A DNA stretch of 64,000 nucleotides, taken from NCBI RefSeq assembly GCF_016411865.1, contig NZ_JAEKJA010000010.1, positions 1 to 64,000 on the forward strand, read 5' to 3'. The position numbers were made by a program, and so were the translations under genes. This DNA comes from Acuticoccus mangrovi. GTDB lineage: Bacteria > Pseudomonadota > Alphaproteobacteria > Rhizobiales > Amorphaceae. The number at the start of each line of letters is the position of its first letter. The stretch's first letter is position 1. The notes beneath the pieces are model-generated. The model was not told where the DNA came from and ran no database searches. It saw only the letters and a list, made by a program, of their open reading frames with translations. Positions 1 through 64,000 of this stretch are shown in pieces.

Positions 1-285
1 GCTCTCGAGCCCAAGATCCTGTTGTTCGACGAGCCCACCTCGGCCCTCGATCCGGAGCTCGTCAACGAGGTGCTGAAGGTCATCCGCGCGCTCGCCGACG
101 AAGGCCGCACGATGATCATCGTCACCCACGAGATGCGCTTCGCGCGCGACGTGTGCGACCGGATCCTGTTCCTGGAGAAGGGCCACATCGTCGACAGCGG
201 ACCGCCCTCGCACATTTTCGGCACGACCACGAACTCCCGCACGCGCGCCTTCGTCGGCGAGTATCTGAACTCCGCGACCACCTGA
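1..285 (+). CDS. Polar amino acid ABC transporter ATP-binding protein, C-terminal part
   Basis: This is the last 94 residues of an ABC ATPase whose start lies before the window. The Walker B stretch LLFDEPTSALD is at the beginning, followed by the H-loop THEM and the C-terminal signature FLEKGHIVDSGPP typical of the GlnQ/HisP/ArtP polar amino acid family, in which the ATPase drives import through a permease pair. The permease gene starts 26 bp downstream, so the two are probably cotranscribed. Walker A and the LSGGQ motif are outside the window. The family is certain; the substrate is not, although the following oxidases suggest an amino or imino acid. Confidence 0.93.
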   Translation, partial: ALEPKILLFDEPTSALDPELVNEVLKVIRALADEGRTMIIVTHEMRFARDVCDRILFLEKGHIVDSGPPSHIFGTTTNSRTRAFVGEYLNSATT

Positions 286-311
286 CCCCGCAGCGTCGTA
301 TCGGATCGCCC

Positions 312-989
312 ATGCCCAACCAATATCATTGGAATTTCGACGTCATCTGGGAATATCGCGAGGTCTTCCTGCGCGGCATCGTGATGACGCTGGAGCTCGC
401 CGCCGTCACCATCGTCCTCGGGATGGTGCTCGGCTTTCTGCTCGCACTCCTGCGCGGCTCCCGCATCCGCGCCCTGACCTTGCCGGTGGGCGCCTTCATC
501 GAGCTCGTGCGGGCGGTGCCGCCGCTCGTGCTCATCGTGTGGATGTATTATTGCTTGCCCATCCTCACCGGTCTCGCGCTCAGCGCCTTTCAGACCGCCG
601 TGGTGGCGCTCGCCCTCTATAGCGCGGCCTTCTTCGCCGAGATCTTCCGCGCCGGGCTGCAGTCCATCGAGATCGGCCACATCGAGGCGGCCTATTCCGT
701 GGGCATGACGCGGATGCAGGCGATGCGGCGGATCATCGGGCCGCTGGCGTTTCAGCGGGTGTTCCCGCCGCTCGTCAGCCAGTGCGTCCTCGTGGTGAAG
801 AACACCTCGCTCGCAGGCTACATCGCCGTGGCCGAAACCCTCTACCAGGGGCAGCAGATCTCCATCCAGACCTTCCGTCCCCTCGAGGTTCTCACGGTGG
901 TGGCGCTGCTCTTCATCGTTATCATCGTTCCCTTGACCGTGATCGCTCGCGTGTTCGAGGCGGCTTACCAGCGGAAATATTTCCGATGA
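312..989 (+). CDS. Polar amino acid ABC transporter permease
   Basis: A 225-residue inner-membrane permease of the HisM/GlnP family. It has about five hydrophobic segments and, near residues 125-150, the EAA loop (EAAYSVGMTRMQAMRRIIGP) that docks onto the ATPase. The ATG at 312 is chosen because it gives the short N-terminus usual for the family; an upstream in-frame ATG would overlap the ATPase gene deeply. The stop overlaps the start of the next gene (ATGATG at 986), showing translational coupling with the DadA-like oxidoreductase and suggesting that the imported compound is the oxidase substrate. Confidence 0.93.
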   Translation: MPNQYHWNFDVIWEYREVFLRGIVMTLELAAVTIVLGMVLGFLLALLRGSRIRALTLPVGAFIELVRAVPPLVLIVWMYYCLPILTGLALSAFQTAVVALALYSAAFFAEIFRAGLQSIEIGHIEAAYSVGMTRMQAMRRIIGPLAFQRVFPPLVSQCVLVVKNTSLAGYIAVAETLYQGQQISIQTFRPLEVLTVVALLFIVIIVPLTVIARVFEAAYQRKYFR

Positions 990-2257
990 TGTCTTCCTCC
1001 AAAGTCCTCGTCGTCGGGGCCGGGGTGGTGGGGGCGATGACCGCCCTCGCGCTGCAGGAGCGCGGCTATGCGGTCACCCTCGTCGATCGCAACACGCCGG
1101 GCAACGGCTGCTCCTTCGGCAATGCCGGCAATGTGAGCCCCGGCGGGGTCGTGCCCTACGCGATGCCCGGCACCTTGCTCGACGTGCCGCGCTGGGTGCT
1201 CGACCGCACCGGACCGCTCGCGATCCGCGCCGGCCACCTGCCGCGCCTCACGCCGTGGCTGGTGGGCTGGCTGAAGGCGAGCCAGCCGTCCAACGCCTTC
1301 GCCGTGTCACGGGCGATGCACGCGATGCACGCCCACACCTTCGACGACTATCTGCCGCTGCTCGCCGAGATCGGGGAGCCCGATCTCATCAAGCGCACCG
1401 GCCAGCTCTACGTGTCGCGCCGTCCCAACGGTGCGCAGGGCGATGCGCTCGTGGCGCGGATGCGCGAGGCGGCCGACGTGCACGTGGAGCCGCTGGCCGG
1501 ACCGCAGATCCGCGAGGTCGAGCCGGCGGTCTCGCCCAAATTCGTCAGCGGGCTCTATTTGCCCGGCAACGGCAATTGCGCCAACCCGCATCGCCTCGTC
1601 ACCGTCTTGGCGGAGGCGTTCGCGCGGCGCGGCGGCACGGTGCTGCAGGGTGAGGTCACCGGGTTCGAGATGGGTCCGAGCGGGCCGAGCGCGGCGCGGC
1701 TCGCCGACGGGGGGCAGGTGCCGTTCGACCATCTGGTCGCCGCCGCCGGGGCCTGGTCGCGCAAGCTCGTTCAGATGCTCGGCGTCGATGCACCGCTCGA
1801 GGCGGAGCGGGGCTACCACGTCACGCTGCCCGATCCGGGCGTCATGCCGAAGCGGCCGGTGACGGATCGCGATCGCGCCTTCGCCACCGCGCCGATGGAG
1901 CTCGGCCTGCGCATCGCCGGCACCGCCGAGTTCGCCGAGGTCGATGCCACTCCGGACTGGCGCCGGGCGGAGATCCTCCTGAAGCATGGTGCCGACCTCT
2001 ATCCGGGGCTGAAGACCGAGGGTCACACCCGCTGGATGGGGCCGCGCCCGTCGATGCCCGACGGCTTGCCCGTGGTCGACCGCTCGCCCCATCACGCCAA
2101 CGTGGTGTTCGTGTTCGGCAACGGCCATTTCGGACTGACCGCGGCGCCGATGATGGGTCGCCTCGCGGCCGAGCTCGTGTCCGGCACGACGCCGTCGGTC
2201 GACATCGCGCCCTATCGGATCACCCGCTTCGGCGGCGGCACGCGGCGGGCCGCCTGA
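986..2257 (+). CDS. DadA-like FAD-dependent amino acid dehydrogenase
   Basis: A 423-residue flavoprotein of the DAO/DadA family. An N-terminal Rossmann dinucleotide motif (VVGAGVVGAMTALAL, residues 6-20) binds FAD, and the C-terminal block containing GNGHFGLTAAP is typical of D-amino acid dehydrogenases, which oxidise D-amino acids to 2-oxo acids and pass electrons to the respiratory chain. Length fits DadA (about 430). The start overlaps the stop of the permease gene by four bases. It lies 6 bp before a second, unrelated DAO-family subunit. Whether it acts on a D-amino acid or another secondary amine cannot be decided from sequence. Confidence 0.85.
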   Translation: MMSSSKVLVVGAGVVGAMTALALQERGYAVTLVDRNTPGNGCSFGNAGNVSPGGVVPYAMPGTLLDVPRWVLDRTGPLAIRAGHLPRLTPWLVGWLKASQPSNAFAVSRAMHAMHAHTFDDYLPLLAEIGEPDLIKRTGQLYVSRRPNGAQGDALVARMREAADVHVEPLAGPQIREVEPAVSPKFVSGLYLPGNGNCANPHRLVTVLAEAFARRGGTVLQGEVTGFEMGPSGPSAARLADGGQVPFDHLVAAAGAWSRKLVQMLGVDAPLEAERGYHVTLPDPGVMPKRPVTDRDRAFATAPMELGLRIAGTAEFAEVDATPDWRRAEILLKHGADLYPGLKTEGHTRWMGPRPSMPDGLPVVDRSPHHANVVFVFGNGHFGLTAAPMMGRLAAELVSGTTPSVDIAPYRITRFGGGTRRAA

Positions 2258-2263
2258 CCGACG

Positions 2264-3382
2264 ATGGCGGATGCGATCCATGCGGAGGTGGCCGTCGTCG
2301 GCGGTGGCCTGATCGGCTCCGCCGCCGCCTACGGGCTCGCCCGGCGCGGCGTGAAGACGGTGCTTCTCGACGGGGACGATGCCGACATCCGCTCCGCTCG
2401 GGCGAATTTTGGCCTCGTCTGGGTGCAGGGCAAGGGCATGGACATGCCCGCCTACCAGCGCCTCACCCGTCTCAGCAGCAACCGTTGGCCGGAGTTCGCC
2501 GCCCGTCTTGCCGAGGAGAGCGGCATCGGCTTCGACTATCGCCGTGACGGGGGGCTGACGGTCGCCCTCGGCGAGGCCGAATTCGCCGAACGCTCGGCCT
2601 ATGTGGAGCGACTGCGCACCCAGTTCGGCACGAACGACTACGACACCGAAATGGTCGAGCGCACCGCGCTGGAGCGCTTGCTGCCGGAGGTGACGCTGGG
2701 CCCCGAGGTGGTGGGGGCGAGCTATTGCTGGCGCGACGGCCATCTCAACCCGCTGGCGCTTCTGCGGGCGTTGCAGGTGGCGTTTCTGCGCTTCGGTGGG
2801 CGCCTGGAACGGCGGGCCCGCGTCGAGGCGATTTCGCGCGAGGGCGGCACGTTCCTCGCTCGCACGGCGCGGGGGGAGGTGCGCTCGGACCGGCTTCTCG
2901 TCGCGGCGGGCTCGAAATCCGCGGCGATCGCGCGAGAGGTCGGCATCGACGTTCCGGTGCGGCCCCAGCGGGGGCAGGTGATGATCACCGAGCGCATGCC
3001 GCCGATGCTGCCGCTGCCCATCACCGGGGTGCGACAGACCGGGGAGGGGACCTACCTCGTCGGCGGTACGCAGGAGGAGGTGGGGTTCGACACCTCCACC
3101 CGCGTCGCCGACGCGGCGAACATGGCCGACCGGGCGGTGCGCGTTCTGCCGGCCCTCGAGAACGTGAACCTCGTGCGCCATTGGGCGGGACTGCGCGTGA
3201 TGACCCCCGACAGCTACCCGATCTACGAAGAGTCCCAGACGATGCCCGGTGCGTTCGTGGCGCTGTGCCACTCCGGCGCCACCTTGTGCGCGGCCCACGC
3301 CGAGGCGCTGGCCGAGACCATGGCGACCGGTGCAATCGCTCCCGACATCGCCGGCTTCGACCACAGGCGCTTCGATGTTTGA
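2264..3382 (+). CDS. FAD-dependent oxidoreductase, HcnC/LhpB-like catalytic subunit
   Basis: A 372-residue DAO-family flavoprotein with the FAD motif VVGGGLIGSAAAYGL at residues 10-24. Its size and its position directly before a small 2Fe-2S protein and a larger FAD/NAD protein match the beta-type subunit of heterotrimeric dehydrogenases such as HcnABC hydrogen cyanide synthase, OoxAB opine oxidase and the LhpBEF D-hydroxyproline dehydrogenase. These oxidise glycine, opines or D-hydroxyproline. The stop overlaps the next start by eight bases. Family assignment is good; the substrate is inferred only as an N-alkylated or imino acid. Confidence 0.82.
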   Translation: MADAIHAEVAVVGGGLIGSAAAYGLARRGVKTVLLDGDDADIRSARANFGLVWVQGKGMDMPAYQRLTRLSSNRWPEFAARLAEESGIGFDYRRDGGLTVALGEAEFAERSAYVERLRTQFGTNDYDTEMVERTALERLLPEVTLGPEVVGASYCWRDGHLNPLALLRALQVAFLRFGGRLERRARVEAISREGGTFLARTARGEVRSDRLLVAAGSKSAAIAREVGIDVPVRPQRGQVMITERMPPMLPLPITGVRQTGEGTYLVGGTQEEVGFDTSTRVADAANMADRAVRVLPALENVNLVRHWAGLRVMTPDSYPIYEESQTMPGAFVALCHSGATLCAAHAEALAETMATGAIAPDIAGFDHRRFDV

Positions 3383-3662
3383 GCCGATCGACGACGGGGC
3401 GGCGGGGCACGTCACGGTCACCCTCGACGGGGTGGCGGTGACGGCGGACGCGCGAGAGAGCGTCGCCGCGCTTCTCCTGCGCACGCCGCCGCACCTTGCC
3501 CGCCCGCCGATGGCCGGGGGCACCGCCCACGCGCCGTTCTGCCAGATGGGGGCGTGTTTCGAATGTCTGGCGCGGGTGGACGGCATCAGGGTGCGCACCT
3601 GTCTCGTTCCGGTGCGGGAGGGGATGGTGATCGAGCGCGGCGGGCCGGAGGCGCAATCATGA
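3375..3662 (+). CDS. Small (2Fe-2S)-binding subunit, HcnA/LhpF-like
   Basis: A 95-residue plant-type ferredoxin-like protein. Residues 56-67 contain the cluster motif CQMGACFECLA (C-x4-C-x2-C spacing) with the fourth cysteine in RTCLVPV downstream. Such subunits carry electrons between the flavins of HcnABC/OoxA/LhpF-type heterotrimers. The ATG at 3375 gives the family length and overlaps the preceding gene by eight bases; the stop overlaps the following start by four bases. All three subunits are therefore translationally coupled. Confidence 0.85.
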   Translation: MFEPIDDGAAGHVTVTLDGVAVTADARESVAALLLRTPPHLARPPMAGGTAHAPFCQMGACFECLARVDGIRVRTCLVPVREGMVIERGGPEAQS

Positions 3663-5020
3663 CGTTCGACGTTGCGATCGTGGGGGCGGGGCCGGCCGGC
3701 CTGTCGGCCGCGGTGGTGCTCGCCGAGGCGAAGCTCTCGGTGGTGGTGTTCGACGAGCAGGAAGCGCCCGGTGGCCAGATCTGGCGGGCCATCGAGGCCC
3801 GCACGGCGGACGGCTCGGCCGGATCGATGGGGGCCGACTACGCCGCGGGCGCCGATCTCGTGCGGCGCTTCCGGGCGTGCGGTGCCGAATTCCGGGGTGG
3901 CTCGGGGGTGTGGCAGATCGAGGAGGGGTTCGATCTCTACGTCTCGCGGGGCGCCCACAGCGAGATCGTCGCGGCGCGGGCGGTGCTCCTCGCCGTGGGC
4001 GCGCAGGAGCGGCCGACCCCGTTTCCGGGCTGGACCTTGCCGGGCGTCGTCACGGTGGGAGCGGCGCAGACCCTGTTGAAATCGGCGCGCCAGGTGCCTT
4101 CCGGGCCCCTCGTGGTGGCCGGCTCGGGTCCGTTGCCGCTCCTCTATATGAACCAGCTCCTCGCCGCCGGCCGGCCGATCGCGGCCTGGCTCGACACCAC
4201 GCCGCCGATCTCGGCGGAGGCCATGTCCCGGCTTCCCGCCGCGCTCGGGGGGTGGCGGGACCTCATGAAGGGATTCAGTTGGCTGAGGCGTTTGTCGGGG
4301 GCCGGGGTGCGGCGGGTGCGCGGGGTCACGAGCCTTCGCGCCGAGGGCGAAGAGCGGCTTCGGCGCGTCGCCTATACCACCCGCGGCGGGGACACCGGCG
4401 TGGTGGAGGCGGGGCAGCTCGCGGTTCATGAAGGGGTGATCCCGGCGGTGCAGATGCCGCTCGGGCTCGGTTGCGACGTGACGTGGCGTGCCGATCAGCG
4501 GGCGTTCGTGCCCCGATGCGACGACGGCGGGGCCACCTCGGTGCCCGGCCTTTACGTGGCGGGCGACGGAGGCGGGATCGTCGGAGCTCGGGCGGCGTGC
4601 CTGCAAGGTGCCGCGGCGGGACGGGCCATCGCGCATCGTCTGGGCGTTTCCGTGGCCGAGGATCCGGCCGACGCCGGCCGCCTTGCGCGGGCGTTGGCGC
4701 CGCGAGCGTTTCTCGACGCCCTCTTTCCGGCGCCACGTTCTGTGCCGCCCGACGAGACCATCGTGTGCCGTTGCGAGGAGGTGACCGTGCGGCAGGTGCG
4801 GATCGCCGCCGCGACGGCGGAAGCCGGGCCGAACCAGGTGAAGACCTTCACCCGATGCGGGATGGGCCCCTGCCAGGGGCGGCAATGTGGCTTGACGCTC
4901 TCGGCGATCGTCGCCGAGGCGCGGGGAGCCGACGTCGGTGAGGTCGGGCTTTCGACGGTGCGTCCGCCGTTCCGGCCGGTGACGCTCGGCGAGGTGGCGG
5001 CGCTGACGCGGCGCGCCTGA
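3659..5020 (+). CDS. FAD/NAD(P)-binding oxidoreductase with BFD-like [2Fe-2S] domain, HcnB/LhpE-like
   Basis: A 453-residue large subunit. The N-terminus has the FAD motif VAIVGAGPAGLSAAVVLAE (residues 4-22), a mid-protein TxxxxxGD signature (GLYVAGDGGGIVGA) and a C-terminal cysteine set, CRCEEVT ... TRCGMGPCQGRQC, which is the BFD-like [2Fe-2S] domain of NirB/NasB/HcnB proteins. It ends the first operon. Together with the two preceding genes it forms a complete alpha-beta-gamma dehydrogenase. The three subunits are in the order catalytic FAD, ferredoxin, FAD/Fe-S. Confidence 0.86.
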   Translation: MTFDVAIVGAGPAGLSAAVVLAEAKLSVVVFDEQEAPGGQIWRAIEARTADGSAGSMGADYAAGADLVRRFRACGAEFRGGSGVWQIEEGFDLYVSRGAHSEIVAARAVLLAVGAQERPTPFPGWTLPGVVTVGAAQTLLKSARQVPSGPLVVAGSGPLPLLYMNQLLAAGRPIAAWLDTTPPISAEAMSRLPAALGGWRDLMKGFSWLRRLSGAGVRRVRGVTSLRAEGEERLRRVAYTTRGGDTGVVEAGQLAVHEGVIPAVQMPLGLGCDVTWRADQRAFVPRCDDGGATSVPGLYVAGDGGGIVGARAACLQGAAAGRAIAHRLGVSVAEDPADAGRLARALAPRAFLDALFPAPRSVPPDETIVCRCEEVTVRQVRIAAATAEAGPNQVKTFTRCGMGPCQGRQCGLTLSAIVAEARGADVGEVGLSTVRPPFRPVTLGEVAALTRRA

Positions 5021-5325
5021 CACCGCAACCCGCTCGGAGGGCGAACCCGCGCCACCGCCGGCTCGAACCGCCGCGTCGTCGCGGATGACAGGGTTTTGGA
5101 TTGTTGTTCTTTGTTCCGGCTCGGCGGCCTTCGATGCACGATCGTCGCGACTTCCAGCGCACCCGAGATCAACCAAAACCTAGAAAAACTCAATATAAGA
5201 TAACGGATTAAGCGGAATCTTGCAGCGCAGCGAATCTGCCTTGAATTGCACAAAGGGTATTATAAAGTGCGATTTATCCGGAAACGGGCCGGCCTCGCCC
5301 CCGCCTGACCCAAAGGGAGATCGCC
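5021..5325. other. Intergenic region between the dehydrogenase operon and the amidotransferase operon
   Basis: About 300 bp without a gene. The first 130 bp are GC-rich; from about 5160 the sequence turns AT-rich, as expected of a promoter zone, with runs such as CAATATAAGATAACGG, and contains the operator-like inverted repeat at 5245-5273. A strong Shine-Dalgarno sequence, AAAGGGAG, lies at 5312-5319. I see no convincing terminator hairpin for the upstream operon. Confidence 0.6.
5245..5273. promoter_or_regulatory. Operator-like inverted repeat ATTGCAC-N15-GTGCGAT (site 1)
   Basis: Two heptamers in inverted orientation, ATTGCAC at 5245-5251 and GTGCGAT at 5267-5273, are separated by exactly 15 bp. 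The same arrangement occurs at 13264-13292 and 14558-14586. Flanking bases are also shared with the third site (TTG before the left arm, TAAA before the right). It overlaps a possible -10 element (TATTAT, 5259-5264). I infer a binding site of the GntR regulator encoded at 13366-14346. Confidence 0.65.
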
Positions 5326-5367
5326 ATCTCTACGCCGCCGAGGATTGCCGTCGTAGGCTCGCGCGCC

Positions 5368-6459
5368 ATGCCGGCCGATCATTGTCGGGCCGCTGCGGCC
5401 CTCTTGGGTGGCCTGCGGGCCGGTGGCGTTCGGGCGAAGAGTGACCGCATCGCCTCGGAGCTCGACGACAGCCTCGTCAAAGGCTCCCGCGAGTTCGTCA
5501 CCGCCGACGGCCGTCCGGCGCCCAACGGGGTCCATTGGCTGGAGCGCGTCGAGGGCGATGTGTGGACCGGCGGGGACGACCAGCCGGGCGCCGATATGCT
5601 GGTGGTCGAGGTCGCCCCCGGGGCGACGCCGCCCCGCGACGCCCTGGTGATCGAGGCTGCCGACATCCCCATCGCCACGGACGAGCACGGGCGGTCGCGC
5701 CTCGCGGGTTCGGTCGCCGGCGTGCCTGATGCGGAGATCGATACGGGCGACAAGAAGACCGGCGGGCGCCGGCTCAGCATCGGCGTGGTCGGCGAAGCCC
5801 CGCATCTTCGCTACATCAATCCCATCGTGATCGCGACGCTCGCCGACGCCGTCGACCGGGCGGGCGCCGTTTTGGACCTGCGCATCATTTCCTCGGCCGA
5901 GGCCGCCGGTGGGCTGCCTCGAGGGCTCGACGGGCTCGTGTTGCCGGGGGGCTCCGACATGTCCCAGGTCGAGCCTCAAATTCGAGTCGCCCAGGAGGCC
6001 TGGGAGCGGGATCTGCCGACCCTCGGGCTGTGCCTCGGGATGCAGGACATGGCGCTCGCCGCCATGCGTCGCGGGGGATGGGCGCAAGCGGTGCTCGAGG
6101 AGATCCACGGCCCGGGCGAGCAGCGCGGCTTCGTGCGCATGCGCACCCCGGACGGCGGCTTCCGCCAGCGACGCGGCGACGCGCTCCTGACGCCGGAGGC
6201 CGGCACCGGCCTCGCCGCGATCCTCGGTGGTGAGACGCGGGTGCGCATGCATCACAACTACAACCTCGCCCCCGATGCGCGTGAACCCATGGAAGCCGGC
6301 GGCTTCCGCGTCGTCGCTGTGCACGAGACGGGGGTCGCCGACGCCGCCGAAGATCCCACCCGGCGCTTCCATGTCGGCTTGCAGGGCCATCCCGAAACGG
6401 GGGCCTGCCCCCGCCTTCCGCGTCTGTGGGACGCCTTCATCGCCGCTGCGCTCGATTGA
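5368..6459 (+). CDS. Class I glutamine amidotransferase-like protein, start uncertain
   Basis: From the ATG at 5368 this is a 363-residue protein. Its C-terminal half (from about residue 133) is a class I glutamine amidotransferase domain resembling that of CTP synthase: nucleophile elbow LGLCLGMQ and the His-Glu pair in GLQGHPE. Such domains hydrolyse glutamine or gamma-glutamyl amides. The N-terminal 130 residues are unrecognised. The open frame continues upstream of the ATG through PPRIAVVGSRA, which looks like a first beta strand; a good ribosome site (AAAGGGAG) is 6 bp before an ATC codon at 5326, so the true start may be non-canonical. First gene of the second amino acid ABC operon. Confidence 0.78.
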   Translation: MPADHCRAAAALLGGLRAGGVRAKSDRIASELDDSLVKGSREFVTADGRPAPNGVHWLERVEGDVWTGGDDQPGADMLVVEVAPGATPPRDALVIEAADIPIATDEHGRSRLAGSVAGVPDAEIDTGDKKTGGRRLSIGVVGEAPHLRYINPIVIATLADAVDRAGAVLDLRIISSAEAAGGLPRGLDGLVLPGGSDMSQVEPQIRVAQEAWERDLPTLGLCLGMQDMALAAMRRGGWAQAVLEEIHGPGEQRGFVRMRTPDGGFRQRRGDALLTPEAGTGLAAILGGETRVRMHHNYNLAPDAREPMEAGGFRVVAVHETGVADAAEDPTRRFHVGLQGHPETGACPRLPRLWDAFIAAALD

Positions 6460-6532
6460 GCGCGGCGCCACGCCCTTCGTCTTCTCCCGCCAGGCCGGCT
6501 CGCCGCCGGGCAAGCCCCCAGAAAGGACCTCG

Positions 6533-7387
6533 ATGACCGTCTTCAAGCCCCTCTGTGCCATGGCGCTCGCCACCGCCATCTTCACCCTTCCCGCCGCCGC
6601 CGACGAGCTGAGCGACAAGGCGAAGTCCGGTGCCGCGCTCGCCGTCGGAACGGCCAACGAGGCGCCGTTCTCATCGATCGGCCCGGACGGTGCGCTGAAG
6701 GGTTCCGACATCGTGCTGCTCAACGCGGTGCTCGACGCGATGGGTGTCAGCGGCACCGAGGGCGTGCTGACCGAGTTCGGCGCGCTGATCCCGGGCCTCA
6801 AGGCGAACCGCTTCGACATCATCGCCGCGGGCCTCTACATCAGCCCTGATCGCTGCAAGCAGGTGGCCTTCGCCGAGCCGATCTTCGCCATCGGCAACAC
6901 CTTCATCGTGCCGGCGGGCAACCCGAAGAACCTCCACTCCTACGCCGACCTCGAGGCCGATCCGTCGCTGAAGGCGGGCCACACCATGGGTTCGCGCCTG
7001 CGCGGTGAGGCACTCGAGATGGGCGTGCCGGAAAGCCAGCTGGTGGCGCTGCCGGACGGTCCGGCGCTGATCGCGGCGGTGAAGTCCGGCCGGGTCGACG
7101 CCGCGCTCTATCCCGCCCTGTCGGCCCAGACCCTGATCGACGCCTCCAAGGACACCGCCATCGAGCGTGCCGATCCGTTCGAGACGCCGGTGATCAACGG
7201 CAAGCCCCGCGTGAGCTATGGGAGCTTCGCTTTCCGTCCCGAGGACAAAGAGTTCCTGACCACCTTCAACGCCGAGCTGAAGAAGATCCTCGCCTCGCCG
7301 GAATATCTCGAGATGGTGCGCCCCTTCGGCCTCACCGCAGCGGAGCTTCCCGGCAAGGTCACCACCGCCGAACTCTGCGGCGGCTGA
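6533..7387 (+). CDS. Polar amino acid ABC transporter substrate-binding protein
   Basis: A 284-residue periplasmic binding protein (SBP_bac_3 family). A Sec signal peptide ends at about residue 22 (FTLPAAADELSD). The mature part begins with the usual LAVGTANEAPFSSIGPDGALKGSDIVLLNA pattern split over residues 33-62, typical of ectoine/glutamine-type binders. The ATG at 6533 follows GAAAGGA-like sequence (6521-6527). A stem-loop follows the gene, then two permeases and an ATPase, forming a complete importer. The ligand is unknown; co-regulation with deacylase, aminotransferase and M24 genes suggests an N-modified amino acid. Confidence 0.9.
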   Translation: MTVFKPLCAMALATAIFTLPAAADELSDKAKSGAALAVGTANEAPFSSIGPDGALKGSDIVLLNAVLDAMGVSGTEGVLTEFGALIPGLKANRFDIIAAGLYISPDRCKQVAFAEPIFAIGNTFIVPAGNPKNLHSYADLEADPSLKAGHTMGSRLRGEALEMGVPESQLVALPDGPALIAAVKSGRVDAALYPALSAQTLIDASKDTAIERADPFETPVINGKPRVSYGSFAFRPEDKEFLTTFNAELKKILASPEYLEMVRPFGLTAAELPGKVTTAELCGG

Positions 7388-7411
7388 TCCGCTCGTCCGC
7401 GCCGCTGCGTC

Positions 7412-7435
7412 GCCGCTCCCCGCAACGGGGGCGGC
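7412..7435 (+). terminator. Stem-loop after the binding-protein gene
   Basis: GCCGCtCCCCG and CGGGGGCGGC can pair over ten base pairs with one bulged T and a three-base CAA loop. No T-run follows, so it is more likely an attenuator or a 3'-stabilising structure that lets the binding protein be made in excess over the permeases. Confidence 0.5.
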
Positions 7436-7520
7436 ACCCATCCGGGAGTGCGGCGCGGGCTGAAATCCGGCGGAGGCTCGCGCCTGCGCCGACCCACCGA
7501 GACACGATCGACGGGGCCGG

Positions 7521-8183
7521 ATGGACACGATCTGGAATTATCGCTGGTTGCTGCTGCAGGGTCTCGGTGTGACCGTGCAGGTGACGGTTCTTGCCGGACT
7601 GTTGGCGCTGGCGCTGGGCATCGCGACGGGGCTCGCCCGGCGCGGACCGCCGCTGATCGCCTGGCCGGTGCACATTTATGTCGAGGTGTTTCGCGGCACC
7701 TCGGCGCTGGTTCAGCTCTTCGTCTTGTTCTTCGTCCTGCCGGGGATGGGCTTGCGGCTCGACCCGATGACCTGCGGTGTGGTGGGGCTCGGCCTCTGCT
7801 ACGGCGCCTATTGCTCCGAGGTGGTGCGCGGCGCGCTGAACAATTTTCCCCGCGCCCAGCGCGAAGCGGCGGTGGCACTGAACCTGACGGGGACACAGAC
7901 CCTCACCCGCGTGGTCCTGCCGCAAGCGCTTCTGGTGATGCTGCCACAGCTCGGCAACCTGATGGTGGAGTTGTTGAAGGCGAGCTCGCTCGTCTCGCTG
8001 ATCACCCTCGCCGACCTCACCTTCCAGGCGCGCAGCATCATGCGGCTGACCTTGCACACGGTCGAGGCGATGTCGGTGCTCCTGGTCGCCTATTTCGTGT
8101 TGGCGCAGCTCATCAGCTTCGGCGCCCGGGCGCTCGAGGCGCGGCTCGGCGGGGCCTGGCGCGGCCGGACGGAGGAGCGCTGA
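7521..8183 (+). CDS. Polar amino acid ABC transporter permease (EhuC-like)
   Basis: A 220-residue membrane protein of the HisQM family with about five membrane spans. The EAA loop is at about residues 114-135 (REAAVALNLTGTQTLTRVVL). It is the first of a tandem permease pair, 133 bp after the binding protein and three bases before the second permease, so the two should form the heterodimeric channel. The N-terminal MDTIWNYRWLLLQGLGVT resembles ectoine/hydroxyectoine-type EhuC permeases, but the ligand is not established. Confidence 0.9.
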   Translation: MDTIWNYRWLLLQGLGVTVQVTVLAGLLALALGIATGLARRGPPLIAWPVHIYVEVFRGTSALVQLFVLFFVLPGMGLRLDPMTCGVVGLGLCYGAYCSEVVRGALNNFPRAQREAAVALNLTGTQTLTRVVLPQALLVMLPQLGNLMVELLKASSLVSLITLADLTFQARSIMRLTLHTVEAMSVLLVAYFVLAQLISFGARALEARLGGAWRGRTEER

Positions 8184-8186
8184 GCC

Positions 8187-8852
8187 ATGGAGTTCTCGTT
8201 CGCCTTCGCCCTCGAGATCCTGCCCAAGCTCCTGCGTGGCGCGGTGGTGACCATCGAGGCGACGCTCGTCGGCTTTCTCCTCGCGATCCTCGTCGGGGCG
8301 GGGTTGACGGCGCTGCGCCGCGGAACGCCCCGTCTGGTGTCGGGGGTCACGCGCTGGGTGATGGAGTTCCTGCGCTCCACGCCGCTCCTGGTGAAGGCGT
8401 ATTTCCTCTATTTCGCGCTGCCCGATTTCGGGCTGACGATGGCCCCCTTCGTCGCCGGTGTCGTGGCGCTGGGGCTCCACCACGGGGCCTTCGCATCGGA
8501 AATCATGCGGGCTGGGCTCGACAGCGTGCCGCGCAGCCAGCGCGAGGCCGCCATCGCCCTCAACCTGCCCGAAGGCGCCTGGCGCACCCGTATTCTGATC
8601 CCCCAGGCGGCGCGACCGGTGCTGCCGGGGTTCGGCAACCTCTTCATCTCCATGCTCAAGGACACGCCCGTGCTCTATTCCATTTCCCTCGCGGAGATGA
8701 TGTTCGTGGCCAATGAGATCGGTTCGCTCCAGTTCCGCTACAACGAAGCCTATATCGTCGTCGCACTCATCTACCTGGTGTTCAGCCTGTTGGGCGCCGT
8801 CGGTGTGCGCCTGTTGGAGCGTCGCATGACGCTGCCGGGGAGCCGGCCGTGA
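8187..8852 (+). CDS. Polar amino acid ABC transporter permease (EhuD-like)
   Basis: A 221-residue permease partner of the preceding gene, with five or so hydrophobic segments and an EAA loop at residues 116-135 (REAAIALNLPEGAWRTRILI). The ATG at 8187 lies three bases after the previous stop. Its end overlaps the GTG start of the ATPase by four bases, showing tight coupling of all transporter subunits. Confidence 0.91.
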   Translation: MEFSFAFALEILPKLLRGAVVTIEATLVGFLLAILVGAGLTALRRGTPRLVSGVTRWVMEFLRSTPLLVKAYFLYFALPDFGLTMAPFVAGVVALGLHHGAFASEIMRAGLDSVPRSQREAAIALNLPEGAWRTRILIPQAARPVLPGFGNLFISMLKDTPVLYSISLAEMMFVANEIGSLQFRYNEAYIVVALIYLVFSLLGAVGVRLLERRMTLPGSRP

Positions 8853-9637
8853 GCGCAACCGCCACCGACGCGCCCGCGGTCCGCTTCGCCGCCGCCTGCA
8901 AGAGCTTCGGCGACACGCGGGTGCTCGATCGGTTCGACCTCGACATCCCCCGCGGTGAGAAGACGGTGATCATCGGGCCCAGCGGGTCGGGCAAGTCGAC
9001 GTTGCTGCGCATCCTGATGACGCTCGAAGGGATCGAATCCGGCCGGGTGGAGATCTGCGGCGAGACGTTGACCGACCGGTTCGACGGCGTCGAGCGTGCC
9101 CCGCGCGGTCGTGGCCGGCTGCGCAAGATCCGCGGCCACGTCGGCATGGTGTTCCAGCAGTTCAATCTTTTTCCGCACATGAGTGCGCTCGAGAACGTCG
9201 CCTGCGGGCCGCGCCTCTCGCTGCGTCGTTCGCGGGTCGAGGCGGAGGCGGAGGCCGAAGCGTTGCTGCGCCGGGTCGGGCTCGGCGACAAGCTGGGCTC
9301 CTACCCGCTGCAGCTCTCCGGCGGGCAGCAGCAGCGTGTCGCCATCGCCCGCGCCATGGCCCTGCGGCCGGAAGTGATGCTGTTCGACGAGGTGACCTCG
9401 GCGCTCGACCCCGAGCTGATCGGCGAGGTGCTCGCGGTGATGCGCGAGCTCGCGTCGGAAACCTCACTGACGATGCTGGTGGTCACCCACCAGATGGGTG
9501 TCGCACGGGCGCTCGCCGATCGGGTCTGTTTCCTCGAGAACGGCCGCCTCGTCGAGCAGGGGCCGCCCGAACAGGTGCTGGACGCGCCCGAGAACCCGCG
9601 CACCCGCGAATTCCTGCACGCCCTGAACCTCGCCTGA
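8849..9637 (+). CDS. Polar amino acid ABC transporter ATP-binding protein
   Basis: A 262-residue ABC ATPase: Walker A GPSGSGKS (about residues 45-52), Q-loop FQQFNLFPHM, signature LSGGQQQRVAIARA, Walker B VMLFDEVTSALD and H-loop THQM. It starts with GTG overlapping the permease stop. An insertion of about 14 residues (around VERAPRGRGRLRKIRG) before the Q-loop is characteristic of ectoine-type EhuA ATPases. It completes the second polar amino acid importer and ends the operon. Confidence 0.94.
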   Translation: MSATATDAPAVRFAAACKSFGDTRVLDRFDLDIPRGEKTVIIGPSGSGKSTLLRILMTLEGIESGRVEICGETLTDRFDGVERAPRGRGRLRKIRGHVGMVFQQFNLFPHMSALENVACGPRLSLRRSRVEAEAEAEALLRRVGLGDKLGSYPLQLSGGQQQRVAIARAMALRPEVMLFDEVTSALDPELIGEVLAVMRELASETSLTMLVVTHQMGVARALADRVCFLENGRLVEQGPPEQVLDAPENPRTREFLHALNLA

Positions 9638-9647
9638 GCTTGTCGGT

Positions 9648-9668
9648 GCGGGGGCCGAAGCCCCCCGC
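9648..9668. terminator. Bidirectional terminator-like hairpin between convergent genes
   Basis: GCGGGGG (9648-9654) and CCCCCGC (9662-9668) form a seven-base-pair GC stem around a CCGAAGC loop. It sits in the 32-bp gap between the convergent ATPase and 2-hydroxyacid dehydrogenase genes. No T-run is present on either side. Confidence 0.5.
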
Positions 9669-9669
9669 G

Positions 9670-10611
9670 TCAGTAGCCGCGGGTGCGGTCGACGAGGGCG
9701 GGAATCTCGCCGGTTTCGAAATAGTGGCGCACGTTGCCCGCGGCGATGGCGGCGGCGCTCGCCTTGTGGGTCGGCGCCGAGATGTGGGGCAGCACCGTCA
9801 CCGAGGGATGGCGCCAGAGCGGATCGTCGGCCGGCAGGGGCTCGACTGCGAAGACGTCGAGCACGGCATGGCCGAGCCGCCCGTCGCTCAGCCGCTCGGC
9901 GAGGGCGGCGACGTCCACCACCGGACCACGGCCGAAATTGATGAGCCCGGCGCCCTTGGGCAGCTTGTCCAGCGCTTCGGCGCCGAGAAGGCCGCGGGTC
10001 TCGGGCGTCAGGGGCAGAAGGCTGACGGCGATCTCGGCCCGGGACAGGATTTCCGCAAGGCCCTCGGGCCCGTGGAAGGTCTCGACGCCCTCCATCTCCG
10101 TCGGGGTGCGGGTCCAGCCCATCACCGGGAAATCCTGGGCGAGGAGGGCGCGGGCGGCGGCACGGCCGAGATGGCCGAGGCCGAGGATGGCGATCGGGCG
10201 CTCCTGTGCGAGGCGCATCGGGCGGGGCGACCACTCGACCCGGGCCTGGGCCGCGGCATAGTGGGGCATGTCGCGGTGGAGATAGAGGGTCCAGGCGAGC
10301 ACCGCCTCGGCCATGCTCAGGGCGAGCTGCGGGTCGACGAGGCGCACCACCTTGAGGCTTTCGGGCAGCTCGGCGACGATCCGCTCCACCCCGGCCCAGA
10401 GGCTCTGCACCCATTCGAGGGCCGGCAGCTCGGCGAGTTCCGCCGGCTCCGGGTTGGCGACGACGGCGACGCGGGCGGCGGCCCGCTCGGCCGCGGTCGT
10501 CTCGGCGAAGGGGACGATGCGCGCTTCGGGCAAGGCGGTGCGCAGGGCCGCGAGCCACTCCGGCGTGACCTCGCGCGCGACGAAGGGGATGACGGGCACA
10601 GTCGCGGTCAC
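9670..10611 (-). CDS. NAD(P)-dependent D-2-hydroxyacid dehydrogenase (GhrA-like)
   Basis: A 313-residue member of the glyoxylate/hydroxypyruvate reductase family. It shows the nucleotide motif GLGHLGRAAA (about residues 138-147), the substrate arginine in NFGRGPVVD and the catalytic histidine in LPHISAPTHK. These enzymes reduce 2-oxo acids to D-2-hydroxy acids. The GTG start at 10611 is chosen over upstream frames because a GGAG sequence lies nine bases before it. It is downstream of the deacylase and aminotransferase genes on the same strand and could reduce the 2-oxo acid made by the aminotransferase. Confidence 0.85.
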   Translation of the reverse strand: MTATVPVIPFVAREVTPEWLAALRTALPEARIVPFAETTAAERAAARVAVVANPEPAELAELPALEWVQSLWAGVERIVAELPESLKVVRLVDPQLALSMAEAVLAWTLYLHRDMPHYAAAQARVEWSPRPMRLAQERPIAILGLGHLGRAAARALLAQDFPVMGWTRTPTEMEGVETFHGPEGLAEILSRAEIAVSLLPLTPETRGLLGAEALDKLPKGAGLINFGRGPVVDVAALAERLSDGRLGHAVLDVFAVEPLPADDPLWRHPSVTVLPHISAPTHKASAAAIAAGNVRHYFETGEIPALVDRTRGY

Positions 10612-10810
10612 GATACGGAACTCCGTTGGATGGGATTGGGGTTCGCCCCGGTGGCGGGACGGTTCGGCGAGGGGGGCGAGACCGTGATGGCCCACCCACC
10701 CGGTAGGAGGCTCTCGACGGCTCTGGCGGTGCGGGCGCCGTCGAGGCCATGGCCGTGCCGGGTGCGGGGAAGGGTGGGCATCACGGTCTCTTGTGGTGTG
10801 CCGAGCGGGA

Positions 10811-11998
10811 TCAGGCCCGCGGCATCATTTCGAGAACGACGTCGGCGTAGATCCGGGCGGAGGCCTCGAACTCGTCGATGGGCACGAACTCGTCCGGCTT
10901 GTGGGCGACGCCGATGGAGCCTGGGCCGATGACGATCCCCTGCGCGCCGAGGGTGCGGAAGTGGACGAGGTCGCAGGCGCCCGAGAAGCCGAGGGGGGCG
11001 TCGTCCTCGCCCGCGCCGTGGCGGCGCCCGGCGGCGCGGCCGGCGGCGACGAGAGGGTGATCGGGCAGGGTTTCGGCCGCACCGCCCGTGGTGGGCGCGA
11101 AGCGGACGATCTCGGCCTCGACGCCGAGCTCCTCGCGGGCGGCGACGAGCAGGGCTTCGATCTCCGCCGTCGCCGACGCCTCGTCCTCGCCGGGGATCAT
11201 GCGGCGGTCGAGCATCAGCTCCATCTGGTCGGGCACCATGTTGTCGGCGAGGCCGGCGTTGGCGCGCGTGACGGTCAGGCTGCCGCCGCCCACCAAGGGA
11301 TGGGGCGGCCGGGCGGCGATCTCCTCGCCGAGCGCCTCGATGCGGGGCAGGAGCCGGGCGGTCTGGAAGATGGCGTTGACGCCGAGTTGGGGCGAGGCGG
11401 AATGGGCCGCCGTCCCCTTCACCCGCACGATCGGCCGCAAGCTGCCCTTGTGGGCGATGATGGTGCGGTTCGACGTCGGCTCGCCGATGATGGCGAGGTC
11501 GATCTTGGGCGCTTGCTCGGCGAGGCGGCGGGCGCCGGCGCTTCCGACCTCCTCGTCCGCCACGAAGACGCCGAGGAGGGTCCCGCTCCAGGCTTCGCGC
11601 TGGGCGGCGAGCAGGCGCAGTGCCTCGAGCATCGCCGCGAGCGGGCCTTTGGCGTCGCAGGCGCCGCGGGCGAAGAGCTTGCCGTCGGCTTCCGCGAGCG
11701 TGAGCGGCGGACGGCTCCAGCCTTCACCGACGGGAACCACGTCCATGTGGGTGTTGAAGGCGAAGACCGGCCCGGGCCCGTTCTCGAGCCGCGCCGCCAC
11801 GTTGACGCGGTCGGGGAGGCCATGGGCCTCGAACCGATCCAGCGTGACGGTGAAGCCGACGGCTTCGAGCTGGGCGGCGATGAATTCGGCGCAGGGCGCT
11901 TCGCGCCCCGGCGGGTTCTGGGTGTCGAAGGCCGTGAGGGTGGTGAGGTCCGCGATCATGCGGTCCAGGTTGGGGCGAAGATTGTCGCCAGCGTGCAT
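10811..11998 (-). CDS. M20 family deacylase, acetylornithine deacetylase (ArgE)-like
   Basis: A 395-residue zinc amidohydrolase. Metal-site motifs are in order: NTHMDVVPVG (about residue 84), RGACDAKGPLAAM (about 112) and ADEEVGSAGAR (about 146). The family removes acyl groups from N-acyl amino acids such as N-acetylornithine; N-acetyl-diaminobutyrate deacetylases in ectoine breakdown also belong here. It lies 28 bp after the aminotransferase gene and before the hydroxyacid dehydrogenase, so deacylation, transamination and reduction could be consecutive steps. As the arginine genes are absent, a catabolic role is more likely than arginine synthesis. Confidence 0.85.
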   Translation of the reverse strand: MHAGDNLRPNLDRMIADLTTLTAFDTQNPPGREAPCAEFIAAQLEAVGFTVTLDRFEAHGLPDRVNVAARLENGPGPVFAFNTHMDVVPVGEGWSRPPLTLAEADGKLFARGACDAKGPLAAMLEALRLLAAQREAWSGTLLGVFVADEEVGSAGARRLAEQAPKIDLAIIGEPTSNRTIIAHKGSLRPIVRVKGTAAHSASPQLGVNAIFQTARLLPRIEALGEEIAARPPHPLVGGGSLTVTRANAGLADNMVPDQMELMLDRRMIPGEDEASATAEIEALLVAAREELGVEAEIVRFAPTTGGAAETLPDHPLVAAGRAAGRRHGAGEDDAPLGFSGACDLVHFRTLGAQGIVIGPGSIGVAHKPDEFVPIDEFEASARIYADVVLEMMPRA

Positions 11999-12026
11999 TT
12001 TCTTACGACCTTTATACGATTCTTAG

Positions 12027-13244
12027 TCAGCCGAGCTGCTTGCAGGCATCGACGATCCCCTGCATCGCGCGGCGCAGGACGTCGGTATCCACGGCATAGG
12101 CGAGGCGCAGATAGGGGGAGGTGCCGAAGGCCGCACCCGGGATCAGGCCCACACCCGAAGCATCGAGGATCCAGGCGGCGACGTCGCCGTCGGTTTTGAT
12201 CACGTCGCTGTCGGGCCGCTTACGACCGATGAGGCCGGAGCAGTCGATGTAGGCGTAGAAGGCGCCCTGGGGCCGGCCACAGGCGAGGCCGGGGGCGCGC
12301 TCGATGGCCTCGAGCACGATGTGGCGGCGCTCGTCCAGCGTCGTCAGCCACTCGTCCATGAAGTCCCGCTCTTCGCGCAGCGCCGCCACGGCGGCGGCCT
12401 GGCTGATGGAGCTGGCATTGGTGGAGCTCTGGCTCTGCAGCGTCTCCATGGCCTTGATCAGCGGGGCCGGGCCGGCGGCGTAGCCGAGCCGCCAACCGGT
12501 CATCGAGAACGCCTTGGACACGCCGTTGATCACCACGCAGCGCGATTTCAGCGCGGGCTCGACCTCAGGCATGGTGGCGAAGGGCAGGCCGTCGTAGCGG
12601 ATGTGCTCGTAGATGTCGTCGCAGAGCACGAGCACGTCGGGGTAGGGCGCGAGGACGCGGGCGAGGGCGCTCAGCTCCTCGGCGGTCAGGATCGCGCCGG
12701 TGGGATTGTTGGGCGAGTTCAGCACCAGCCAGCGGCTCTTCGGGGTGAGGGCGGCGGCGAGCCGCTCGGGCGTCGGCTTCCAGTCCGAGGCGGCGTCGCA
12801 GGGCAGGATCACCGGCTCGCCGTCGGCAAGGCGCGCCATGTCGGGATAGCTGACCCAGTGCGGGGCCGGGATGATGACTTCGTCGCCGGGGCTGACCGTC
12901 GCCATCAGCGCGTCGAGGATGAGCGGTTTGGCGCCGGGGCCGGCGATGATCTCGTCCAGCGTGTAGTCGAGGCCGTTCTCGTTGTGCAGCTTGTCGCGGA
13001 TCGCCTCGCGCAGGACCTGAGTGCCGGCGACGGAGGTGTACTTCGTCTCGCCCCTTTCGATCGCATCATGGGCGGCACGGCGAACGTGGACGGGCGTATC
13101 GAAGTCGAGCTCCCCTTCGCCGAGATTGATCACCTCGCGCGCCTCGGCGGCGAGACGGCGCAGGCGTTGGGAAATCTCCGCCGTCGGTGAAGGCCGCAGC
13201 CGGCTCATCCGCGGTGCGAGGCGGAGCCTGGGGTGGTCGAGCAT
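12027..13244 (-). CDS. Class I/II PLP-dependent aminotransferase
   Basis: A 405-residue fold-type I aminotransferase related to AspC/AAT-I. The pyridoxal-phosphate lysine is in GVSKAFSMTGWRLGYAAGP (about residue 240), the NNPTGAILT motif is at about residue 177 and the invariant arginine is in PYLRLAYA near the C-terminus. It heads a three-gene minus-strand operon and is preceded by an operator-like site at 13264-13292, implying control by the adjacent GntR regulator. The amino donor is unknown. Confidence 0.9.
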   Translation of the reverse strand: MLDHPRLRLAPRMSRLRPSPTAEISQRLRRLAAEAREVINLGEGELDFDTPVHVRRAAHDAIERGETKYTSVAGTQVLREAIRDKLHNENGLDYTLDEIIAGPGAKPLILDALMATVSPGDEVIIPAPHWVSYPDMARLADGEPVILPCDAASDWKPTPERLAAALTPKSRWLVLNSPNNPTGAILTAEELSALARVLAPYPDVLVLCDDIYEHIRYDGLPFATMPEVEPALKSRCVVINGVSKAFSMTGWRLGYAAGPAPLIKAMETLQSQSSTNASSISQAAAVAALREERDFMDEWLTTLDERRHIVLEAIERAPGLACGRPQGAFYAYIDCSGLIGRKRPDSDVIKTDGDVAAWILDASGVGLIPGAAFGTSPYLRLAYAVDTDVLRRAMQGIVDACKQLG

Positions 13245-13263
13245 CGAGCATCCTCTGTTTAGG

Positions 13264-13292
13264 AATGCACTTAATCGATCAAAATATGCAAT
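13264..13292. promoter_or_regulatory. Operator-like inverted repeat AATGCAC-N15-ATGCAAT (site 2)
   Basis: The left heptamer AATGCAC (13264-13270) and right heptamer ATGCAAT (13286-13292) each differ by one base from the ATTGCAC/GTGCAAT arms of the other two sites and keep the 15-bp spacer exactly. It lies 20 bp upstream of the aminotransferase start, between it and the regulator gene, in an AT-rich patch. Confidence 0.55.
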
Positions 13293-13365
13293 GTAAAGCG
13301 AAGCCCGTCCCGGACGGGCGGTCTGGGGCGCCTTTGCGAGGGGGCGATCGGGTCGCGGCGTTCCC

Positions 13366-14346
13366 TCAGCCGCGGGCGGCGGAGGGCGGGGGGCTCGCCG
13401 ACCAGGGGTCCCCGGCCGTCGGCTGCGGGGTGCGGCTCGCCACCTCGTGCAGGCCGGCGTCGAGCGCCTTCGACAGGTGCCGGCGCAGCAGCGCTTCGGC
13501 CTCGTCCATGTCCTGGCTGTAGAGCGCGTCCATCACCGCCATGTGCTCCTTCATCCAGGCCACGGTGCGGGCGGTGTCGCGGTAGCCTTGATATTCGAGC
13601 GGGCGGCGCAGTCGGTTCTGCTGCTGGATCGCCTGGGTGAAGAAGGCGTTGCCGGAGAAGCCGACCAGCGTCTCGTGGAAGTTGGCGTCGAGCTCGAAGA
13701 GCTCCCAGCCCTGCACCTGCATGTTTTCGCCCTGCTCGAGCAGCCACAGATGGCGCCGCCGCATCCGGTCGAGCGCCAGAAGGTCCACCCGGAAGTCCGC
13801 GAGGCGTAGGGCGGCGGGCTCCAGGGTGAGGCGGAAATTGTAGCTGTCGCGCAGTGCGTCGCCGCTGTCGAGGGCGGGCATGAAGGTCCAGCCGTGGCCG
13901 CGATTCTTCGACACGACCCCTTCGTCGGCCATGCGCGACAGGGTCTTGATCAGCACCGCCCGGTTCACCCCATAGCGCTCCAGGAGAGCCGATTGGGTGA
14001 CCGAGGCCGGGATGAGACCCTCCACCCGCTCCCGGATCAGGCGCATGTAGAGATCGTCCTCCTGGGTGGCGGGCACGGCGAGGCGTGTGGTCTTCAGCTC
14101 GGCCCAACCCTTGCGCAGCGAGAAGCCGTGATTGGGGCGCGCCTCGACCACGCCCTTCTCGGCGAGCAGCAGCAGGGCGGCGCGCACCGGCGTGCGCGAG
14201 ACGCCGAATTCGCTCGCGAGCGCGATCTCGGCGAGGCGGTCGCCGGGGTCCATGCGTCGGTCGCGCACGATGTCGAGGATCTGATTGGAGAGCTGGTGAC
14301 GAACCTTGTCGCCCACGCCGCCGGCGCGCGCCTTGCCCGTTGTCAT
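13366..14346 (-). CDS. GntR-family regulator with two winged-helix domains and an FCD-like domain
   Basis: A 326-residue regulator. Residues 13-80 are a GntR winged helix (LAEIALASEFGVSRTPVRAA is the helix-turn-helix). A second winged-helix-like segment follows at about residues 95-150 (ALLERYGVNRAVLIKTLSRM, then GVVSKNRGHGWTF as the wing). Residues 165-300 form an all-helical FCD-like effector domain. Most FadR-type proteins have only one DNA-binding domain, about 230-250 residues in all, so this one is long. It is divergent from the M24 operon and next to the aminotransferase operon, and operator-like sites lie before both. Confidence 0.85.
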   Translation of the reverse strand: MTTGKARAGGVGDKVRHQLSNQILDIVRDRRMDPGDRLAEIALASEFGVSRTPVRAALLLLAEKGVVEARPNHGFSLRKGWAELKTTRLAVPATQEDDLYMRLIRERVEGLIPASVTQSALLERYGVNRAVLIKTLSRMADEGVVSKNRGHGWTFMPALDSGDALRDSYNFRLTLEPAALRLADFRVDLLALDRMRRRHLWLLEQGENMQVQGWELFELDANFHETLVGFSGNAFFTQAIQQQNRLRRPLEYQGYRDTARTVAWMKEHMAVMDALYSQDMDEAEALLRRHLSKALDAGLHEVASRTPQPTAGDPWSASPPPSAARG

Positions 14347-14557
14347 CCTCCGATCCTTCCCTTCATCCGCCCCGCTCCAACCATCCGCCGACCCGCCGCC
14401 GAGGGAACGCACCGTCGCCGATTATGCACTTTTTATTTCTTGTCTAGCGGTGAATGCGCGCCGGCGCGATACGCCGGTCACGCGAAATTCCCTCGCCATG
14501 ACGCGGGCCAAGGCCGGTCCAAGCGCGGGTTTGCCGTGCCGCAGCAGGTCGCCTTGC

Positions 14558-14586
14558 ATTGCACAAATAAAGACCTAAAGTGCAAT
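14558..14586. promoter_or_regulatory. Operator-like inverted repeat ATTGCAC-N15-GTGCAAT (site 3)
   Basis: Perfect heptamer arms, ATTGCAC at 14558-14564 and GTGCAAT at 14580-14586, with a 15-bp spacer. Arm centres are 22 bp apart, about two helical turns. It lies in the roughly 300-bp divergent region between the GntR regulator and the M24 hydrolase gene, 57 bp before the latter. The rest of the region holds an AT-rich patch (14420-14445) that may carry the regulator's own promoter. Confidence 0.65.
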
Positions 14587-14643
14587 CAAGTATCGGCCTC
14601 TGCGCCGAAACTGCGACCCGACCCAGCCAGGAGCACCCCTTTC

Positions 14644-15831
14644 GTGGCCCAGACCGACCTCGCCGACATCATGCGCGCCGTTCCCCAAGGCGCCGAGAGC
14701 GCCTTCCCCAAAGCCGAATACGACGCCCGCATCGCCGCTCTGCGCGCGTCCATGGCGGCGCGCGGGATGGATCTCATGATCACCTCGGGCCCGGAGAACA
14801 TCTTCTATCTCAGCGGCCAGCAGACCCCCGGCTACTATACCTTCCAGGCTCTGTGCGTGCCGATCGAGGGTGATCCGTTCCTGGTCTGCCGTGGTCTCGA
14901 GGCGATGAATGCCCGCCTCAACAGCTTCATCGGCGACATCACCGGCTACGCCGACGACGTCTCCCCCGCCGAGGCGCTCGCCGGGGCGCTGAAGGCGCGC
15001 GGCTGGATGGGCAAGAAGGTCGGTCTCGACAAGTCGGCCTGGTTCCTCACCGTCAACCTCTACGCCACCCTCGCCGACGCGCTGGGCGACACGCTCGACG
15101 CCTCGGGCATGGTGGAGCCGCTGCGCCGGGTGAAGTCGCCGCTCGAGATCGAGCAGCTGAAGGCCGCCGCCGCCGCCAACGACGCCGGCATGAAGGCCGG
15201 CCTCGAAGCGACCCGCGCCGGCTCTACCGAGAACGACGTCGCCGCGGCCATCATGCAGGCCTCCATCGCGGCGGGCTCGGAATATGTGGGCATGGCGCCG
15301 TTCGTGACCTCGGGCCCGCGCTCAGGCATCCCGCACACCACCTGGCGCCGGCGCAAGCTGATCCCGGGCGACGTCGCCGTGCTCGAGACCTCCGCCTGCT
15401 ACAACCGTTACCACGCCGCGCTCTTCCGTACCGTCTTCATCGGCGACGTGCCGGCCGACGCGCCGGGCATGTTCGACGTGTGCATGACGGGCCTCGACGC
15501 CGCCGTGTCCAAGCTCGCCCCCGGCAACACCTGCGCCGACGTCCACAACGCGGTGCAGAAGGTGATCGACGACGCGGGTCAGACCGAGGGCTACCGCAAG
15601 CGCACCGGCTACTCGATGGGCATCTCCTTCGCGCCGGACTGGGGCGAGGGCAACATCCTCAGCCTCTTCCGTGGCATCGACGTGCCGCTCGAGGCCGGCA
15701 TGGCCTTCCACGTGCCGATCACGCTGCGCTCCTACAACCGTTTCACCGTCGCCGTTTCCGAGACGGTGCTGGTGACGGAGAACGGCGGCGTGCCGCTGTC
15801 GACCCTGCCGCGCGATCTCGTGGTCGCCTGA
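14644..15831 (+). CDS. Creatinase/ectoine-hydrolase-type M24 protein (first copy)
   Basis: A 395-residue pita-bread-fold protein with a creatinase N-terminal domain (about residues 25-155) followed by an M24 domain. Positions that hold the two metal-binding aspartates in aminopeptidase P read LETSACYNRYHAALFRT, so the metal site is degenerate, as in creatinase and the ectoine hydrolase DoeA/EutD. GPRSGIPHTTW carries the histidine expected at the active site. The GTG at 14644 has AGGAG ten bases upstream; an ATG at 14671 is an alternative. It leads an operon with an AmaB-like hydrolase, SDR and MLE-type enzyme. Likely cleaves a C-N bond in a small solute. Confidence 0.8.
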   Translation: MAQTDLADIMRAVPQGAESAFPKAEYDARIAALRASMAARGMDLMITSGPENIFYLSGQQTPGYYTFQALCVPIEGDPFLVCRGLEAMNARLNSFIGDITGYADDVSPAEALAGALKARGWMGKKVGLDKSAWFLTVNLYATLADALGDTLDASGMVEPLRRVKSPLEIEQLKAAAAANDAGMKAGLEATRAGSTENDVAAAIMQASIAAGSEYVGMAPFVTSGPRSGIPHTTWRRRKLIPGDVAVLETSACYNRYHAALFRTVFIGDVPADAPGMFDVCMTGLDAAVSKLAPGNTCADVHNAVQKVIDDAGQTEGYRKRTGYSMGISFAPDWGEGNILSLFRGIDVPLEAGMAFHVPITLRSYNRFTVAVSETVLVTENGGVPLSTLPRDLVVA

Positions 15832-15835
15832 TCCG

Positions 15836-17104
15836 ATGCGTCCCAACCGTCCGCCCGAGCCCGATCACGCTCTCGCCGCCCGCCTGTTCGACATCCTCGC
15901 GAAAGAGACGGCCGACGTGGCCGGTGTCACCCGTGAGGCCTTCGGGCGGGGCGAGCAGTTCGCCCACGATCTCGTCGCCGAGACCGGCCGCGAGATCGGG
16001 TTGGAGGTGTCGACCGACGCCGGCGGCAACCTCTATCTGCGGCTGCCCGGTACGGGCGGGACGGGACGCATGATCCTCGCGGGCTCGCATCTCGACAGCG
16101 TGCCCATGGGGGGCAACTTCGACGGGGCGGCGGGGGTGCTCGCACCGCTCGCCGTCGCCGCGGGCTGGAAGAAGGCGGGCTTCGCGCTCGCCGACGACCT
16201 CGTGGTGGTGGCCCTGCGCGCCGAGGAGAGCAACTGGTTCCCGGTCTCCTATCCCGGCTCCAAGATGGCGCTCGGCCTCCTGCCGCCCGAAACCCTGGAG
16301 CTGAAGCGCTCCGACACCGGACGCACCCTGCGCGACCACATGGCCGAGCTCGGCTTCGATCCCGATGTGATCGCCGCCGGCACGCCCCAGGTGGACAAGA
16401 GCCGCATCCGCGCCTTCGTGGAGCTCCACATCGAGCAGGGGCCGACCCTCATCGGCGCGGACCTGCCGGCGGCGGTGGTCACCGGCATCCGCGGCTCGAT
16501 CCGCTATCGCGAGGCCCGGGTCTTCGGAACCTACGCCCATTCGGGCGCCACCCCGCGGGCGTTCCGCACCGACGCGGTGATCGGCGCGGCCGACCTCGTG
16601 ATGCGCCTCCAGGCCGACTGGCTGCGCCTCGAGGCGGAGGGGCGTGACCTCACCTTCACCGCCGGACAGTTCTTCACCGATCCCGCCCAGCACGCCTTTT
16701 CCAAGATCGCCGGCGAAGTGTTCGTTTCGCTCGATCTGCGTTCCAACGACCCGGCGCTTCTCGAAGAGCTGGGCCCGCTGCTCGAAGAGCGCTTCGCCGA
16801 GGTCGAGGCCGCCCACGGGGTGCGGATCGATCCCGGCCCGCGCACCGGCTCGACACCGGCGCTGATGGATCCGGAGCTGCGCGAAGCGTTCGGTTCGGCC
16901 ATGGAGGATCTCGACCTGCCGCGCTTCGAGATGGCGAGCGGCGCCGGCCACGATGCGGCGACCTTCGCCGGCGCCGGGGTGCCCTCGGTCATGCTCTTCG
17001 TGCGCAACGCCAACGGCAGCCACAACCCGGACGAGGCGATGGAGATGGACGACTTCGAGTGCGCCACCCGGCTTCTCGCCGACGGTCTGGCGCGCATCCG
17101 ATGA
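15836..17104 (+). CDS. Zn-dependent hydrolase, N-carbamoyl-L-amino acid hydrolase (AmaB/HyuC)-like
   Basis: A 422-residue M20-type amidase. Metal motifs are GSHLDSVPMGGNFDGAAGVL (His/Asp, about residues 82-101), EESNWFP (Glu pair, about 129) and a late HDA in GAGHDAATFAG. The dimerisation-domain stretch AHSGATPRAFRTDA is typical of N-carbamoyl-amino acid hydrolases and allantoate amidohydrolases, which release ammonia and CO2 from ureido compounds. It starts four bases after the M24 gene. In that context it could act on the product of the creatinase-like step, as carbamoyl hydrolysis follows ring or amidine opening in related pathways. Confidence 0.85.
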   Translation: MRPNRPPEPDHALAARLFDILAKETADVAGVTREAFGRGEQFAHDLVAETGREIGLEVSTDAGGNLYLRLPGTGGTGRMILAGSHLDSVPMGGNFDGAAGVLAPLAVAAGWKKAGFALADDLVVVALRAEESNWFPVSYPGSKMALGLLPPETLELKRSDTGRTLRDHMAELGFDPDVIAAGTPQVDKSRIRAFVELHIEQGPTLIGADLPAAVVTGIRGSIRYREARVFGTYAHSGATPRAFRTDAVIGAADLVMRLQADWLRLEAEGRDLTFTAGQFFTDPAQHAFSKIAGEVFVSLDLRSNDPALLEELGPLLEERFAEVEAAHGVRIDPGPRTGSTPALMDPELREAFGSAMEDLDLPRFEMASGAGHDAATFAGAGVPSVMLFVRNANGSHNPDEAMEMDDFECATRLLADGLARIR

Positions 17105-17904
17105 GCGGAACGACGCTCGATCTCGACCTCACCGGCCGGGCGGCTCTCGTCACCGCCGGCTCGGACGGGCTCGGGCTCGCCTGCGCGCGGCGCCTTGCCG
17201 AGGCGGGGGTGAAGGTGGCGATCTGCGGCCGCGATCCGGCGAAGCTCGAGGCGGCCGAGGCGAGCCTACGCGCCGCCGGTGCCCCCGATGCGCTCGCGCT
17301 CTGCGCCGATCTTACCGATGCGGCGGCGGTGGAGGGTCTCGTTCCGGCCGTCACCGAACGTTTCGGCGCCCTCGACATCCTGGTCGTGAACTCCGGCCAC
17401 ATCGCCTATGGCGGACTGCGCACCCTGACCGACGCGCAGTGGCACGAGGCGTTCAACCTCCTTCTGATGAGCGCCGTGCGCCTCTCCCGCGCCGCCATCC
17501 CGGCGATGCAGGCCACCGGCGGCGGGGACATGGTGTTCCTGACCTCCGCGACGCTGCAGCAGGCGGCGCCGCACCTGTTGCTCTCCTCGGTGTTCCGGCT
17601 GGGGGTCGCGAGCCTTGCGAAGTCGCTCTCCCACGACCTCGCCCCCGACGGCATCCGGGTGAACACCGTCGCGCCCGGCTATTTCGACACCGGCCGCGTG
17701 CGCGCGCGCATCGACGAGAAGGTGGCGACGGGCCTTTCCCGCCCCGAGGCCGCACTGGAGGTCGCCGGCGAGGCGCCCATGGGCCGCATCGGCGAGGCGG
17801 ACGAACTCGCCGAGGTGGTGGCTTTCGTCATCGGCGGTCGGGCGCGCTTCCTCAACGGCGCCAGCATCACCATCGACGGCGCCAAGGGCCGCACGGTCCT
17901 TTGA
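17101..17904 (+). CDS. Short-chain dehydrogenase/reductase
   Basis: A 267-residue SDR. The cofactor segment is AALVTAGSDGLGLACARRLA (residues 13-32) with the glycine pattern written AGSDGLG. The usual catalytic Tyr-x3-Lys is not evident: the corresponding stretch reads LLLSSVFRLGVASLAKSL, with F where Tyr is expected, while the upstream Ser lies in FLTSATLQQ. It may therefore be a reduced-activity or atypical SDR. The ATG at 17101 overlaps the preceding stop (ATGA), so it is in the M24 operon. Confidence 0.8.
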   Translation: MSGTTLDLDLTGRAALVTAGSDGLGLACARRLAEAGVKVAICGRDPAKLEAAEASLRAAGAPDALALCADLTDAAAVEGLVPAVTERFGALDILVVNSGHIAYGGLRTLTDAQWHEAFNLLLMSAVRLSRAAIPAMQATGGGDMVFLTSATLQQAAPHLLLSSVFRLGVASLAKSLSHDLAPDGIRVNTVAPGYFDTGRVRARIDEKVATGLSRPEAALEVAGEAPMGRIGEADELAEVVAFVIGGRARFLNGASITIDGAKGRTVL

Positions 17905-17938
17905 GCGCCACGCCGCCCGTCCCCAAAGGCCTCCGACC

Positions 17939-19069
17939 ATGACCACCGCCCGTCTGCGCCTCCTCGCCGCCGATCTCGACTACCCCGATGACCTCGCCCT
18001 TCACACCGCCGCCTCCGGCCGGGTGCCGGCGCTCGCGGCGCGCTATCTGGAGATCCGACGCGAGGACGGGTTCCACGGCGTCGGCGAGGTGCGCGCCAAC
18101 GTCGCCTATCTCACCGGCCTCGACGAGGCGACCGCCACCGCCGCCATCGGTATCCTGTGCGAGCGGGTCGACTGGAGCGTTCCGGCCGAGGATCTTCTCG
18201 CCGCCTTCGACGCGGTCGCCGACGGGGCGCCGGCCACCGCCCGCGCGGTGGTGGAAAGCGCCATTCTCGACGGGCTCGCCCGCATGCGCGGCGTTCCGGT
18301 CGCGGCGCTTCTGGGGGGCGATTTCGTGCCGGCGCTCTCCTCCAACCAGTGCCTCTTCTGGGGGCCGCAGGAGCGCTTCGAGACTCTGGCGCGGCGCTAT
18401 CTCGACGAGGGTTTTCGCGAGATCAAGGTGCGCATCGCCATCGCCGATTTCGATCAGGACCTCGCTCGCCTGCGCCGATTGCGCGAGATTTGCGGGCCGA
18501 AGGTGCATGTGGCGGCCGACGCCAACGCGTCCTGGGGGGCGGAGGAGGCGGCGCGCAAGCTCGGCGCCCTCGCCGAGTTCGACCTCGCCTACGTGGAGCA
18601 GCCCACGACGAAGGGCGATTGGGTCGCCTTCGATCATGTTCTCGCCCGCGCCCCGATGCCCCTGATGCTCGACGAGAACCTCGCGACGGCGGACGATCTC
18701 GAGCGGTTGCTCGATCGCGCGGGACGAGGGTCGGGGCCGATGGGCCATCTGAAGATCGCCAAGATGGGCTCGCCCCGGGCGGTGACCGACGCGGCGCGGC
18801 GACTGAAGGCGGCGGGCATCGGCGTGATGATCGGCCAGATGAACGAAGGCGCGATGGCGACGGCCATCACCGCCCATTGCGCCATGGCCGCGCGCCCCGA
18901 TCACGCCGAGCTCTATGGCTGCTACGGCCTTCTGAACGACCCGGCCGCGGGGCTCGCCTACCGTGACGGGGCCCTGATCGCCCCCGAGGGGCCGGGCCTC
19001 GCGCTCACCTTCGACGCCGGGGCCTGCCGCGAGCTCTGGTCGCGCGAGGTTGCCGCTCCGACGGGGTGA
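17939..19069 (+). CDS. Mandelate racemase/muconate lactonizing enzyme family protein (first copy)
   Basis: A 376-residue enolase-superfamily enzyme. Metal ligands are in VAADANASW (about residue 198), YVEQP (about 221) and LMLDEN (about 244); the lysine of the sixth strand is in GHLKIAKMGS. The strand that usually carries the K-x-K base pair reads IKVRIA, so the second lysine is arginine. Such enzymes abstract an alpha proton next to a carboxylate to racemise, epimerise or dehydrate. It ends the M24 operon; a paralogous enzyme lies at 23678-24841. Confidence 0.85.
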   Translation: MTTARLRLLAADLDYPDDLALHTAASGRVPALAARYLEIRREDGFHGVGEVRANVAYLTGLDEATATAAIGILCERVDWSVPAEDLLAAFDAVADGAPATARAVVESAILDGLARMRGVPVAALLGGDFVPALSSNQCLFWGPQERFETLARRYLDEGFREIKVRIAIADFDQDLARLRRLREICGPKVHVAADANASWGAEEAARKLGALAEFDLAYVEQPTTKGDWVAFDHVLARAPMPLMLDENLATADDLERLLDRAGRGSGPMGHLKIAKMGSPRAVTDAARRLKAAGIGVMIGQMNEGAMATAITAHCAMAARPDHAELYGCYGLLNDPAAGLAYRDGALIAPEGPGLALTFDAGACRELWSREVAAPTG

Positions 19070-19549
19070 GCCGCGAAGCCGACACATCGCTCGGCCCGTT
19101 TGCGAGACGCGGGCGGGCGATGCGGTGCGCTGCCCTTCACGATCGAAGATGATCGTTCGGAGGGGCGAAGAAAGTTCATGCTGCAATGCAGCATTTCCCG
19201 TCGACAGACGATCATCGAACCCGCCCCCGAGCGGCCTCGGCCCGCCTCGACCCGCCGCCTCCAAGGTGCTGCCTCCGGGTGCCGCAAGCCCTCGCGACAA
19301 TAGCGGAGCAGTCGCTTGCGCCGCGAGGCTCGGGGATGGCCGATGCCTAAGAATGAGGCGAATTCAGAGGCATCCTGCACCCAGATTCAGCGTTGGCGCT
19401 AAATTGTTGTTTTTTGCTCCAAAAAAGCAATCTCTGCCTGGACAAGCCCATTCTCGTCTTCTTTACTGATCGGGCGAGGCGGCGCGCCGCCTTACCCGCA
19501 ACCCGGGTTTTAGTTCCCGAAACAGAGCGCTCGACGGAGGGCCAGTCCC
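19070..19549 (+). promoter_or_regulatory. Promoter region of the polyamine-type ABC operon with nested inverted repeats
   Basis: 480 bp without a gene. GATGATCGT (19148-19156) and ACGATCATC (19208-19216) form an inverted pair that encloses a second perfect pair, ATGCTGC-AAT-GCAGCAT (19178-19194). Nearer the gene, TTTTTTG-CTC-CAAAAAA (19410-19426) forms another small inverted repeat in an AT-rich tract. These could be operators or RNA folds. A Shine-Dalgarno (CGGAGGG) precedes the next ATG. None of the ATTGCAC-N15-GTGCAAT sites is seen here. Confidence 0.45.
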
Positions 19550-20629
19550 ATGCAAAGCAATCGCGGCAACCGCCTGGTCGCCCTTCTGGTCGGCGCCGCC
19601 GCCTCGGCGCTCGTCGCCGGCGCGGCGACCGCGCAGGACGCCTGCACCGAAATGCAGGTGTTCCTGTCGATCTCGCCCGCTCACCGCGACAACGTGATGT
19701 CCTACATCGCGCCGAAGCTGAAGGAGGAGATGGGCGTCACGCTCGTCGCCGAAGAGATCGGCTCGGCCAACATGGTGGAGCGCCTGTCGGCCCAGATGCC
19801 GAACCCGCGCGTCACCATCGCCCAGTGGGACGTGCCGATCGGCGTGTCGGCTTGCGCCGACGGCATGTGCGCGCCGATCGACCTGTCGAAGGCGCCGAAC
19901 GCCGGCAAGCTGTTCGACTGGGCCTACACCAAGGACGGTGACGACGTGGTCGTGCTCGCCACCAACGTGCTCGGCGTCGGCCTCCTCTACAACGAGGAAG
20001 CGCTGAAGGAGGCGGGTATCGAGCCGCCGACCTCCTGGACCGATCTCGCCGATCCGAGCTTCGCCGGCCGCATCTCGATCACCGCGCCGGCTTCGACCTG
20101 GGGGACGGCTCAGCTCGTCAAATGGGCGCAGATGGGCGGCGGCGGCGTCGACAACATCGACCCCGGCTTCGAGTTCGCCGAGTCGCTGATGGACAACATG
20201 CACACCGTCCACACCTGGTCGTCGGAGATGTCGAACCTGATGCAGCTCGGCGAGGTCTGGCTGTCGACCACCGGCTCGAACATGGGCGCCGCGCTGCGCG
20301 CCAAGGGTCTGCCGGTGCGCTGGGTCCTGCCGGAGGAGGGCAGCCCCGTCGCCGCCGGTGGCCTGAGCTTCGTGAAGGGCGCACCCTGCACCGAAGCTGC
20401 CTACCGCTATCTCGACCTCTACTACTCCGACGAGTTCCAGCTGCTGCGCGTGAAGGACGGCGGCCTCGCAAGCCCGTCGCCCACCGCCTGGGACAAGATC
20501 CCCGACGAGACCAAGGCCGACATGGACCTGACGTCGAAGGAGTTCGACAAGCTCGAGGCGCTGGACTGGAAGGCGATCAACGCCGTGCGCCCCGAGTGGA
20601 TCGAGCGCTGGAACCGCGAAATCCGCTGA
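19550..20629 (+). CDS. Polyamine-type ABC transporter substrate-binding protein
   Basis: A 359-residue extracellular solute-binding protein of the PotD/AfuA type. A signal peptide covers about residues 1-26 with cleavage after GAATAQDA. Motifs such as DVVVLATNVLGVGLLYNEEALKEAG (residues 124-148) and TSWTDLADPSFAGRISI (approximately 155-171) are typical. It starts an operon with an ATPase and two permeases. A perfect intrinsic-terminator-like hairpin follows directly. The ligand may be a polyamine, opine or other cationic solute. Confidence 0.9.
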   Translation: MQSNRGNRLVALLVGAAASALVAGAATAQDACTEMQVFLSISPAHRDNVMSYIAPKLKEEMGVTLVAEEIGSANMVERLSAQMPNPRVTIAQWDVPIGVSACADGMCAPIDLSKAPNAGKLFDWAYTKDGDDVVVLATNVLGVGLLYNEEALKEAGIEPPTSWTDLADPSFAGRISITAPASTWGTAQLVKWAQMGGGGVDNIDPGFEFAESLMDNMHTVHTWSSEMSNLMQLGEVWLSTTGSNMGAALRAKGLPVRWVLPEEGSPVAAGGLSFVKGAPCTEAAYRYLDLYYSDEFQLLRVKDGGLASPSPTAWDKIPDETKADMDLTSKEFDKLEALDWKAINAVRPEWIERWNREIR

Positions 20630-20646
20630 CCGGACCCTGCTGCGCC

Positions 20647-20680
20647 ACCGCGGGACCGGTTCGCCGGTCCCGCGGTTTTT
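20647..20680 (+). terminator. Intrinsic terminator or attenuator
   Basis: ACCGCGGGACCGG pairs perfectly with CCGGTCCCGCGGT over 13 bp around a TTCG tetraloop (20660-20663) and is followed by a T-run (20676-20680). It lies 18 bp after the binding-protein stop and about 190 bp before the ATPase start. Partial termination here would give more binding protein than membrane subunits. It is the best terminator in the window. Confidence 0.85.
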
Positions 20681-20869
20681 GCCGTGGCGGAGGATTGTTC
20701 GGGCAGGCCCTCCGCCGGCGATGCTCCGTGGGAGCGCGCCTCGACCGAGGCCCGCTCCCGCCCGGCGCGATCCCATGCGCCGCTTCTGCGTGCCGGTCCC
20801 CCGGCGCCGCCCCATCGCTTCCCGCGCGAGGTTCGCGCCGCGCGACCGACGAAACGGATTCTTTTGCCT

Positions 20870-22015
20870 ATGCCTGATCCCAGCGCCGACCCGGAGCTCA
20901 TCCTACGTTTGGAAGGCGTCTCCAAGACCTTCCAGAACCAGAGGGTGCTCGACGCGCTCGACCTGGAGATCGCCCGCGGCGAGTTCCTGACCCTGCTGGG
21001 TCCCTCGGGCTGCGGGAAGTCGACCACGCTGAACATCGTCGCGGGTCTTTTGAGCCCCGACGGCGGGCGCATGACCTTGCGCGGGCGTGCTGCCGACCGC
21101 CTGCCGCCACGCAAGCGCCGCCTCGGTATGGTGTTCCAGTCCTGGGCGCTGTTCCCGCACATGACGGTGTTCGACAACATCGCCTATGGGCTGAAGATGC
21201 AGGGCTCGCCCTCCGCCGCCGTGGTGAAGACCAAGGTGGACGAGATGCTCGAGCTCGTGCGTCTGCCGGGGGCGGAGGGCAAGTTCCCCTCGCAGCTCTC
21301 GGGCGGCATGCAGCAGCGCGTCGCGCTCGCCCGCGCGCTCGTCACCGGGCCCGACCTCCTGCTCCTCGACGAACCGCTCTCGAACCTCGACGCCGCGCTG
21401 CGCAAGGAGATGCAGGTCGAGATCAAGCGCATCCACGAGACGCTGAAGGTCTCGACCCTCCTCGTCACCCACTCCCAGGAGGAGGCGTTGGTGATGTCGG
21501 ACCGCATCGCGGTGATGCGTGGCGGCAAGATCGAGCGGATCGCACCGCCCGCGGAGATCTACGCCGATCCGCGCAGCTCCTTCGTGTGCACCTTCGTGGG
21601 CGACGCCAACGTGATGCTCGGCCGTGTCGAGGCGCTGGACGCGGGCGTTGCGCGCATCGTGCTGCCGACGGGCTTGTCGCTGTCGGCGACGGCGCGGCCG
21701 GAATGGACCATCGGCGGGGAGGCGGCCTTCGCGATCCGCCCCGAGTCCTTCGCCGTGCGCCCGGGGCCGGTGGAGGCGGAGCACGTCTGGTCCGCCACGG
21801 TCACGGACCGCATCTTCAAGGGTGGCACCGTGACCTACGAACTCGCCGCGGAGGGAGCTCCGCACCTGACGGCCCTCGCCCTGCCGCGGGCCGGCGGCCG
21901 GCTCTTCGAACGGGGCGAGAGCGTCGCCCTCGCCTTCGGGCGGCAGGACGTCATTCCGCTCGCCGACGGTGAGATGGCCGGCGCCGCCGTCCGGCCCTTG
22001 ACGGAGACGGTGTGA
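20870..22015 (+). CDS. Polyamine-type ABC transporter ATP-binding protein (PotA-like)
   Basis: A 381-residue ABC ATPase with Walker A GPSGCGKST (about residues 43-51), signature LSGGMQQRVALARA, Walker B LLLLDEPLSNLDA and H-loop THSQEEA, then a C-terminal TOBE domain (about 290-370). The GG-MQQR signature and TOBE domain mark the CUT1/PotA/FbpC group. The ATG at 20870 follows the terminator-like hairpin; its stop overlaps the first permease start. Acts at the cytoplasmic face of the importer. Confidence 0.92.
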   Translation: MPDPSADPELILRLEGVSKTFQNQRVLDALDLEIARGEFLTLLGPSGCGKSTTLNIVAGLLSPDGGRMTLRGRAADRLPPRKRRLGMVFQSWALFPHMTVFDNIAYGLKMQGSPSAAVVKTKVDEMLELVRLPGAEGKFPSQLSGGMQQRVALARALVTGPDLLLLDEPLSNLDAALRKEMQVEIKRIHETLKVSTLLVTHSQEEALVMSDRIAVMRGGKIERIAPPAEIYADPRSSFVCTFVGDANVMLGRVEALDAGVARIVLPTGLSLSATARPEWTIGGEAAFAIRPESFAVRPGPVEAEHVWSATVTDRIFKGGTVTYELAAEGAPHLTALALPRAGGRLFERGESVALAFGRQDVIPLADGEMAGAAVRPLTETV

Positions 22016-22890
22016 TGGACGGGACGTCCGGGCTGCGCCGGGTGGCGCCGCTTCTCTTCATCGCTCCGGTGATCGTGCTGATGGCGGCGTTCTTCGCGCT
22101 GCCGGTGGCGGATCTGTTGTCGATGAGCTTCCAGGCGAAGCATCCCGAGGCGGGCGCCGGCGGCTTCTCGCTGGTCAACTACGCCAAGATCCTGGGCGAC
22201 CTGTGGTACTGGCAGATGCTCGGCAACTCGCTGGCGCTCGGGTTCTGCGCGACGCTGACGAGCCTTGCTATCGGCTATGCCGTCGCCTGGCGCCTCACCC
22301 ATTGTGGCGGCTGGGAGCGCACCCTGATCGCGCTCGCCTGCCTTCTGCCGATCTTCGTCAACGTGATCGTCGGCATCCTCGGCTGGTACATTCTGATGCT
22401 GCCGTTCGGGGTGATCCAGCAGGCGCTCGACGCGCTGGGCCTCATCCATGGTCCGTTGCGCTGGCTGCGCAGCTTCTGGGCGCTCGTCGGTGTGCTGACC
22501 TACGAGCACGTGCCCTTCGCGGTCTTGATCCTCGCCGCGAGCCTTCAGAACGTGCCGGCGGACAAGATCGCCGCGGCGCGGATCCTCGGTGCTTCGGGAC
22601 CGCGGATCCTGTGGACGGTGCTTCTGCCGCTGTCGATGCCCGGCATCGTGGCGAGCTCGATCCTCGTGTTCTCGCTGTCGGTCTCCTCCTACCTGGTGCC
22701 GATCCTGATCACCGGGCCGCGAGGGCAGTTCATCCCGATCTCGATCTACAGCTACGCCGCGGAGCTGTTGGACTGGAACATGGCCGGCGCGCTCGCCTTC
22801 ATCCTCCTCGTGGTGGTGGTGGTGCTCACCTACCTCTTCATCGCGCTGTCCAACCGCCTGACTCGCCGCGGCGAATGGAGCATGGTCTGA
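22015..22890 (+). CDS. ABC transporter permease (PotB-like)
   Basis: A 291-residue permease with six predicted spans. The EAA-type loop is at about residues 182-202 (AARILGASGPRILWTVLLPL). The ATG at 22015 overlaps the ATPase stop TGA by one base; a GTG three bases earlier is an alternative. Its own stop overlaps the next permease start, so the two channel subunits are translationally coupled. Confidence 0.92.
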   Translation: MDGTSGLRRVAPLLFIAPVIVLMAAFFALPVADLLSMSFQAKHPEAGAGGFSLVNYAKILGDLWYWQMLGNSLALGFCATLTSLAIGYAVAWRLTHCGGWERTLIALACLLPIFVNVIVGILGWYILMLPFGVIQQALDALGLIHGPLRWLRSFWALVGVLTYEHVPFAVLILAASLQNVPADKIAAARILGASGPRILWTVLLPLSMPGIVASSILVFSLSVSSYLVPILITGPRGQFIPISIYSYAAELLDWNMAGALAFILLVVVVVLTYLFIALSNRLTRRGEWSMV

Positions 22891-23672
22891 TGATCTTGCG
22901 TGTTTTCGTCTACATCGTCGTGGCGCTGATGGTGGCGCCGATCATCGTCACCTTGCCGGTGGCGCTCACCTCGGCCGGCATCATCCGCTTTCCGCCCCAG
23001 GGGCTGTCGCTCCAGTGGTTCATCGGGATTTTTCAGGATCAGCTCCTGATGGCCGCGGCCTGGCGCAGCTTCCTCCTCGCGACCCTCGCGGCGGGGGCGG
23101 CGGTGGTGATCTCGATCCCCTGCGCCTTCGCCATCGAGCGCAGCCGCATGCCGGGCCGCACCGCCATGGAAACCCTGATCACGAGCCCGCGGACGATCCC
23201 CCAGATCGTGCTCGCCCTCGGCCTCCTGATCTGGTTCGAAACGCTCGGCATGGCGGAGACCTTCTTCGGGCTCGTGCTCGCCCACCTCGTCGTGTCGGTG
23301 CCGTTCGCCTTCCGCACGGTTCTCGTGTCGGTGTCGGGCCTCGATCGGCGGCTCGAATGGTCGAGTGCGATCCTCGGCGCGGGGCCGCTGCAGACCTTCT
23401 TTCGCGTCACCGCGCCCCAGATCAAGACGGGTGTCATCGCCGCCTTCATCTTCACCTTCATCCTCAGCTTCAACAACGTGACGCTGGCGCTGTTCCTCTC
23501 GGGGATCGGTGAGCGGACACTGCCCGTCGAAATGTTCCAGCGCATGTATGTGGGGGGGATGACGCCGGTGATCCCGGCCGCCGCCTTCGTGCTCGCGGTG
23601 GTCGGGGCGGTGCTCTTCGTGGTGCTCGACCGAACCATCGGGGTTTTCCGCTATCTCGCCGGCGGGGAGTGA
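22890..23672 (+). CDS. ABC transporter permease (PotC-like)
   Basis: A 260-residue second permease of the importer. It has six spans and an EAA-type loop at about residues 158-176 (SAILGAGPLQTFFRVTAPQ). The ATG overlaps the preceding TGA by one base (TGATG). The transporter is followed within six bases by catabolic genes on the same strand, which argues that import and breakdown of the same compound are coordinated. Confidence 0.92.
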   Translation: MILRVFVYIVVALMVAPIIVTLPVALTSAGIIRFPPQGLSLQWFIGIFQDQLLMAAAWRSFLLATLAAGAAVVISIPCAFAIERSRMPGRTAMETLITSPRTIPQIVLALGLLIWFETLGMAETFFGLVLAHLVVSVPFAFRTVLVSVSGLDRRLEWSSAILGAGPLQTFFRVTAPQIKTGVIAAFIFTFILSFNNVTLALFLSGIGERTLPVEMFQRMYVGGMTPVIPAAAFVLAVVGAVLFVVLDRTIGVFRYLAGGE

Positions 23673-23677
23673 GCGCG

Positions 23678-24841
23678 ATGTCTCATTCGGCCGACGTGGC
23701 GCCGACCCCTGAGCGGGCCATCGTCTCGGTTGGGGTGTTGACGGCCTCGCTGCCACTCGCCCAGAGCTTCCAGCATGCCTCTTCCGGTCTCATCGACCGG
23801 CTCGAGGAGGTGGTGGTCAAGGTGGGTCTCGCCGACGGAACCGTCGGTTGGGGCGAGGTGCGGGGCAACGCGCCCTACGTCACCGGGGAAACCCAGTCGC
23901 GCATCGTCGCGGCCCTTTCGGACGTGCACGCGCCCGCGGTCGTCGCCACCCGCCCGACGACGCCCACCGCGCTCAACCGGCTCCTGGCGGGACTCGCCAT
24001 GGGCAACTCCTCGGCCCGGGCCGCGGTCTCGATCGCGGCCGAAGATGCTTGGGCGCGCCAGGCGGGGCTTCCCCTCCAGGCGATGCTCGGCGCCGGCGAC
24101 GTCAAGACCGTCCGGGTGCACGGCACCATCCCCTTCTGTGCCCCCGACGAGGCCGCCCGCCGCGCCGAGCGCTATCTCGACATCGGCATTAGGCGGATCA
24201 AGCAGCGCGTCGGCCTCTCCTTCGAAGAGGACGTCGCCCGCATGCGTGCGATCGGTGACGTGCTGAAGAACCATCCGGCCGGCCCCGAGGCCGAGATCGC
24301 CGCCGACGCCAACCAGGCCTGGAACGCCAAGGAGGCGCTCCGGCGCATCGCGACGTTCGAGAGGCTGGGCCTCGCTTTCCTGGAGCAGCCGGTGCGCGCC
24401 GCCGACATTCGCGGCTTGAAGGAGGTGCGCGACGGCGCCGGCATCCCGATCATCGCCGACGAGAGCGTCGGGACTCCCGGGACGCTGATGCAGGTGATCG
24501 AGGCGGGAGCCGCCGACGGCTTCCACTTCAAGCTCGTGAAGGCCGGCGGCCCGCGCCAGCTGATGGGCATGGTGGCGATCGCCGAGGCGGCGGGTCTCGG
24601 CTACATGATGGGCCAGATGGACGAGGGCCAGCTCGCCACCGCGGCGGCCCTCCACTGCGCCGCCGCCTCCAACCCCTTTTCCTGCGAGCTCTGGGGGTTC
24701 CAGCGCGTCGGCTCACAGCCCTTCTCGGGGCTCGAGTTCGTCGATGGGACGATCCGCCTGCCGGACGGCCCCGGTCTCGGCATCACCATCGACGAGGACG
24801 GCCTCACCCCCGTCGCCCATTTCGGGACTCCCTTCGCATGA
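23678..24841 (+). CDS. Mandelate racemase/muconate lactonizing enzyme family protein (second copy)
   Basis: A 387-residue enolase-superfamily enzyme. Metal-binding motifs are IAADANQAW, FLEQPV and IIADESV, and the sixth-strand lysine is in FHFKLVKAGG. The second strand reads IKQRVG, again K-x-R instead of K-x-K, as in the first copy at 17939-19069. The ATG at 23678 is preferred because GGGGAG lies eight bases upstream; a GTG at 23669 is in frame. Ends overlapping the next gene by four bases. Racemase, epimerase or dehydratase activity is expected on an alpha-substituted carboxylate. Confidence 0.85.
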   Translation: MSHSADVAPTPERAIVSVGVLTASLPLAQSFQHASSGLIDRLEEVVVKVGLADGTVGWGEVRGNAPYVTGETQSRIVAALSDVHAPAVVATRPTTPTALNRLLAGLAMGNSSARAAVSIAAEDAWARQAGLPLQAMLGAGDVKTVRVHGTIPFCAPDEAARRAERYLDIGIRRIKQRVGLSFEEDVARMRAIGDVLKNHPAGPEAEIAADANQAWNAKEALRRIATFERLGLAFLEQPVRAADIRGLKEVRDGAGIPIIADESVGTPGTLMQVIEAGAADGFHFKLVKAGGPRQLMGMVAIAEAAGLGYMMGQMDEGQLATAAALHCAAASNPFSCELWGFQRVGSQPFSGLEFVDGTIRLPDGPGLGITIDEDGLTPVAHFGTPFA

Positions 24842-25767
24842 CCTTGTCCGCCCCTGCCGCGTCTGCCCCTGCCACGTCCGCCCCTGCCACGTCCGCCCCT
24901 GCCGCGTCCGGCGACGTCGAGATCGTCTGGCTCGTCGACCTCGATCCGCCGAGCGAGATCGGCGGCGGCCGCGCCTTCTACCCGGCTCGCCCCGGCGCCC
25001 CCGAGCCTGACGAGAAGAAGGTGCTCGGCCGGCTCGACGCCGTCCTGTCGGCGATCCGCGAGGGGGCCGACGGGGCCGCCACCGTCACCCTCCACACGAG
25101 CCCGCGCTACCGCGACACCTTCCTGCGCGAGCCCTACCGCTCCGTCTGGGACGATTATCGCGCCGCCGGGGCGGCCCTCGCTCTCCATCCGCACGAGGAC
25201 CGTGTCGACGGCACCAACCTCTATGACGACGGCGCGCACCTCGCCGAGCTGATTCCGGGCTTCGTCGCCCGGGCGCGGGAGGCGGGCATCACCTTCGAGG
25301 CGTTCCGCTCCGGCTTCTTCGCCTTCCACCCGGACCTGCCGCGCCTTCTCGCCGAAGCGGGGGTTGCGCTCGATCTCTCGGCCGGGCCCGGTCAGCACGA
25401 CGCCTCGCGCAACATCGACTGGCCCGTCGCGAGCGAGGCGGAGGACTATTTCGCCCCCACGCCCTTGCGCGAGATCCCCATCGGCTGGAGCGGGGAGGGG
25501 ACGGACCTCGCCCGCGACTATCTCTTCAACGAGCGCGCCGGCCCCGACGACCTCCGCCGCACCTGGGACGCCGTGGTGCGCCGGGCGGCGGACGGCACCG
25601 GGCCGCGCCGGGTGAACTTCCTCACCCACGCCTATGGCCTCGCCCACCCGGTGTGGCGGCCCCAGGCGCTCGATTTCATCGCCTACGCCGGCGCCAATGG
25701 CGGGCGTGTCGTGCGTGTGCAGGACCTCGTCCCGACCGCCGCTTCAACCCAAGGACACCGTCAATGA
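24838..25767 (+). CDS. Uncharacterised protein, possibly polysaccharide-deacetylase-fold hydrolase
   Basis: A 309-residue protein with no secure family. The first 25 residues are a repetitive Ser-Ala-Pro-Ala-Ala/Thr tract encoded by four 15-bp repeats. The remainder starts with a beta-strand-like VEIVWLVDLD, includes ALHPHEDRVDG (two His and Asp/Glu close together, around residue 118) and FEAFRSGFFAFHPDLPRLLAEAG (about 155-177), a pattern reminiscent of NodB/CE4 deacetylases where an Arg-x-Gly and a later His line the metal site. Late NFLTHAYG could supply another His. Overlaps both neighbours by four bases, so it is an integral operon member. Confidence 0.5.
   Translation: MTLSAPAASAPATSAPATSAPAASGDVEIVWLVDLDPPSEIGGGRAFYPARPGAPEPDEKKVLGRLDAVLSAIREGADGAATVTLHTSPRYRDTFLREPYRSVWDDYRAAGAALALHPHEDRVDGTNLYDDGAHLAELIPGFVARAREAGITFEAFRSGFFAFHPDLPRLLAEAGVALDLSAGPGQHDASRNIDWPVASEAEDYFAPTPLREIPIGWSGEGTDLARDYLFNERAGPDDLRRTWDAVVRRAADGTGPRRVNFLTHAYGLAHPVWRPQALDFIAYAGANGGRVVRVQDLVPTAASTQGHRQ
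24847..24906 (+). repeat. Four tandem 15-bp repeats inside a coding region
   Basis: Four copies of a TCCGCCCCTGCCGCG-type unit, differing only at one or two positions (C/T at base 3 and G/A at base 13). Each unit encodes Ser-Ala-Pro-Ala-Ala or -Thr. The unit length is a multiple of three, so copy-number change would lengthen or shorten the N-terminal linker without a frameshift. Confidence 0.9.
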
Positions 25768-26936
25768 ACGTCGCCGGTCTCGATCTGTCGGCCATCCAGC
25801 GCGAGCTCTTCTTCGAAGAGAGCGAATACGACGCGCGCCTTTCGGCCATCCGCGAGGGCATGGCCGCGCGCGGCATCGACACGCTGGTGCTCGCGGGACC
25901 GGAGAACATCCTCTACGTCACCGGCTACCAGACCTTCGGCTTCCACAACTACCAGCTCTGCGTGATCCCGGCGAAGGGCAAGCCCTTCCTGGTGCTGCGC
26001 TTCATGGAGAGCGTGCTCGCCGCCCGCTACGCCTGGACCGACGAGGTGGTGCCCTGGGACGACACTCAGGATCCGACCGAGGTGACCATCACGGCGTTGC
26101 GTGAGCGGGGTCTTGCCGAGGGTGTGATCGGGATCGAGGAAAAGGCCTATTTCCTGCGCGTCACCGACTGGAAGAAGCTCGCTGCAAGCCTGCCGAACCT
26201 CATCGACGGCTCGGGCGTTGTCGAGCCGGTGCGGGCCTCCAAATCCCCCCGCGAGCTCGAGTTCATGCGCGAGAGCTGCCGCCTCACCGACCTCGGGATG
26301 ACCGCCGCCCTCGACGAGATCGCCGTCGGCCGCACCGACAACGACGTCGCCGCCGCCGCCTTCGACGCGATGACCCGCGCGGGTGCCGAATATCTCCAGC
26401 GCGACCCGATCGTGTGCACCGGCGCCCGCTCGGGCCTGCCCCACGCCTGCTACATGCGCGAGACGCTGAAGCCCGGCGACGCGGTGCTGATCGAGCTTTC
26501 GGGCGTCTATCACCGCTACTACGCTCCGATGATGCGCGGCGCCGTGGTGGGCCCGCCCTCCGATCAGATCCGCCGCATGGCCGACGTGATCATCGAGACC
26601 CTCGAGGCGGCGATGGCGAAGATCCGCCCCGGCGCGACGTCGGCCGAGGTGGACGCGGCCGCGCGCGAGGTGATCAACCGCGCCGGCATGTGGGAGAACT
26701 ACCGCAAGCGCGCCGGCTACTCGGTGGGGCTCGGCATGTCCACCTGGGTGGAGGGCGGCATCGCTTCCCTCAAGGAGGACGACCCCACCGTCCTGAAGCC
26801 CGGCATGTGCTTCCACCTGCCGATGGCGCTGCGCGACTACGGCAAGGCGGGCCTCGGCTTTTCCGAGACCATCGTCGTCACCGAGACCGGGTGTGAGCCC
26901 CTCGGCACCGTCCCGCGCGAGCTTCGGATCGCCTGA
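25764..26936 (+). CDS. Creatinase/ectoine-hydrolase-type M24 protein (second copy)
   Basis: A 390-residue paralogue of the protein at 14644-15831, with creatinase N-terminal domain (LAGPENILYVTGYQTFGFHN, about residues 43-62) and M24 domain. The aminopeptidase P metal positions read IELSGVYHRYYAPMMRG, so both aspartates are lost; GARSGLPHACYMR carries the active-site histidine and GYSVGLGMSTWVEGG the conserved loop. This supports a creatinase/DoeA-like, metal-independent C-N hydrolase. Starts inside the previous stop (ATGA) and shares its last base with the next start. Confidence 0.82.
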   Translation: MNVAGLDLSAIQRELFFEESEYDARLSAIREGMAARGIDTLVLAGPENILYVTGYQTFGFHNYQLCVIPAKGKPFLVLRFMESVLAARYAWTDEVVPWDDTQDPTEVTITALRERGLAEGVIGIEEKAYFLRVTDWKKLAASLPNLIDGSGVVEPVRASKSPRELEFMRESCRLTDLGMTAALDEIAVGRTDNDVAAAAFDAMTRAGAEYLQRDPIVCTGARSGLPHACYMRETLKPGDAVLIELSGVYHRYYAPMMRGAVVGPPSDQIRRMADVIIETLEAAMAKIRPGATSAEVDAAAREVINRAGMWENYRKRAGYSVGLGMSTWVEGGIASLKEDDPTVLKPGMCFHLPMALRDYGKAGLGFSETIVVTETGCEPLGTVPRELRIA

Positions 26937-28636
26937 TGCCCGCGACGGCGTCGCCCGATATCCTGGAAACGGACGTTCTCGTCGTCGGTGCGGGGCTCGC
27001 AGGGCTGCGCGCCGCCATCGCCGCCCGCGAGGCGGGGGCACGGGTCGTGCTGATCTCGAAGGGCAAGATCGGCAAGTCGGGTGCGTCGGCGATGACCACG
27101 GCCGGCTACGCGGCGGTGTTGCCGGAGGGCGTCGACGACAGCATCGCTCGCCACGCCGCCGACACCTTTCGCGGTGGCGCCGAGGTGGCCGATCCCGAGA
27201 TGGTCGAGGTTCTCTGCGCCGGTGCGGCGGAGGAGGTCACGTTTCTGGAGTCCCTCGGCGCCGTCTTCGAAGGCGACCCCGTGCCCGGCGCCGCCAACGA
27301 TGCCGGTGATCCACAGCGGGTGCCGCACCGGCACCTGTCGCCGTCGGGGGATCACTCGCGCTCCCGTGTGATCGTGCCGCCCAACCACATCGGCACCGAT
27401 CTCACCCTTCCGCTCGCGGCACGGGTCGGAGCGCTCGGCGTCGAAGGCCGCGAATTCCTGATGGCGACGGCCTTGCTCCAGGATGGCGAAGGCCGGGTGC
27501 TCGGCGCCCGCTGTGTGGCCCTGCGCGAAGACGCGCGCCCGGTGGAGATCCGGGCCGGCGCCACCATTCTCGCCGCCGGCGGGGCGGGGCGGCTCTTTCC
27601 GCTGACCTCGAACCCCAACGACGTGACCGGCGACGCCTACGCCCTCGCCGCCCGCGCCGGCGCCCGGCTCAGGGACATGGAGTTCATTCAGTTCTACCCC
27701 TGGCGCTGCATCGATCCGTTCGACCGGGCGCGCGTCGCGGTGCAACCCTCGACCTTTTCCCTGGGGGGCAAGCTCTACAACGCCGAGGGCGAGCGCTTCA
27801 TGCTCACCTTCAACCCGGAAGGGGCCGAGGCCGGAACGCGGGACCTCTGCGCCCGCGGCATCTTCCTGGAGATTCAGGCCGGCCGCGGGGTCGCCTGCAA
27901 GGGCGGGCAGGGCGTGCGGCTCGACCTTTCCGATCTCGATGCGGAGACCTTTGCCCGCTCCAACCCGAAGATCGCCCGCCACTGTGCCCGGGTCGGCATC
28001 GACCATCGCACATATTCCTTCGTGGTGACGCCCGAGGCTCATTTCTGGATGGGTGGCCTCGCGACCGACGCCGTCGGCGCGACGACGCTCGAGGGTCTCT
28101 GGGCCGCAGGAGAGGCCGCCGGCGGTATCCACGGCGCCAACCGGTTGAACTCCAACGCGCTCCCCGATGCGCTGGTGTTCGGCGCCCGGGCGGGCGCCGA
28201 GGCCGCGGCCTATGCCGCACGCCACCACCCCGGTGCGCCGGCCCCGGCGGTGCCCGCCACCGGCGAGCCCTTCGCCGACGGCGAGCTCGCCGCCCGGCTG
28301 CGCGAGCTGCAGACCCTCGCCTGGGACGCTCTCGGCATCGTGCGCCACGGCAACCGCATGGCCCCGGCGCTCGCCCGGGCCGAGGAGATCGCGGCCGACG
28401 TCACCGCCCGCCCCGTCGCCCCGACCACGGCCCGCGCTCACCACGAGCTCGGCTTCCTCGCCGAGACGGCGCGCCTGTCGCTCGCGAGCGCCCTCTTCCG
28501 GCAGGAGAGCCGGGGGGCTCATTTCCGCGAGGACTTCCCGAAGCCCTCGGCCCAATGGCGTGGCACCGTGATGCTCGATCCCGGCGCGCCCCCGCACTTC
28601 ATTCCGGCCCAGGGAGGCCTGTCCGATGTCGCCTGA
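26936..28636 (+). CDS. FAD-binding fumarate reductase/aspartate oxidase-type flavoprotein
   Basis: A 566-residue flavoprotein of the succinate dehydrogenase/fumarate reductase/NadB family. The FAD motif VLVVGAGLAGLRAAIAAREAG is at residues 14-34; the second FAD segment is GLWAAGEAAGGIHGANRLNSNAL, and HxxMGG-like sequence appears as EAHFWMGGLATD. The C-terminal domain (about 440-555) is the helical flavoprotein tail. It could oxidise an amino or dicarboxylic acid intermediate. Starts on the last base of the M24 gene and overlaps the next gene by 11 bases. Confidence 0.85.
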   Translation: MPATASPDILETDVLVVGAGLAGLRAAIAAREAGARVVLISKGKIGKSGASAMTTAGYAAVLPEGVDDSIARHAADTFRGGAEVADPEMVEVLCAGAAEEVTFLESLGAVFEGDPVPGAANDAGDPQRVPHRHLSPSGDHSRSRVIVPPNHIGTDLTLPLAARVGALGVEGREFLMATALLQDGEGRVLGARCVALREDARPVEIRAGATILAAGGAGRLFPLTSNPNDVTGDAYALAARAGARLRDMEFIQFYPWRCIDPFDRARVAVQPSTFSLGGKLYNAEGERFMLTFNPEGAEAGTRDLCARGIFLEIQAGRGVACKGGQGVRLDLSDLDAETFARSNPKIARHCARVGIDHRTYSFVVTPEAHFWMGGLATDAVGATTLEGLWAAGEAAGGIHGANRLNSNALPDALVFGARAGAEAAAYAARHHPGAPAPAVPATGEPFADGELAARLRELQTLAWDALGIVRHGNRMAPALARAEEIAADVTARPVAPTTARAHHELGFLAETARLSLASALFRQESRGAHFREDFPKPSAQWRGTVMLDPGAPPHFIPAQGGLSDVA

Positions 28637-29837
28637 CGCCCCCGCCCTTTCCGATCTGCCGCCGCTCGCCGTCAAGGCGGCGGCCGAGGTCTCGGCCCGG
28701 GCCGAGGCGCTGATCGCCTTCCTCGGAACGCTGGTCGACCACGACAGCCCCACCGAGGACCGTGCCCTGACCGAATTGGTGGGTGACCTATTGGCCGCGA
28801 AGGCCGAGGCGCTGGGCGCCGAGACCTCCCGCGATCCGCAGGACCGCTTCGCCGACAACCGCATCGCCCGCTGGCGCGGCGGGGCGGCGCCCGACACGCC
28901 GAAAGTGCTCTTGGTGGGCCATTTCGACACCGTCTATGCCGCCGGCGCGACGGCCCAGCGTCCCTTCACCAATCGCGACGGCATCATCACGGGGCCGGGC
29001 TGCTACGACATGAAGGGCGGGCTCGCCATCGGCCTCTTCGCCATCGAAGCCCTGGCCGCCGCAGCCGGCGGCCGTCCGCCGCTCGACATCACCTTCATCT
29101 TCAACAGTGACGAGGAGATCGGTTCGCCCGCCTCGCGCGAGGTGATCTTGCGGGAGGCGGCCGATCACGACCTCGCCTTGGTGCTGGAACCCGGCCGTCC
29201 CGGCCCGGCGCTGACCATGACGCGCAAGGGCGTCGGCATCTTCGAGCTCGAGGTCGAAGGGCGGGAGGCCCATGCCGGTGCCGAACCGGAGAAGGGGCTC
29301 AACGCCATCGTCGAATTGGCCCGCAAGACGCTGGAGATCGCGGCGCTGAACGATCTCGCCGCCGGCACCTCGGTGACACCCGGCGTGGTCGAGGGCGGCA
29401 CCAAGCCTTACGTCGTGCCGGGCCGGGCCCGTCTCTCGATCGACACCCGCGTCCCCAACGCCGCCGAGCAGGCCCGCGTGGAAGCGGGTCTTGCCGCCGC
29501 CGCGGCGGAGGGGTTCGCCCCCGGCGTGACGGCGAAGTTGAGCGGCCGCTTCCACCGTCCGCCGATGGAATGCTCCGACGCGGCGCGGGCGTTCCTGGAG
29601 GTCTACCGCCGGACCGCCTCGGCCCTCGGCTACGAGATCGGTGCGGCCGAGAGCGGCGGCGCCTCCGACGGGAACCTCACCGCGGCAGCCGGAGTGCCGA
29701 CGCTCGACGGCCTCGGCGCCCAAGGCGGTCGCGCCCACAGCGACGAGGAATATGTCGAGACCCCCAGCCTCGAGATGAAGGCGCAGGCCCTCGCGGGGTT
29801 CCTGGCGATGCTGGCTTCTCCACCCTCGGCCGTCTGA
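28626..29837 (+). CDS. M20 family metallopeptidase (carboxypeptidase G2-like)
   Basis: A 403-residue zinc peptidase. Metal motifs in order: VGHFDTVYAAG (about residue 97), YDMKGG (about 129) and NSDEEIGSPAS (about 161), with EAHAGAEPEKG in the dimerisation domain and AHSDEEY near the end. CPG2-like enzymes release C-terminal glutamate or cleave N-acyl amino acids. Last gene of the operon that begins with the polyamine-type transporter at 19550. No clear terminator follows. Confidence 0.88.
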   Translation: MSPDAPALSDLPPLAVKAAAEVSARAEALIAFLGTLVDHDSPTEDRALTELVGDLLAAKAEALGAETSRDPQDRFADNRIARWRGGAAPDTPKVLLVGHFDTVYAAGATAQRPFTNRDGIITGPGCYDMKGGLAIGLFAIEALAAAAGGRPPLDITFIFNSDEEIGSPASREVILREAADHDLALVLEPGRPGPALTMTRKGVGIFELEVEGREAHAGAEPEKGLNAIVELARKTLEIAALNDLAAGTSVTPGVVEGGTKPYVVPGRARLSIDTRVPNAAEQARVEAGLAAAAAEGFAPGVTAKLSGRFHRPPMECSDAARAFLEVYRRTASALGYEIGAAESGGASDGNLTAAAGVPTLDGLGAQGGRAHSDEEYVETPSLEMKAQALAGFLAMLASPPSAV

Positions 29838-29948
29838 GCCGAGCCCGTCTTCTCGATCGCTCCCGCTCGCGGCGCCGGGCGCCCCCTGTGCGCATGACCT
29901 TGCCGGCGTGATGGCCCGCCGCGTTCGCCCATGGGGCGACGGCGAGGG

Positions 29949-29962
29949 TTGACGTCCGTCAA
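29949..29962 (+). promoter_or_regulatory. FNR/FixK-type box TTGACGTCCGTCAA before groEL
   Basis: A perfect TTGAC-N4-GTCAA palindrome. Its centre is about 59 bp before the ATG at 30015; a class II FNR promoter (centre at -41.5) would put transcription start near 29997, leaving a short leader. That geometry favours the 30015 start over an in-frame ATG at 29985. Confidence 0.72.
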
Positions 29963-30014
29963 ACGCGGCGGCCCGGCGCGACGTATGGCTGAAGCCTTCC
30001 TTGAGGGCGATCAG

Positions 30015-31638
30015 ATGGCGCACAAGCGGATTCTGTTTCATTCGCCGGCCCGCGAGAAGATCCTGCGCGGGGCGACCCAGCTCGCCGATGCGGTGCGCGT
30101 GACGCTCGGCCCACGCTCCAAGTCGGTGCTGATCGAGAGGAAGTGGGGCGCGCCGATCGTCTGCAACGACGGTGTGACGATCGCCAAGGAGGTCGAGCTC
30201 AAGGACCCGGAGGAGAATCTCGGCGCGCGCATGCTGCGGCAGGCGGCGGAGAAGGCCGGCGAGATGGTGGGCGACGGCACCAGCACCTCCACCGTCCTCA
30301 CCCATGCGATCTTCGCTGACGGGGTGTGCAACGTGGTGGCCGGCGCCAGCGCCATCGACATCAAGCGCGGGCTCGACCGTGCCACGCGACGGGCGGTCGA
30401 AGCGCTCCAGGTGCTGTCGCGTCCGGTGCGCACGCGCCGCGAGAAGGCGCAAGTCGCCACCATCTCGGCGCACAACGATCCGACGATCGGCGAGCTCGTC
30501 GCCGACGCGATGAAGAAGGTGGGGGGACGAGGGCGTCGTCTCGACGGAGGAATCGAAGACCACCGAAACCGTCCTCGAAGTGGTCGAGGGCATGCGGTTC
30601 GACCGCGGCTTCCTGTCGCGCTACTTCGTGACCGACCCGGAGCAGATGGAAGCGGTGCTCGAAGACGCCGTGGTGCTGGTGTCGGATCAGAAGATCGGCA
30701 ATCTCCAGGATCTCCTGCCGCTGCTCGAAGAGGTGGCGAAGCTCGACCGGCCCCTCCTGCTGATCGCGGAGGACGTCGAGGGCGAGGCGCTCGCGACGCT
30801 GATCGTCAACCAGCTGCGCAGCGCGCTGCGGTGCTGCGCCGTGAAGGCGCCGGGCTTCGGCGATCGCCGCACGGCGATGCTGCAGGACATCGCCATCCTG
30901 ACGGGCGGCGAGGTGGTCTCCAAGGAGCTCGGCACCAAGCTCGATCAGGCGCGCGTCGACCAGCTCGGCCGGGCGCAGCGCGCCGTGGTCGACAAGGACA
31001 CCACCACCATCGTCGGTGGCGGCGGCGACCGCACGCTGATCGACGCGCGCACCGCCGAGATCCGCCGCGAGATCGAGACGTCGACGAGCGACTACGATCG
31101 TGAGAAGCTGCAGGAGCGGTTGGCCAAGCTCGCCGGCGGGGTCGCCGTGATCAGGGTCGGAGCGCCTTCCGAATCGGAGATGAAGGCGCGGAAGGAAGCG
31201 CTCGACGATGCGATCAGCGCCACCAAGGCGGCGGTCGCCGAGGGCATCGTTCCGGGCGGTGGCCTGGCGCTGCTGCGCTCTGTCGCGGCGCTCGCCGACG
31301 AGGAGGACAAGTGCGAGGGCGACGAGCGCACCGGCGTCCAGATCCTGAGGCGGGCGCTCGAGGCACCGACGCGCCAGATCGCCGAGAACTCGGCGAGTGA
31401 CGGCGGGGTGGTGGTCGCTCGGATGCTGGAGGGCAAGGCGAGCGAAGGCTTCGATGCCGGCCGCAAGGTCTATGTCGACCTGATCGAGGCGGGGATCGTG
31501 GATCCGACCAAGGTCGTTCGCATCGCGCTCGAGAACGCCGTCTCGGTTGCCAGCGTCCTGCTGCTCACCGAGGCGACCATGACGGAGATACCGGAGGAGT
31601 CGACGCCGCGGGCCACCGAGCCCGAACTACAACTATAG
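30015..31638 (+). pseudogene. groEL: GroEL-type 60-kDa chaperonin, interrupted by a one-base frameshift
   Basis: The protein reads as GroEL from MAHKRILFHS to residue about 173, then leaves frame in a run of six G after GAAGGT (30531-30536). Removing one G restores [18 protein letters not shown] and continuous GroEL to the stop at 31638, about 540 residues. Conserved elements include VTLGPRSKSV, the ATP-binding GDGTSTSTVL (about residue 86) and the C-terminal [14 protein letters not shown]. The usual Gly-Met tail is missing. A FNR-type box lies upstream and chaB follows 55 bp later. No groES is adjacent. Either a homopolymer sequencing error or a genuine disruption. Confidence 0.85.
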
Positions 31639-31693
31639 CGCCCCAATGACCGGTTGAAGCGCCGGCATGCGAGAATGGCGCAGGAGACCGCCG

Positions 31694-31900
31694 ATGCCCT
31701 ACGCGACCAACAACGAGCTGCCGCCGTCGGTGCGGCAACACCTTCCACCCCACGCGCAGGACATCTATCGCGCGGCGTTCAACCACGCCTTCGACGTGCG
31801 GCTCCGCGAACCGGGAGGCGAAGAGCGGGCGCACCGCGTCGCCTGGGCCGCCGTTAAGCGCTCCTACGTCAAGAGCGGCGAAGCCTGGGTGCAACGCTGA
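31694..31900 (+). CDS. ChaB family protein
   Basis: A 68-residue protein matching the ChaB domain (putative cation-transport regulator): LPPSVRQHLPPHAQDIYRAAFNHAF at residues 8-32 followed by AHRVAWAAVKRSYVK. The start MPYATNNELP is standard for the family; upstream in-frame starts lack a ribosome site. The stop overlaps the next start by one base. Its molecular role is not firmly known; small ChaB proteins recur in stress-linked clusters. Confidence 0.85.
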   Translation: MPYATNNELPPSVRQHLPPHAQDIYRAAFNHAFDVRLREPGGEERAHRVAWAAVKRSYVKSGEAWVQR

Positions 31901-32979
31901 TGAGTGAGGACACACCGCCTCCTGACAACGGATTCTTCGGCGCGCTGCGCACGGCGCAGCTGTCGGCGATGGACGAGTGGCGTGGCGCCCAGGCCCGCGC
32001 GCTGGACCTCTTCGGCTTCGGCGCTCGCGAGTGCCGCTACGAGGTGGTCGCATCGGGCCCCGGCTGGCGCCTGCGGCGCTATCCCGGAAAGGGGGGCGGG
32101 GCTCCGCTCCTGATGGTCCCGGCGCCGATCAAGCGGCCCTACATCTGGGATCTCGCGCCGAGCGTCAGCGCCGTGCGCTTCTGCCGCGACCGCGGCTTCG
32201 GCGTCCACCTCATCGAGTGGCTGCCGCCCGAGAAGGGCGACGGGAGCGCCGGCATCGGGGCCTATGCGCACGCGATCATCGAGGCGGGGGAGACGATCGC
32301 CGCGGCGCGTGCGGGGAGGAAGCCGTTCGTCCTCGGCCACTCGCTCGGAGGCACCATCGCGGCCATCGCCGCGAGCCTGCGGCCCGAGCTCGCGCAGGGT
32401 CTCGTGCTCCTCGGCGCGCCGCTCAGCTTCGGGCGCGGCTCGAGCCGGTTCCGCGATCTCGTGGTCGCGAACGGGCACGGCACGCCCGAGAACGGCACCG
32501 TCGCGGGCACCCAGCTGTCGCAGTCCTGCGCGCTCATCTCGCCCGGCACCTTCGTGTGGTCGCGCTGGGTCGACGGCTTCCTCAGCCTCGGCGACCCGGC
32601 CGCGATGGACACCCACGTGCGCATCGAGCGCTGGGCGCTCGACGAGGTGCCGCTGCCGGGCCGCCTGGTGCATCAGATCGTCGAGTGGCTCTACCGCGAG
32701 AACCGCTACCAGGAGGGCACGCTCGAGCTCGACGGCCGGACGCTCGGGCCGACGGACCTGCGCGTTCCCGTCCTCGGCGTCGTCAACGATGCCGACGAGA
32801 TCGGCCCGCGCGCGTCCGTCGAGCCCTTCTTCATCCGGATGGACGGCGTCGACACCAGGATCATCGAGCAGCCGGTGGAGATCGGCGTCGGGCTGCAGCA
32901 TCTCGGCGTCCTCGCGGGTCGCCGGGCGCACGCCGAGACGTGGCCGAAGATCGCCGACTGGATCGCGGCGCACGCTTGA
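31900..32979 (+). CDS. Alpha/beta hydrolase, PHA-synthase (PhaC)-like
   Basis: A 359-residue alpha/beta hydrolase resembling class III PHA synthases: LLMVPAPIKRPYIWDL near residue 70, nucleophile elbow GHSLGG with Ser148, an acidic residue region VVNDADEIGP and a C-terminal histidine in LQHLGVLAGRRA. True PhaC proteins have Cys in the elbow (G-x-C-x-G), so this one is more likely an esterase or PHA depolymerase-like hydrolase. It starts within the chaB stop codon. The product is often annotated as PHA synthase-like in rhizobia. Confidence 0.72.
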   Translation: MSEDTPPPDNGFFGALRTAQLSAMDEWRGAQARALDLFGFGARECRYEVVASGPGWRLRRYPGKGGGAPLLMVPAPIKRPYIWDLAPSVSAVRFCRDRGFGVHLIEWLPPEKGDGSAGIGAYAHAIIEAGETIAAARAGRKPFVLGHSLGGTIAAIAASLRPELAQGLVLLGAPLSFGRGSSRFRDLVVANGHGTPENGTVAGTQLSQSCALISPGTFVWSRWVDGFLSLGDPAAMDTHVRIERWALDEVPLPGRLVHQIVEWLYRENRYQEGTLELDGRTLGPTDLRVPVLGVVNDADEIGPRASVEPFFIRMDGVDTRIIEQPVEIGVGLQHLGVLAGRRAHAETWPKIADWIAAHA

Positions 32980-33088
32980 CCCGGCCGGCCGCGCGCGATG
33001 GGGCGAGCCTCATCGGGGGCACGGCGGGGCGGCATCGGGCCCCTCCGGCACCGGCGCTGCCGACATCCGCCTCGGTGAGGTGGCGGAC

Positions 33089-33550
33089 GTGGTCCTGAGC
33101 GCCGGCATCTTGATGTACCGTCGGCGAGATCGCGGCGTCGAGGTGCTCCTCGTCCACCCCGGCGGACCCTATTGGCGGCGCAAGGACGAGGGCGCCTGGT
33201 CGATCCCCAAAGGGCTGCCGGAGACGGGCGAAGAGACCGCGGTCGCGGCACGGCGGGAGTTCGAGGAGGAGATCGGCCAGCCCGCCGCCGGGGCGCTCCA
33301 TTCGCTCGGCACGGTGCGCCAGGCGGGCGGCAAGGTCGTGGAGGCCTTCGCCGTGGCCGGCGACCTCGCGGTGGACGAGATCGCCGGGGGCGGCACCGTC
33401 GCCATCGAGTGGCCGCCGCGGAGCGGTGAGGTCCGCTCCTTCCCGGAGGTCGACCGCGCGGCATGGTTCGCGCTCTCAGAGGCGCGCAACAAGCTCCTCG
33501 CCGGCCAACGCCCGTTCCTCGATCGCCTAGAGGCGTACCTCAGAGGCTGA
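33089..33550 (+). CDS. Nudix hydrolase
   Basis: A 153-residue Nudix protein. The Nudix box G-x5-E-x7-RE-x2-EE-x-G is present as GLPETGEETAVAARREFEEEIG (split at residues about 37-58). The N-terminal SAGILMYRRRDRGVEVLLVHPGG is usual for MutT-like enzymes that hydrolyse nucleoside diphosphate derivatives. The GTG at 33089 has GTGAGG nine bases upstream; GTG at 33080 and ATG at 33113 are alternatives. Part of the stress island. Confidence 0.88.
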   Translation: MVLSAGILMYRRRDRGVEVLLVHPGGPYWRRKDEGAWSIPKGLPETGEETAVAARREFEEEIGQPAAGALHSLGTVRQAGGKVVEAFAVAGDLAVDEIAGGGTVAIEWPPRSGEVRSFPEVDRAAWFALSEARNKLLAGQRPFLDRLEAYLRG

Positions 33551-33635
33551 GCGCACCCGGCCGCGCCGATATTTCGGCGCAGGGGCCGGCGGAGCCGGGG
33601 CCGAAGCGGCGTCGGAGGATCATCCGATCTTGCGA

Positions 33636-33649
33636 TTGATACTTCGCAA
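33636..33649 (+). promoter_or_regulatory. Degenerate FNR/FixK-type box TTGATACTTCGCAA
   Basis: The left half TTGAT is perfect; the right half CGCAA keeps only the final CAA of ATCAA. Its centre is 70 bp before the phosphoribosyltransferase ATG, similar to the spacing of the other boxes. It also forms part of a wider inverted repeat TTGCGA-N8-TCGCAA (33630-33649). Confidence 0.4.
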
Positions 33650-33712
33650 ATCGTCCTGCGGCCGTCTGCGCCACCATTCCGGCCAAAGTGGCACATCCCC
33701 TCAGGAGGACCC

Positions 33713-34357
33713 ATGCTCTTCGCAGACCGCCGGGAGGCCGGGCGCCGGCTCGCCGCGGCGCTCGCCCCATATGAGGGGACGGACACAGTCGTCCTCGCCT
33801 TGCCGCGGGGCGGTGTGCCGGTCGCCTACGAAGTCGCCCGAGCGCTCCACCTGCCGCTCGACATCATGCTGGTGCGCAAGCTCGGTGTTCCGGGCCACGA
33901 AGAGTTCGCCATGGGGGCGATCGCCGATGGTTGCGTCCAGGTGCTCAATCAGGACGTCGTCGACAGCCTCAGGATCCCGGCGAGCGCGGTCGAGGCGGTC
34001 GCGGTGCGCGAGCGCGCCGAGCTCGCCCGGCGCAACAAGCTCTACCGCGCCGGTGCCACCGCGCCGAACCTCGCCGATAAGACCGCCATTCTGGTGGACG
34101 ACGGCATGGCGACGGGCGCCGACATGCGGGCCGCCGTCGAGGCGGCGCACGCCCAGCATGCCGCGCGCGTCGTCGCCGCCGCCCCCGTCGCCTCCCACGA
34201 GGCGCTCACACTGCTGCGGGCGATCGCCGACGAGGTGGTCACGCTCGCGGTACCCGAACCGTTCATCGGCGTTGGTCTCCACTACGATGAGTTCGGCCAG
34301 ACCCCCGATGCCGATGTGAAGCGGCTCCTTGAGGACGCTCGCGTTCCGCCAACCTGA
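33713..34357 (+). CDS. Phosphoribosyltransferase family protein
   Basis: A 214-residue PRTase. VVLALPRGGVPVAYEVARAL (residues 26-45) is the opening loop and ILVDDGMATGADMRAAVEA (about 126-144) is the PRPP-binding motif. Members of this branch are the N-terminal part of mycobacterial Rv2030c and Rv0571c, whose C-terminal parts are an erythromycin esterase and a dienelactone-hydrolase-like domain. Here those domains are the next two separate genes. Substrate unknown. Confidence 0.88.
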   Translation: MLFADRREAGRRLAAALAPYEGTDTVVLALPRGGVPVAYEVARALHLPLDIMLVRKLGVPGHEEFAMGAIADGCVQVLNQDVVDSLRIPASAVEAVAVRERAELARRNKLYRAGATAPNLADKTAILVDDGMATGADMRAAVEAAHAQHAARVVAAAPVASHEALTLLRAIADEVVTLAVPEPFIGVGLHYDEFGQTPDADVKRLLEDARVPPT

Positions 34358-34385
34358 GGAGCCCAATCGCACGGAGGACGCCCAA

Positions 34386-35732
34386 ATGCACATGCCGGAA
34401 CGATTGATCGAAGAGATTCGGAGCGAGGCGATCCCGCTCGCCGGGTCGGACGCCGCCTTCGATCGCATCCTCGCCCTCGCCGCCGACGCGAGATTCGTGC
34501 TCATCGGCGAGGCGACCCACGGGACGCGCGAGTTCTACGCGATGCGCGCCGAGCTCACCAAGCGCCTCATCACCGAGCACGGCTTTGCCGCCGTCGCCGC
34601 CGAAGCCGACTGGCCAGACGCCTACCGCGTCAACCGCTACGTGCGGGGCGAGCCGACGATCGGTGATGCCGACGATGCTCTGCGCGACTTCGAGCGCTTT
34701 CCGAACTGGATGTGGCGCAACAAGGTGGTGCGCGACTTCGCGGACTGGCTGCGTCGGCACAACGACGCGATCGCCGAGCCGAGCCGCAAGGCCGGGTTCT
34801 ACGGCCTCGACCTCTACAGCCTCGAAGCCTCGATCGCGGCGGTGGTCGCCTACCTCGACAAGGTCGACCCGGTGGCGGCCAAGCTCGCCCGCGCCCACTA
34901 CGGCTGCTTCGACCATCACCATGCGCGCAACCCGCAGCAGTACGGCTACGCGACGATGCTCGGCGTGTCGCCGAGCTGCGAGCGGGAGGTGCTCGCGGAG
35001 CTCGTCGCGCTGCGTCGCAATCGGTTCGAGTACATCACCCGCGACGGCTTCGCGGCCGGCGAGGAGTTCTACTGCGCCGAGCAGAACGCCACCGTGGTGT
35101 GGAACGCGGAGCAGTACTATCGCACCATGTTCGAAGGGCGCGTCTCGTCCTGGAACCTGCGCGACAATCACATGGTGAGCACGCTCTACGGCCTCGCCGA
35201 CCACCTCCACCTGCAACGGGGCGAGGCGCCGAAGATCGTCGTGTGGGCGCACAATTCCCACGTGGGCGATGCGCGGGCCACCGAGATGGGCGAGCGCGGG
35301 GAGTGCAATATCGGCTCGCTGATCCGCGAGGCGCATGGGCGCAACGCGGTGCTCGTCGGCTTTTCGACCCACCACGGGAGCGTGCGGGCGGCGAGCGAGT
35401 GGGACGGGGCGGGGGAGGTGAAGTCGGTCCGCCCGGCGATCGCGGGAAGCTACGAGCAGCTCTTCCACGCGGTCGGTCTGTCGGACTTTCTGATCGTCCT
35501 GCGCGACAACGACACGCTCCACCGGCATCTCGACCTCTCGCGCCTCCAGCGGGCGATCGGGGTTCTCTACCTGCCCGAGACGGAGCGCCAGAGCCACTAT
35601 TTCTTCGCTCAGCTTCCCGACCAGTTCGACGCCCTCGTCCACATCGACGAGACCAGCGCGCTCGACCCGCTGCCGCGGGCTCCGTCCCGCCAGCCGAACG
35701 AGGTCTACGAAACCTATCCGACGGGTCTCTAG
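34386..35732 (+). CDS. Erythromycin esterase family protein
   Basis: A 448-residue EreA/EreB-like protein with FVLIGEATHGTREFYAMRAELT (about residues 38-59), AVAAEADWPDAYRVNRYVRG (about 72-91) and VWAHNSHVGDARATEMG (about 290-306), which carry the conserved Glu and His residues of the family. Chromosomal members like this in DosR-type stress clusters are not known resistance enzymes. The ATG at 34386 has GGAGG ten bases upstream and lies 28 bp after the PRTase stop, so the two are probably one operon. Confidence 0.88.
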   Translation: MHMPERLIEEIRSEAIPLAGSDAAFDRILALAADARFVLIGEATHGTREFYAMRAELTKRLITEHGFAAVAAEADWPDAYRVNRYVRGEPTIGDADDALRDFERFPNWMWRNKVVRDFADWLRRHNDAIAEPSRKAGFYGLDLYSLEASIAAVVAYLDKVDPVAAKLARAHYGCFDHHHARNPQQYGYATMLGVSPSCEREVLAELVALRRNRFEYITRDGFAAGEEFYCAEQNATVVWNAEQYYRTMFEGRVSSWNLRDNHMVSTLYGLADHLHLQRGEAPKIVVWAHNSHVGDARATEMGERGECNIGSLIREAHGRNAVLVGFSTHHGSVRAASEWDGAGEVKSVRPAIAGSYEQLFHAVGLSDFLIVLRDNDTLHRHLDLSRLQRAIGVLYLPETERQSHYFFAQLPDQFDALVHIDETSALDPLPRAPSRQPNEVYETYPTGL

Positions 35733-35770
35733 CCGGTTCGGGCGGCAATCCGAGGGAGGCGGATGTGGAC

Positions 35771-36439
35771 ATGGACAGAAGGAGGGCGGTCGCGATCGAG
35801 GCCGGCGGCGTGGTGCTGGAGGGGGTGCTGGAGATGCCGGCGCGGGCGAGCGGCATCGTGGTCTTCGCCCACGGCAGCGGCTCCAGTCGGCACAGCCCGC
35901 GCAACCAATTGGTGGCGCAGGTGCTGCGCGAGCACGGCATGGGCACGCTCCTCGTCGACCTGCTGTCGCCGGACGAGGAGGAGATCGACCGCCGGACGCG
36001 CGAGCTGCGCTTCGACATCCCGCTGCTCGCCTCCCGCCTCGAGGGGATCGGCACGTGGGTGCGCGCCAACGTTGACGGGGACGGGGCGATCCCGCTCGGC
36101 TATTTCGGGGCGAGCACGGGTGCGGCCGCGGCTCTCATTGCGGCGGCTGACCAGGGCGACGCGGTCGCCGCGGTGGTCTCGCGCGGCGGGCGGCCGGACC
36201 TTGCAGGCGATGCGCTCGGAAGGGTGACGGCGCCGACCCTGTTGATCGTCGGAGGGGACGACGTCGACGTCCTCGCGCTCAATCGCAAGGCGCTCGAGCG
36301 GCTGGCGGGGACGTCCCGCCTGCTCGTCGTCCCCGGCGCCACCCACCTCTTCGAGGAGCCGGGCACGCTCGAGGTCGCCGCCGCCGTCGCGGCCGGCTGG
36401 TTCGCCGAGGCGTTCGGCCGGCGCCGCGACGCCGCGTGA
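35771..36439 (+). CDS. Dienelactone-hydrolase-like alpha/beta hydrolase
   Basis: A 222-residue alpha/beta hydrolase. The sequence GIVVFAHGSGSSRHSPRNQL (about residues 28-47) is the oxyanion strand; GYFGASTGAAAAL carries the nucleophile serine (about residue 116), LLIVGGDDVDVLAL the acid and PGATHLFEEPG the histidine. It follows the erythromycin-esterase homologue by 38 bp, on the same strand, and is convergent with ftsH 15 bp away. Similar to the C-terminal half of Rv0571c. The ATG at 35771 is used; a GTG at 35765 is in frame. Confidence 0.85.
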   Translation: MDRRRAVAIEAGGVVLEGVLEMPARASGIVVFAHGSGSSRHSPRNQLVAQVLREHGMGTLLVDLLSPDEEEIDRRTRELRFDIPLLASRLEGIGTWVRANVDGDGAIPLGYFGASTGAAAALIAAADQGDAVAAVVSRGGRPDLAGDALGRVTAPTLLIVGGDDVDVLALNRKALERLAGTSRLLVVPGATHLFEEPGTLEVAAAVAAGWFAEAFGRRRDAA

Positions 36440-36454
36440 GCCGGGCGCCGTCGC

Positions 36455-38317
36455 CTACTGGGCGGCGGGGGCGAAGGCGCCGGTCTTCGCGTCCTGCGCC
36501 GGAGCGGGCTTCAGGGCCTTCTTGTATTCCACCAGTACGGAGGCATCGAGCGTCTCGTGGACGAGAAGCTCGTCGGCGGCGCGGTGGAGGAGCTCGCTGT
36601 TGCGGCGCAGGATCTCCAGCGTCCGATGGTAGACGTCGTCGATGATCGACCGCACCGCCTCGTCGAGCCGCTCCGACGTCCGCTCGCTGTAGCCGCGGTC
36701 GAAGCTCGGCAGGTTGTCCTCGCCGAGGAAGTTGGGACGCTCGCGGTCGTAGCTGACGTTGCCGAGGTCCTCCACCATGCCGTAGCGCGCGGCCATCGAG
36801 CGGGCGATGTCGGTGGCCTTCACCAGATCGTCGGCCGCCCCGGTCGAGAGCTGGCCGAAGATCAGCTCCTCCGCGGCGCGTCCGCCCATGAGGACGGCGA
36901 TCTTGTTCTCGAGCTCGCCGCGGGTCATCAGGAAGCGGTCCTCGGTCGGCCGCTGGATGGTGTAGCCGAGGGCGCCGATGCCGTGCGGGATGATCGAGAC
37001 CTTGTGCACCTCGTCGACCCCCGGCAGCGCCATCGCGACCAGCGCGTGCCCCATCTCGTGGTAGGCGACGACCTTGCGCTCGCGCGGATTGAGGATGCGG
37101 TTGCGCTTCTCGAGCCCCGCCACGATGCGCTCCACGGCGCGGGTGAAATCCTCCAGGCCGACCGCCGAGGCGCGCCGGCGGGTGGCGAGGAGCGCCGCCT
37201 CGTTGACGAGGTTCGCAAGGTCCGCCCCGCTGAAGCCGGTGGTGAGGGCGGCGACCTCGTCCACCTTCACGTCGCCCGCGAGCACGATCTTCTTCAGATG
37301 CACGTTGAGGATCTGGATACGGCCGGCGCGGTCGGGCCGGTCGACGAGAATCTGCCGGTCGAAGCGGCCGGCGCGCAGCAGCGCCGGGTCGAGGACTTCC
37401 GGCCGGTTGGTGGCGGCGAGGAGGACGACGCCGACGCTCGGGTCGAACCCGTCGAGCTCGGACAGGAGCTGGTTGAGCGTCTGCTCGCGCTCGTCGTGGC
37501 TGCCGGTGAGCTGGGAGGCGCCGCGGGCGCGGCCGAGCGCGTCCAGTTCGTCGATGAAGATGATGGCGGGCGCCTTCTCCCGCGCCTGCTCGAAGAGGTC
37601 GCGCACCCGCGCCGCGCCGACGCCCACGAACATCTCCACGAACTCCGAACCGGAGATCGAGAAGAACGGCACCGCCGCTTCGCCGGCGACGGCTCGGGCG
37701 AGCAGCGTCTTGCCCGTGCCCGGCGGGCCGACGAGGAGGATGCCTTTCGGGATGTGCGCGCCGAGCCGGCCATACTCCTTCGGCGCCTTGAGGAACTCGA
37801 TGATCTCCTTCAGCTCGTCCTTCGCCTCGTCGACGCCCGCGACGTCGTCGAAAGCGACCTTCGTGTCGGTCTCCATGTAGATCCGTGCGCGGCTCTTGCC
37901 GACCGACATCAGTCCGCCCATGCCGCCGTTCGCGGCCATCCGGCGGATGAGCAGGATCCAGATCCCGAAGAAGAGCAGCGTCGGCAGCACCCACGACAGG
38001 ACCGTCGTCAGCAGCGTGTTCTCGGCCTGGCCGGAGAAGGTGATGCCCGACTTGCGAAGCTGCTCGGCGATCGCGGGATCGACCCGGGTCGTCACGAACG
38101 AGGTCTTGCCGTCGCGTGGCGAGACGTAGGTGCCGCGGATCGTCTGCGGGCTGACGACGACGTCCTTGATCGCGCCGCCGCCGAGCTCGGTCTCGAACTC
38201 GCTGTAGGGGATCGGCTCGACGGTCCGGTACTGGGTCCACAGATCGCGCAGGAACACGATCCCGAGCATCGCGATGACGATATACCAGAAGTGAATCTGG
38301 TTGTGGCGCTGCAGCAT
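36455..38317 (-). CDS. ftsH: ATP-dependent zinc metalloprotease FtsH
   Basis: A 620-residue membrane-anchored AAA+ protease. Two hydrophobic segments (about residues 10-25 and 103-125) flank a short periplasmic part. Walker A is GPPGTGKT (197-204), Walker [10 protein letters not shown] (about 252-260), the second region of homology ends in [17 protein letters not shown], and the zinc site is HEMGH (420-424). The tail is short, ending [11 protein letters not shown] genome normally has a housekeeping ftsH linked to tilS; this copy is in a stress cluster, so it is probably a second, accessory FtsH. Convergent with the hydrolase gene. Confidence 0.93.
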
Positions 38318-38361
38318 GGTGCCGACCTCGTCGCCATTGGAGGGAGAACAAGCCTATCTGG

Positions 38362-38417
38362 CCCGCGGCGAGCGAGGGGGTCTGGCATTGCGCTAGGCCC
38401 CCCTCGCTCGCCGCGGG
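38362..38417. terminator. Large perfect inverted repeat (19-bp stem) between the host-attachment gene and ftsH
   Basis: CCCGCGGCGAGCGAGGGGG (38362-38380) is the exact reverse complement of 38399-38417, with an 18-base loop. It begins 41 bp after the stop of the minus-strand host-attachment gene and ends 45 bp before the ftsH start. No T-run follows on the minus strand. It probably insulates ftsH from upstream transcription. Confidence 0.65.
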
Positions 38418-38457
38418 TGTTGTTGCGACGCGTCGAGGCGGTGGGTGCCGGTCGGAC

Positions 38458-38913
38458 CTACTGCCCCGAAAAGAGCGTCTCGATTTCCGTTATAGGCCAG
38501 TTTGTCAGGTCGCGGTCCAGTTCCGCGACGACGCATCCGCGAACCGTCTCCGACAGATGGTGGCGCAGGCGGCCGAGCATGCGCGGCGGGGCGACGACGA
38601 CGACCCGGGTTTGGATGATCTCGGGGGCGAGGTGATCGAGCATCTCGGCGATCTGCGCCGAGAACGCGTCCTCGGCGTCCTCGTGGAGGTCGCGCGCTTC
38701 GAACGCCCCGCGGCGCGACCGCGACCCCTTGTCGAAATGGCCGGGTCGCTCGGTACCTTTCTCGTGCGTCGGCGGATTGTCGAGGTTGAGAACCTGCTGG
38801 GTCTTGAGGCTCGGGGATGGTACGTCCCCTTCGTTGACGAGGAGCAGCGCCTTGCTTCCGTCTGCGACGACAACGATGTCGCCGTGGCGCAGGTGGACGT
38901 CTATCTTTGTCAT
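38458..38913 (-). CDS. Host attachment family protein
   Basis: A 151-residue protein of the family described as required for attachment to host cells (first named in Agrobacterium). It has IVVVADGSKALLLVNEGD near residue 12, the conserved DLHEDAEDAFSAQIAEMLDHLA stretch (about 75-96) and VVVVAPPRMLGRLRHHLS (about 105-122). The structure is thought to be an eRF1-like or ribosomal-release fold; function is not established. Start ATG at 38913. It shares an upstream region containing a FNR-type half-perfect box with the divergent P-type ATPase. Confidence 0.82.
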   Translation of the reverse strand: MTKIDVHLRHGDIVVVADGSKALLLVNEGDVPSPSLKTQQVLNLDNPPTHEKGTERPGHFDKGSRSRRGAFEARDLHEDAEDAFSAQIAEMLDHLAPEIIQTRVVVVAPPRMLGRLRHHLSETVRGCVVAELDRDLTNWPITEIETLFSGQ

Positions 38914-38969
38914 GGATGAGTTCCTTGTCCTCCAACGCGCGACGGTGGACCCCGCTGCCATGACGCCGT

Positions 38970-38983
38970 TTGACGAAAGTCAT
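38970..38983 (-). promoter_or_regulatory. FNR/FixK-type box TTGACGAAAGTCAT
   Basis: Matches TTGAC-N4-GTCAA at nine of ten positions. Its centre is about 63 bp upstream of the minus-strand host-attachment ATG, so a -41.5 position would give a leader of about 22 bases. It may also serve the divergent P-type ATPase. Confidence 0.6.
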
Positions 38984-39018
38984 CTCCGCCCTGCGCCGCC
39001 AGGGTCCGGAGCGCCGAT

Positions 39019-39032
39019 TTGACGAAGCGCAA
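39019..39032 (+). promoter_or_regulatory. Weak FNR/FixK-type box TTGACGAAGCGCAA
   Basis: Left half TTGAC perfect, right half CGCAA matches three of five. It is centred about 110 bp upstream of the P-type ATPase ATG. It may be a second site for the divergent promoter pair, or chance. Confidence 0.35.
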
Positions 39033-39134
39033 GGGACGACGGCCCCACCTCCTTCAAGGACTGCGCGAGGACCGGCACCGGCGTGCACGCTCTCGCGCCG
39101 ACGCCCTCGCGCGCCTTTGACAACGGGACGCTTC

Positions 39135-42077
39135 ATGGACGGAAACGACTTCCGCAGACCGTGCCTGTCCGTCCGCCACCACATCCCGGGCCGTACCCGC
39201 TTCAACGTGGCGGGCTGGCCGGACGACACGGCGCTCGACCGGGCGGCGGACGTCCTGCCGGCGCACGGGATGAGGCTCGGGTCGGCGAACCCGCGGACGG
39301 GGTCGCTCCTCGTCCTGCATCGACGTTCCGATGCGCCCGCCGCGATCAAGGCGCTGCTCGAAGACCTCTTCGGCGAGGAGGGGGCACCCGGCGCGACGGG
39401 CTCCGACGGCGTCCGGCAGTTCGGCGGGTGCGAGAGCGTCGTTGCGCTCGGCGTCGGCGCGACGCTGGCCGCCGTCGGCAGCGCCACCGGCGGCCTCAGC
39501 GAGGCGGAGGTCGAGCGGCGCCTCGCGCGCACCGGCGCCAATGCGCTGCCCCCGTCGCGCGGTCGCTCGCGCGGCGAGATCCTGACGCAGCAGTTCGCGA
39601 CGATCCCGGTCGCGCTGCTCGCCGGCTCCGCCGTCCTCTCCCTCCTCACCGGCGGCATCCTCGACGCGGTGGTCACGCTCGGCGTCGTGGTGCTCAACGC
39701 CGGCATCGGCTTCTCGTCGGAGAATGCGACGGAAGGACTGATCCGGCGGATGTCGCGCCCGGTGGAGCACGACGCCCTCGTCGTGCGCAATGGGGTCTCC
39801 CGTCGCTGTTCGGCGCGCGGCATCGTGCGGGGCGACATCGTTCTTCTCGCGCCCGGTGCCTTCGTGCCGGCCGATGCGCGGGTCATCGAGGCGCGCGACC
39901 TCTCGGTGGACGAATCCGCCCTCACCGGGGAGAGCCTGCCCACCGTCAAGTCGCCCGGGGCGCTCGCCGCCGGCGATGTCCCGCTCGCCGAGCGCACCAA
40001 CATCGTGCATGCCGGTACGGTCGTCACCGGCGGGGACGGGCGGGCGGTCGTCGTCGGGACCGGGCGGAACACCGAGATCGCCCGCATCCGCGAGATGATC
40101 GGCGCGGCGAAGCCGCCGAAGCCGCATATCGAGCAGAAGCTCGGCGCGCTGACCACCCAGCTCACGCTCGGCTCCGTCGCCATCTGCGGGCTGGTGCTCG
40201 GCGTGGGCCTCCTGCGCCGGGAGCCGACTTCGGGGCTCCTGAAGGCGGTGGTGGCCCTCGCCGTCTCCGCCATTCCCGAAGGCCTGCCGGCGGTGGCGAC
40301 GTCCGTCCTCGCCCTCGGCGCGCGGTCGATGGAGCGGGAGGGCGCGTTCGTGCGCGCGCTGCCGGCGGTCGAGGCGATCGGCTCCGTCGACACGATCTGC
40401 CTCGACAAGACCGGAACGCTCACCGAGAACCGGATGGCCGTCGTCACCGCGTGGACGGCGGGGCGGTCCTGGAGCGGAGAGGGGGGACGCTGGGCCGCGA
40501 GCGACGACGCCGAGCTCATGGCGCTCGCCGAGGCGGTCTCGCTCTGCAACGAGGCGAGCCTCACCCACGGAACGGGCTCCTCCACCGAGACGGCGCTCCT
40601 GCGCTTCGCCGACGCCGTCGGGGTCGATCATCACAAGATGCGCGACGTCGCCCCGCTGACGGCCTCGCGTAACCGCAACCACCTGCGCCGCTGGATGGCG
40701 ACCGAGCATCGCCGGGCGGGGGAGGCGGAGGTCGCCGTGAAGGGGGCGCCCGACGAGATTTTGGCGCTCTCGGCCACCGAGTTCACCGCTTCGGGCTCGG
40801 GGCGGCTCGACGACGTCCGGCGGCACGAGATCCTCACCCTCAACGACGGAATGGCGCGGCGGGGGCTGCGCGTGCTCGGCGTTGCCCGCCGACGCGGCGT
40901 GATGGGGGAGGGCGCGCTCGACGATCTCGAATTCCTCGGCCTCGTCGCGCTCGCCGACCCGATCCGCGCCGAAGCGCGCGAGGCGGTCGACGTCTTCCAC
41001 CATGCGGGCGTGCGCACGGTGATGATCACCGGGGATCAGCCGGCGACGGCGCTCGCCGTCGCCGAGGCTCTGAACCTCTCGCGCACCGGCGTCCTCAAGG
41101 TCGTGGAGGGGTCCGAGATCGTCGGCCTCGACGATGCGGCGCTCGGCGAGCTCGCCCTCGCCACCTCGGTGTTCGCCCGCGTCACGCCGGGGGACAAGCT
41201 GCGCATCGTGCGGGCGCTGCAGGGCGCCGGCCGATCCGTCGCGATGATCGGCGACGGGGTCAACGACGGGCCGGCGCTGCGCGCGGCGGCGGTGGGCGTC
41301 GCGATGGGGGCCGCGAGCACCGACGTCGCCCGCGAGGTGGCCGACATCGTCGTCACCGACAACCTGACCGGGCTCGCGCGCGCCATCGCCCGCGGCCGCA
41401 CCGCCGAGGACAACGTGCGCGCGGCGATCCGCTATCTCGTCTCCACCAACCTCTCCGAGCTTCTGGTGATGCTGGTGGAATCGCTGCATGGGCGCGGCGA
41501 GATGGAGACGCCGCTGGAGCTCCTGTGGCTGAACCTTGCCACCGACGTGATGCCCTCGCTCGGCCTGGCGCTCGCCGAGCCGCGCGGCGACGTGATGCTG
41601 CGGCCGCCGCGCCCGACCTCCGCGGGCCTCTTCGACACCGGCGAGGTCGGCGAGGTCGCCCTCGACGCGGCCGGCCTCGCGACCTCCGCCCTCGCGGCGC
41701 ACTTCACGATGCTGGCGCGCGCCGGCATCGGGCCGCGCGTGCGCACGGCGACGTTCCTCACCCTCGCCTTGGGGCAGATCGTCCACGGGCTCGTTCTGCG
41801 CGATCGGTCGCGCACGGGCGGCGCCGCGGCGCGGCTGTCGGAGCGCCGGCTGGAGGCGATGCTCGCCGCGGCCGCCGGCGTTCTCGCGGTGCCGTTCGTC
41901 GTGCCGGGTCTCGGACGGGTGCTCGGGATCGGGCGCCTCACCGGCGGCGAGCTCGCCCTGTCGCTCGGGCTTACGGCGACGGCGTTCGCGGTTGCCGAGG
42001 CGCGTCACTCCCGGGCTCGGCCGGAGCGGACGCCGTCTTCATCAACGCAAGCGTCGCCGCCTGCCCGAATATCGTGA
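39135..42077 (+). CDS. P2-type cation-transporting ATPase (CtpF/PMA1-like)
   Basis: A 980-residue P-type ATPase. Residues 1-100 look like a degenerate heavy-metal-associated fold (SVRHHIPGRTRFNVAGW). The cation ATPase N-terminal region (GLSEAEVERRLARTGANALPP) follows, then TGES of the actuator, PEGLPA in TM4 as in SERCA-type P2A pumps, the phosphorylation motif DKTGT (Asp424) and GDGVNDGPAL of the hinge. TM5-6 carry NLATDVMPSLGLA. It should export Ca2+/Mn2+ or similar divalent cations; mycobacterial CtpF is the closest analogue I recall. Its 3' end overlaps the convergent HMA-like gene by 107 bp. Confidence 0.88.
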   Translation: MDGNDFRRPCLSVRHHIPGRTRFNVAGWPDDTALDRAADVLPAHGMRLGSANPRTGSLLVLHRRSDAPAAIKALLEDLFGEEGAPGATGSDGVRQFGGCESVVALGVGATLAAVGSATGGLSEAEVERRLARTGANALPPSRGRSRGEILTQQFATIPVALLAGSAVLSLLTGGILDAVVTLGVVVLNAGIGFSSENATEGLIRRMSRPVEHDALVVRNGVSRRCSARGIVRGDIVLLAPGAFVPADARVIEARDLSVDESALTGESLPTVKSPGALAAGDVPLAERTNIVHAGTVVTGGDGRAVVVGTGRNTEIARIREMIGAAKPPKPHIEQKLGALTTQLTLGSVAICGLVLGVGLLRREPTSGLLKAVVALAVSAIPEGLPAVATSVLALGARSMEREGAFVRALPAVEAIGSVDTICLDKTGTLTENRMAVVTAWTAGRSWSGEGGRWAASDDAELMALAEAVSLCNEASLTHGTGSSTETALLRFADAVGVDHHKMRDVAPLTASRNRNHLRRWMATEHRRAGEAEVAVKGAPDEILALSATEFTASGSGRLDDVRRHEILTLNDGMARRGLRVLGVARRRGVMGEGALDDLEFLGLVALADPIRAEAREAVDVFHHAGVRTVMITGDQPATALAVAEALNLSRTGVLKVVEGSEIVGLDDAALGELALATSVFARVTPGDKLRIVRALQGAGRSVAMIGDGVNDGPALRAAAVGVAMGAASTDVAREVADIVVTDNLTGLARAIARGRTAEDNVRAAIRYLVSTNLSELLVMLVESLHGRGEMETPLELLWLNLATDVMPSLGLALAEPRGDVMLRPPRPTSAGLFDTGEVGEVALDAAGLATSALAAHFTMLARAGIGPRVRTATFLTLALGQIVHGLVLRDRSRTGGAAARLSERRLEAMLAAAAGVLAVPFVVPGLGRVLGIGRLTGGELALSLGLTATAFAVAEARHSRARPERTPSSSTQASPPARIS

Positions 42078-42510
42078 GGGCGGGGCCGAAAGCGCGGCCG
42101 CGCGCGAGCTGCACGAGGCCGGCCGCGACGAGGCCCGCGAAGGTCGTGCCCGACAGATCGGCCCGGCCGGCGGTGACGCGGGTGATGAAGCGATCCGCCT
42201 CGGCGAGCCGCGCCTTGGCGGTGCCGATGGGGTCGACCGGTGCCGCCGGCTCGTCGGGCAGAAGCTCCAGGAGGCCCGCCTCGGAGAGTTCGGCGAGAAC
42301 GTGCTCGAGCGGCCCGTCGTGGTGGAGGATGAGGCTTCCGGTGCGCGCCCGCACGTCGACGCCGCGCACCGCCGGGATCGCCGCAGCGTCGGCCGCGATC
42401 ACGTCGAGATCGTCCTTCGCGGGCACGGGGGCGGCCAGCGAGATCCGCGCACGTCCGCCGACGGCGTGACGCAGCCGGCCGCGCGCCGGATCAGGCCGCG
42501 GCTGCCGCAC
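41971..42510 (-). CDS. Heavy-metal-associated-domain-like protein
   Basis: A protein of about 179 residues if started at the GTG at 42510 (another GTG is at 42513). RLRHAVGGRARISLAAP (about residues 10-26) resembles the HMA-like N-terminus that precedes some P-type ATPases, without a Cys-x2-Cys metal site. A hydrophobic stretch (FAGLVAAGLVQLARGRAFGPALTIFG, split over residues 128-153) could be one or two membrane segments. It overlaps the preceding gene by 20 bp and the convergent ATPase gene by 107 bp. The same pattern (GRTRF / GRARI) occurs in the ATPase N-terminus. Start uncertain. Confidence 0.6.
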   Translation of the reverse strand: MRQPRPDPARGRLRHAVGGRARISLAAPVPAKDDLDVIAADAAAIPAVRGVDVRARTGSLILHHDGPLEHVLAELSEAGLLELLPDEPAAPVDPIGTAKARLAEADRFITRVTAGRADLSGTTFAGLVAAGLVQLARGRAFGPALTIFGQAATLALMKTASAPAEPGSDAPRQPRTPSP

Positions 42511-42802
42511 CACGCGCCTCGCTCTCGCCCGGCGCATGCGCCGAAGGCTCCTCCGAGGAGTCGGCCGCCGCCTTCTCCTCGCTCATCTCGAACACCACTT
42601 CGGCGACGAGATCCTCGACCTCTTCGCCCACCTTCGCCGCGGCGAGGCGTGCGGCGGCGTAGCCGTCGATCCCGGCCCGCAGCGCGGACTTCGCGGCAGG
42701 CCGCGTCGCCCGCCATATCGACGGACCGAACAACGTCGCGCCGACGCCCACCGCGACGCCGATCCCGAGGAGCATGCCTCCTCGAACGAGGTTTGACGCC
42801 AT
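42491..42802 (-). CDS. Small membrane protein, DUF5132-like
   Basis: A 103-residue protein. Residues 5-27 (LVRGGMLLGIGVAVGVGATLFGP) form one glycine-rich transmembrane segment; the rest is soluble and ends in an acidic, Ala-rich tail (EEKAAADSSEEPSAHAPGE). This layout matches small DUF5132-type proteins found next to P-type ATPases and HMA proteins. A GGGAG sequence lies eight bases before the ATG. Probably coexpressed with the following HMA-like gene. Confidence 0.65.
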   Translation of the reverse strand: MASNLVRGGMLLGIGVAVGVGATLFGPSIWRATRPAAKSALRAGIDGYAAARLAAAKVGEEVEDLVAEVVFEMSEEKAAADSSEEPSAHAPGESEARGAAAAA

Positions 42803-42945
42803 CTGTCAGTCTCCCACCTGTCGTTTGGGTCGGCTCGGAGCCGCACTCCTCGTTTCGTTTCGACCGGCATCGCACCGTCCGCTCGGCCGACGCATGGCGC
42901 GACCGGCGAGGATCGGCAACCCCGCGCGGGTCGTCCCGCCGCCCG

Positions 42946-43401
42946 CTAGGCCGACGCCATCTGGGCCCGCACCCACGCGACGATCCGGCTCGCCTCCTGC
43001 GCGCCCGCGCTCTGCGCGACCACGCGGCCGCGATGGATCAGGAACAGCGCCGGGATCCCCCTCACGCCGAGCTCGGCGGCGATGCGGGGCTCCTCGTCGG
43101 AGTTGAGCTTCAGAAGGCGCACGTCCGGCTCGAGCTCCGTCACGGCGCGCTCGAACATCGGCGCCATCGCCCGGCAGGGGCCGCACCACGGCGCCCAGAC
43201 GTCGACGAGGATCGGAATGTCGTTGTTGCGGCGATGCCGGTCGAACGCGGCAGCGTCGACCGCGGCGGGATGACCGTCGAACAGCGGGCGGTGGCACGCC
43301 CCGCAACGTGCCGCGCTCATCGGCCGGTCGACGGGCACGCGGTTGGTCTTGGTGCAATGCGGGCAGACGATCTGTCGGGTCGCTCGTGTGGCAGCGGTCA
43401 T
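42946..43401 (-). CDS. trxC: Thioredoxin 2 (TrxC-like)
   Basis: A 151-residue thioredoxin with an N-terminal zinc ribbon: CPHC at residues 13-16 and CGAC at about 33-36. The active site WCGPC is at about residues 72-76 (VWAPWCGPCRAMAPMFE), and GIPALFL carries the cis-proline. TrxC is an oxidative-stress thioredoxin reduced by thioredoxin reductase. It lies 143 bp upstream of the DUF5132-like gene on the same strand. Confidence 0.93.
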   Translation of the reverse strand: MTAATRATRQIVCPHCTKTNRVPVDRPMSAARCGACHRPLFDGHPAAVDAAAFDRHRRNNDIPILVDVWAPWCGPCRAMAPMFERAVTELEPDVRLLKLNSDEEPRIAAELGVRGIPALFLIHRGRVVAQSAGAQEASRIVAWVRAQMASA

Positions 43402-43733
43402 GGCTCAGGCGATATCCTCGAGCTTGCGGATACCGAGACGGTCGAGGCCGAGCCGCTTCCTCTCGGGGGATCCGACGCGAACGGTCGTCTCACGGGCGAC
43501 GCCGGCCCAGTCTACACGCCCAGGGTCCCCAGAACAGCGGACATAGTGCGGCATGATCACCGTATCGTGACGATTGTCGCACCAGCGCGGAACTCTCTAC
43601 CCCCATCGTGAAACGCTTCGCCGCATCGCCTATGAAGGATGATCCGTGGGCCTCCGAGGCGGGTTGACGAACGTCAATCGGGCGAGGGGGCGAGACCGCA
43701 ATCTCTTGCGGTAAGAAAGGGTGGGAGGCCTCG
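43402..43733. other. Intergenic region between trxC and the universal stress protein gene
   Basis: About 330 bp in which I recognise no gene. A plus-strand open stretch ending at TGA 43609-43611 has fair codon composition but no start codon or ribosome site. The last 70 bp hold the FNR-type box at 43664-43677 and a GGGTGGGAGG ribosome site before the usp ATG. Confidence 0.5.
43664..43677 (+). promoter_or_regulatory. FNR/FixK-type box TTGACGAACGTCAA before usp
   Basis: Perfect TTGAC-N4-GTCAA palindrome centred about 63 bp before the usp ATG, which fits a class II site with a leader of about 22 bases. Confidence 0.75.
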
Positions 43734-44570
43734 ATGGCTCGAATCAAGACAATTCTCGTGCTGGTCGCTCAGGGGGAGGAGGGGGGCGAACTCCTCTCCG
43801 AGGCGGCTGCACTCGCCGTGGCGCGCGAGGCGCACCTCGTGGCGCTGACGGTCGGCCTGGAGCCGACGCCGGCCTATTCCGGCCTCCCCGACATCCCGAT
43901 GGACGGCTACTTCATGGACCTCGAAACGGTCCGCCAGGAGCTCAAGGACACCGTGGCGTGGATGAACGAGCGCCTCGCTCCCACCGGCGCCTCCTTCGAG
44001 GTTCGCGGGATCATCGCAACGGCGGGGGCGGCCGGCGTCGCCGTCGCCCGCCAGGCCCGCTATGCGGACCTCGTGATCCTGCCGCGGGCCGACAGTGACG
44101 GAAATTGGCACCAGCTCGTCGACGCGGCACTGTTCGAGAGCGGCCGGCCGGTGATCCTGTGGCCGCGCGGGGCGTCGCTGGACAAGATCGGCGCCCGGGT
44201 TCTGATCGCGTGGGATGCGGGCGCGGAGGCGGCGCGCGCCGTCGGCGGCGGCCTCGACATCATCGCGGGAGCGGAGGACGTGCGCGTCGTCACGATCGAC
44301 CCGCGCGTCGGAGCGGACAGCCATGGCGAGGAGCCCGGCGCCGACCTTGCGACGATGCTCGCCCGCCACGGCCTGCCGGTGACGGTGGACGCCATCCCGC
44401 GGGAGAACCGCTCGGTGGCCGAAGCGATCCTCCATCACGCGAAGGGCATGGGTGCCGACGTCATCGTCGCCGGCGCCTACGGCCATTCGCGCCTCGGCGA
44501 GATCATCCTCGGCGGTCCGACGCGAGATCTGATGGACGCGACCGACCGACCCCTCCTGATGGCCCACTAG
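43734..44570 (+). CDS. Universal stress protein (UspA family)
   Basis: A 278-residue protein with two Usp-like halves. The N-terminal half (KTILVLVAQGEEGGELLSEA) has a modified nucleotide loop; the C-terminal half ends with VIVAGAYGHSRLGEIILGGPTRDLM, the typical G-x2-G-x9-G(S/T) ATP-binding motif in the form GAYGHSRLGEIILGG. Tandem Usp proteins of this size are common in DosR- and Anr-type regulons. Preceded by a perfect FNR-type box. Confidence 0.9.
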   Translation: MARIKTILVLVAQGEEGGELLSEAAALAVAREAHLVALTVGLEPTPAYSGLPDIPMDGYFMDLETVRQELKDTVAWMNERLAPTGASFEVRGIIATAGAAGVAVARQARYADLVILPRADSDGNWHQLVDAALFESGRPVILWPRGASLDKIGARVLIAWDAGAEAARAVGGGLDIIAGAEDVRVVTIDPRVGADSHGEEPGADLATMLARHGLPVTVDAIPRENRSVAEAILHHAKGMGADVIVAGAYGHSRLGEIILGGPTRDLMDATDRPLLMAH

Positions 44571-44585
44571 AGAGCGGCGACCGTT

Positions 44586-44608
44586 CGCCGAGCGCCATGC
44601 GCTCGGCG
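44586..44608. terminator. Bidirectional hairpin between usp and ppsA
   Basis: CGCCGAGCGC (44586-44595) and GCGCTCGGCG (44599-44608) form a perfect ten-base-pair stem with a CAT loop. It lies in the 58-bp gap between the convergent usp and PEP synthase genes. Confidence 0.7.
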
Positions 44609-44628
44609 GGGCTCGACGCGGCGGCCGC

Positions 44629-47034
44629 TCAGGCCGTCGCGCGCAGGTCCGTGGCCTTCTTCTCGCTCTCCGCGGCCGCGACCGCCTTCTTGACCGCAAT
44701 GAAGCTGTCGGGGGTGACGGAGATGGAATCGATCCCTTCGCCGACCAGGAAGGCGGCGAACTCGGGATGGTCGCTCGGCGCCTGGCCGCACAGGCCGACG
44801 ACGGCGCCGGCCGCGTGCGCCTCGCGGATCACGGTGGAGATCATCCACTTCACCGCGGCGTCGTTCTCGTCGAAGAGGTCGGAGAGGATGTCGGAGTCGC
44901 GGTCGACGCCGAGGGTGAGCTGGGTGAGGTCGTTCGAGCCGATCGAGAAGCCGTCGAAGCGCTCGGCGAACGCCTTGGCGAGAACGACGTTGGAGGGGAT
45001 CTCCGCCATGACGAAGACCTCGAGTCCGTCCTCGCCGCGGCGCAGGCCGTGCTCGGCCATCACGGCGAGGACCTTGTCGGCCTCGGCGATCGAGCGGCAG
45101 AACGGGATCATCACCGCGACGTTGGTGAAGCCGAGCTCGCGCCGCAGCATGGCGATGGCGCGGCATTCGAGCGCGAACGCCTCGCGATAGGCGTCGGCGG
45201 CGTAGCGTGAGGCGCCGCGGAAGCCGAGCATCGGGTTCTCCTCCTTCGGCTCGAACTCCGCGCCGCCGACGAGGCCGGCATATTCGTTGGTCTTGAAGTC
45301 GCTGAAGCGGATGAGGCAGCGCTTGGGATGCACCACGGCCGCGATCCGGCCGAGCCCGCGCGCCAGACGCTCGACGAAGTAGTCGCCGCGATCCTCGTAG
45401 CCTTCCGTCAGCGCCTCGATCTCGGCGCGGGCGGCGGCGTCGTGGATCGCGTCGAAGCGGACGAGCGCCATCGGATGCACCCGGATCTGGTTCGCGATCA
45501 CGAACTCCATGCGCGCGAGGCCGACCCCGTCGGCCGGCAGACGCCACCAGCGGAAGGCGGCGCCGGGGTTGGCGAGGTTCACCATCACCTTCGTCTCCGT
45601 CTCGGGAAGGTCGGACAGGGTGACCGTCTCGGCCGAGAACGTCGCCGTGCCGTCGTAGACTGACCCGATGTCGCCTTCGGCGCACGAGAGGGTCACCGTC
45701 TGGCCGGTGTGGAGGTGCTCGGTCGCGTCGCCCGTGCCGACGATCGCCGGCACCCCGAGCTCGCGGCTCACGATGGCCGCATGGGAGGTGCGCCCGCCGT
45801 GGTCGGTGATGATCGCTGCCGCCCGCTTCATCACCGGCACCCAGTCGGGGTCCGTCGTCCGGGTGACGAGGATCGCCCCGTCGACGAACTTGTCCTCGTC
45901 GGCGACGTCCTCGATCAGGCACACCTCGCCCGCGACCACGGCGTCGCCGATCGCAAGGCCGGTGAGGAGCGTCGCCCCCTTCTCACCGATGTGGTAGCTG
46001 CGCAGCGCCGAGGTGTGCTCCTGCGAGCGCACCGTCTCCGGCCGCGCCTGGACGATGTAGAGCCCGCCGTTGCCGCCGTCCTTCGCCCACTCGATGTCCA
46101 TCGGGCAGCCATAGTGCTCCTCGATGATCACCGCCCAGCGCGCCAGCGTCAGGATGTCGGCGTCGGAGAGGACGAAGCTCTTCTGCTCGCGCTTCGAGGT
46201 CGGCACGGTGCGCGTGCGCTCGGCGCCGGTGCCGTAGATCATCTTGATCGTCTTCGCGCCGCGCCGCTTCTCGATGATCGGCGACAGCGCCGGATCGGCG
46301 AGGGCGGGCTTGAAGACGACGAACTCGTCCGGGTCGACCGCCCCCTGCACGACGGTCTCGCCGAGCCCCCATGCGGCGTTGATGACGACGACGCGGTCGA
46401 ACCCCGATTCGGGGTCGATGGTGAACATCACGCCCGAGCCGCCGATGTCGGTGCGCACCATCAGCTGGACGCCGACCGAGAGGGCCACGGCGAGATGGTC
46501 GAAGCCCTTCGCGTCCCGGTAGGCGATCGCGCGGTCGGTGAAGAGGGAGGCGAAGCAGCGCTTGACCGCGTCGAGCAGCGCCTCGGGTCCGGCGATGTTG
46601 AGGAAGGTCTCCTGCTGGCCGGCGAAGCTCGCGTCGGCGAGGTCTTCGGCCGTCGCGCTGGAGCGGACCGCAACGGACACGTCGGACCGGCCGACCTTCT
46701 GGCAGAGGTCGGCGTAGGCCCCGGTGATCGCCTCGGCGAGGTCGGCCGGCCAGGTGGCGTCGGTGATCGCCCGGCGGATCTCGCGCGCCGCCTCGGGCAG
46801 CGAGGTGCGCTCGCGTGCGAGATCGTCGAGGTGCTGGCCGATCGGCGCTTCGAGGCCGTTCGCCGCGATGAAGGCGCGGTAGGCCGAGGCCGACGTCGCG
46901 AAGCCCGGCGGCACGGCGATTCCCTTGCTGCCGAGCTCGGCGATCATCTCGCCGAGCGAGGCGTTCTTGCCGCCGACCTCGCCGACGTCGCCGCGGCGCG
47001 CCTTCTCAAGCCATATGATCGTGTCGGTGCTCAT
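44629..47034 (-). CDS. ppsA: Phosphoenolpyruvate synthase
   Basis: An 801-residue PEP synthase. The ATP-grasp domain begins GEVGGKNASLGEMIAELGSKGIAVPPGF split over residues 18-45, with SVAVRSSATAEDL at about residue 121. The phosphohistidine domain has GGRTSHAAIVSRELG (His about 420) and the C-terminal PEP-binding barrel carries GSNDLTQLTLGVDRDS and the catalytic Cys in VGLCGQAPSDHPEF. It converts pyruvate and ATP to PEP, AMP and phosphate, useful in gluconeogenesis or under energy stress. A perfect FNR-type box is 76 bp upstream. Confidence 0.95.
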   Translation of the reverse strand: MSTDTIIWLEKARRGDVGEVGGKNASLGEMIAELGSKGIAVPPGFATSASAYRAFIAANGLEAPIGQHLDDLARERTSLPEAAREIRRAITDATWPADLAEAITGAYADLCQKVGRSDVSVAVRSSATAEDLADASFAGQQETFLNIAGPEALLDAVKRCFASLFTDRAIAYRDAKGFDHLAVALSVGVQLMVRTDIGGSGVMFTIDPESGFDRVVVINAAWGLGETVVQGAVDPDEFVVFKPALADPALSPIIEKRRGAKTIKMIYGTGAERTRTVPTSKREQKSFVLSDADILTLARWAVIIEEHYGCPMDIEWAKDGGNGGLYIVQARPETVRSQEHTSALRSYHIGEKGATLLTGLAIGDAVVAGEVCLIEDVADEDKFVDGAILVTRTTDPDWVPVMKRAAAIITDHGGRTSHAAIVSRELGVPAIVGTGDATEHLHTGQTVTLSCAEGDIGSVYDGTATFSAETVTLSDLPETETKVMVNLANPGAAFRWWRLPADGVGLARMEFVIANQIRVHPMALVRFDAIHDAAARAEIEALTEGYEDRGDYFVERLARGLGRIAAVVHPKRCLIRFSDFKTNEYAGLVGGAEFEPKEENPMLGFRGASRYAADAYREAFALECRAIAMLRRELGFTNVAVMIPFCRSIAEADKVLAVMAEHGLRRGEDGLEVFVMAEIPSNVVLAKAFAERFDGFSIGSNDLTQLTLGVDRDSDILSDLFDENDAAVKWMISTVIREAHAAGAVVGLCGQAPSDHPEFAAFLVGEGIDSISVTPDSFIAVKKAVAAAESEKKATDLRATA

Positions 47035-47109
47035 TCCGGCTCCCCTCGTTTCTTGCGGCAGGACAGGTCGCGCCCACGCTCCATCGTTGCTGACGATCTC
47101 GGCGACAGC

Positions 47110-47123
47110 TTGACGACGGTCAA
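47110..47123 (-). promoter_or_regulatory. FNR/FixK-type box TTGACGACGGTCAA before ppsA
   Basis: Perfect TTGAC-N4-GTCAA palindrome centred about 82 bp upstream of the ppsA ATG on the minus strand. It lies in the 188-bp gap between ppsA and the Crp/Fnr regulator gene, which reads away in the same direction, so ppsA is the probable target. Confidence 0.75.
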
Positions 47124-47222
47124 TGATTTAGCAGCGGGACGCGCCGCAGACGTCGGGGGTGCGCGGCTATGCCGCCCGTCCGGGGTGTCGCAGCTCGGGC
47201 GTCAGGGGCGGTGGGGCCGGTC

Positions 47223-47978
47223 TCAGTGGACGGGCGGGCGCCGGTTCTCGGTCGTGGTCATCTCGTTCGGGGGATAGCGGGTGCAGCGGGCTTCGCTGCA
47301 GGCGCACAGGCGGCCACGGGCCGCGCCGTCGCCGTCCTCCTCGGCGAGCGCGAGAAGGGTCGCCCGTTTGCGGATCGTGACGGTGTCGGTCCGCCGCAGG
47401 GCGATGATGCCGAGGACCTTGAGGCGGGTCATTGCGCGGCTGACCGTCTCGATCGTCAGGCCGAGAAGGTCGCCCATCTCGCCGCGGCTCAGCGGAAGTA
47501 CGAACGTGTCGTCGCTGTCGGCGGCGCGATTCGAAAAGTCGATGAGGCACGCGGCAACGCGGCCGATCGCCGTGCGACTGCCGATCACCATCAAGAGATT
47601 GCTCGTGCGCCTCAGCTCCGATGTCAGCGCCCGCATCATCTGTCGGGCGAGGGTGGGATCATTGTCGAGCAGCCGGTCGAGCGTCGCCCGCGACACGGCC
47701 CGCGCCGAAGTCGGGCGCACCGCGACCGCGCTCACGCCGTAGGTCACGTTGTAGCCGATGCCGACGAGTTCGCCCTGGAAGCGGATGCCGTGGATCTGTC
47801 GACAGCCGTCGCGCGCGGTCCTGTAGATCACGACCGCGCCACTTTCTATAGTGAATATAGCCGATACGGGATCGCCCTCGTGGAAGAGGTGTTCCTGGCT
47901 GTCCCACCGCAGCGTCGACGCAGGCACTGGCCACAACGCTTCGGGCAGTGCAGGGCTTGCGACGGACGTTGCGAACAT
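47223..47978 (-). CDS. Crp/Fnr family regulator, FixK-like
   Basis: A 251-residue regulator. Residues 25-115 form the cyclic-nucleotide-type beta barrel; the helix-turn-helix LSRGEMGDLLGLTIETVSRAMTRL (about 163-186) has Glu177, Ser180 and Arg181 in the E-x2-SR arrangement that reads TTGA half-sites in FNR. The N-terminus lacks the four cysteines of FNR's 4Fe-4S cluster, so it is FixK/Dnr-like rather than a direct oxygen sensor. An unusual C-terminal tail of about 30 residues carries Cys225, Cys227 and Cys232. Likely regulator of the TTGAC-N4-GTCAA boxes. Confidence 0.88.
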   Translation of the reverse strand: MFATSVASPALPEALWPVPASTLRWDSQEHLFHEGDPVSAIFTIESGAVVIYRTARDGCRQIHGIRFQGELVGIGYNVTYGVSAVAVRPTSARAVSRATLDRLLDNDPTLARQMMRALTSELRRTSNLLMVIGSRTAIGRVAACLIDFSNRAADSDDTFVLPLSRGEMGDLLGLTIETVSRAMTRLKVLGIIALRRTDTVTIRKRATLLALAEEDGDGAARGRLCACSEARCTRYPPNEMTTTENRRPPVH

Positions 47979-48062
47979 GTTGGCCTCCTGCGAGGGGTAA
48001 GGTTTTTGGCGCTATCATGCATTTGAAGCAGGCCCACGTCGCAACGATTTGTCTGATGCGTG

Positions 48063-48075
48063 GCAACTTTGTTGC
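48063..48075. promoter_or_regulatory. Small inverted repeat GCAAC-TTT-GTTGC in the regulator/response-regulator divergent region
   Basis: A five-base-pair palindrome with a TTT centre in the 147-bp gap between the divergent Crp/Fnr and response-regulator genes. Downstream, TTGGTTAAATATGCTC is AT-rich and could be the promoter of the response regulator. No FNR-type box is visible in this gap, so the Crp/Fnr gene is probably not controlled by its own family. Confidence 0.35.
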
Positions 48076-48125
48076 GTACATATGTTATTGGTTAAATATG
48101 CTCGGTAGGGAGCAAGATTGCTCAG

Positions 48126-48851
48126 ATGACACCGATCCGGATCATGGTTGTCGATGATGACGCGAGGGTTCGCTCACTGATCCGCCGGTCACTGGAGCCG
48201 GAGGGCTTCGAGGTGGACGAGGCGGCCGACGAGTCCGAGCTCGAAGCCCGGTTGATCGCGTGCGACTACGACCTCATCACGCTGGACCTCAATCTGCCCG
48301 GCACCGACGGGCTGGAGATCACGCGGCGGCTGCGACGACGGACCGACACGCCGATCATCATGGTGACGGGGAAGGGCGACGTGATCGACCGCATCGTCGG
48401 CCTGGAGGTCGGCGCCGACGACTATGTCGCCAAGCCCTTCCATGTGCGCGAGCTTCTGGCGCGGGTGCGGACGGTGCTTCGCCGCGTCTCGCTACGCGCG
48501 TCGTCGTCCGCGTCCGACAGCCTCGGCGGCGAGGAGGAGATGGGCTATGTGGTTGCCGGCCTCAAGCTCGTCCCCTCCGCCCGGCTGCTTCTCGATGCCG
48601 AGGGCGAGCCGATCGCGCTGACGCGCGGCGAGTTCGACATCCTCGCCGCCTTGATCCGCGCCAACGGCCGCGCGCTGTCGCGCGAGGCGCTGATCGACGC
48701 GCGCGGCGACGATGCCGACGCCTTCGACAGGGCGATCGACAGCACCATCGCGAGGCTCCGCAAGAAGCTGCCGCCCGGCACCATCAGCACGGTGCGCGAG
48801 GTCGGCTACCGGATCGCCTTTCCGGTGCGACTGATCACTATGGCGACCTAG
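48126..48851 (+). CDS. OmpR/PhoB-type response regulator
   Basis: A 241-residue two-domain regulator. The receiver has the acidic pocket at Asp10-Asp12, phosphoacceptor Asp54 in ITLDLNLPG, and Lys103 in VAKPFH. The C-terminal winged helix (about 145-230) shows LTRGEFDILAALIRANGRALSREAL and STIARLRKKL followed by the wing VREVGYRIAF. No histidine kinase gene is directly attached; the nearest is the FixL-like kinase 1.2 kb away on the other strand. It is divergent from the Crp/Fnr gene. Confidence 0.9.
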   Translation: MTPIRIMVVDDDARVRSLIRRSLEPEGFEVDEAADESELEARLIACDYDLITLDLNLPGTDGLEITRRLRRRTDTPIIMVTGKGDVIDRIVGLEVGADDYVAKPFHVRELLARVRTVLRRVSLRASSSASDSLGGEEEMGYVVAGLKLVPSARLLLDAEGEPIALTRGEFDILAALIRANGRALSREALIDARGDDADAFDRAIDSTIARLRKKLPPGTISTVREVGYRIAFPVRLITMAT

Positions 48852-48868
48852 GGAGCGCCGCCTTCCCA

Positions 48869-49945
48869 TCAGGGTTGGATGGCGATCTTCAGGACTCCGT
48901 CCCGCTGGTGGGAGAAGAGGTCGTAGGCGCTTTCGATGTCGTCGAGCGCGTAGCGGTGGGTGACGAGCGGGCGCGTGTCGATCCGGCCGGAGGCGATCAC
49001 CTCCATCAGGCGGCGCATCCGCTCCTTGCCGCCGGGGCAGAGGGTGGTGCGGATCGTGTGGTCGCCGAGCCCGGCACAGAACGGGGCGAGGGGCAGCGTG
49101 AGGTCGCCGGAATAGACGCCGAGCGAAGACAGCGTGCCGCCCGGCCGCAGCACGCGGAGCGCCGCCTCGAAGGTCGGCTGCGTGCCGAGCGCCTCGATGG
49201 CGACGTCGACGCCGCGCCCGTCGGTGAGGCGCATGATCTCCTCGACCGGATCGACCGCCTTGAAGTCGACGACGTGGTCGGCACCCATCGCGCGGGCGAT
49301 CTCCATGCGGGCGGGCACGGTGTCGACGCCGATGATGGTGGTGGCGCCCATCAGCCGCGCTCCGGCGGTGGCGCAGAGGCCGATGGGACCCTGGGCGAAC
49401 ACGGCGACGGTGTCGCCGATCTTCACCGCGCCCGACTCCGCGCCGGAGAAGCCGGTGGACATGATGTCCGGGCACATCAGCACCTGCTCGTCCTCCAGCC
49501 CGTCGGGAATCGGGGCGAGGTTCGCCATCGCATCGGGGACGAGGACATATTCGGCCTGCGCGCCGTCGATCGTGTTGCCGAAGCGCCAGCCGCCGAGCGG
49601 CTTGAAGCCGTGCTTGGTGCCGGCGCCGTCCTGCGAGTGGCAGCCGCAGAGGCAGGCATTGCTGATGCCCGACGGGGTGATCGCACCGGCGATGACGCGC
49701 TGGCCCTCCTCGAAGCCTTCCACCGCCGATCCCAGCTTCTCGATGATGCCGACGGGCTCGTGGCCGATGGTGAGACCCTTGGCGACCGGATATTCGCCCT
49801 TGAGGATGTGGACGTCGGTGCCGCAGATGGTCGTGGTGGTGATGCGGACGAGGGCGTCCAGCGGGCCGGGGTCCGGCACCTTCTTCTCGTCGAGCACGAT
49901 GCGGCCGGGCTCCACGAAGATTGCGGCTTTCATCATCTGCGGCAT
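48869..49945 (-). CDS. Zinc-dependent alcohol dehydrogenase
   Basis: A 358-residue medium-chain dehydrogenase. Catalytic zinc ligands are in TICGTDVHIL (Cys, about residue 37) and GHEPVGIIE (His-Glu, about 58). The structural-zinc lobe is modified to CLCGCHSQDG. The cofactor motif is FAQGPIGLCATAGARLMGA (about 180-198). Proteins of this type (Pseudomonas PA3630-like or AdhA-like) are frequent in Anr/FNR regulons. ATG at 49945 has AAGGGA nine bases upstream. A FNR-type box lies about 80 bp upstream. Confidence 0.88.
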   Translation of the reverse strand: MPQMMKAAIFVEPGRIVLDEKKVPDPGPLDALVRITTTTICGTDVHILKGEYPVAKGLTIGHEPVGIIEKLGSAVEGFEEGQRVIAGAITPSGISNACLCGCHSQDGAGTKHGFKPLGGWRFGNTIDGAQAEYVLVPDAMANLAPIPDGLEDEQVLMCPDIMSTGFSGAESGAVKIGDTVAVFAQGPIGLCATAGARLMGATTIIGVDTVPARMEIARAMGADHVVDFKAVDPVEEIMRLTDGRGVDVAIEALGTQPTFEAALRVLRPGGTLSSLGVYSGDLTLPLAPFCAGLGDHTIRTTLCPGGKERMRRLMEVIASGRIDTRPLVTHRYALDDIESAYDLFSHQRDGVLKIAIQP

Positions 49946-50018
49946 GAACGGCGTCCCTTGCGGCGCGAGAGTGTCGTGATTGCCAGAATACAGAATACAA
50001 CCTCGCGGGACGCCGCCA

Positions 50019-50032
50019 TTGAGGGAGATCAA
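50019..50032 (-). promoter_or_regulatory. FNR/FixK-type box TTGAGGGAGATCAA before the alcohol dehydrogenase
   Basis: TTGA-N6-TCAA palindrome, the core pattern of FixK/FNR sites, lying between the end of the hybrid kinase gene and the alcohol dehydrogenase ATG. The centre is about 80 bp upstream of the ATG. Confidence 0.6.
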
Positions 50033-50044
50033 TCCCCGGCCGAC

Positions 50045-52012
50045 TTAGGCGGGCGCATCGAGCACGGCGCGCACGGTGCGGGCGAGCTCCTCCTTGGAAT
50101 AGGGCTTGCGCAGCATCCGGTTGGCCGGGGGGCGCGATGTCCCGTCCTGCGAGATGATGTCCGGATCGGCATATCCGCTCGTGAACAGGACCCGCAGCGT
50201 CGGCATGTCATGCCGGGCGAGGCGGGCGAGTTCGAAGCCAGACATGCCGTCACGCATGACGATGTCGGTGAAGAGGAGGTCGACGTGCGGCAGACTCTTC
50301 AGGCGTTGCAAGGCTTCCGGCCCGCTGCTCGCGTCGAAGGCGCGATAGCCGAGCTCGGTGAGGCGCGCCATTGCGATGCGTCGCACGCGCGAATCGTCCT
50401 CCACGACGAGGATCGTCTCGCCCTTGCCCGCATAGGCGGCGATGTCGAACCGCTCCGACGTGGCGCGCCGGCGAACGTCCTCGGCGCATGGCAGGTAGAG
50501 CGTCACCGTGGTGCCGCGCCCGAGGATGCTCTCGATCTCGAGGTGACCGTCGGACTGCTTGGCGAAGCCGTAGACCATCGAGAGGCCGAGCCCGGTCCCC
50601 GAGCCCTGGCTCTTGGTGGAAAAGAACGGCTCGAAGGCGTGCTCGAGCACCTCTTCGCTCATTCCGGAACCGTTGTCGGCGACCTGGATCGCGGTGTATT
50701 GGCCGAGGTGCACTTCCGGATAGTTCTTCGCGTAGCTCGCATCGAGCGCCGTCTCGAAGACCGAGAAGACGAGCCGGCCGTTCCCGCCCATCGCGTCGCG
50801 CGCGTTGATCGCGAGGTTGAGGAGCGCGGTCTGAAGCTGGGCGGCGTCGACCACCGCCTTGCCCGGCTCATCGTGGATGTCGACGATGATCTCGATCCGA
50901 CCGCCGAGCGTACGCCGCAGCATCGATGCGACGGTGCCGACGAGATCGGCGACGTCGACCTCCTTGGGGTCGAGCGGCTGCTTGCGGCCGAAGGCGAGCA
51001 GTTGGGACACGAGCTGACCTCCGAGCTGGGCCGCCTCGCGCGCTTCCTTCAACGCCACCGGGTCGGGGCGGTCCGGCCGCGCCTCGATGAGCTCGAGGTT
51101 GCCCGAGATCACCAGGAGGAGGTTGTTGAAGTCGTGCGCGATGCCCCCGGTGAGCTGGCCGATGGCCTCCATCTTCTGTGACTGCCGCAGTTCCTCCTCG
51201 ATCCGCTGTCGCGCCGAGAGGTCCCGGATGAAGCCGATGAAGACGTGGTGGGTCGCGAGCTTCACCTCGCCGACGGAGAGCTCGATCGGGATCCTGCGGC
51301 CGCTCTTGGTCTCGCCTTCGACGATGAGGCCGATGCCGATGATGCGGCGCTCGCCCGTGCGCAGATAGCGTTCCAGATGTCCGCCGTGCGCCTCGCTGTC
51401 GCCGGTCGGCATCAGCAGGGAGACGTTGCGGCCGATCACCTCGGCGGCGCTATAGCCGAAGAGCTCTTCGGCCGAGCGGCTGAAGGACTGGATGATACCC
51501 TCTTGGTTGATGACGATGAGGCCGTCGGGGGCGGTGTCGAGGATCGCCTTGAGGAGGGCGGCTTGGTGGCGGCCGGCGATCGCGGATCGGTCGGCGAGAG
51601 AGCGGGCGATCTGGTGCCGGATCGCGAGCGCCGCGGTGCCCCAGAGGACGGCGAGGGCGGCGCCGCGATAGACGAGCGTTTCGATCGGCCCCGCCGGGGT
51701 GGCGATGGGCGACATGGCGTAGCCGATCGCCGAGCAGGCGCTGCTGGCGATCGCCAGGATGATCGTCGCTCGCGGAGATGGTAGCCAGAACGCCATCAGC
51801 ACCGGGACGACGTAGAGGACGGCGGTCGCATACTGTGCGGGCATTGAGAGATCGACGGCGAGTACCAGCGCATTGGCGATCAGCCCGAGCGCGATGATCA
51901 GCACCGATCGCGGCAGCGGGTCGGCATAGTCGACGAGTCGCTGCGACCGATCGAAGAGGTGCGTACGTGCGCTGTGATGATCGCTCTGCGCATTGGCCTT
52001 GATGTTCTTCAT
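50045..52012 (-). CDS. FixL-like heme-PAS hybrid histidine kinase
   Basis: A 655-residue sensor. Residues 36-130 hold about four membrane segments. Residues 155-270 are a PAS domain closely resembling the FixL heme domain ([36 protein letters not shown]). His209 aligns with the heme-ligating His of FixL; the distal Arg of FixL (20 residues later) is Leu229. HisKA has His293 in [11 protein letters not shown]; the ATPase domain has ADNGSGM and [11 protein letters not shown]; a receiver domain (about 535-655, [16 protein letters not shown]) ends the protein. Start at ATG 52012; a TTG at 52063 is in frame. Likely an oxygen or redox sensor. Confidence 0.85.
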
Positions 52013-52211
52013 GAGCTGCCACGATCTGCCAAACCGGTGGCGGATAGGGACGATCCACGCCAAGGTTCGCGGCCGAGCGTTGGCCGCATGGCAGGACCCG
52101 GGATCAGGGAACCCTCACCGTACGATCGGCGATGGGTCGCGCTTTGCCGGCCCGGCGTGGGACGGGCGGACCGCCGGCGAGGCGGGGAGCGTCGTCCCCG
52201 TGCCGAATGGA

Positions 52212-52697
52212 TCAGGCAGAGCCTTCGATGGAGATCTTCTTCGCCTCCGGCTTCGGCGTCTCCGCCGGCTTCGGGACGGTGATGGTGAGGATCCCCTTCG
52301 CCATCGTCGCCTTCACGGCGTCCGAATCGACCCCCTCGGGGAGTTCGATCATCCGTGTGAAGGTCCCATAGGCGCGCTCGGAGAGGAAGCAGTTATCGTC
52401 CTGCTTCTCCTCCCGCTCGGTCTTCTTCTCGCCCTTGATGGTGAGGACGTTCTCGTTGACCTCGATCTCGACGTCCTTGTCCTCGAGGCCCGGGAGCTCG
52501 GCGGTCATCTCGATCCGACCGTCCTTCTCCACGATGTCCATGAGCGGGACCGCGACTTTCGGCCAGTCGAACGAGACGCCGGGCGAGCCCCGATGGAAGT
52601 CGGAGAAGACCCGCTCGACCTCGCGCTGCAGGGACACGAATGGATTGGCGTCGGTGGGAGACGCTTCGGCGTGTTTTCTGAGGAATGGCAAGTTCAT
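52212..52697 (-). CDS. Hsp20/alpha-crystallin small heat shock protein
   Basis: A 161-residue small heat-shock protein. The alpha-crystallin domain spans about residues 48-145 with MTAELPGLEDKDVEIEVNENVLTIKGEK split over 68-95, the SERAYGTFTRMIELPEGVD stretch and the MAKGILTITVPKP strand that precedes an I-x-I-like tail (KKISIEG). It acts as an ATP-independent holdase. The upstream region holds an 18-bp palindrome and a FNR-type half-perfect box. The mycobacterial counterpart in the DosR regulon is HspX. Confidence 0.93.
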   Translation of the reverse strand: MNLPFLRKHAEASPTDANPFVSLQREVERVFSDFHRGSPGVSFDWPKVAVPLMDIVEKDGRIEMTAELPGLEDKDVEIEVNENVLTIKGEKKTEREEKQDDNCFLSERAYGTFTRMIELPEGVDSDAVKATMAKGILTITVPKPAETPKPEAKKISIEGSA

Positions 52698-52758
52698 GGT
52701 CTCATGCCCTTCGCGACGGGCGCACCCCTTTGGTGCAGCCGACGAAGAGCATTACGCG

Positions 52759-52776
52759 AATGGTGCGTGCACCATT
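52759..52776. promoter_or_regulatory. Perfect palindrome AATGGTGC-GT-GCACCATT upstream of hsp20
   Basis: Two eight-base arms in perfect inverted repeat with a GT centre, 62 bp upstream of the hsp20 ATG. It abuts the FNR-type box at 52776-52789. Could be an operator of a second regulator. Confidence 0.5.
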
Positions 52777-52789
52777 TGCGCATCGTCAA
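52776..52789 (-). promoter_or_regulatory. Half-perfect FNR/FixK-type box TTGCGCATCGTCAA before hsp20
   Basis: Right half GTCAA is perfect, left half TTGCG matches three of five. Centre about 85 bp upstream of the hsp20 ATG, like the ppsA and alcohol dehydrogenase boxes. Confidence 0.45.
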
Positions 52790-52879
52790 ACCGCGCGCCG
52801 CCGATCGCGACCGAACGCCGCCCCGGCGATCGTCGCGTCTCGGCGGTCGGGGCGGCAGTTGGGGCGGCGGCCGGTGGGG

Positions 52880-53560
52880 TCAGTCGAGCTCGGCGGTGCG
52901 CTCGCGCCATTCCTCGAGCGACATGCGCGGCATCGAGAAGCGCTCGTTCTGGTGGGAGTAGAGGCTCGCGAACAGGCGGCCGAGGGGCTTGTAACGCTCG
53001 ATGTCGATGTTGAAGGTCTCGCTGTCGACGAGCCCCTCGCGCACGTGGACGCACACCACCTCGCCCAGAACGATGTTGCGGCGAGGCGAGAATTGCAGCG
53101 TCTGCACCTCGCGGCACTCGAGCGCGATGGGGCTCTCCACGATACGGCCCGGCTTGATCATGCTCGACGGGGCGACGCTGAGCTTCGCCGCTTCGATCTC
53201 GCTCTCCTCGGCGGGCAGGTCCACCGCGCAGATGTTCATCTGTTCGGCGAGCGCGTCGTCCACGAGGTTGACGACGAACTCGCCGTCGCGGGCGATGTTG
53301 ACGGCCGTGTCCTTGTGCTCGCCGGCGGCGTTCACCTGCAGCCCGAGCGCCACGATCGCCGGATCCTCCGACAACACGTTGAAGAAGGAGTAGGGGGCGG
53401 CGTTGTGGTGGCCGGCTTCCGACAGCGTCACGACGAGCGCGATCGGGCGCGGCACGACGGCGCTCGACAGGAGCTTGTAGCGCTGGCGCGGGGTGAGGTC
53501 GGCGAGATCGAAGCGGGTCGTCGCGTCGGCGGGGGTATCGATCATCGCGGGGTCAGGCAT
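52880..53560 (-). CDS. Flavin reductase-like FMN-binding protein
   Basis: A 226-residue protein of the flavin reductase-like family (split-barrel FMN fold). YKLLSSAVVPRPIALVVTLSEAGHHNAAPYSFFNVLS (split across residues 28-64) is the FMN-binding signature. Members act as NAD(P)H:FMN reductases or FMN-dependent oxidoreductases. It overlaps the amidohydrolase stop by eight bases, so the two are translationally coupled. A partner monooxygenase is not present. Confidence 0.88.
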   Translation of the reverse strand: MPDPAMIDTPADATTRFDLADLTPRQRYKLLSSAVVPRPIALVVTLSEAGHHNAAPYSFFNVLSEDPAIVALGLQVNAAGEHKDTAVNIARDGEFVVNLVDDALAEQMNICAVDLPAEESEIEAAKLSVAPSSMIKPGRIVESPIALECREVQTLQFSPRRNIVLGEVVCVHVREGLVDSETFNIDIERYKPLGRLFASLYSHQNERFSMPRMSLEEWRERTAELD

Positions 53561-54500
53561 AAAGGCTCGTGGGGGTGTCGACGAGGATCGCCTTCAGTGT
53601 CGCGTCGTCGCCCTCGCACCAGCCGGCGAGAACGTCGAGAAGGTCGGCGTCGTCGGGCATGATCCCGGCGTGATTGGGGTGCGGCCAGTCGGTGCCCCAG
53701 ACGAGGCGGGTCGGCGCGGCGGCGATGATCTTCGCGGCCATCGGCGTCACGTCGGGATAGTCCGGCGCGGCGTTGGAGATACGATAGGCACCGGAGATCT
53801 TGGCGTAGGCCTCGCCCGCCGCCAGCATGTCGCACAACAGCGAGAAGCCGGGATCGTCGGCGCCGCGCGCGGCCTGAGTGCGGCCGAAATGGTCGATCAC
53901 GAAGGGGACCGGGAGCGCCGCGAGATCGGCCCTCAGCTCACCGAGGAGCGCCGAATCGACCCAGAGCTGAGCGTGCCAGCCCATCTCCTTCACCCGCTCG
54001 GCGAGCGGCATGAGGTTCTCGTAGCCGACGCCGCCGCTGAAGTGGGCGCCCCCCGTCTTCTGCATCAGGTTGATGCGGAAGCCGCGCACCCCGACCTCGT
54101 GCATCTGTCGCAGCGCGGCGTCGGAGATCGAGGCGTCGATCACGGCGATGCCGCGCAGCCATCCGGCGGCAATGTCCGAACCATTCGCCTCCTGCAACGC
54201 TTCGAGGAGAAGACGATTGTCCGTACCGTAGACGGTGGAGGTGACGAACACGCCCTTGGCGAGACCGAGCCGGTCGAGGAGGGCGCGGTAGTCGGCGAGG
54301 GTCGCCTCGGGAGCCATGTGCGTCGCCGTGGCGGCCGGCAGATAGCGATCGAGCGCGCCGAACAGGTGGCAGTGAGAATCCCAGCCCCCCGTCGGAATCG
54401 TGGCGCGTGGACGCTTGGAGCTCGTGAGGGGCGGGGCGCAGAGCGGCTTGCCGTGAACGAGGGTGGGGGAGGACGCCGAGGCGGCGCTGGAGGGGTCCAT
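53553..54500 (-). CDS. Amidohydrolase family 2 (TIM-barrel lactonase/decarboxylase type)
   Basis: A 315-residue amidohydrolase-2 protein (LigI/ACMSD-like). The metal motif is DSHCHLFG (about residue 42), a late TDWPHP carries the catalytic Asp (about 264), and FVIDHFGR the middle His. Relatives hydrolyse lactones such as 2-pyrone-4,6-dicarboxylate or decarboxylate aromatic acids. It leads a two-gene minus operon with the flavin reductase and is divergent from a TAXI-TRAP transporter, which may import the substrate, probably an aromatic or dicarboxylic acid. Confidence 0.86.
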   Translation of the reverse strand: MDPSSAASASSPTLVHGKPLCAPPLTSSKRPRATIPTGGWDSHCHLFGALDRYLPAATATHMAPEATLADYRALLDRLGLAKGVFVTSTVYGTDNRLLLEALQEANGSDIAAGWLRGIAVIDASISDAALRQMHEVGVRGFRINLMQKTGGAHFSGGVGYENLMPLAERVKEMGWHAQLWVDSALLGELRADLAALPVPFVIDHFGRTQAARGADDPGFSLLCDMLAAGEAYAKISGAYRISNAAPDYPDVTPMAAKIIAAAPTRLVWGTDWPHPNHAGIMPDDADLLDVLAGWCEGDDATLKAILVDTPTSLYA

Positions 54501-54544
54501 GTGTGGGGCGACCCTGATTTTTGATTGAAGTTATCTGGTTCGAA

Positions 54545-54552
54545 TGTATACA
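54545..54552. promoter_or_regulatory. TGTATACA palindrome in the divergent amidohydrolase/TRAP promoter region
   Basis: An eight-base palindrome in the 123-bp divergent gap, within an AT-rich stretch. TGTATACA-like cores are typical operators of FadR/GntR-type regulators, but no regulator gene is adjacent here. Confidence 0.4.
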
Positions 54553-54623
54553 GTCGCATCCTGTGGCGCGCAAGATCGCCGCGCGCCACCAGAACACGCC
54601 GCCTAGACCAAGTGGAGGAAACC

Positions 54624-55574
54624 ATGGCGCTCACGACCAAAGCCCTCAAACGGCTGACGACAGCGGTCGGTATCGTTCTCGTCTCGACCGCACCGTTCGC
54701 CGCTTCGGCGCAGGAGCGGATCACCATCGGCACCGGCTCCACCGGTGGCGTCTACTACCCGCTCGGTGGTGGCATGGCCGAGATTTTTTCTAAGAACATC
54801 GACGGAGTGTCGGCCTCGGCCGAGGTGACGGGCGCGTCGATCGAGAACTCCCGCCGCGTCGGCTCGGGCGAGATGACGCTCGGCATCGGCAACGCCAACA
54901 CCGTCTATTTCGCCAAGAACGGCGAGAAGCCCTTCCGTAAGGCCTGGCCGCTCGAAGCCGTGGCCGCGCTCTATCCGAGCACGATCCAGATCATCGTGCG
55001 CGCCGACTCCGGGATCGACAGCGTCGCCGACCTCGAAGGCAAGCGCGTCGCGGTGGGCCCTCCGGGCGGCTCCACCCGCGTCATGGCCGACGCCGTCTTC
55101 GACGGGGCGGGGATCGACGTGCAGCGCGAGTATCTCGACTTCACCGAGGCGACCGAGGCGCTGAAGGACCGCAATCTCGACGCGTCCGTGGTGCTCGCCG
55201 GCTTCCCGACGCCGACCGTGATCGACCTCGCCACCACCGCCGACATCAAGGTGCTGTCGCTCGACGAAAAGAACATCGAGCAGACCCACGAGAAGTATCC
55301 CTACTACATCGAGGGCGTCATCCCCGCTGGTACCTATGACGGCCAGGATACCGACGTTCACACGATGAACATCTGGAACATTCTCTTCGTCAACGAAGCG
55401 ACCGACGACGAGCTCGTCTACAAGATGACGAAGGCCATCTTCGATCACATCGACGAGCTGCGGGCGATCCACCCGGCGGCCAACCAGATCACGCCGGAGA
55501 CGGCGGTCGATACGCCGATCGACCTCGCGCCGGGCGCCGAGCGCTACTATGGCGAGATCGGCGCGCTGCACTGA
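54624..55574 (+). CDS. TAXI family TRAP transporter solute-binding protein
   Basis: A 316-residue periplasmic receptor. A signal peptide ends at about residue 28 (AASAQERI); ITIGTGSTGGVYYPLGGGMAEI (about 29-50) is the TAXI signature, and AVGPPGGSTRVMADAV is the second motif. TAXI proteins deliver dicarboxylates or glutamate-type ligands to TRAP permeases using the sodium or proton gradient. A GTGGAGGA ribosome site precedes the ATG. The fused permease follows 81 bp later. Confidence 0.93.
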   Translation: MALTTKALKRLTTAVGIVLVSTAPFAASAQERITIGTGSTGGVYYPLGGGMAEIFSKNIDGVSASAEVTGASIENSRRVGSGEMTLGIGNANTVYFAKNGEKPFRKAWPLEAVAALYPSTIQIIVRADSGIDSVADLEGKRVAVGPPGGSTRVMADAVFDGAGIDVQREYLDFTEATEALKDRNLDASVVLAGFPTPTVIDLATTADIKVLSLDEKNIEQTHEKYPYYIEGVIPAGTYDGQDTDVHTMNIWNILFVNEATDDELVYKMTKAIFDHIDELRAIHPAANQITPETAVDTPIDLAPGAERYYGEIGALH

Positions 55575-55595
55575 CGCGCTCGATCGCGACGTACC

Positions 55596-55622
55596 GAGCG
55601 GCGGGCCGTTGCCCCGCCGCTC
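55596..55622 (+). terminator. Stem-loop between TAXI receptor and TRAP permease genes
   Basis: GAGCGGCGGG (55596-55605) pairs perfectly with CCCGCCGCTC (55613-55622) around a seven-base loop, followed by a pyrimidine-rich CCGTTCTTTCTG. It may attenuate permease expression relative to the receptor. Confidence 0.6.
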
Positions 55623-55655
55623 CCGTTCTTTCTGTCACAAAGTGTCAATGAAGTG

Positions 55656-57590
55656 ATGAACGACAGCACCTCGCCTGCTGCGGGGGAGGCCGGCAGCGGC
55701 CACCCGCCCATCGAAGATCCCGATTCCGTTTCGGAAAAGCAGATGGGTGGGCGCGGGCCCCTCATCCTGCGCATCATTGTGGGTGTCGGGGTGGTCGCGT
55801 TCGCGTTGTTCCACCTCTACACCGCCTACTACGGCCCCTACACCGCGCTGCAGCAGCGCGTCGTCCACGTCTCCGGAATCTGCGCGATCCTGTTCATCGC
55901 GGCCGCCGGGGCGAGCGGACTGTGGCGCCGCGCCAGCCTGATTGTCCTCGCCGTTCTGGTGGCGTTGCCGGCCCTCTATATCTGCCTCAACTACCAGGAG
56001 ATCATCGAGACGGCGGGCATCGTCACCGAGCGTCAGATGTGGCTCGGCGTGATCCTGATCGCCGCGATCTTGGTGGCGACACGCCTCGTCATCGGCTGGC
56101 CGCTCGTCATCATCGCCCTCGTCGCGCTCGCCTATGCGGCGTTCGGCAACTACCTCCCGCCCCCGATCGGTCACTCCGGCTACTCGGTGGAGCGCATCGT
56201 CTCGCACCTCTTCCTGACGACGGAAGGCGTGCTCGGCACCCCGGTCGGCGCCTCGGCGACCTATATCGCGATCTTCGTGCTCTTCGGGGCGCTGCTCCAG
56301 ACGACGGGGATGGGCGACATCTTCATCGGCTTCGGCCACGCCCTCACCGGGCGGAAGGCCGGCGGCCCGGCCTACGTGGCGGTGATCTCGTCGGCGCTCT
56401 TCGGCTCCATCAATGGCAGCGCCGTCGCCAACGTGGCGAGCACCGGCACCTTCACCATCCCGCTGATGATCCGCACCGGCTACAAGCCGCAGACCGCGGC
56501 GGCGATCGAGGCGGCGGCCTCCTCCGGCGGGCAGATCATGCCGCCGATCATGGGGGCGGCCGCCTTCCTCATGGTCTCGTTCACGGGCATTCCCTATGTC
56601 GAGATCATCGGCCACGCGCTGTTTCCGGCGCTGCTTTATTTCGGGGCGGTGTTCGCGGCGGTTCAGCTCCACGCGGCGAAGAACCACGTGCGCCCGATCT
56701 CCGCGGAAGACGTGCCGGACTTCAAGCACCTCCTGATCACCCGCGGCTACATGCTCCTGCCGGTGCCGATCCTGCTCTACTTCCTGCTCGACGGCTACAC
56801 GCCCTATCGGGCGGGCTTCTATGCGATCGTCGCCGCGCTCTTCCTGTCGATGTTCTCCAAGGAGTCGCGGCCGACGCCCAAGCGCCTCCTCGCCACCTGC
56901 CGCGCCACCGTCATGGGGCTCCTGCCGGTGGCGACGGCGTGCGCCTGCGCCGGCATCGTCATCGGCATGCTCACGCTGACGGGGCTCGGGTTGAAGCTCT
57001 CCGGCCTCATCGTCGATGCCAGCGGTGGCTCGCTCTTCATCGCGCTGTGCCTGACGGCGGTGACCTCGATCGTCCTCGGCATGGGCCTGCCGACGGTCGG
57101 CGTCTACCTGCTCCTCGCCGTGCTCGTCGCGCCGGCGCTGACGCAGATGGGCGTGCCCCTCATCGCCGCGCACCTCTTCATCTTCTACTACGGGCTCGTC
57201 TCGGCGATCACGCCGCCGGTGGCGCTCGCCGCCTACGCCGCGGCGGCGATCGCCAAGTCTCGACCATTGGAGACGTCGGTGGAGGCCTTCCTGATGGGCC
57301 TCGCCAAGGTCATCGTGCCGTTCATCTTCGTCTACGGCCCGCAGATCCTGTTGATCGGCGAGCCGGTGGACATCGTGATCGCGATCGTCTCCAGCTTCGT
57401 CGGCGTCTACGCGCTGTCGATCGCGACGACGGGGTGGTGGCGCGGGCCGCTCTCCATCTGGCGCCGCGTGATCGTCTGCGCCGGCTCGGTGGCGATGATG
57501 ATGCCCGGTGTCCTGACCGACCTCATCGCGATCCCGGTGATCGTCCTGCCGCTCGTCCTCCTGCGCGAGGCGGTGCGCGAGCCGGCCTGA
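55656..57590 (+). CDS. TRAP transporter fused permease (4TM/12TM) subunit
   Basis: A 644-residue integral membrane protein in which the small DctQ-like and large DctM-like subunits are fused, as is usual for TAXI systems. There are many hydrophobic segments; ALFGSINGSAVANVASTGTFTIPLM (about 246-270) and IMPPIMGAAAFLMVSFTGIPY (about 294-314) are characteristic. The ATG at 55656 is preferred over GTG 55653. Its end is convergent with the ABC exporter gene. Confidence 0.92.
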   Translation: MNDSTSPAAGEAGSGHPPIEDPDSVSEKQMGGRGPLILRIIVGVGVVAFALFHLYTAYYGPYTALQQRVVHVSGICAILFIAAAGASGLWRRASLIVLAVLVALPALYICLNYQEIIETAGIVTERQMWLGVILIAAILVATRLVIGWPLVIIALVALAYAAFGNYLPPPIGHSGYSVERIVSHLFLTTEGVLGTPVGASATYIAIFVLFGALLQTTGMGDIFIGFGHALTGRKAGGPAYVAVISSALFGSINGSAVANVASTGTFTIPLMIRTGYKPQTAAAIEAAASSGGQIMPPIMGAAAFLMVSFTGIPYVEIIGHALFPALLYFGAVFAAVQLHAAKNHVRPISAEDVPDFKHLLITRGYMLLPVPILLYFLLDGYTPYRAGFYAIVAALFLSMFSKESRPTPKRLLATCRATVMGLLPVATACACAGIVIGMLTLTGLGLKLSGLIVDASGGSLFIALCLTAVTSIVLGMGLPTVGVYLLLAVLVAPALTQMGVPLIAAHLFIFYYGLVSAITPPVALAAYAAAAIAKSRPLETSVEAFLMGLAKVIVPFIFVYGPQILLIGEPVDIVIAIVSSFVGVYALSIATTGWWRGPLSIWRRVIVCAGSVAMMMPGVLTDLIAIPVIVLPLVLLREAVREPA

Positions 57591-57672
57591 TCTCAGACAC
57601 CGCCAGCGCCCGAGCCTCTCGCGAGCTCCTCCGCATCGAGGCTCCGGCGCAGGTCCCCGCCGGCGGTGTCGC

Positions 57673-57718
57673 TGGTGCCCGATCTCCGGCCCTAGACCGG
57701 GGCGGAGATCGGGCACCA
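57673..57718. terminator. Bidirectional terminator-like hairpin (16-bp perfect stem)
   Basis: TGGTGCCCGATCTCCG (57673-57688) and its exact reverse complement at 57703-57718 flank a 14-base loop. It lies 83 bp after the TRAP permease stop and 11 bp from the end of the convergent ABC exporter gene. Confidence 0.75.
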
Positions 57719-57728
57719 CGATGCCGCC

Positions 57729-59597
<1,869 letters not shown>

Positions 59598-59646
59598 GTC
59601 TTGAAAGACGCCGGCGCCGTGGAGAGAAGCCTCTGGCCGCGAGGGC

Positions 59647-59790
59647 CTAGAGGGTCAGATCCATCCGGTCACCGACGATGGCGTCCCACGGACGCATCAG
59701 TCGGGTGAAGTTCATGAAACGACCTTTCATGGAGTTGGAGGTTGGTCGGCGCGCCAGTCCATACCAGACACGGCGGCCTCGGTCGACCAT
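59647..59790 (-). CDS. Small open frame of unknown function, start unclear
   Basis: From the ATG at 59790 this encodes 47 residues beginning MVDRGRRVWYGLARR and ending in WDAIVGDRMDLTL. The same frame is open upstream to 59898 (83 codons in all: STETARRRTLSARL, then WHDVAVGRGLLDLQN) with good high-GC codon usage, but that part has no ATG, GTG or TTG start. It is basic, with no membrane segment or signal peptide. Located 50 bp upstream of the ABC exporter start on the same strand. It may be a small gene with a rare start codon or one that lost its start. Family not recognised. Confidence 0.4.
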   Translation of the reverse strand: MVDRGRRVWYGLARRPTSNSMKGRFMNFTRLMRPWDAIVGDRMDLTL

Positions 59791-59898
59791 GTTTTGCAGG
59801 TCGAGCAGGCCGCGGCCGACGGCGACGTCGTGCCACCGGCCGCGGCGCGTGAGCCGAGCGGAAAGAGTGCGCCTACGGGCGGTCTCAGTACTTTGAAA

Positions 59899-60180
59899 CT
59901 ATATTGATTAATCGATGAATTAATACATGGTTCGCACTCTATTGTCCGGACTTCATGACAAAGCAGTGCGAAAACTGACTGCGGCGGGCGAGTTGCTTAT
60001 TCTCGATGCAATCGTCGCCGAGAGTTTGCGCTTGTTCATTGGCGCGGGACGCCGTTAGCATTGGGATGGTCAGGCTAACCATAGGACCATTGAGGCGGAC
60101 CGGGACGGCCATGCGGGCGTCACGGTGCCGAGCCTTGGTCGAGACCGCTGAAAAACGGACGAACCAAAGGGAAAGAGCCC
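59899..60180 (+). other. Promoter region upstream of livK
   Basis: About 280 bp without a gene. The first 40 bp are very AT-rich (ATATTGATTAATCGATGAATTAATAC), with an ATTAATCGAT/ATGAATTAAT quasi-palindrome, and probably hold divergent promoters for the small frame and the transporter. A GGGAAAGAG ribosome site is at 60168-60176. Confidence 0.5.
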
Positions 60181-61410
60181 ATGTCGAACCGCCATCTGCC
60201 CAAGCCGCGCAGCCAGCGCGCGCTCGCGACGGCCACCACAGGCCTCGTCGCGCTCAGCCTCGCGGTCGGGTCCGCCGCCGCCCAGGACACAGTGAAGATC
60301 GGTGCCCCCCTCGCGCTCACGGGTGGGCTCGCCGACGAGGGCAAGAAGCAAGCCCTCGTCTACGACATGTGGGAGAAGAAGGTGAACGATGCCGGCGGCA
60401 TCGAAATCGGTGGCAAGATGTATCCGGTGGAGATCATCGAATACGACTACCAGACCGACGGCCCCCGGGCCGGTCAGCTCGCCGAGCGCCTCATCACCGA
60501 GGACGAGGTCAACGTGCTGATGGCCCCGTTCGGCTCCGGCCACACCAAGATCGCCGCCACCGTGGGCCAGCGCTACCGCATCCCCACGCTCGCCTGCGTC
60601 GCCTCCTCCGAGTCGGTCTACTCGCAGGGCAACCCCTACCTCTTCGGTACCCTCTCGCCCAACGCCAACATGACGGCGGCGATGGTCGAGTACCTCAAGG
60701 AGAACGTCGACGGCCTGTCGAAGGTCGCCGTCTACGGCCGTGACGACGTGTTTCCGAAGTCGATGGCGGCGGCCACCGCCGCGGCCGCCGAGGCGGGCGG
60801 CCTCGAGGTCGTCTACAACGAGCTCTATCCCGTCGGCACCATGGATCACGCCGCGGCGATCTCCTCCATCGTCGCCGCCGAGCCCGATTGGGTCTACGCC
60901 ACCGGTTACACCCAGGACCTCATCCTGATCCGCCGCCAGCTCGCCGACCTCGGCGTCAAGGCGCCGGTGATCACCATGGTGACGGGCCCGGCCTACGTGG
61001 AGTTCACCGAGGGTCTCGGCGAGCTCGCCAACGGGGTGACCAGCCAGACCTGGTGGCACCACTCCGTCGCCTACGAGGGGGAGGGCGCCTGGAAGACCAC
61101 CAAGGCGTTCTACGACGACTTCCTCGCAGCCTCGGGCGGCGAGGATCCGGACTACGTGCACGGCTCCTGCGCCGGCGCGCTGGTGGTGCTCGAGGACGCG
61201 CTGAAGCGGGCCGGCTCGCTCGACGGGGAGGCGATCCGCCAGGCGCTCGCCGACACCGACATCACCACGTTCTACGGTCCGATCAACTTCGGTGAGAATG
61301 GCATGAACCAGGCGCGCGAGCTGCCCATCATCCAGGTGCAGGACGAGGCGATCGAGGTGCTCTACCCCGCGTCCATCGCGACCGCGGAGCTGGAGCTTCT
61401 GTCCGAATAG
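60181..61410 (+). CDS. Branched-chain amino acid type ABC transporter substrate-binding protein
   Basis: A 409-residue LivK/AmiC-type periplasmic protein (peripla_BP_6). Signal peptide up to about residue 35 (LAVGSAAAQDTVKIG); the mature start KIGAPLALTGGLADEGKKQAL is the family signature, and ATVGQRYRIPTLACVASSES (about 121-140) lines the pocket. It begins a livK-livH-livM-livG operon. Ligands of this family include leucine, amides, urea and aromatic acids; not determined here. Confidence 0.92.
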   Translation: MSNRHLPKPRSQRALATATTGLVALSLAVGSAAAQDTVKIGAPLALTGGLADEGKKQALVYDMWEKKVNDAGGIEIGGKMYPVEIIEYDYQTDGPRAGQLAERLITEDEVNVLMAPFGSGHTKIAATVGQRYRIPTLACVASSESVYSQGNPYLFGTLSPNANMTAAMVEYLKENVDGLSKVAVYGRDDVFPKSMAAATAAAAEAGGLEVVYNELYPVGTMDHAAAISSIVAAEPDWVYATGYTQDLILIRRQLADLGVKAPVITMVTGPAYVEFTEGLGELANGVTSQTWWHHSVAYEGEGAWKTTKAFYDDFLAASGGEDPDYVHGSCAGALVVLEDALKRAGSLDGEAIRQALADTDITTFYGPINFGENGMNQARELPIIQVQDEAIEVLYPASIATAELELLSE

Positions 61411-61417
61411 GGGACGC

Positions 61418-61485
61418 GCGACCCGGCGCCCGTCGGGTCGCCTCGCCCAGAGCGATGCAGCGCTCCGGCTCGCCCGGAGCGCTGC
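61418..61485 (+). terminator. Two consecutive stem-loops between livK and livH
   Basis: The first pairs GCGACCCG (61418-61425) with CGGGTCGC (61434-61441). The second pairs GCAGCGCTCCGG (61457-61468) perfectly with CCGGAGCGCTGC (61474-61485) around a five-base loop. No T-run follows. Likely a processing/stability or attenuation structure after the binding-protein gene. Confidence 0.65.
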
Positions 61486-61535
61486 CCCATTGCCGAACCC
61501 TTCCGGCCTCGCCCGGCAAACATGAAGGACCCCGC

Positions 61536-62396
61536 GTGGACTTTGCCCAGATCCTGGCGAACGGCGTGGTGCTCGGCGCGCTCTACGCGTGCCTTGCCGT
61601 CGGCTTCTCCCTCGTGTGGGGCGTGCTCAACGTCATCAACATGCTGCACGGCTCGTTCATCATCCTCGGCGGCTATCTGACCTACTTCGCCTGGCAGATG
61701 TTCGGCATCCATCCGCTGATCATGCTGCCGATCGTCGCCGCCTTCCTGTTCGTCGTCGGCTATGCGCTGCAGGCGATCTTCATCAACAAGGTGGTCACGG
61801 CCCCGGTGCTCGTCACGCTGACGCTCACCTTCGGCCTCGACATGATCCTCTACAACCTGATGACGGTCTATTTCTCGGCGACGCCGCGGCAGGTGACGCT
61901 GGGGCTCGGTTCGATCCAGCTCTTCGGCGTCTACCTGCCGGTGGTGCGCCTCCTCGGCATGGCGCTGGCGCTCCTCCTCACCGGGCTGCTCTACGTCACC
62001 TTGCGCGGCTCGCGCATCGGGCGCGCCATCGTGGCGGTGCGCATGGACCGGTCGGCGGCGGCGCTGATGGGCATCCGCGTCAACCGCATCTACGCCATCA
62101 CCTTCGGCATCGGCGCGCTGATGGCGGGGGCCGCCGGCGCGCTCTTCGCCATGGTGTTCCCGATCACCACCAACCTCTCCGGCGTCTTCCTCGGCAAGGC
62201 GTTCGTCGTGTGCGTCATCGGCGGGCTCGGCTCGGTGCCGGGGGCGCTGGTGGGGGGCCTCGCGCTCGGCATCATCGAGAGCTTCTCCGGCGTCCTCCTC
62301 GGGCCGCAGCACGCACTCACCGTGGGCTTCCTCGTCATGCTGCTCCTCCTCATCGTGCGGCCCACCGGCCTCGTCGGCGTGAAGGGGTACGAGTGA
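61536..62396 (+). CDS. Branched-chain amino acid type ABC transporter permease (LivH-like)
   Basis: A 286-residue permease with about eight hydrophobic segments. GALYACLAVGFSLVWGVLNVINMLHG (split over residues 14-39) is the LivH signature and GSRIGRAIVAVRMDRSAAALMGI (about 157-179) is the ATPase-contact loop. The GTG at 61536 is chosen because GAAGGA lies six bases upstream and it gives the family N-terminus. The stop overlaps the livM start by one base. Confidence 0.92.
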   Translation: MDFAQILANGVVLGALYACLAVGFSLVWGVLNVINMLHGSFIILGGYLTYFAWQMFGIHPLIMLPIVAAFLFVVGYALQAIFINKVVTAPVLVTLTLTFGLDMILYNLMTVYFSATPRQVTLGLGSIQLFGVYLPVVRLLGMALALLLTGLLYVTLRGSRIGRAIVAVRMDRSAAALMGIRVNRIYAITFGIGALMAGAAGALFAMVFPITTNLSGVFLGKAFVVCVIGGLGSVPGALVGGLALGIIESFSGVLLGPQHALTVGFLVMLLLLIVRPTGLVGVKGYE

Positions 62397-63352
62397 TGCG
62401 CGCCGCCAAGGTCCTGCTCTTCGTCGCCTGGATCGCCGTCCTCGCCGCGACGCCCTTCTTCGCCGACAACAACATCGTGCGCACGGCGATCATGCTCGCC
62501 ATGTACTCGGTGCTCGCCTACTCGTGGAACTTCATCGGCGGCTTCACCGGCTACCCGTCCTTCGCCACCGCCGCCTTCTTCGGCCTCGGCTGCTACGCGG
62601 GGGCGATCGTCGAGCACGCGGGGGTGCCGATGGCGCTCGCCTGGATCGCGGCCACGGTCTTCGTCGCGCTGTTCGCCGCGGTGCTCGGCGCCATCGTGCT
62701 GCGCCTGCGCGGCCACTACTTCGCCATCGGCTCCATCGCCATCGTCGAAGTGTGCCGGCTCGTCGTCTCGTCGTGGTCGAGCCTCACCGGCGGCGGCAAC
62801 GGGCTCAACGTGCCGCTCCTCATGTGGCACCCCAACACGGTGGCGATGTTCTTCCTCTACGTGATGCTCGGCCTGCTCGCGATCGTCTTCGCCATCACGG
62901 TGTTCGTCGACAACCACCGGCTCGGCTTCGGCCTCAAGTGCATCCGCCAGAACGAGGATGCGGCCGACATGGTGGGGGTCAACACCACGCGCTACAAGGT
63001 GATCGCCTTCGTCCTCTCCGCCTTCCTGTGCGGCACGGCGGGGGCGGTCTACGCCTCGTGGGTGGGCTACATCGACCCGACGGATTCCTTCCAAATCCTC
63101 CTCACGGTGAAGGTGCCGGTGATGACCCTTCTGGGCGGGGCGGGAACGGTGCTGGGTCCGGCCATCGGCACCGCCGCCTTCGTGGTGCTGGAGGAGTTTT
63201 TCTGGGCGAACTTCCTGTCCTGGAACCGGGCGATCCTCGGCCTCATCATCGTGTTCCTGATCTTCTTCCTGCCGGGGGGGCTCCTCAACACCTCCTTCCG
63301 CCGCGTGGTGCGCCGCCTCAGGGGCCGGGAGAGCGCGGGGGCGTCGGCATGA
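62396..63352 (+). CDS. Branched-chain amino acid type ABC transporter permease (LivM-like)
   Basis: A 318-residue permease. YSVLAYSWNFIGGFTGYPSFA (about residues 39-59) and LRLRGHYFAIGSIAIVEVCRL (about 101-121) are LivM hallmarks, and LKCIRQNEDAADMVGVNTTRYK (about 182-203) is the cytoplasmic coupling loop. ATG at 62396 overlaps the livH stop. It pairs with LivH as a heterodimeric channel. Confidence 0.93.
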   Translation: MRAAKVLLFVAWIAVLAATPFFADNNIVRTAIMLAMYSVLAYSWNFIGGFTGYPSFATAAFFGLGCYAGAIVEHAGVPMALAWIAATVFVALFAAVLGAIVLRLRGHYFAIGSIAIVEVCRLVVSSWSSLTGGGNGLNVPLLMWHPNTVAMFFLYVMLGLLAIVFAITVFVDNHRLGFGLKCIRQNEDAADMVGVNTTRYKVIAFVLSAFLCGTAGAVYASWVGYIDPTDSFQILLTVKVPVMTLLGGAGTVLGPAIGTAAFVVLEEFFWANFLSWNRAILGLIIVFLIFFLPGGLLNTSFRRVVRRLRGRESAGASA

Positions 63353-64000
63353 GCGACTATCTGCGCCTCGAGAACGTCTCCAAGACGTTCGGCGGCATCC
63401 GCGCCGTCAACGACGTCAGCTTTGCTTTGAAGCAGGGCGAGATCGTCGGCCTCATCGGCCCCAACGGGGCGGGCAAGACCACCCTCGTCAACGTCATCAC
63501 CGGCGTGCACCCGGCCTCCTTGGGGCGGGTGATCTTCCAGGGCGAGGAGGTGACGCGGCAAAAGCCCTTCCAGGCCGCCCGCCGCGGTCTCGCCCGCACC
63601 TTCCAGATCGTCCAGCCCTTCCCGGAAATGACCGTTCTCGACAACGTCGCCGCCGGCGCCCTCTTCGGCGGCTCGCCGGAAGGGCTCGCCGAGGCGCGCG
63701 AGCACGCCCACAGGCACCTCGCTTTCGTGGGTCTCGACCCGATCGCCGACCAGCCCGCCGCCTCCCTCACTCTGCCCAACCGCAAGCGGCTCGAATTGGC
63801 GAAGTCGCTCGCCATGAACCCCAAGGTGCTGATGCTCGACGAGGTCAACGCCGGCCTCAACACCGGCGAGATCGACACCGCGCTCGACCTCATCCGCCGC
63901 ATCTCCGAGCGCGGCATCACCATCCTCCTCATCGAGCATCTGATGAAGGTCGTGATGAGCGTCTCCCAGCGCCTTCTGGTGCTCCACCACGGAGCGCTGA
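63349..64000 (+). CDS. Branched-chain amino acid type ABC transporter ATP-binding protein (LivG-like), truncated by window end
   Basis: The first 217 codons of an ABC ATPase, continuing beyond the window. Walker A is GPNGAGKTT (about residues 37-45), the Q-loop is TFQIVQPF, and Walker B is VLMLDEVNAGLN. The position of the LSGGQ signature is occupied by LTLPNRKRLELAKSLA, a variant known in a LivG subgroup. Starts in the livM stop codon (ATGA). The partner LivF should lie just downstream. Confidence 0.93.
   Translation, partial: MSDYLRLENVSKTFGGIRAVNDVSFALKQGEIVGLIGPNGAGKTTLVNVITGVHPASLGRVIFQGEEVTRQKPFQAARRGLARTFQIVQPFPEMTVLDNVAAGALFGGSPEGLAEAREHAHRHLAFVGLDPIADQPAASLTLPNRKRLELAKSLAMNPKVLMLDEVNAGLNTGEIDTALDLIRRISERGITILLIEHLMKVVMSVSQRLLVLHHGAL

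Follow-up and report, generated by a model that had tools for sequence, protein, structure and literature searches.

Four putative operators and a predicted two-headed GntR/FCD regulator in a catabolic gene cluster of Acuticoccus mangrovi

The window is a stretch of 64,000 nucleotides of Acuticoccus mangrovi (contig NZ_JAEKJA010000010.1). It contains a cluster of genes for two ABC importers, several enzymes and one regulator. The genes other than the regulator are the following.

5368-6459, plus strand: class-I glutamine amidotransferase-like protein (PF00117)
6530-7387, plus strand: solute-binding protein (SBP), EhuB-like (TIGR02995, 242.9 bits against a cut-off of 190.9; closest solved sequence 2q88)
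7521-9637, plus strand: rest of the same importer, with permeases at 7521-8183 and 8187-8852 and the ATPase at 8849-9637 (translations read, tblastn to relatives)
9670-10695, minus strand: D-isomer 2-hydroxyacid dehydrogenase (Pfam)
10811-11998, minus strand: M20 deacylase, ArgE/DapE-type (TIGR01910, above cut-off)
12027-13244, minus strand: class I/II aminotransferase (profile matches)
14644-15831, plus strand: M24 hydrolase, related to the ectoine hydrolase DoeA, below its cut-offs
15836-17104, plus strand: M20 Zn-dependent hydrolase, carbamoylase type
17059-17904, plus strand: short-chain dehydrogenase (Pfam)
17939-19069, plus strand: enolase-superfamily protein (MR_MLE_C, Pfam)
19550-23672, plus strand: second ABC importer, with the SBP at 19550-20629, the ATPase at 20873-22015 and permeases at 22012-22890 and 22884-23672 (Pfam)
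23669-26936, plus strand: likely continuation of the second-importer operon, with an enolase-superfamily protein at 23669-24841, a protein with no Pfam match at 24838-25767 and a second M24 protein at 25761-26936

From the ATPase gene of the second importer onward, neighbouring genes overlap by 4-7 bp with the starts used here. Many relatives also have an enolase-superfamily gene in the cluster. The importer next to the regulator is a different one in the relatives, its SBP being about 30% identical, and for this reason a single substrate common to all the genomes may fail as an explanation. The substrate would perhaps be an ectoine-like or an N-acylated amino-acid compound.

Of 20 proteins of the region that were scanned with Pfam, the regulator alone has a DNA-binding family, in agreement with the initial annotation, which had named it as the sole local regulator and a member of the GntR family. 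Its parts, taken from Pfam and an AlphaFold2 model, are listed below.

13366-14346, minus strand: regulator, 326 aa, predicted to consist of two tandem winged-helix domains and an FCD domain
14116-14316, minus strand: predicted winged helix 1, residues 11-77, recognition helix 51-63 with R51
13882-14064, minus strand: predicted winged helix 2, residues 95-155, recognition helix 129-141 with R129
13438-13863, minus strand: FCD effector/dimerisation domain, residues 162-303, six helices (Pfam and model)

The family assignment holds: the GntR winged helix PF00392 (70.3 bits, cut-off 27) and the FCD domain PF07729 (69.1 bits, cut-off 24.3) are both found. An ordinary single-headed GntR protein it does not appear to be, two winged helices and six FCD helices being present in the modelled monomer (mean pLDDT 89.2). 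The second winged helix is thus predicted with good confidence, and according to the model the regulator is not a standard member of the FCD-GntR group but one whose head is duplicated. Two GntR stretches pass an E value of 0.01 in Pfam, and HTH_Crp_2 falls on winged helix 2 (residues 109-150) with 25.6 bits, just below the cut-off of 27; the same family is matched somewhere along the chain in 46 of 54 aligned proteins. R51 is kept in all 54 of these proteins, and R129, its counterpart in winged helix 2, in 49; the SRTP-R signature of winged helix 1 is invariant (54/54), while winged helix 2 varies more. Twelve solved sequences are matched at E<=0.001, and in none of them does the best stretch span both winged helices. 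At E<=1e-20 the regulator matches itself alone in its own genome, despite the presence of 40 FCD domains there.

Three heptamer inverted repeats with a 15-bp spacer, each in an A+T-rich gap and with at most one mismatch per arm, had been proposed as the operators of three transcription units. A pattern scan of the window returned exactly these three, with one mismatch at 5245-5273, two at 13264-13292 (one in each arm) and none at 14558-14586. The sites are 66-72% A+T and their 229-bp surroundings 33-45%, as compared with 30% for the window. The total, however, was too low, for there are at least four putative operators and at least four transcription units. The additional site has the architecture of the other three and stands 5' of the operon that starts at 19550. 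It was invisible to the original motif because its arms, ATTGTTG and AAGCAAT, diverge further from ATTGCAC. The matrix scores and ranks given here are explained below.

5245-5273: putative operator 1, ATTGCAC-N15-GTGCGAT, preceding the amidotransferase/EhuB-like ABC importer unit (score 25.9, rank 4)
13264-13292: putative operator 2, AATGCAC-N15-ATGCAAT, centre 34 bp 5' of the aminotransferase start (28.9, rank 3)
14558-14586: putative operator 3, ATTGCAC-N15-GTGCAAT, perfect, between the divergent regulator and M24 genes (33.6, rank 1)
19403-19431: putative operator 4, newly found, ATTGTTG-N15-AAGCAAT, centre 133 bp 5' of the second importer operon (31.6, rank 2)

The motif is rare in its own genome. 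The whole-genome scan that the initial annotation had suggested gave few copies in 5.46 Mb: ATTGCAC-N15-GTGCAAT, which is its own reverse complement and therefore appears on both strands at every place, has 38 places at three or fewer mismatches, those with none, one or two mismatches being operators 1-3 and the other 35 having three. The control, the same pattern read backwards, has 29 places at this level. Loosened arms (ATTGNNC-N15-GNNCAAT) are unspecific in this genome, with 30 places at one mismatch or fewer (control, 3). A pattern composed with all four sites known, and hence descriptive, finds three of them with one mismatch and 5245 with two, a tie with six other places (control, 3). 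Genome-wide, a profile built from 32 sites of related loci reached E<=10 once, at 14558 (E 2.29); in the window without filters its six matches were exactly the four sites, with E values of 0.027 to 6.3.

Conservation upstream of orthologues, the other check that had been suggested, was found as well. The motif is kept beside relatives of the regulator in alpha-, beta- and gamma-proteobacteria, the classes being assigned by organism name. In the upstream regions of related loci ATTG-N21-CAAT has 23 copies in 15 of 29 loci, whereas the other gaps from 0 to 40 average 0.93 and never exceed 4. TTGY-N19-RCAA occurs 40 times, against a mean of 1.88 and a maximum of 7 in 200 shuffles. A matrix made from other genomes, with the window sequence excluded, places the four sites at ranks 1-4 in the window, the next place scoring 12.6; with the outer arms alone the same source gives them 22.2, 17.8, 16.5 and 14.9, followed by 11.1. 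The putative operators of Ancylobacter gelatini (L066) score higher than those of the window. When each locus is left out in turn, the best score is at least 20.9 in all 31 cluster loci. L049 and L065 are one region, and L063/L064 and L079/L080 have long stretches in common; the minimum of 20.9 is unchanged with the near-duplicates L049/L065 and L063/L064 removed together. For comparison, the median of 65 non-cluster loci is 8.4 and the maximum with a column-permuted matrix 15.7. Eight of the 65 score above the cluster minimum. Four of these (L077, L050, L060 and L071) have regulators 42-48% identical to that of the window, and partial clusters are present in two of them, L077 and L071. The remaining four, L126 (32%) and L089, L098 and L122 (37-38%), fit such a reading less simply. 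The search of nine other genomes of the organism's own family gave no match to the regulator at E<=1e-40, the best being 1.1e-38 with 31% identity.

The position of the sites is also conserved. With the exception of L052, all related loci (30 of 31) have an annotated gene of the regulon type starting no more than 400 bp from their best site. Measured to the nearest start as estimated by tblastn, and with duplicate loci counted, the centres of sites scoring at least 20 precede the start by 24-72 bp for SBP genes (20 of 21 cases), by 28-47 bp for aminotransferase genes (11 of 13) and by 4-39 bp for regulator genes (9 of 9). Because orthologous sites sit just 5' of gene starts, a bound protein could block transcription. 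In the window the centres of operators 3, 1 and 4 are 72, 109 and 133 bp from annotated starts, the distances in orthologues being usually shorter. In locus L039 two sites, at 15006 and 15262, precede its copy of the second-importer gene.

Less directed counts of the related loci separated the motif less clearly. Among 7-bp inverted repeats in 124 upstream regions a spacer of 15 is not a peak, with 91 repeats having at least 6 of 7 pairs, against as many as 100 at other spacers, and 6 perfect ones, against as many as 9; G+C-rich repeats probably swamp the signal. TTGNNC/GNNCAA over 20 whole loci occurs 8 times at spacer 15, but also 8 times at 29 and 7 times at 17, and the signal separated from noise only after the scan was limited to upstream regions. 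A de novo search for 4-mer dyads 5' of the regulator in 28 cluster loci put TTGT-N19-ACAA first (14), followed by two unrelated pairs at 13 and by ATTG-N21-CAAT at 12. L064 and L065 were excluded from the inverted-repeat and the ATTG and TTGY gap counts, in which the related pair L079/L080 was retained; L064, L065 and L080 were excluded from the dyad search and from the held-out sites described below. More distant regulators have another footprint, TTTTGT-N11-ACAAAA, in 10 loci, all of Bradyrhizobium; it was set aside as evidence, being near-identical sequence within a single genus.

The orthologous operators contain a second inverted box, TTG-N3-CAA, nested on the same dyad as the outer WTTGY...RCAAW. 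Four of 40 sites were dropped from the count, two of them as overlapping decoys in L079/L080 and the other two from L069/L073, and two repeats were merged, leaving 34, 32 of which made up the profile mentioned above. The inner TG stands at positions 12-13 in 33 of 68 half-sites, as compared with a mean of 3.6 and a maximum of 11 in 2000 shuffles of the spacer. Among 22 further sites, selected by the outer arms alone, it is present there in 23 of 44 half-sites, and other spacer positions have at most 4. The dropped L069/L073 sites, which turned out to lie about 44-50 bp 5' of SBP genes, belong to these 22; one of the held-out sites (L061 9807) duplicates a training site. The outer boxes of the orthologous sites are far stronger than the inner ones, and in the four sites of the window the inner box is weak, with TG at 12-13 in one of 8 half-sites against about half in orthologues.

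The initial annotation had postulated that one regulator coordinates several transcription units, and the rarity of the sites, their conservation and their linkage to relatives of the regulator support this. We propose, with a probability of roughly 0.7, that a dimer of the adjacent two-headed GntR/FCD protein jointly controls four units through the four operators, likely as a ligand-released repressor. The units would be two ABC importers, one with the amidotransferase gene, the aminotransferase/deacylase/dehydrogenase genes and the M24/M20 hydrolases, and would form a single uptake-and-breakdown regulon. The 22-bp spacing of the arms needs a reading different from that for a standard GntR protein, since two winged-helix domains are predicted here. 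Of the two boxes in each half of the operator, the strong outer one (TTGY) would be bound by winged helix 1 and the weaker inner one (TTG), at a distance of 9 bp, by winged helix 2, so that each chain would read a direct repeat TTGY-N5-TTG with a 9-bp period and the dimer would cover four boxes on one dyad. Repression, by occupation of the promoter or start region, is the most likely mode of action, and a small carboxylate bound by the FCD domain may release the protein from DNA. The chances are about even that a whole FCD-GntR subfamily has duplicated its DNA-reading head and has operators with matching duplicated boxes, four on one dyad.

The same regulator could also control the same regulon with only one of the two winged helices of each chain, probably winged helix 1, reading DNA and the other being structural. 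The arm spacing would then come from a spread dimer and the inner box from a promoter or bending preference. The greater strength of the outer boxes, the invariant signature of winged helix 1 beside a more variable winged helix 2 and the weak inner boxes of the window all suit such an arrangement. Nevertheless, the inner TG-N3-CA is position-specific and symmetric on the same dyad, in the held-out sites as well, which A+T-rich bending would not give, and R129 is conserved; we regard the one-head arrangement as unlikely, though it is the most serious of the alternatives. Two dimers side by side, or a tetramer, on each operator are less probable still. Such an arrangement might apply to the weaker additional half-sites that PMC4494728 describes at many GntR palindromes, 7-12 nt off the centre, and a tetrameric FCD regulator is known (PMC7797058). 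The sites described in PMC4494728, however, have a strong central palindrome and a weak extra box, the reverse of the situation here; moreover, both box pairs share one dyad at a fixed 9-bp offset, and a chain with two heads makes a second dimer unnecessary.

It is very improbable that the sites belong to a different regulator, for example a MocR-type, EnuR-like one connected with ectoine, the GntR gene being a bystander. The EnuR consensus published in PMC8739950, ATTGT-N6-ACAAT, has the same outer word, the SBP of the importer is EhuB-like, and there are 40 FCD domains in the genome. Against this, ATTGT and ACAAT are separated by 19 rather than 6, the Pfam scan of the region found no other DNA-binding family, and the sites accompany relatives of the regulator across genomes, several loci having them where the regulator gene itself starts. 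That the palindromes arose by chance in A+T-rich gaps can be practically dismissed. In 100 dinucleotide shuffles of the window matches at three or fewer mismatches averaged 0.83 and two shuffles reached three such matches, but the rarity in the whole genome and the conservation across families contradict this explanation.

No description of the cluster, nor of a GntR regulator with two DNA-binding domains, was found among the literature matches listed, which comprised titles and openings of abstracts, with most subscription papers outside their scope. The predicted two tandem winged helices, the nested inner box and the fourth putative operator are new here. Structures of Atu1419 of Agrobacterium fabrum (6z74, 6za3) are among the best fold matches to the model of the regulator, and the two systems have in common a GntR-type winged helix, a six-helix FCD domain and inverted-repeat operators. 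Atu1419, however, has one winged helix per chain and binds a 10-bp palindrome, as compared with two predicted winged helices and a 29-bp operator with nested boxes. PMC4494728 gives a TKGT box for operators of the FadR subfamily, which the outer TTGT matches, and a GT-N3-AC core, with exceptions, for GntR operators in general; here GT and AC are 19 and about 1 apart instead of 3. Operators with extra half-sites in the same paper resemble the present ones in having several box pairs around a common centre, but there the extra boxes are weaker than the core, whereas the present operators are strongest in their outer boxes.

EnuR/EutR systems share the ATTGT/ACAAT outer words and have an EhuB-like importer and an M24 hydrolase nearby. 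EnuR, however, has a MocR/GabR-type (PLP aminotransferase-like) C-terminal domain where this regulator has FCD, and the 6-bp spacer of the consensus contrasts with the 19 bp between the same words in the 29-bp operator. The likeness to ectoine/hydroxyectoine clusters (DoeA, DoeB, EhuABCD) is partial. The SBP, scoring above the NCBIfam cut-off TIGR02995, is a predicted EhuB-like protein, and DoeA is the closest solved relative of the M24 hydrolase at 14644-15831. This hydrolase nevertheless fails the DoeA/EutD cut-offs (NF038259, 306.1 against 575 bits; TIGR02993, 203.4 against 613 bits), and the second M24 protein is lower still (280.2 and 192.2 bits). The Pfam scan of 20 proteins from the region shows no DoeB/EutE deacetylase; the deacylase of the cluster is an M20 enzyme, presumably outside the DoeB family. 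The 29-bp motif would define the regulon of a catabolic cluster found in the three proteobacterial classes. If the proposed mechanism is true, a standard bacterial repressor has gained specificity by duplication of its head, the operator keeping a matching nested repeat, and the match between protein and DNA could be tested by swaps of heads and boxes.

On comparative evidence, the regulon of candidate operators around the GntR/FCD regulator is well supported, as the initial annotation had proposed, but is larger than was claimed, reaching about 12 kb past the proposed range. The features concerned are the following.

Candidate operators, the starts they precede (distances from coordinates) and the units downstream
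5245-5273, operator 1, 109 bp before the amidotransferase start; unit 1: amidotransferase and EhuB-like importer
13264-13292, operator 2, 34 bp before the aminotransferase start; unit 2: aminotransferase, M20 deacylase and 2-hydroxyacid dehydrogenase
13366-14346, minus strand, the regulator, 326 aa
14558-14586, operator 3, 72 bp before the M24 start; unit 3: M24, M20, short-chain dehydrogenase and enolase-superfamily protein
19403-19431, operator 4, 133 bp before the second SBP start; unit 4: second importer, second enolase-superfamily protein and second M24

A pattern search recovers the three inverted heptamer pairs of the initial annotation (operators 1 to 3) with 1, 2 and 0 mismatches, respectively. 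The motif has no frequent chance copies in the 5.46-Mb genome: no place apart from these three has fewer than three mismatches, and 35 more have exactly three, the reversed-pattern control giving 29. Because three matches are reached in 2 of 100 shuffles of the window, support from the window alone is modest, and the case for the operators rests on rarity across the whole genome and on conservation. A matrix built from 34 orthologous sites, without any window sequence, ranks 14558 (33.6), 19403 (31.6), 13264 (28.9) and 5245 (25.9) highest in the window, with the next-best position at 12.6, and its outer arms alone pick the same four sites. The second-ranked site is the new, fourth operator, upstream of a second importer operon (19550-26936) that carries its own enolase-superfamily and M24 genes. 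By eye, a lone half-site-like stretch, TTATGCACTTT (14421-14439), lies about 80 bp upstream of the regulator start, and no obvious second half stands at a suitable distance from it. At 986-5020, directly upstream of operator 1, lie three genes for flavoprotein-like proteins, a pair of DAO-type oxidoreductases and one sarcosine-oxidase-alpha-like protein; the matrix scan of the window finds no operator before them.

Conservation upstream of orthologues, proposed as a check in the initial annotation, is found as enrichment of the fixed-spacing motif in 29 loci. In 124 merged upstream regions of these loci (27.5 kb), ATTG-N21-CAAT is present 23 times, spread over 15 loci, whereas ATTG/CAAT at other gaps of 0-40 averages 0.93 occurrences and never exceeds 4; TTGY-N19-RCAA occurs 40 times, against a mean of 1.88 and a maximum of 7 in 200 shuffles. 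When each locus is left out in turn, the best score is at least 20.9 in all 31 cluster loci, those in which relatives of the window's M24 and M20 genes accompany the regulator, a value never reached with a column-permuted matrix. The 65 other loci have a median best score of 8.4, and eight exceed 20.9. The outer arms alone separate less well, the cluster minimum being exceeded by 6 of the 65 other loci and also by 2 of 31 permuted controls. A regulon-type gene starts within 400 bp of the best site in 30 of the 31 cluster loci. In L039, a locus whose regulator is 57% identical, sites also precede the copy of the second importer gene.

The spacer of the orthologous operators is itself structured. 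Of the 68 half-sites in the 34 matrix sites, 33 have TG at 12-13, which for the opposite strand means CA at 17-18; the six other starts listed give 2-9, and 2000 spacer shuffles give a mean of 3.6 (maximum 11). In 22 held-out sites, chosen by outer arms alone, TG occupies 12-13 in 23 of 44 half-sites and every other spacer position in at most 4. The orthologous operator therefore nests one inverted repeat inside another around a shared dyad, the outer TTGY/RCAA boxes being strong and the inner TTG/CAA boxes weaker. Within each half of these sites one word recurs 9 bp further on in unchanged orientation. In the window's four operators the inner box is poor (TG at 12-13 in 1 of 8 half-sites).

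The regulator has GntR (PF00392, 70.3 bits) and FCD (PF07729, 69.1 bits) domains, matched by all 54 aligned proteins, the window protein included. The approximately 90 residues between them give weak matches to other winged-helix models; HTH_Crp_2, on residues 109-150 (25.6 bits, under the cut-off of 27), is matched somewhere by 46 of the 54. Across the window protein, two GntR stretches pass E 0.01 and one passes 0.001. In an AlphaFold2 model (54-row alignment, mean pLDDT 89.2, pTM 0.76), residues 11-77 and 95-155 each form a complete winged helix, and the C-terminal domain has six helices. With an offset of 78, chosen by hand, residues 43-79 match up with 121-157; R51 of winged helix 1 is kept in 54 of 54 aligned proteins and R129 of winged helix 2 in 49. 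The DNA-reading head appears to have been duplicated in tandem. The best stretches of 12 solved sequences (E<=0.001) cover winged helix 1, all or part of FCD, or winged helix 2 with FCD (9jpj, residues 120-296), and none spans both heads; winged helix 1 is therefore the added head, winged helix 2 occupying the place of the single head of ordinary members. The best Foldseek matches have the length of one-head GntR regulators, and the top query TM-score among the 50 matches listed is 0.48.

The simplest reading that joins the two-headed protein to the four-box operator would be a single dimer whose four heads take the four boxes. The outer box would be taken by winged helix 1 and the inner box by winged helix 2, which adjoins the dimerising FCD domain; chain order is the sole basis of this assignment. 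The arm centres are 22 bp apart, about two turns, in agreement with the initial annotation's suggestion of binding on one helix face. Sites scoring at least 20 in cluster loci were each paired with the closest gene start; the start positions are estimates, and duplicate loci are counted. Of 21 sites paired with an SBP start, 20 are centred 24-72 bp upstream of it; 11 of 13 aminotransferase sites are centred 28-47 bp upstream, and all 9 regulator sites 4-39 bp upstream of the regulator's own start. These distances suggest repression, with autoregulation in several relatives. Autoregulation by repression is usual for most FCD proteins.

Matches to the regulator at E<=1e-40 occur in 44 of 397 genomes of the order, the window's own included, and in none of the nine other genomes of its family (best 1.1e-38, 31% identity), where it is thus absent or diverged, and it may have been gained from elsewhere. 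Relatives at 42-58% identity elsewhere in the order hint at horizontal gain. A scan of named genomes gives 79 loci, the top-scoring part of a larger number, and 31 of 99 tblastn-annotated loci join the regulator to relatives of the window's M24 and M20 genes, among them loci of Ancylobacter, Mesorhizobium, Paraburkholderia and Rouxiella. Upstream of distant regulator relatives in Bradyrhizobium, TTTTGT-N11-ACAAAA is conserved (L087, L094-L097, L101, L105, L107, L110, L111) and may be an alternative operator of this protein type.

The core next to the regulator in many relatives comprises M24, an enolase-superfamily protein, M20, an ABC importer and often an aminotransferase, its SBP being only about 30% identical to the window's. 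The window importer and amidotransferase (5368-9637) resemble instead an additional importer locus that stands apart in Ancylobacter gelatini (L066, 13315-19000; SBP 58%, ATPase 68%, amidotransferase 39% identical). Because the match is to this locus rather than to the regulator-side one, the importer may have been swapped, yet an operator precedes the unit. The window SBP exceeds the EhuB cut-off; DoeA is the nearest solved relative of the M24 protein, and the M24 proteins fall far under the DoeA cut-offs. An ectoine-like ring or an N-acylated amino acid is a plausible substrate, which M24 would open and M20 deacylate before transamination. The second importer operon also encodes a 309-aa protein (24838-25767) with no Pfam family at E<=1e-4.

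Among the papers listed by full-text searches of a collection without most subscription papers, no description was found of this gene set or of GntR proteins with two DNA-binding domains. The known ectoine regulator EnuR is of the MocR type with consensus ATTGT-N6-ACAAT (PMC8739950), and so differs from the window regulator in family and operator spacing. The FCD regulator Atu1419 forms a tetramer, has a single head in each chain and has palindromes of 10 bp (PMC7797058). The outer word of the orthologous operators matches the TKGT box reported for FadR-subfamily sites (PMC4494728); the usual GT-to-AC spacing is 3, whereas here it is 19 for the outer and about 1 for the inner boxes. Many GntR sites described in the same paper have extra half-sites 7-12 nt off centre which are the weaker ones, whereas here the outer boxes are strong. 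The unusual part is the two-headed regulator with matching four-box operators, to which it is predicted to bind.
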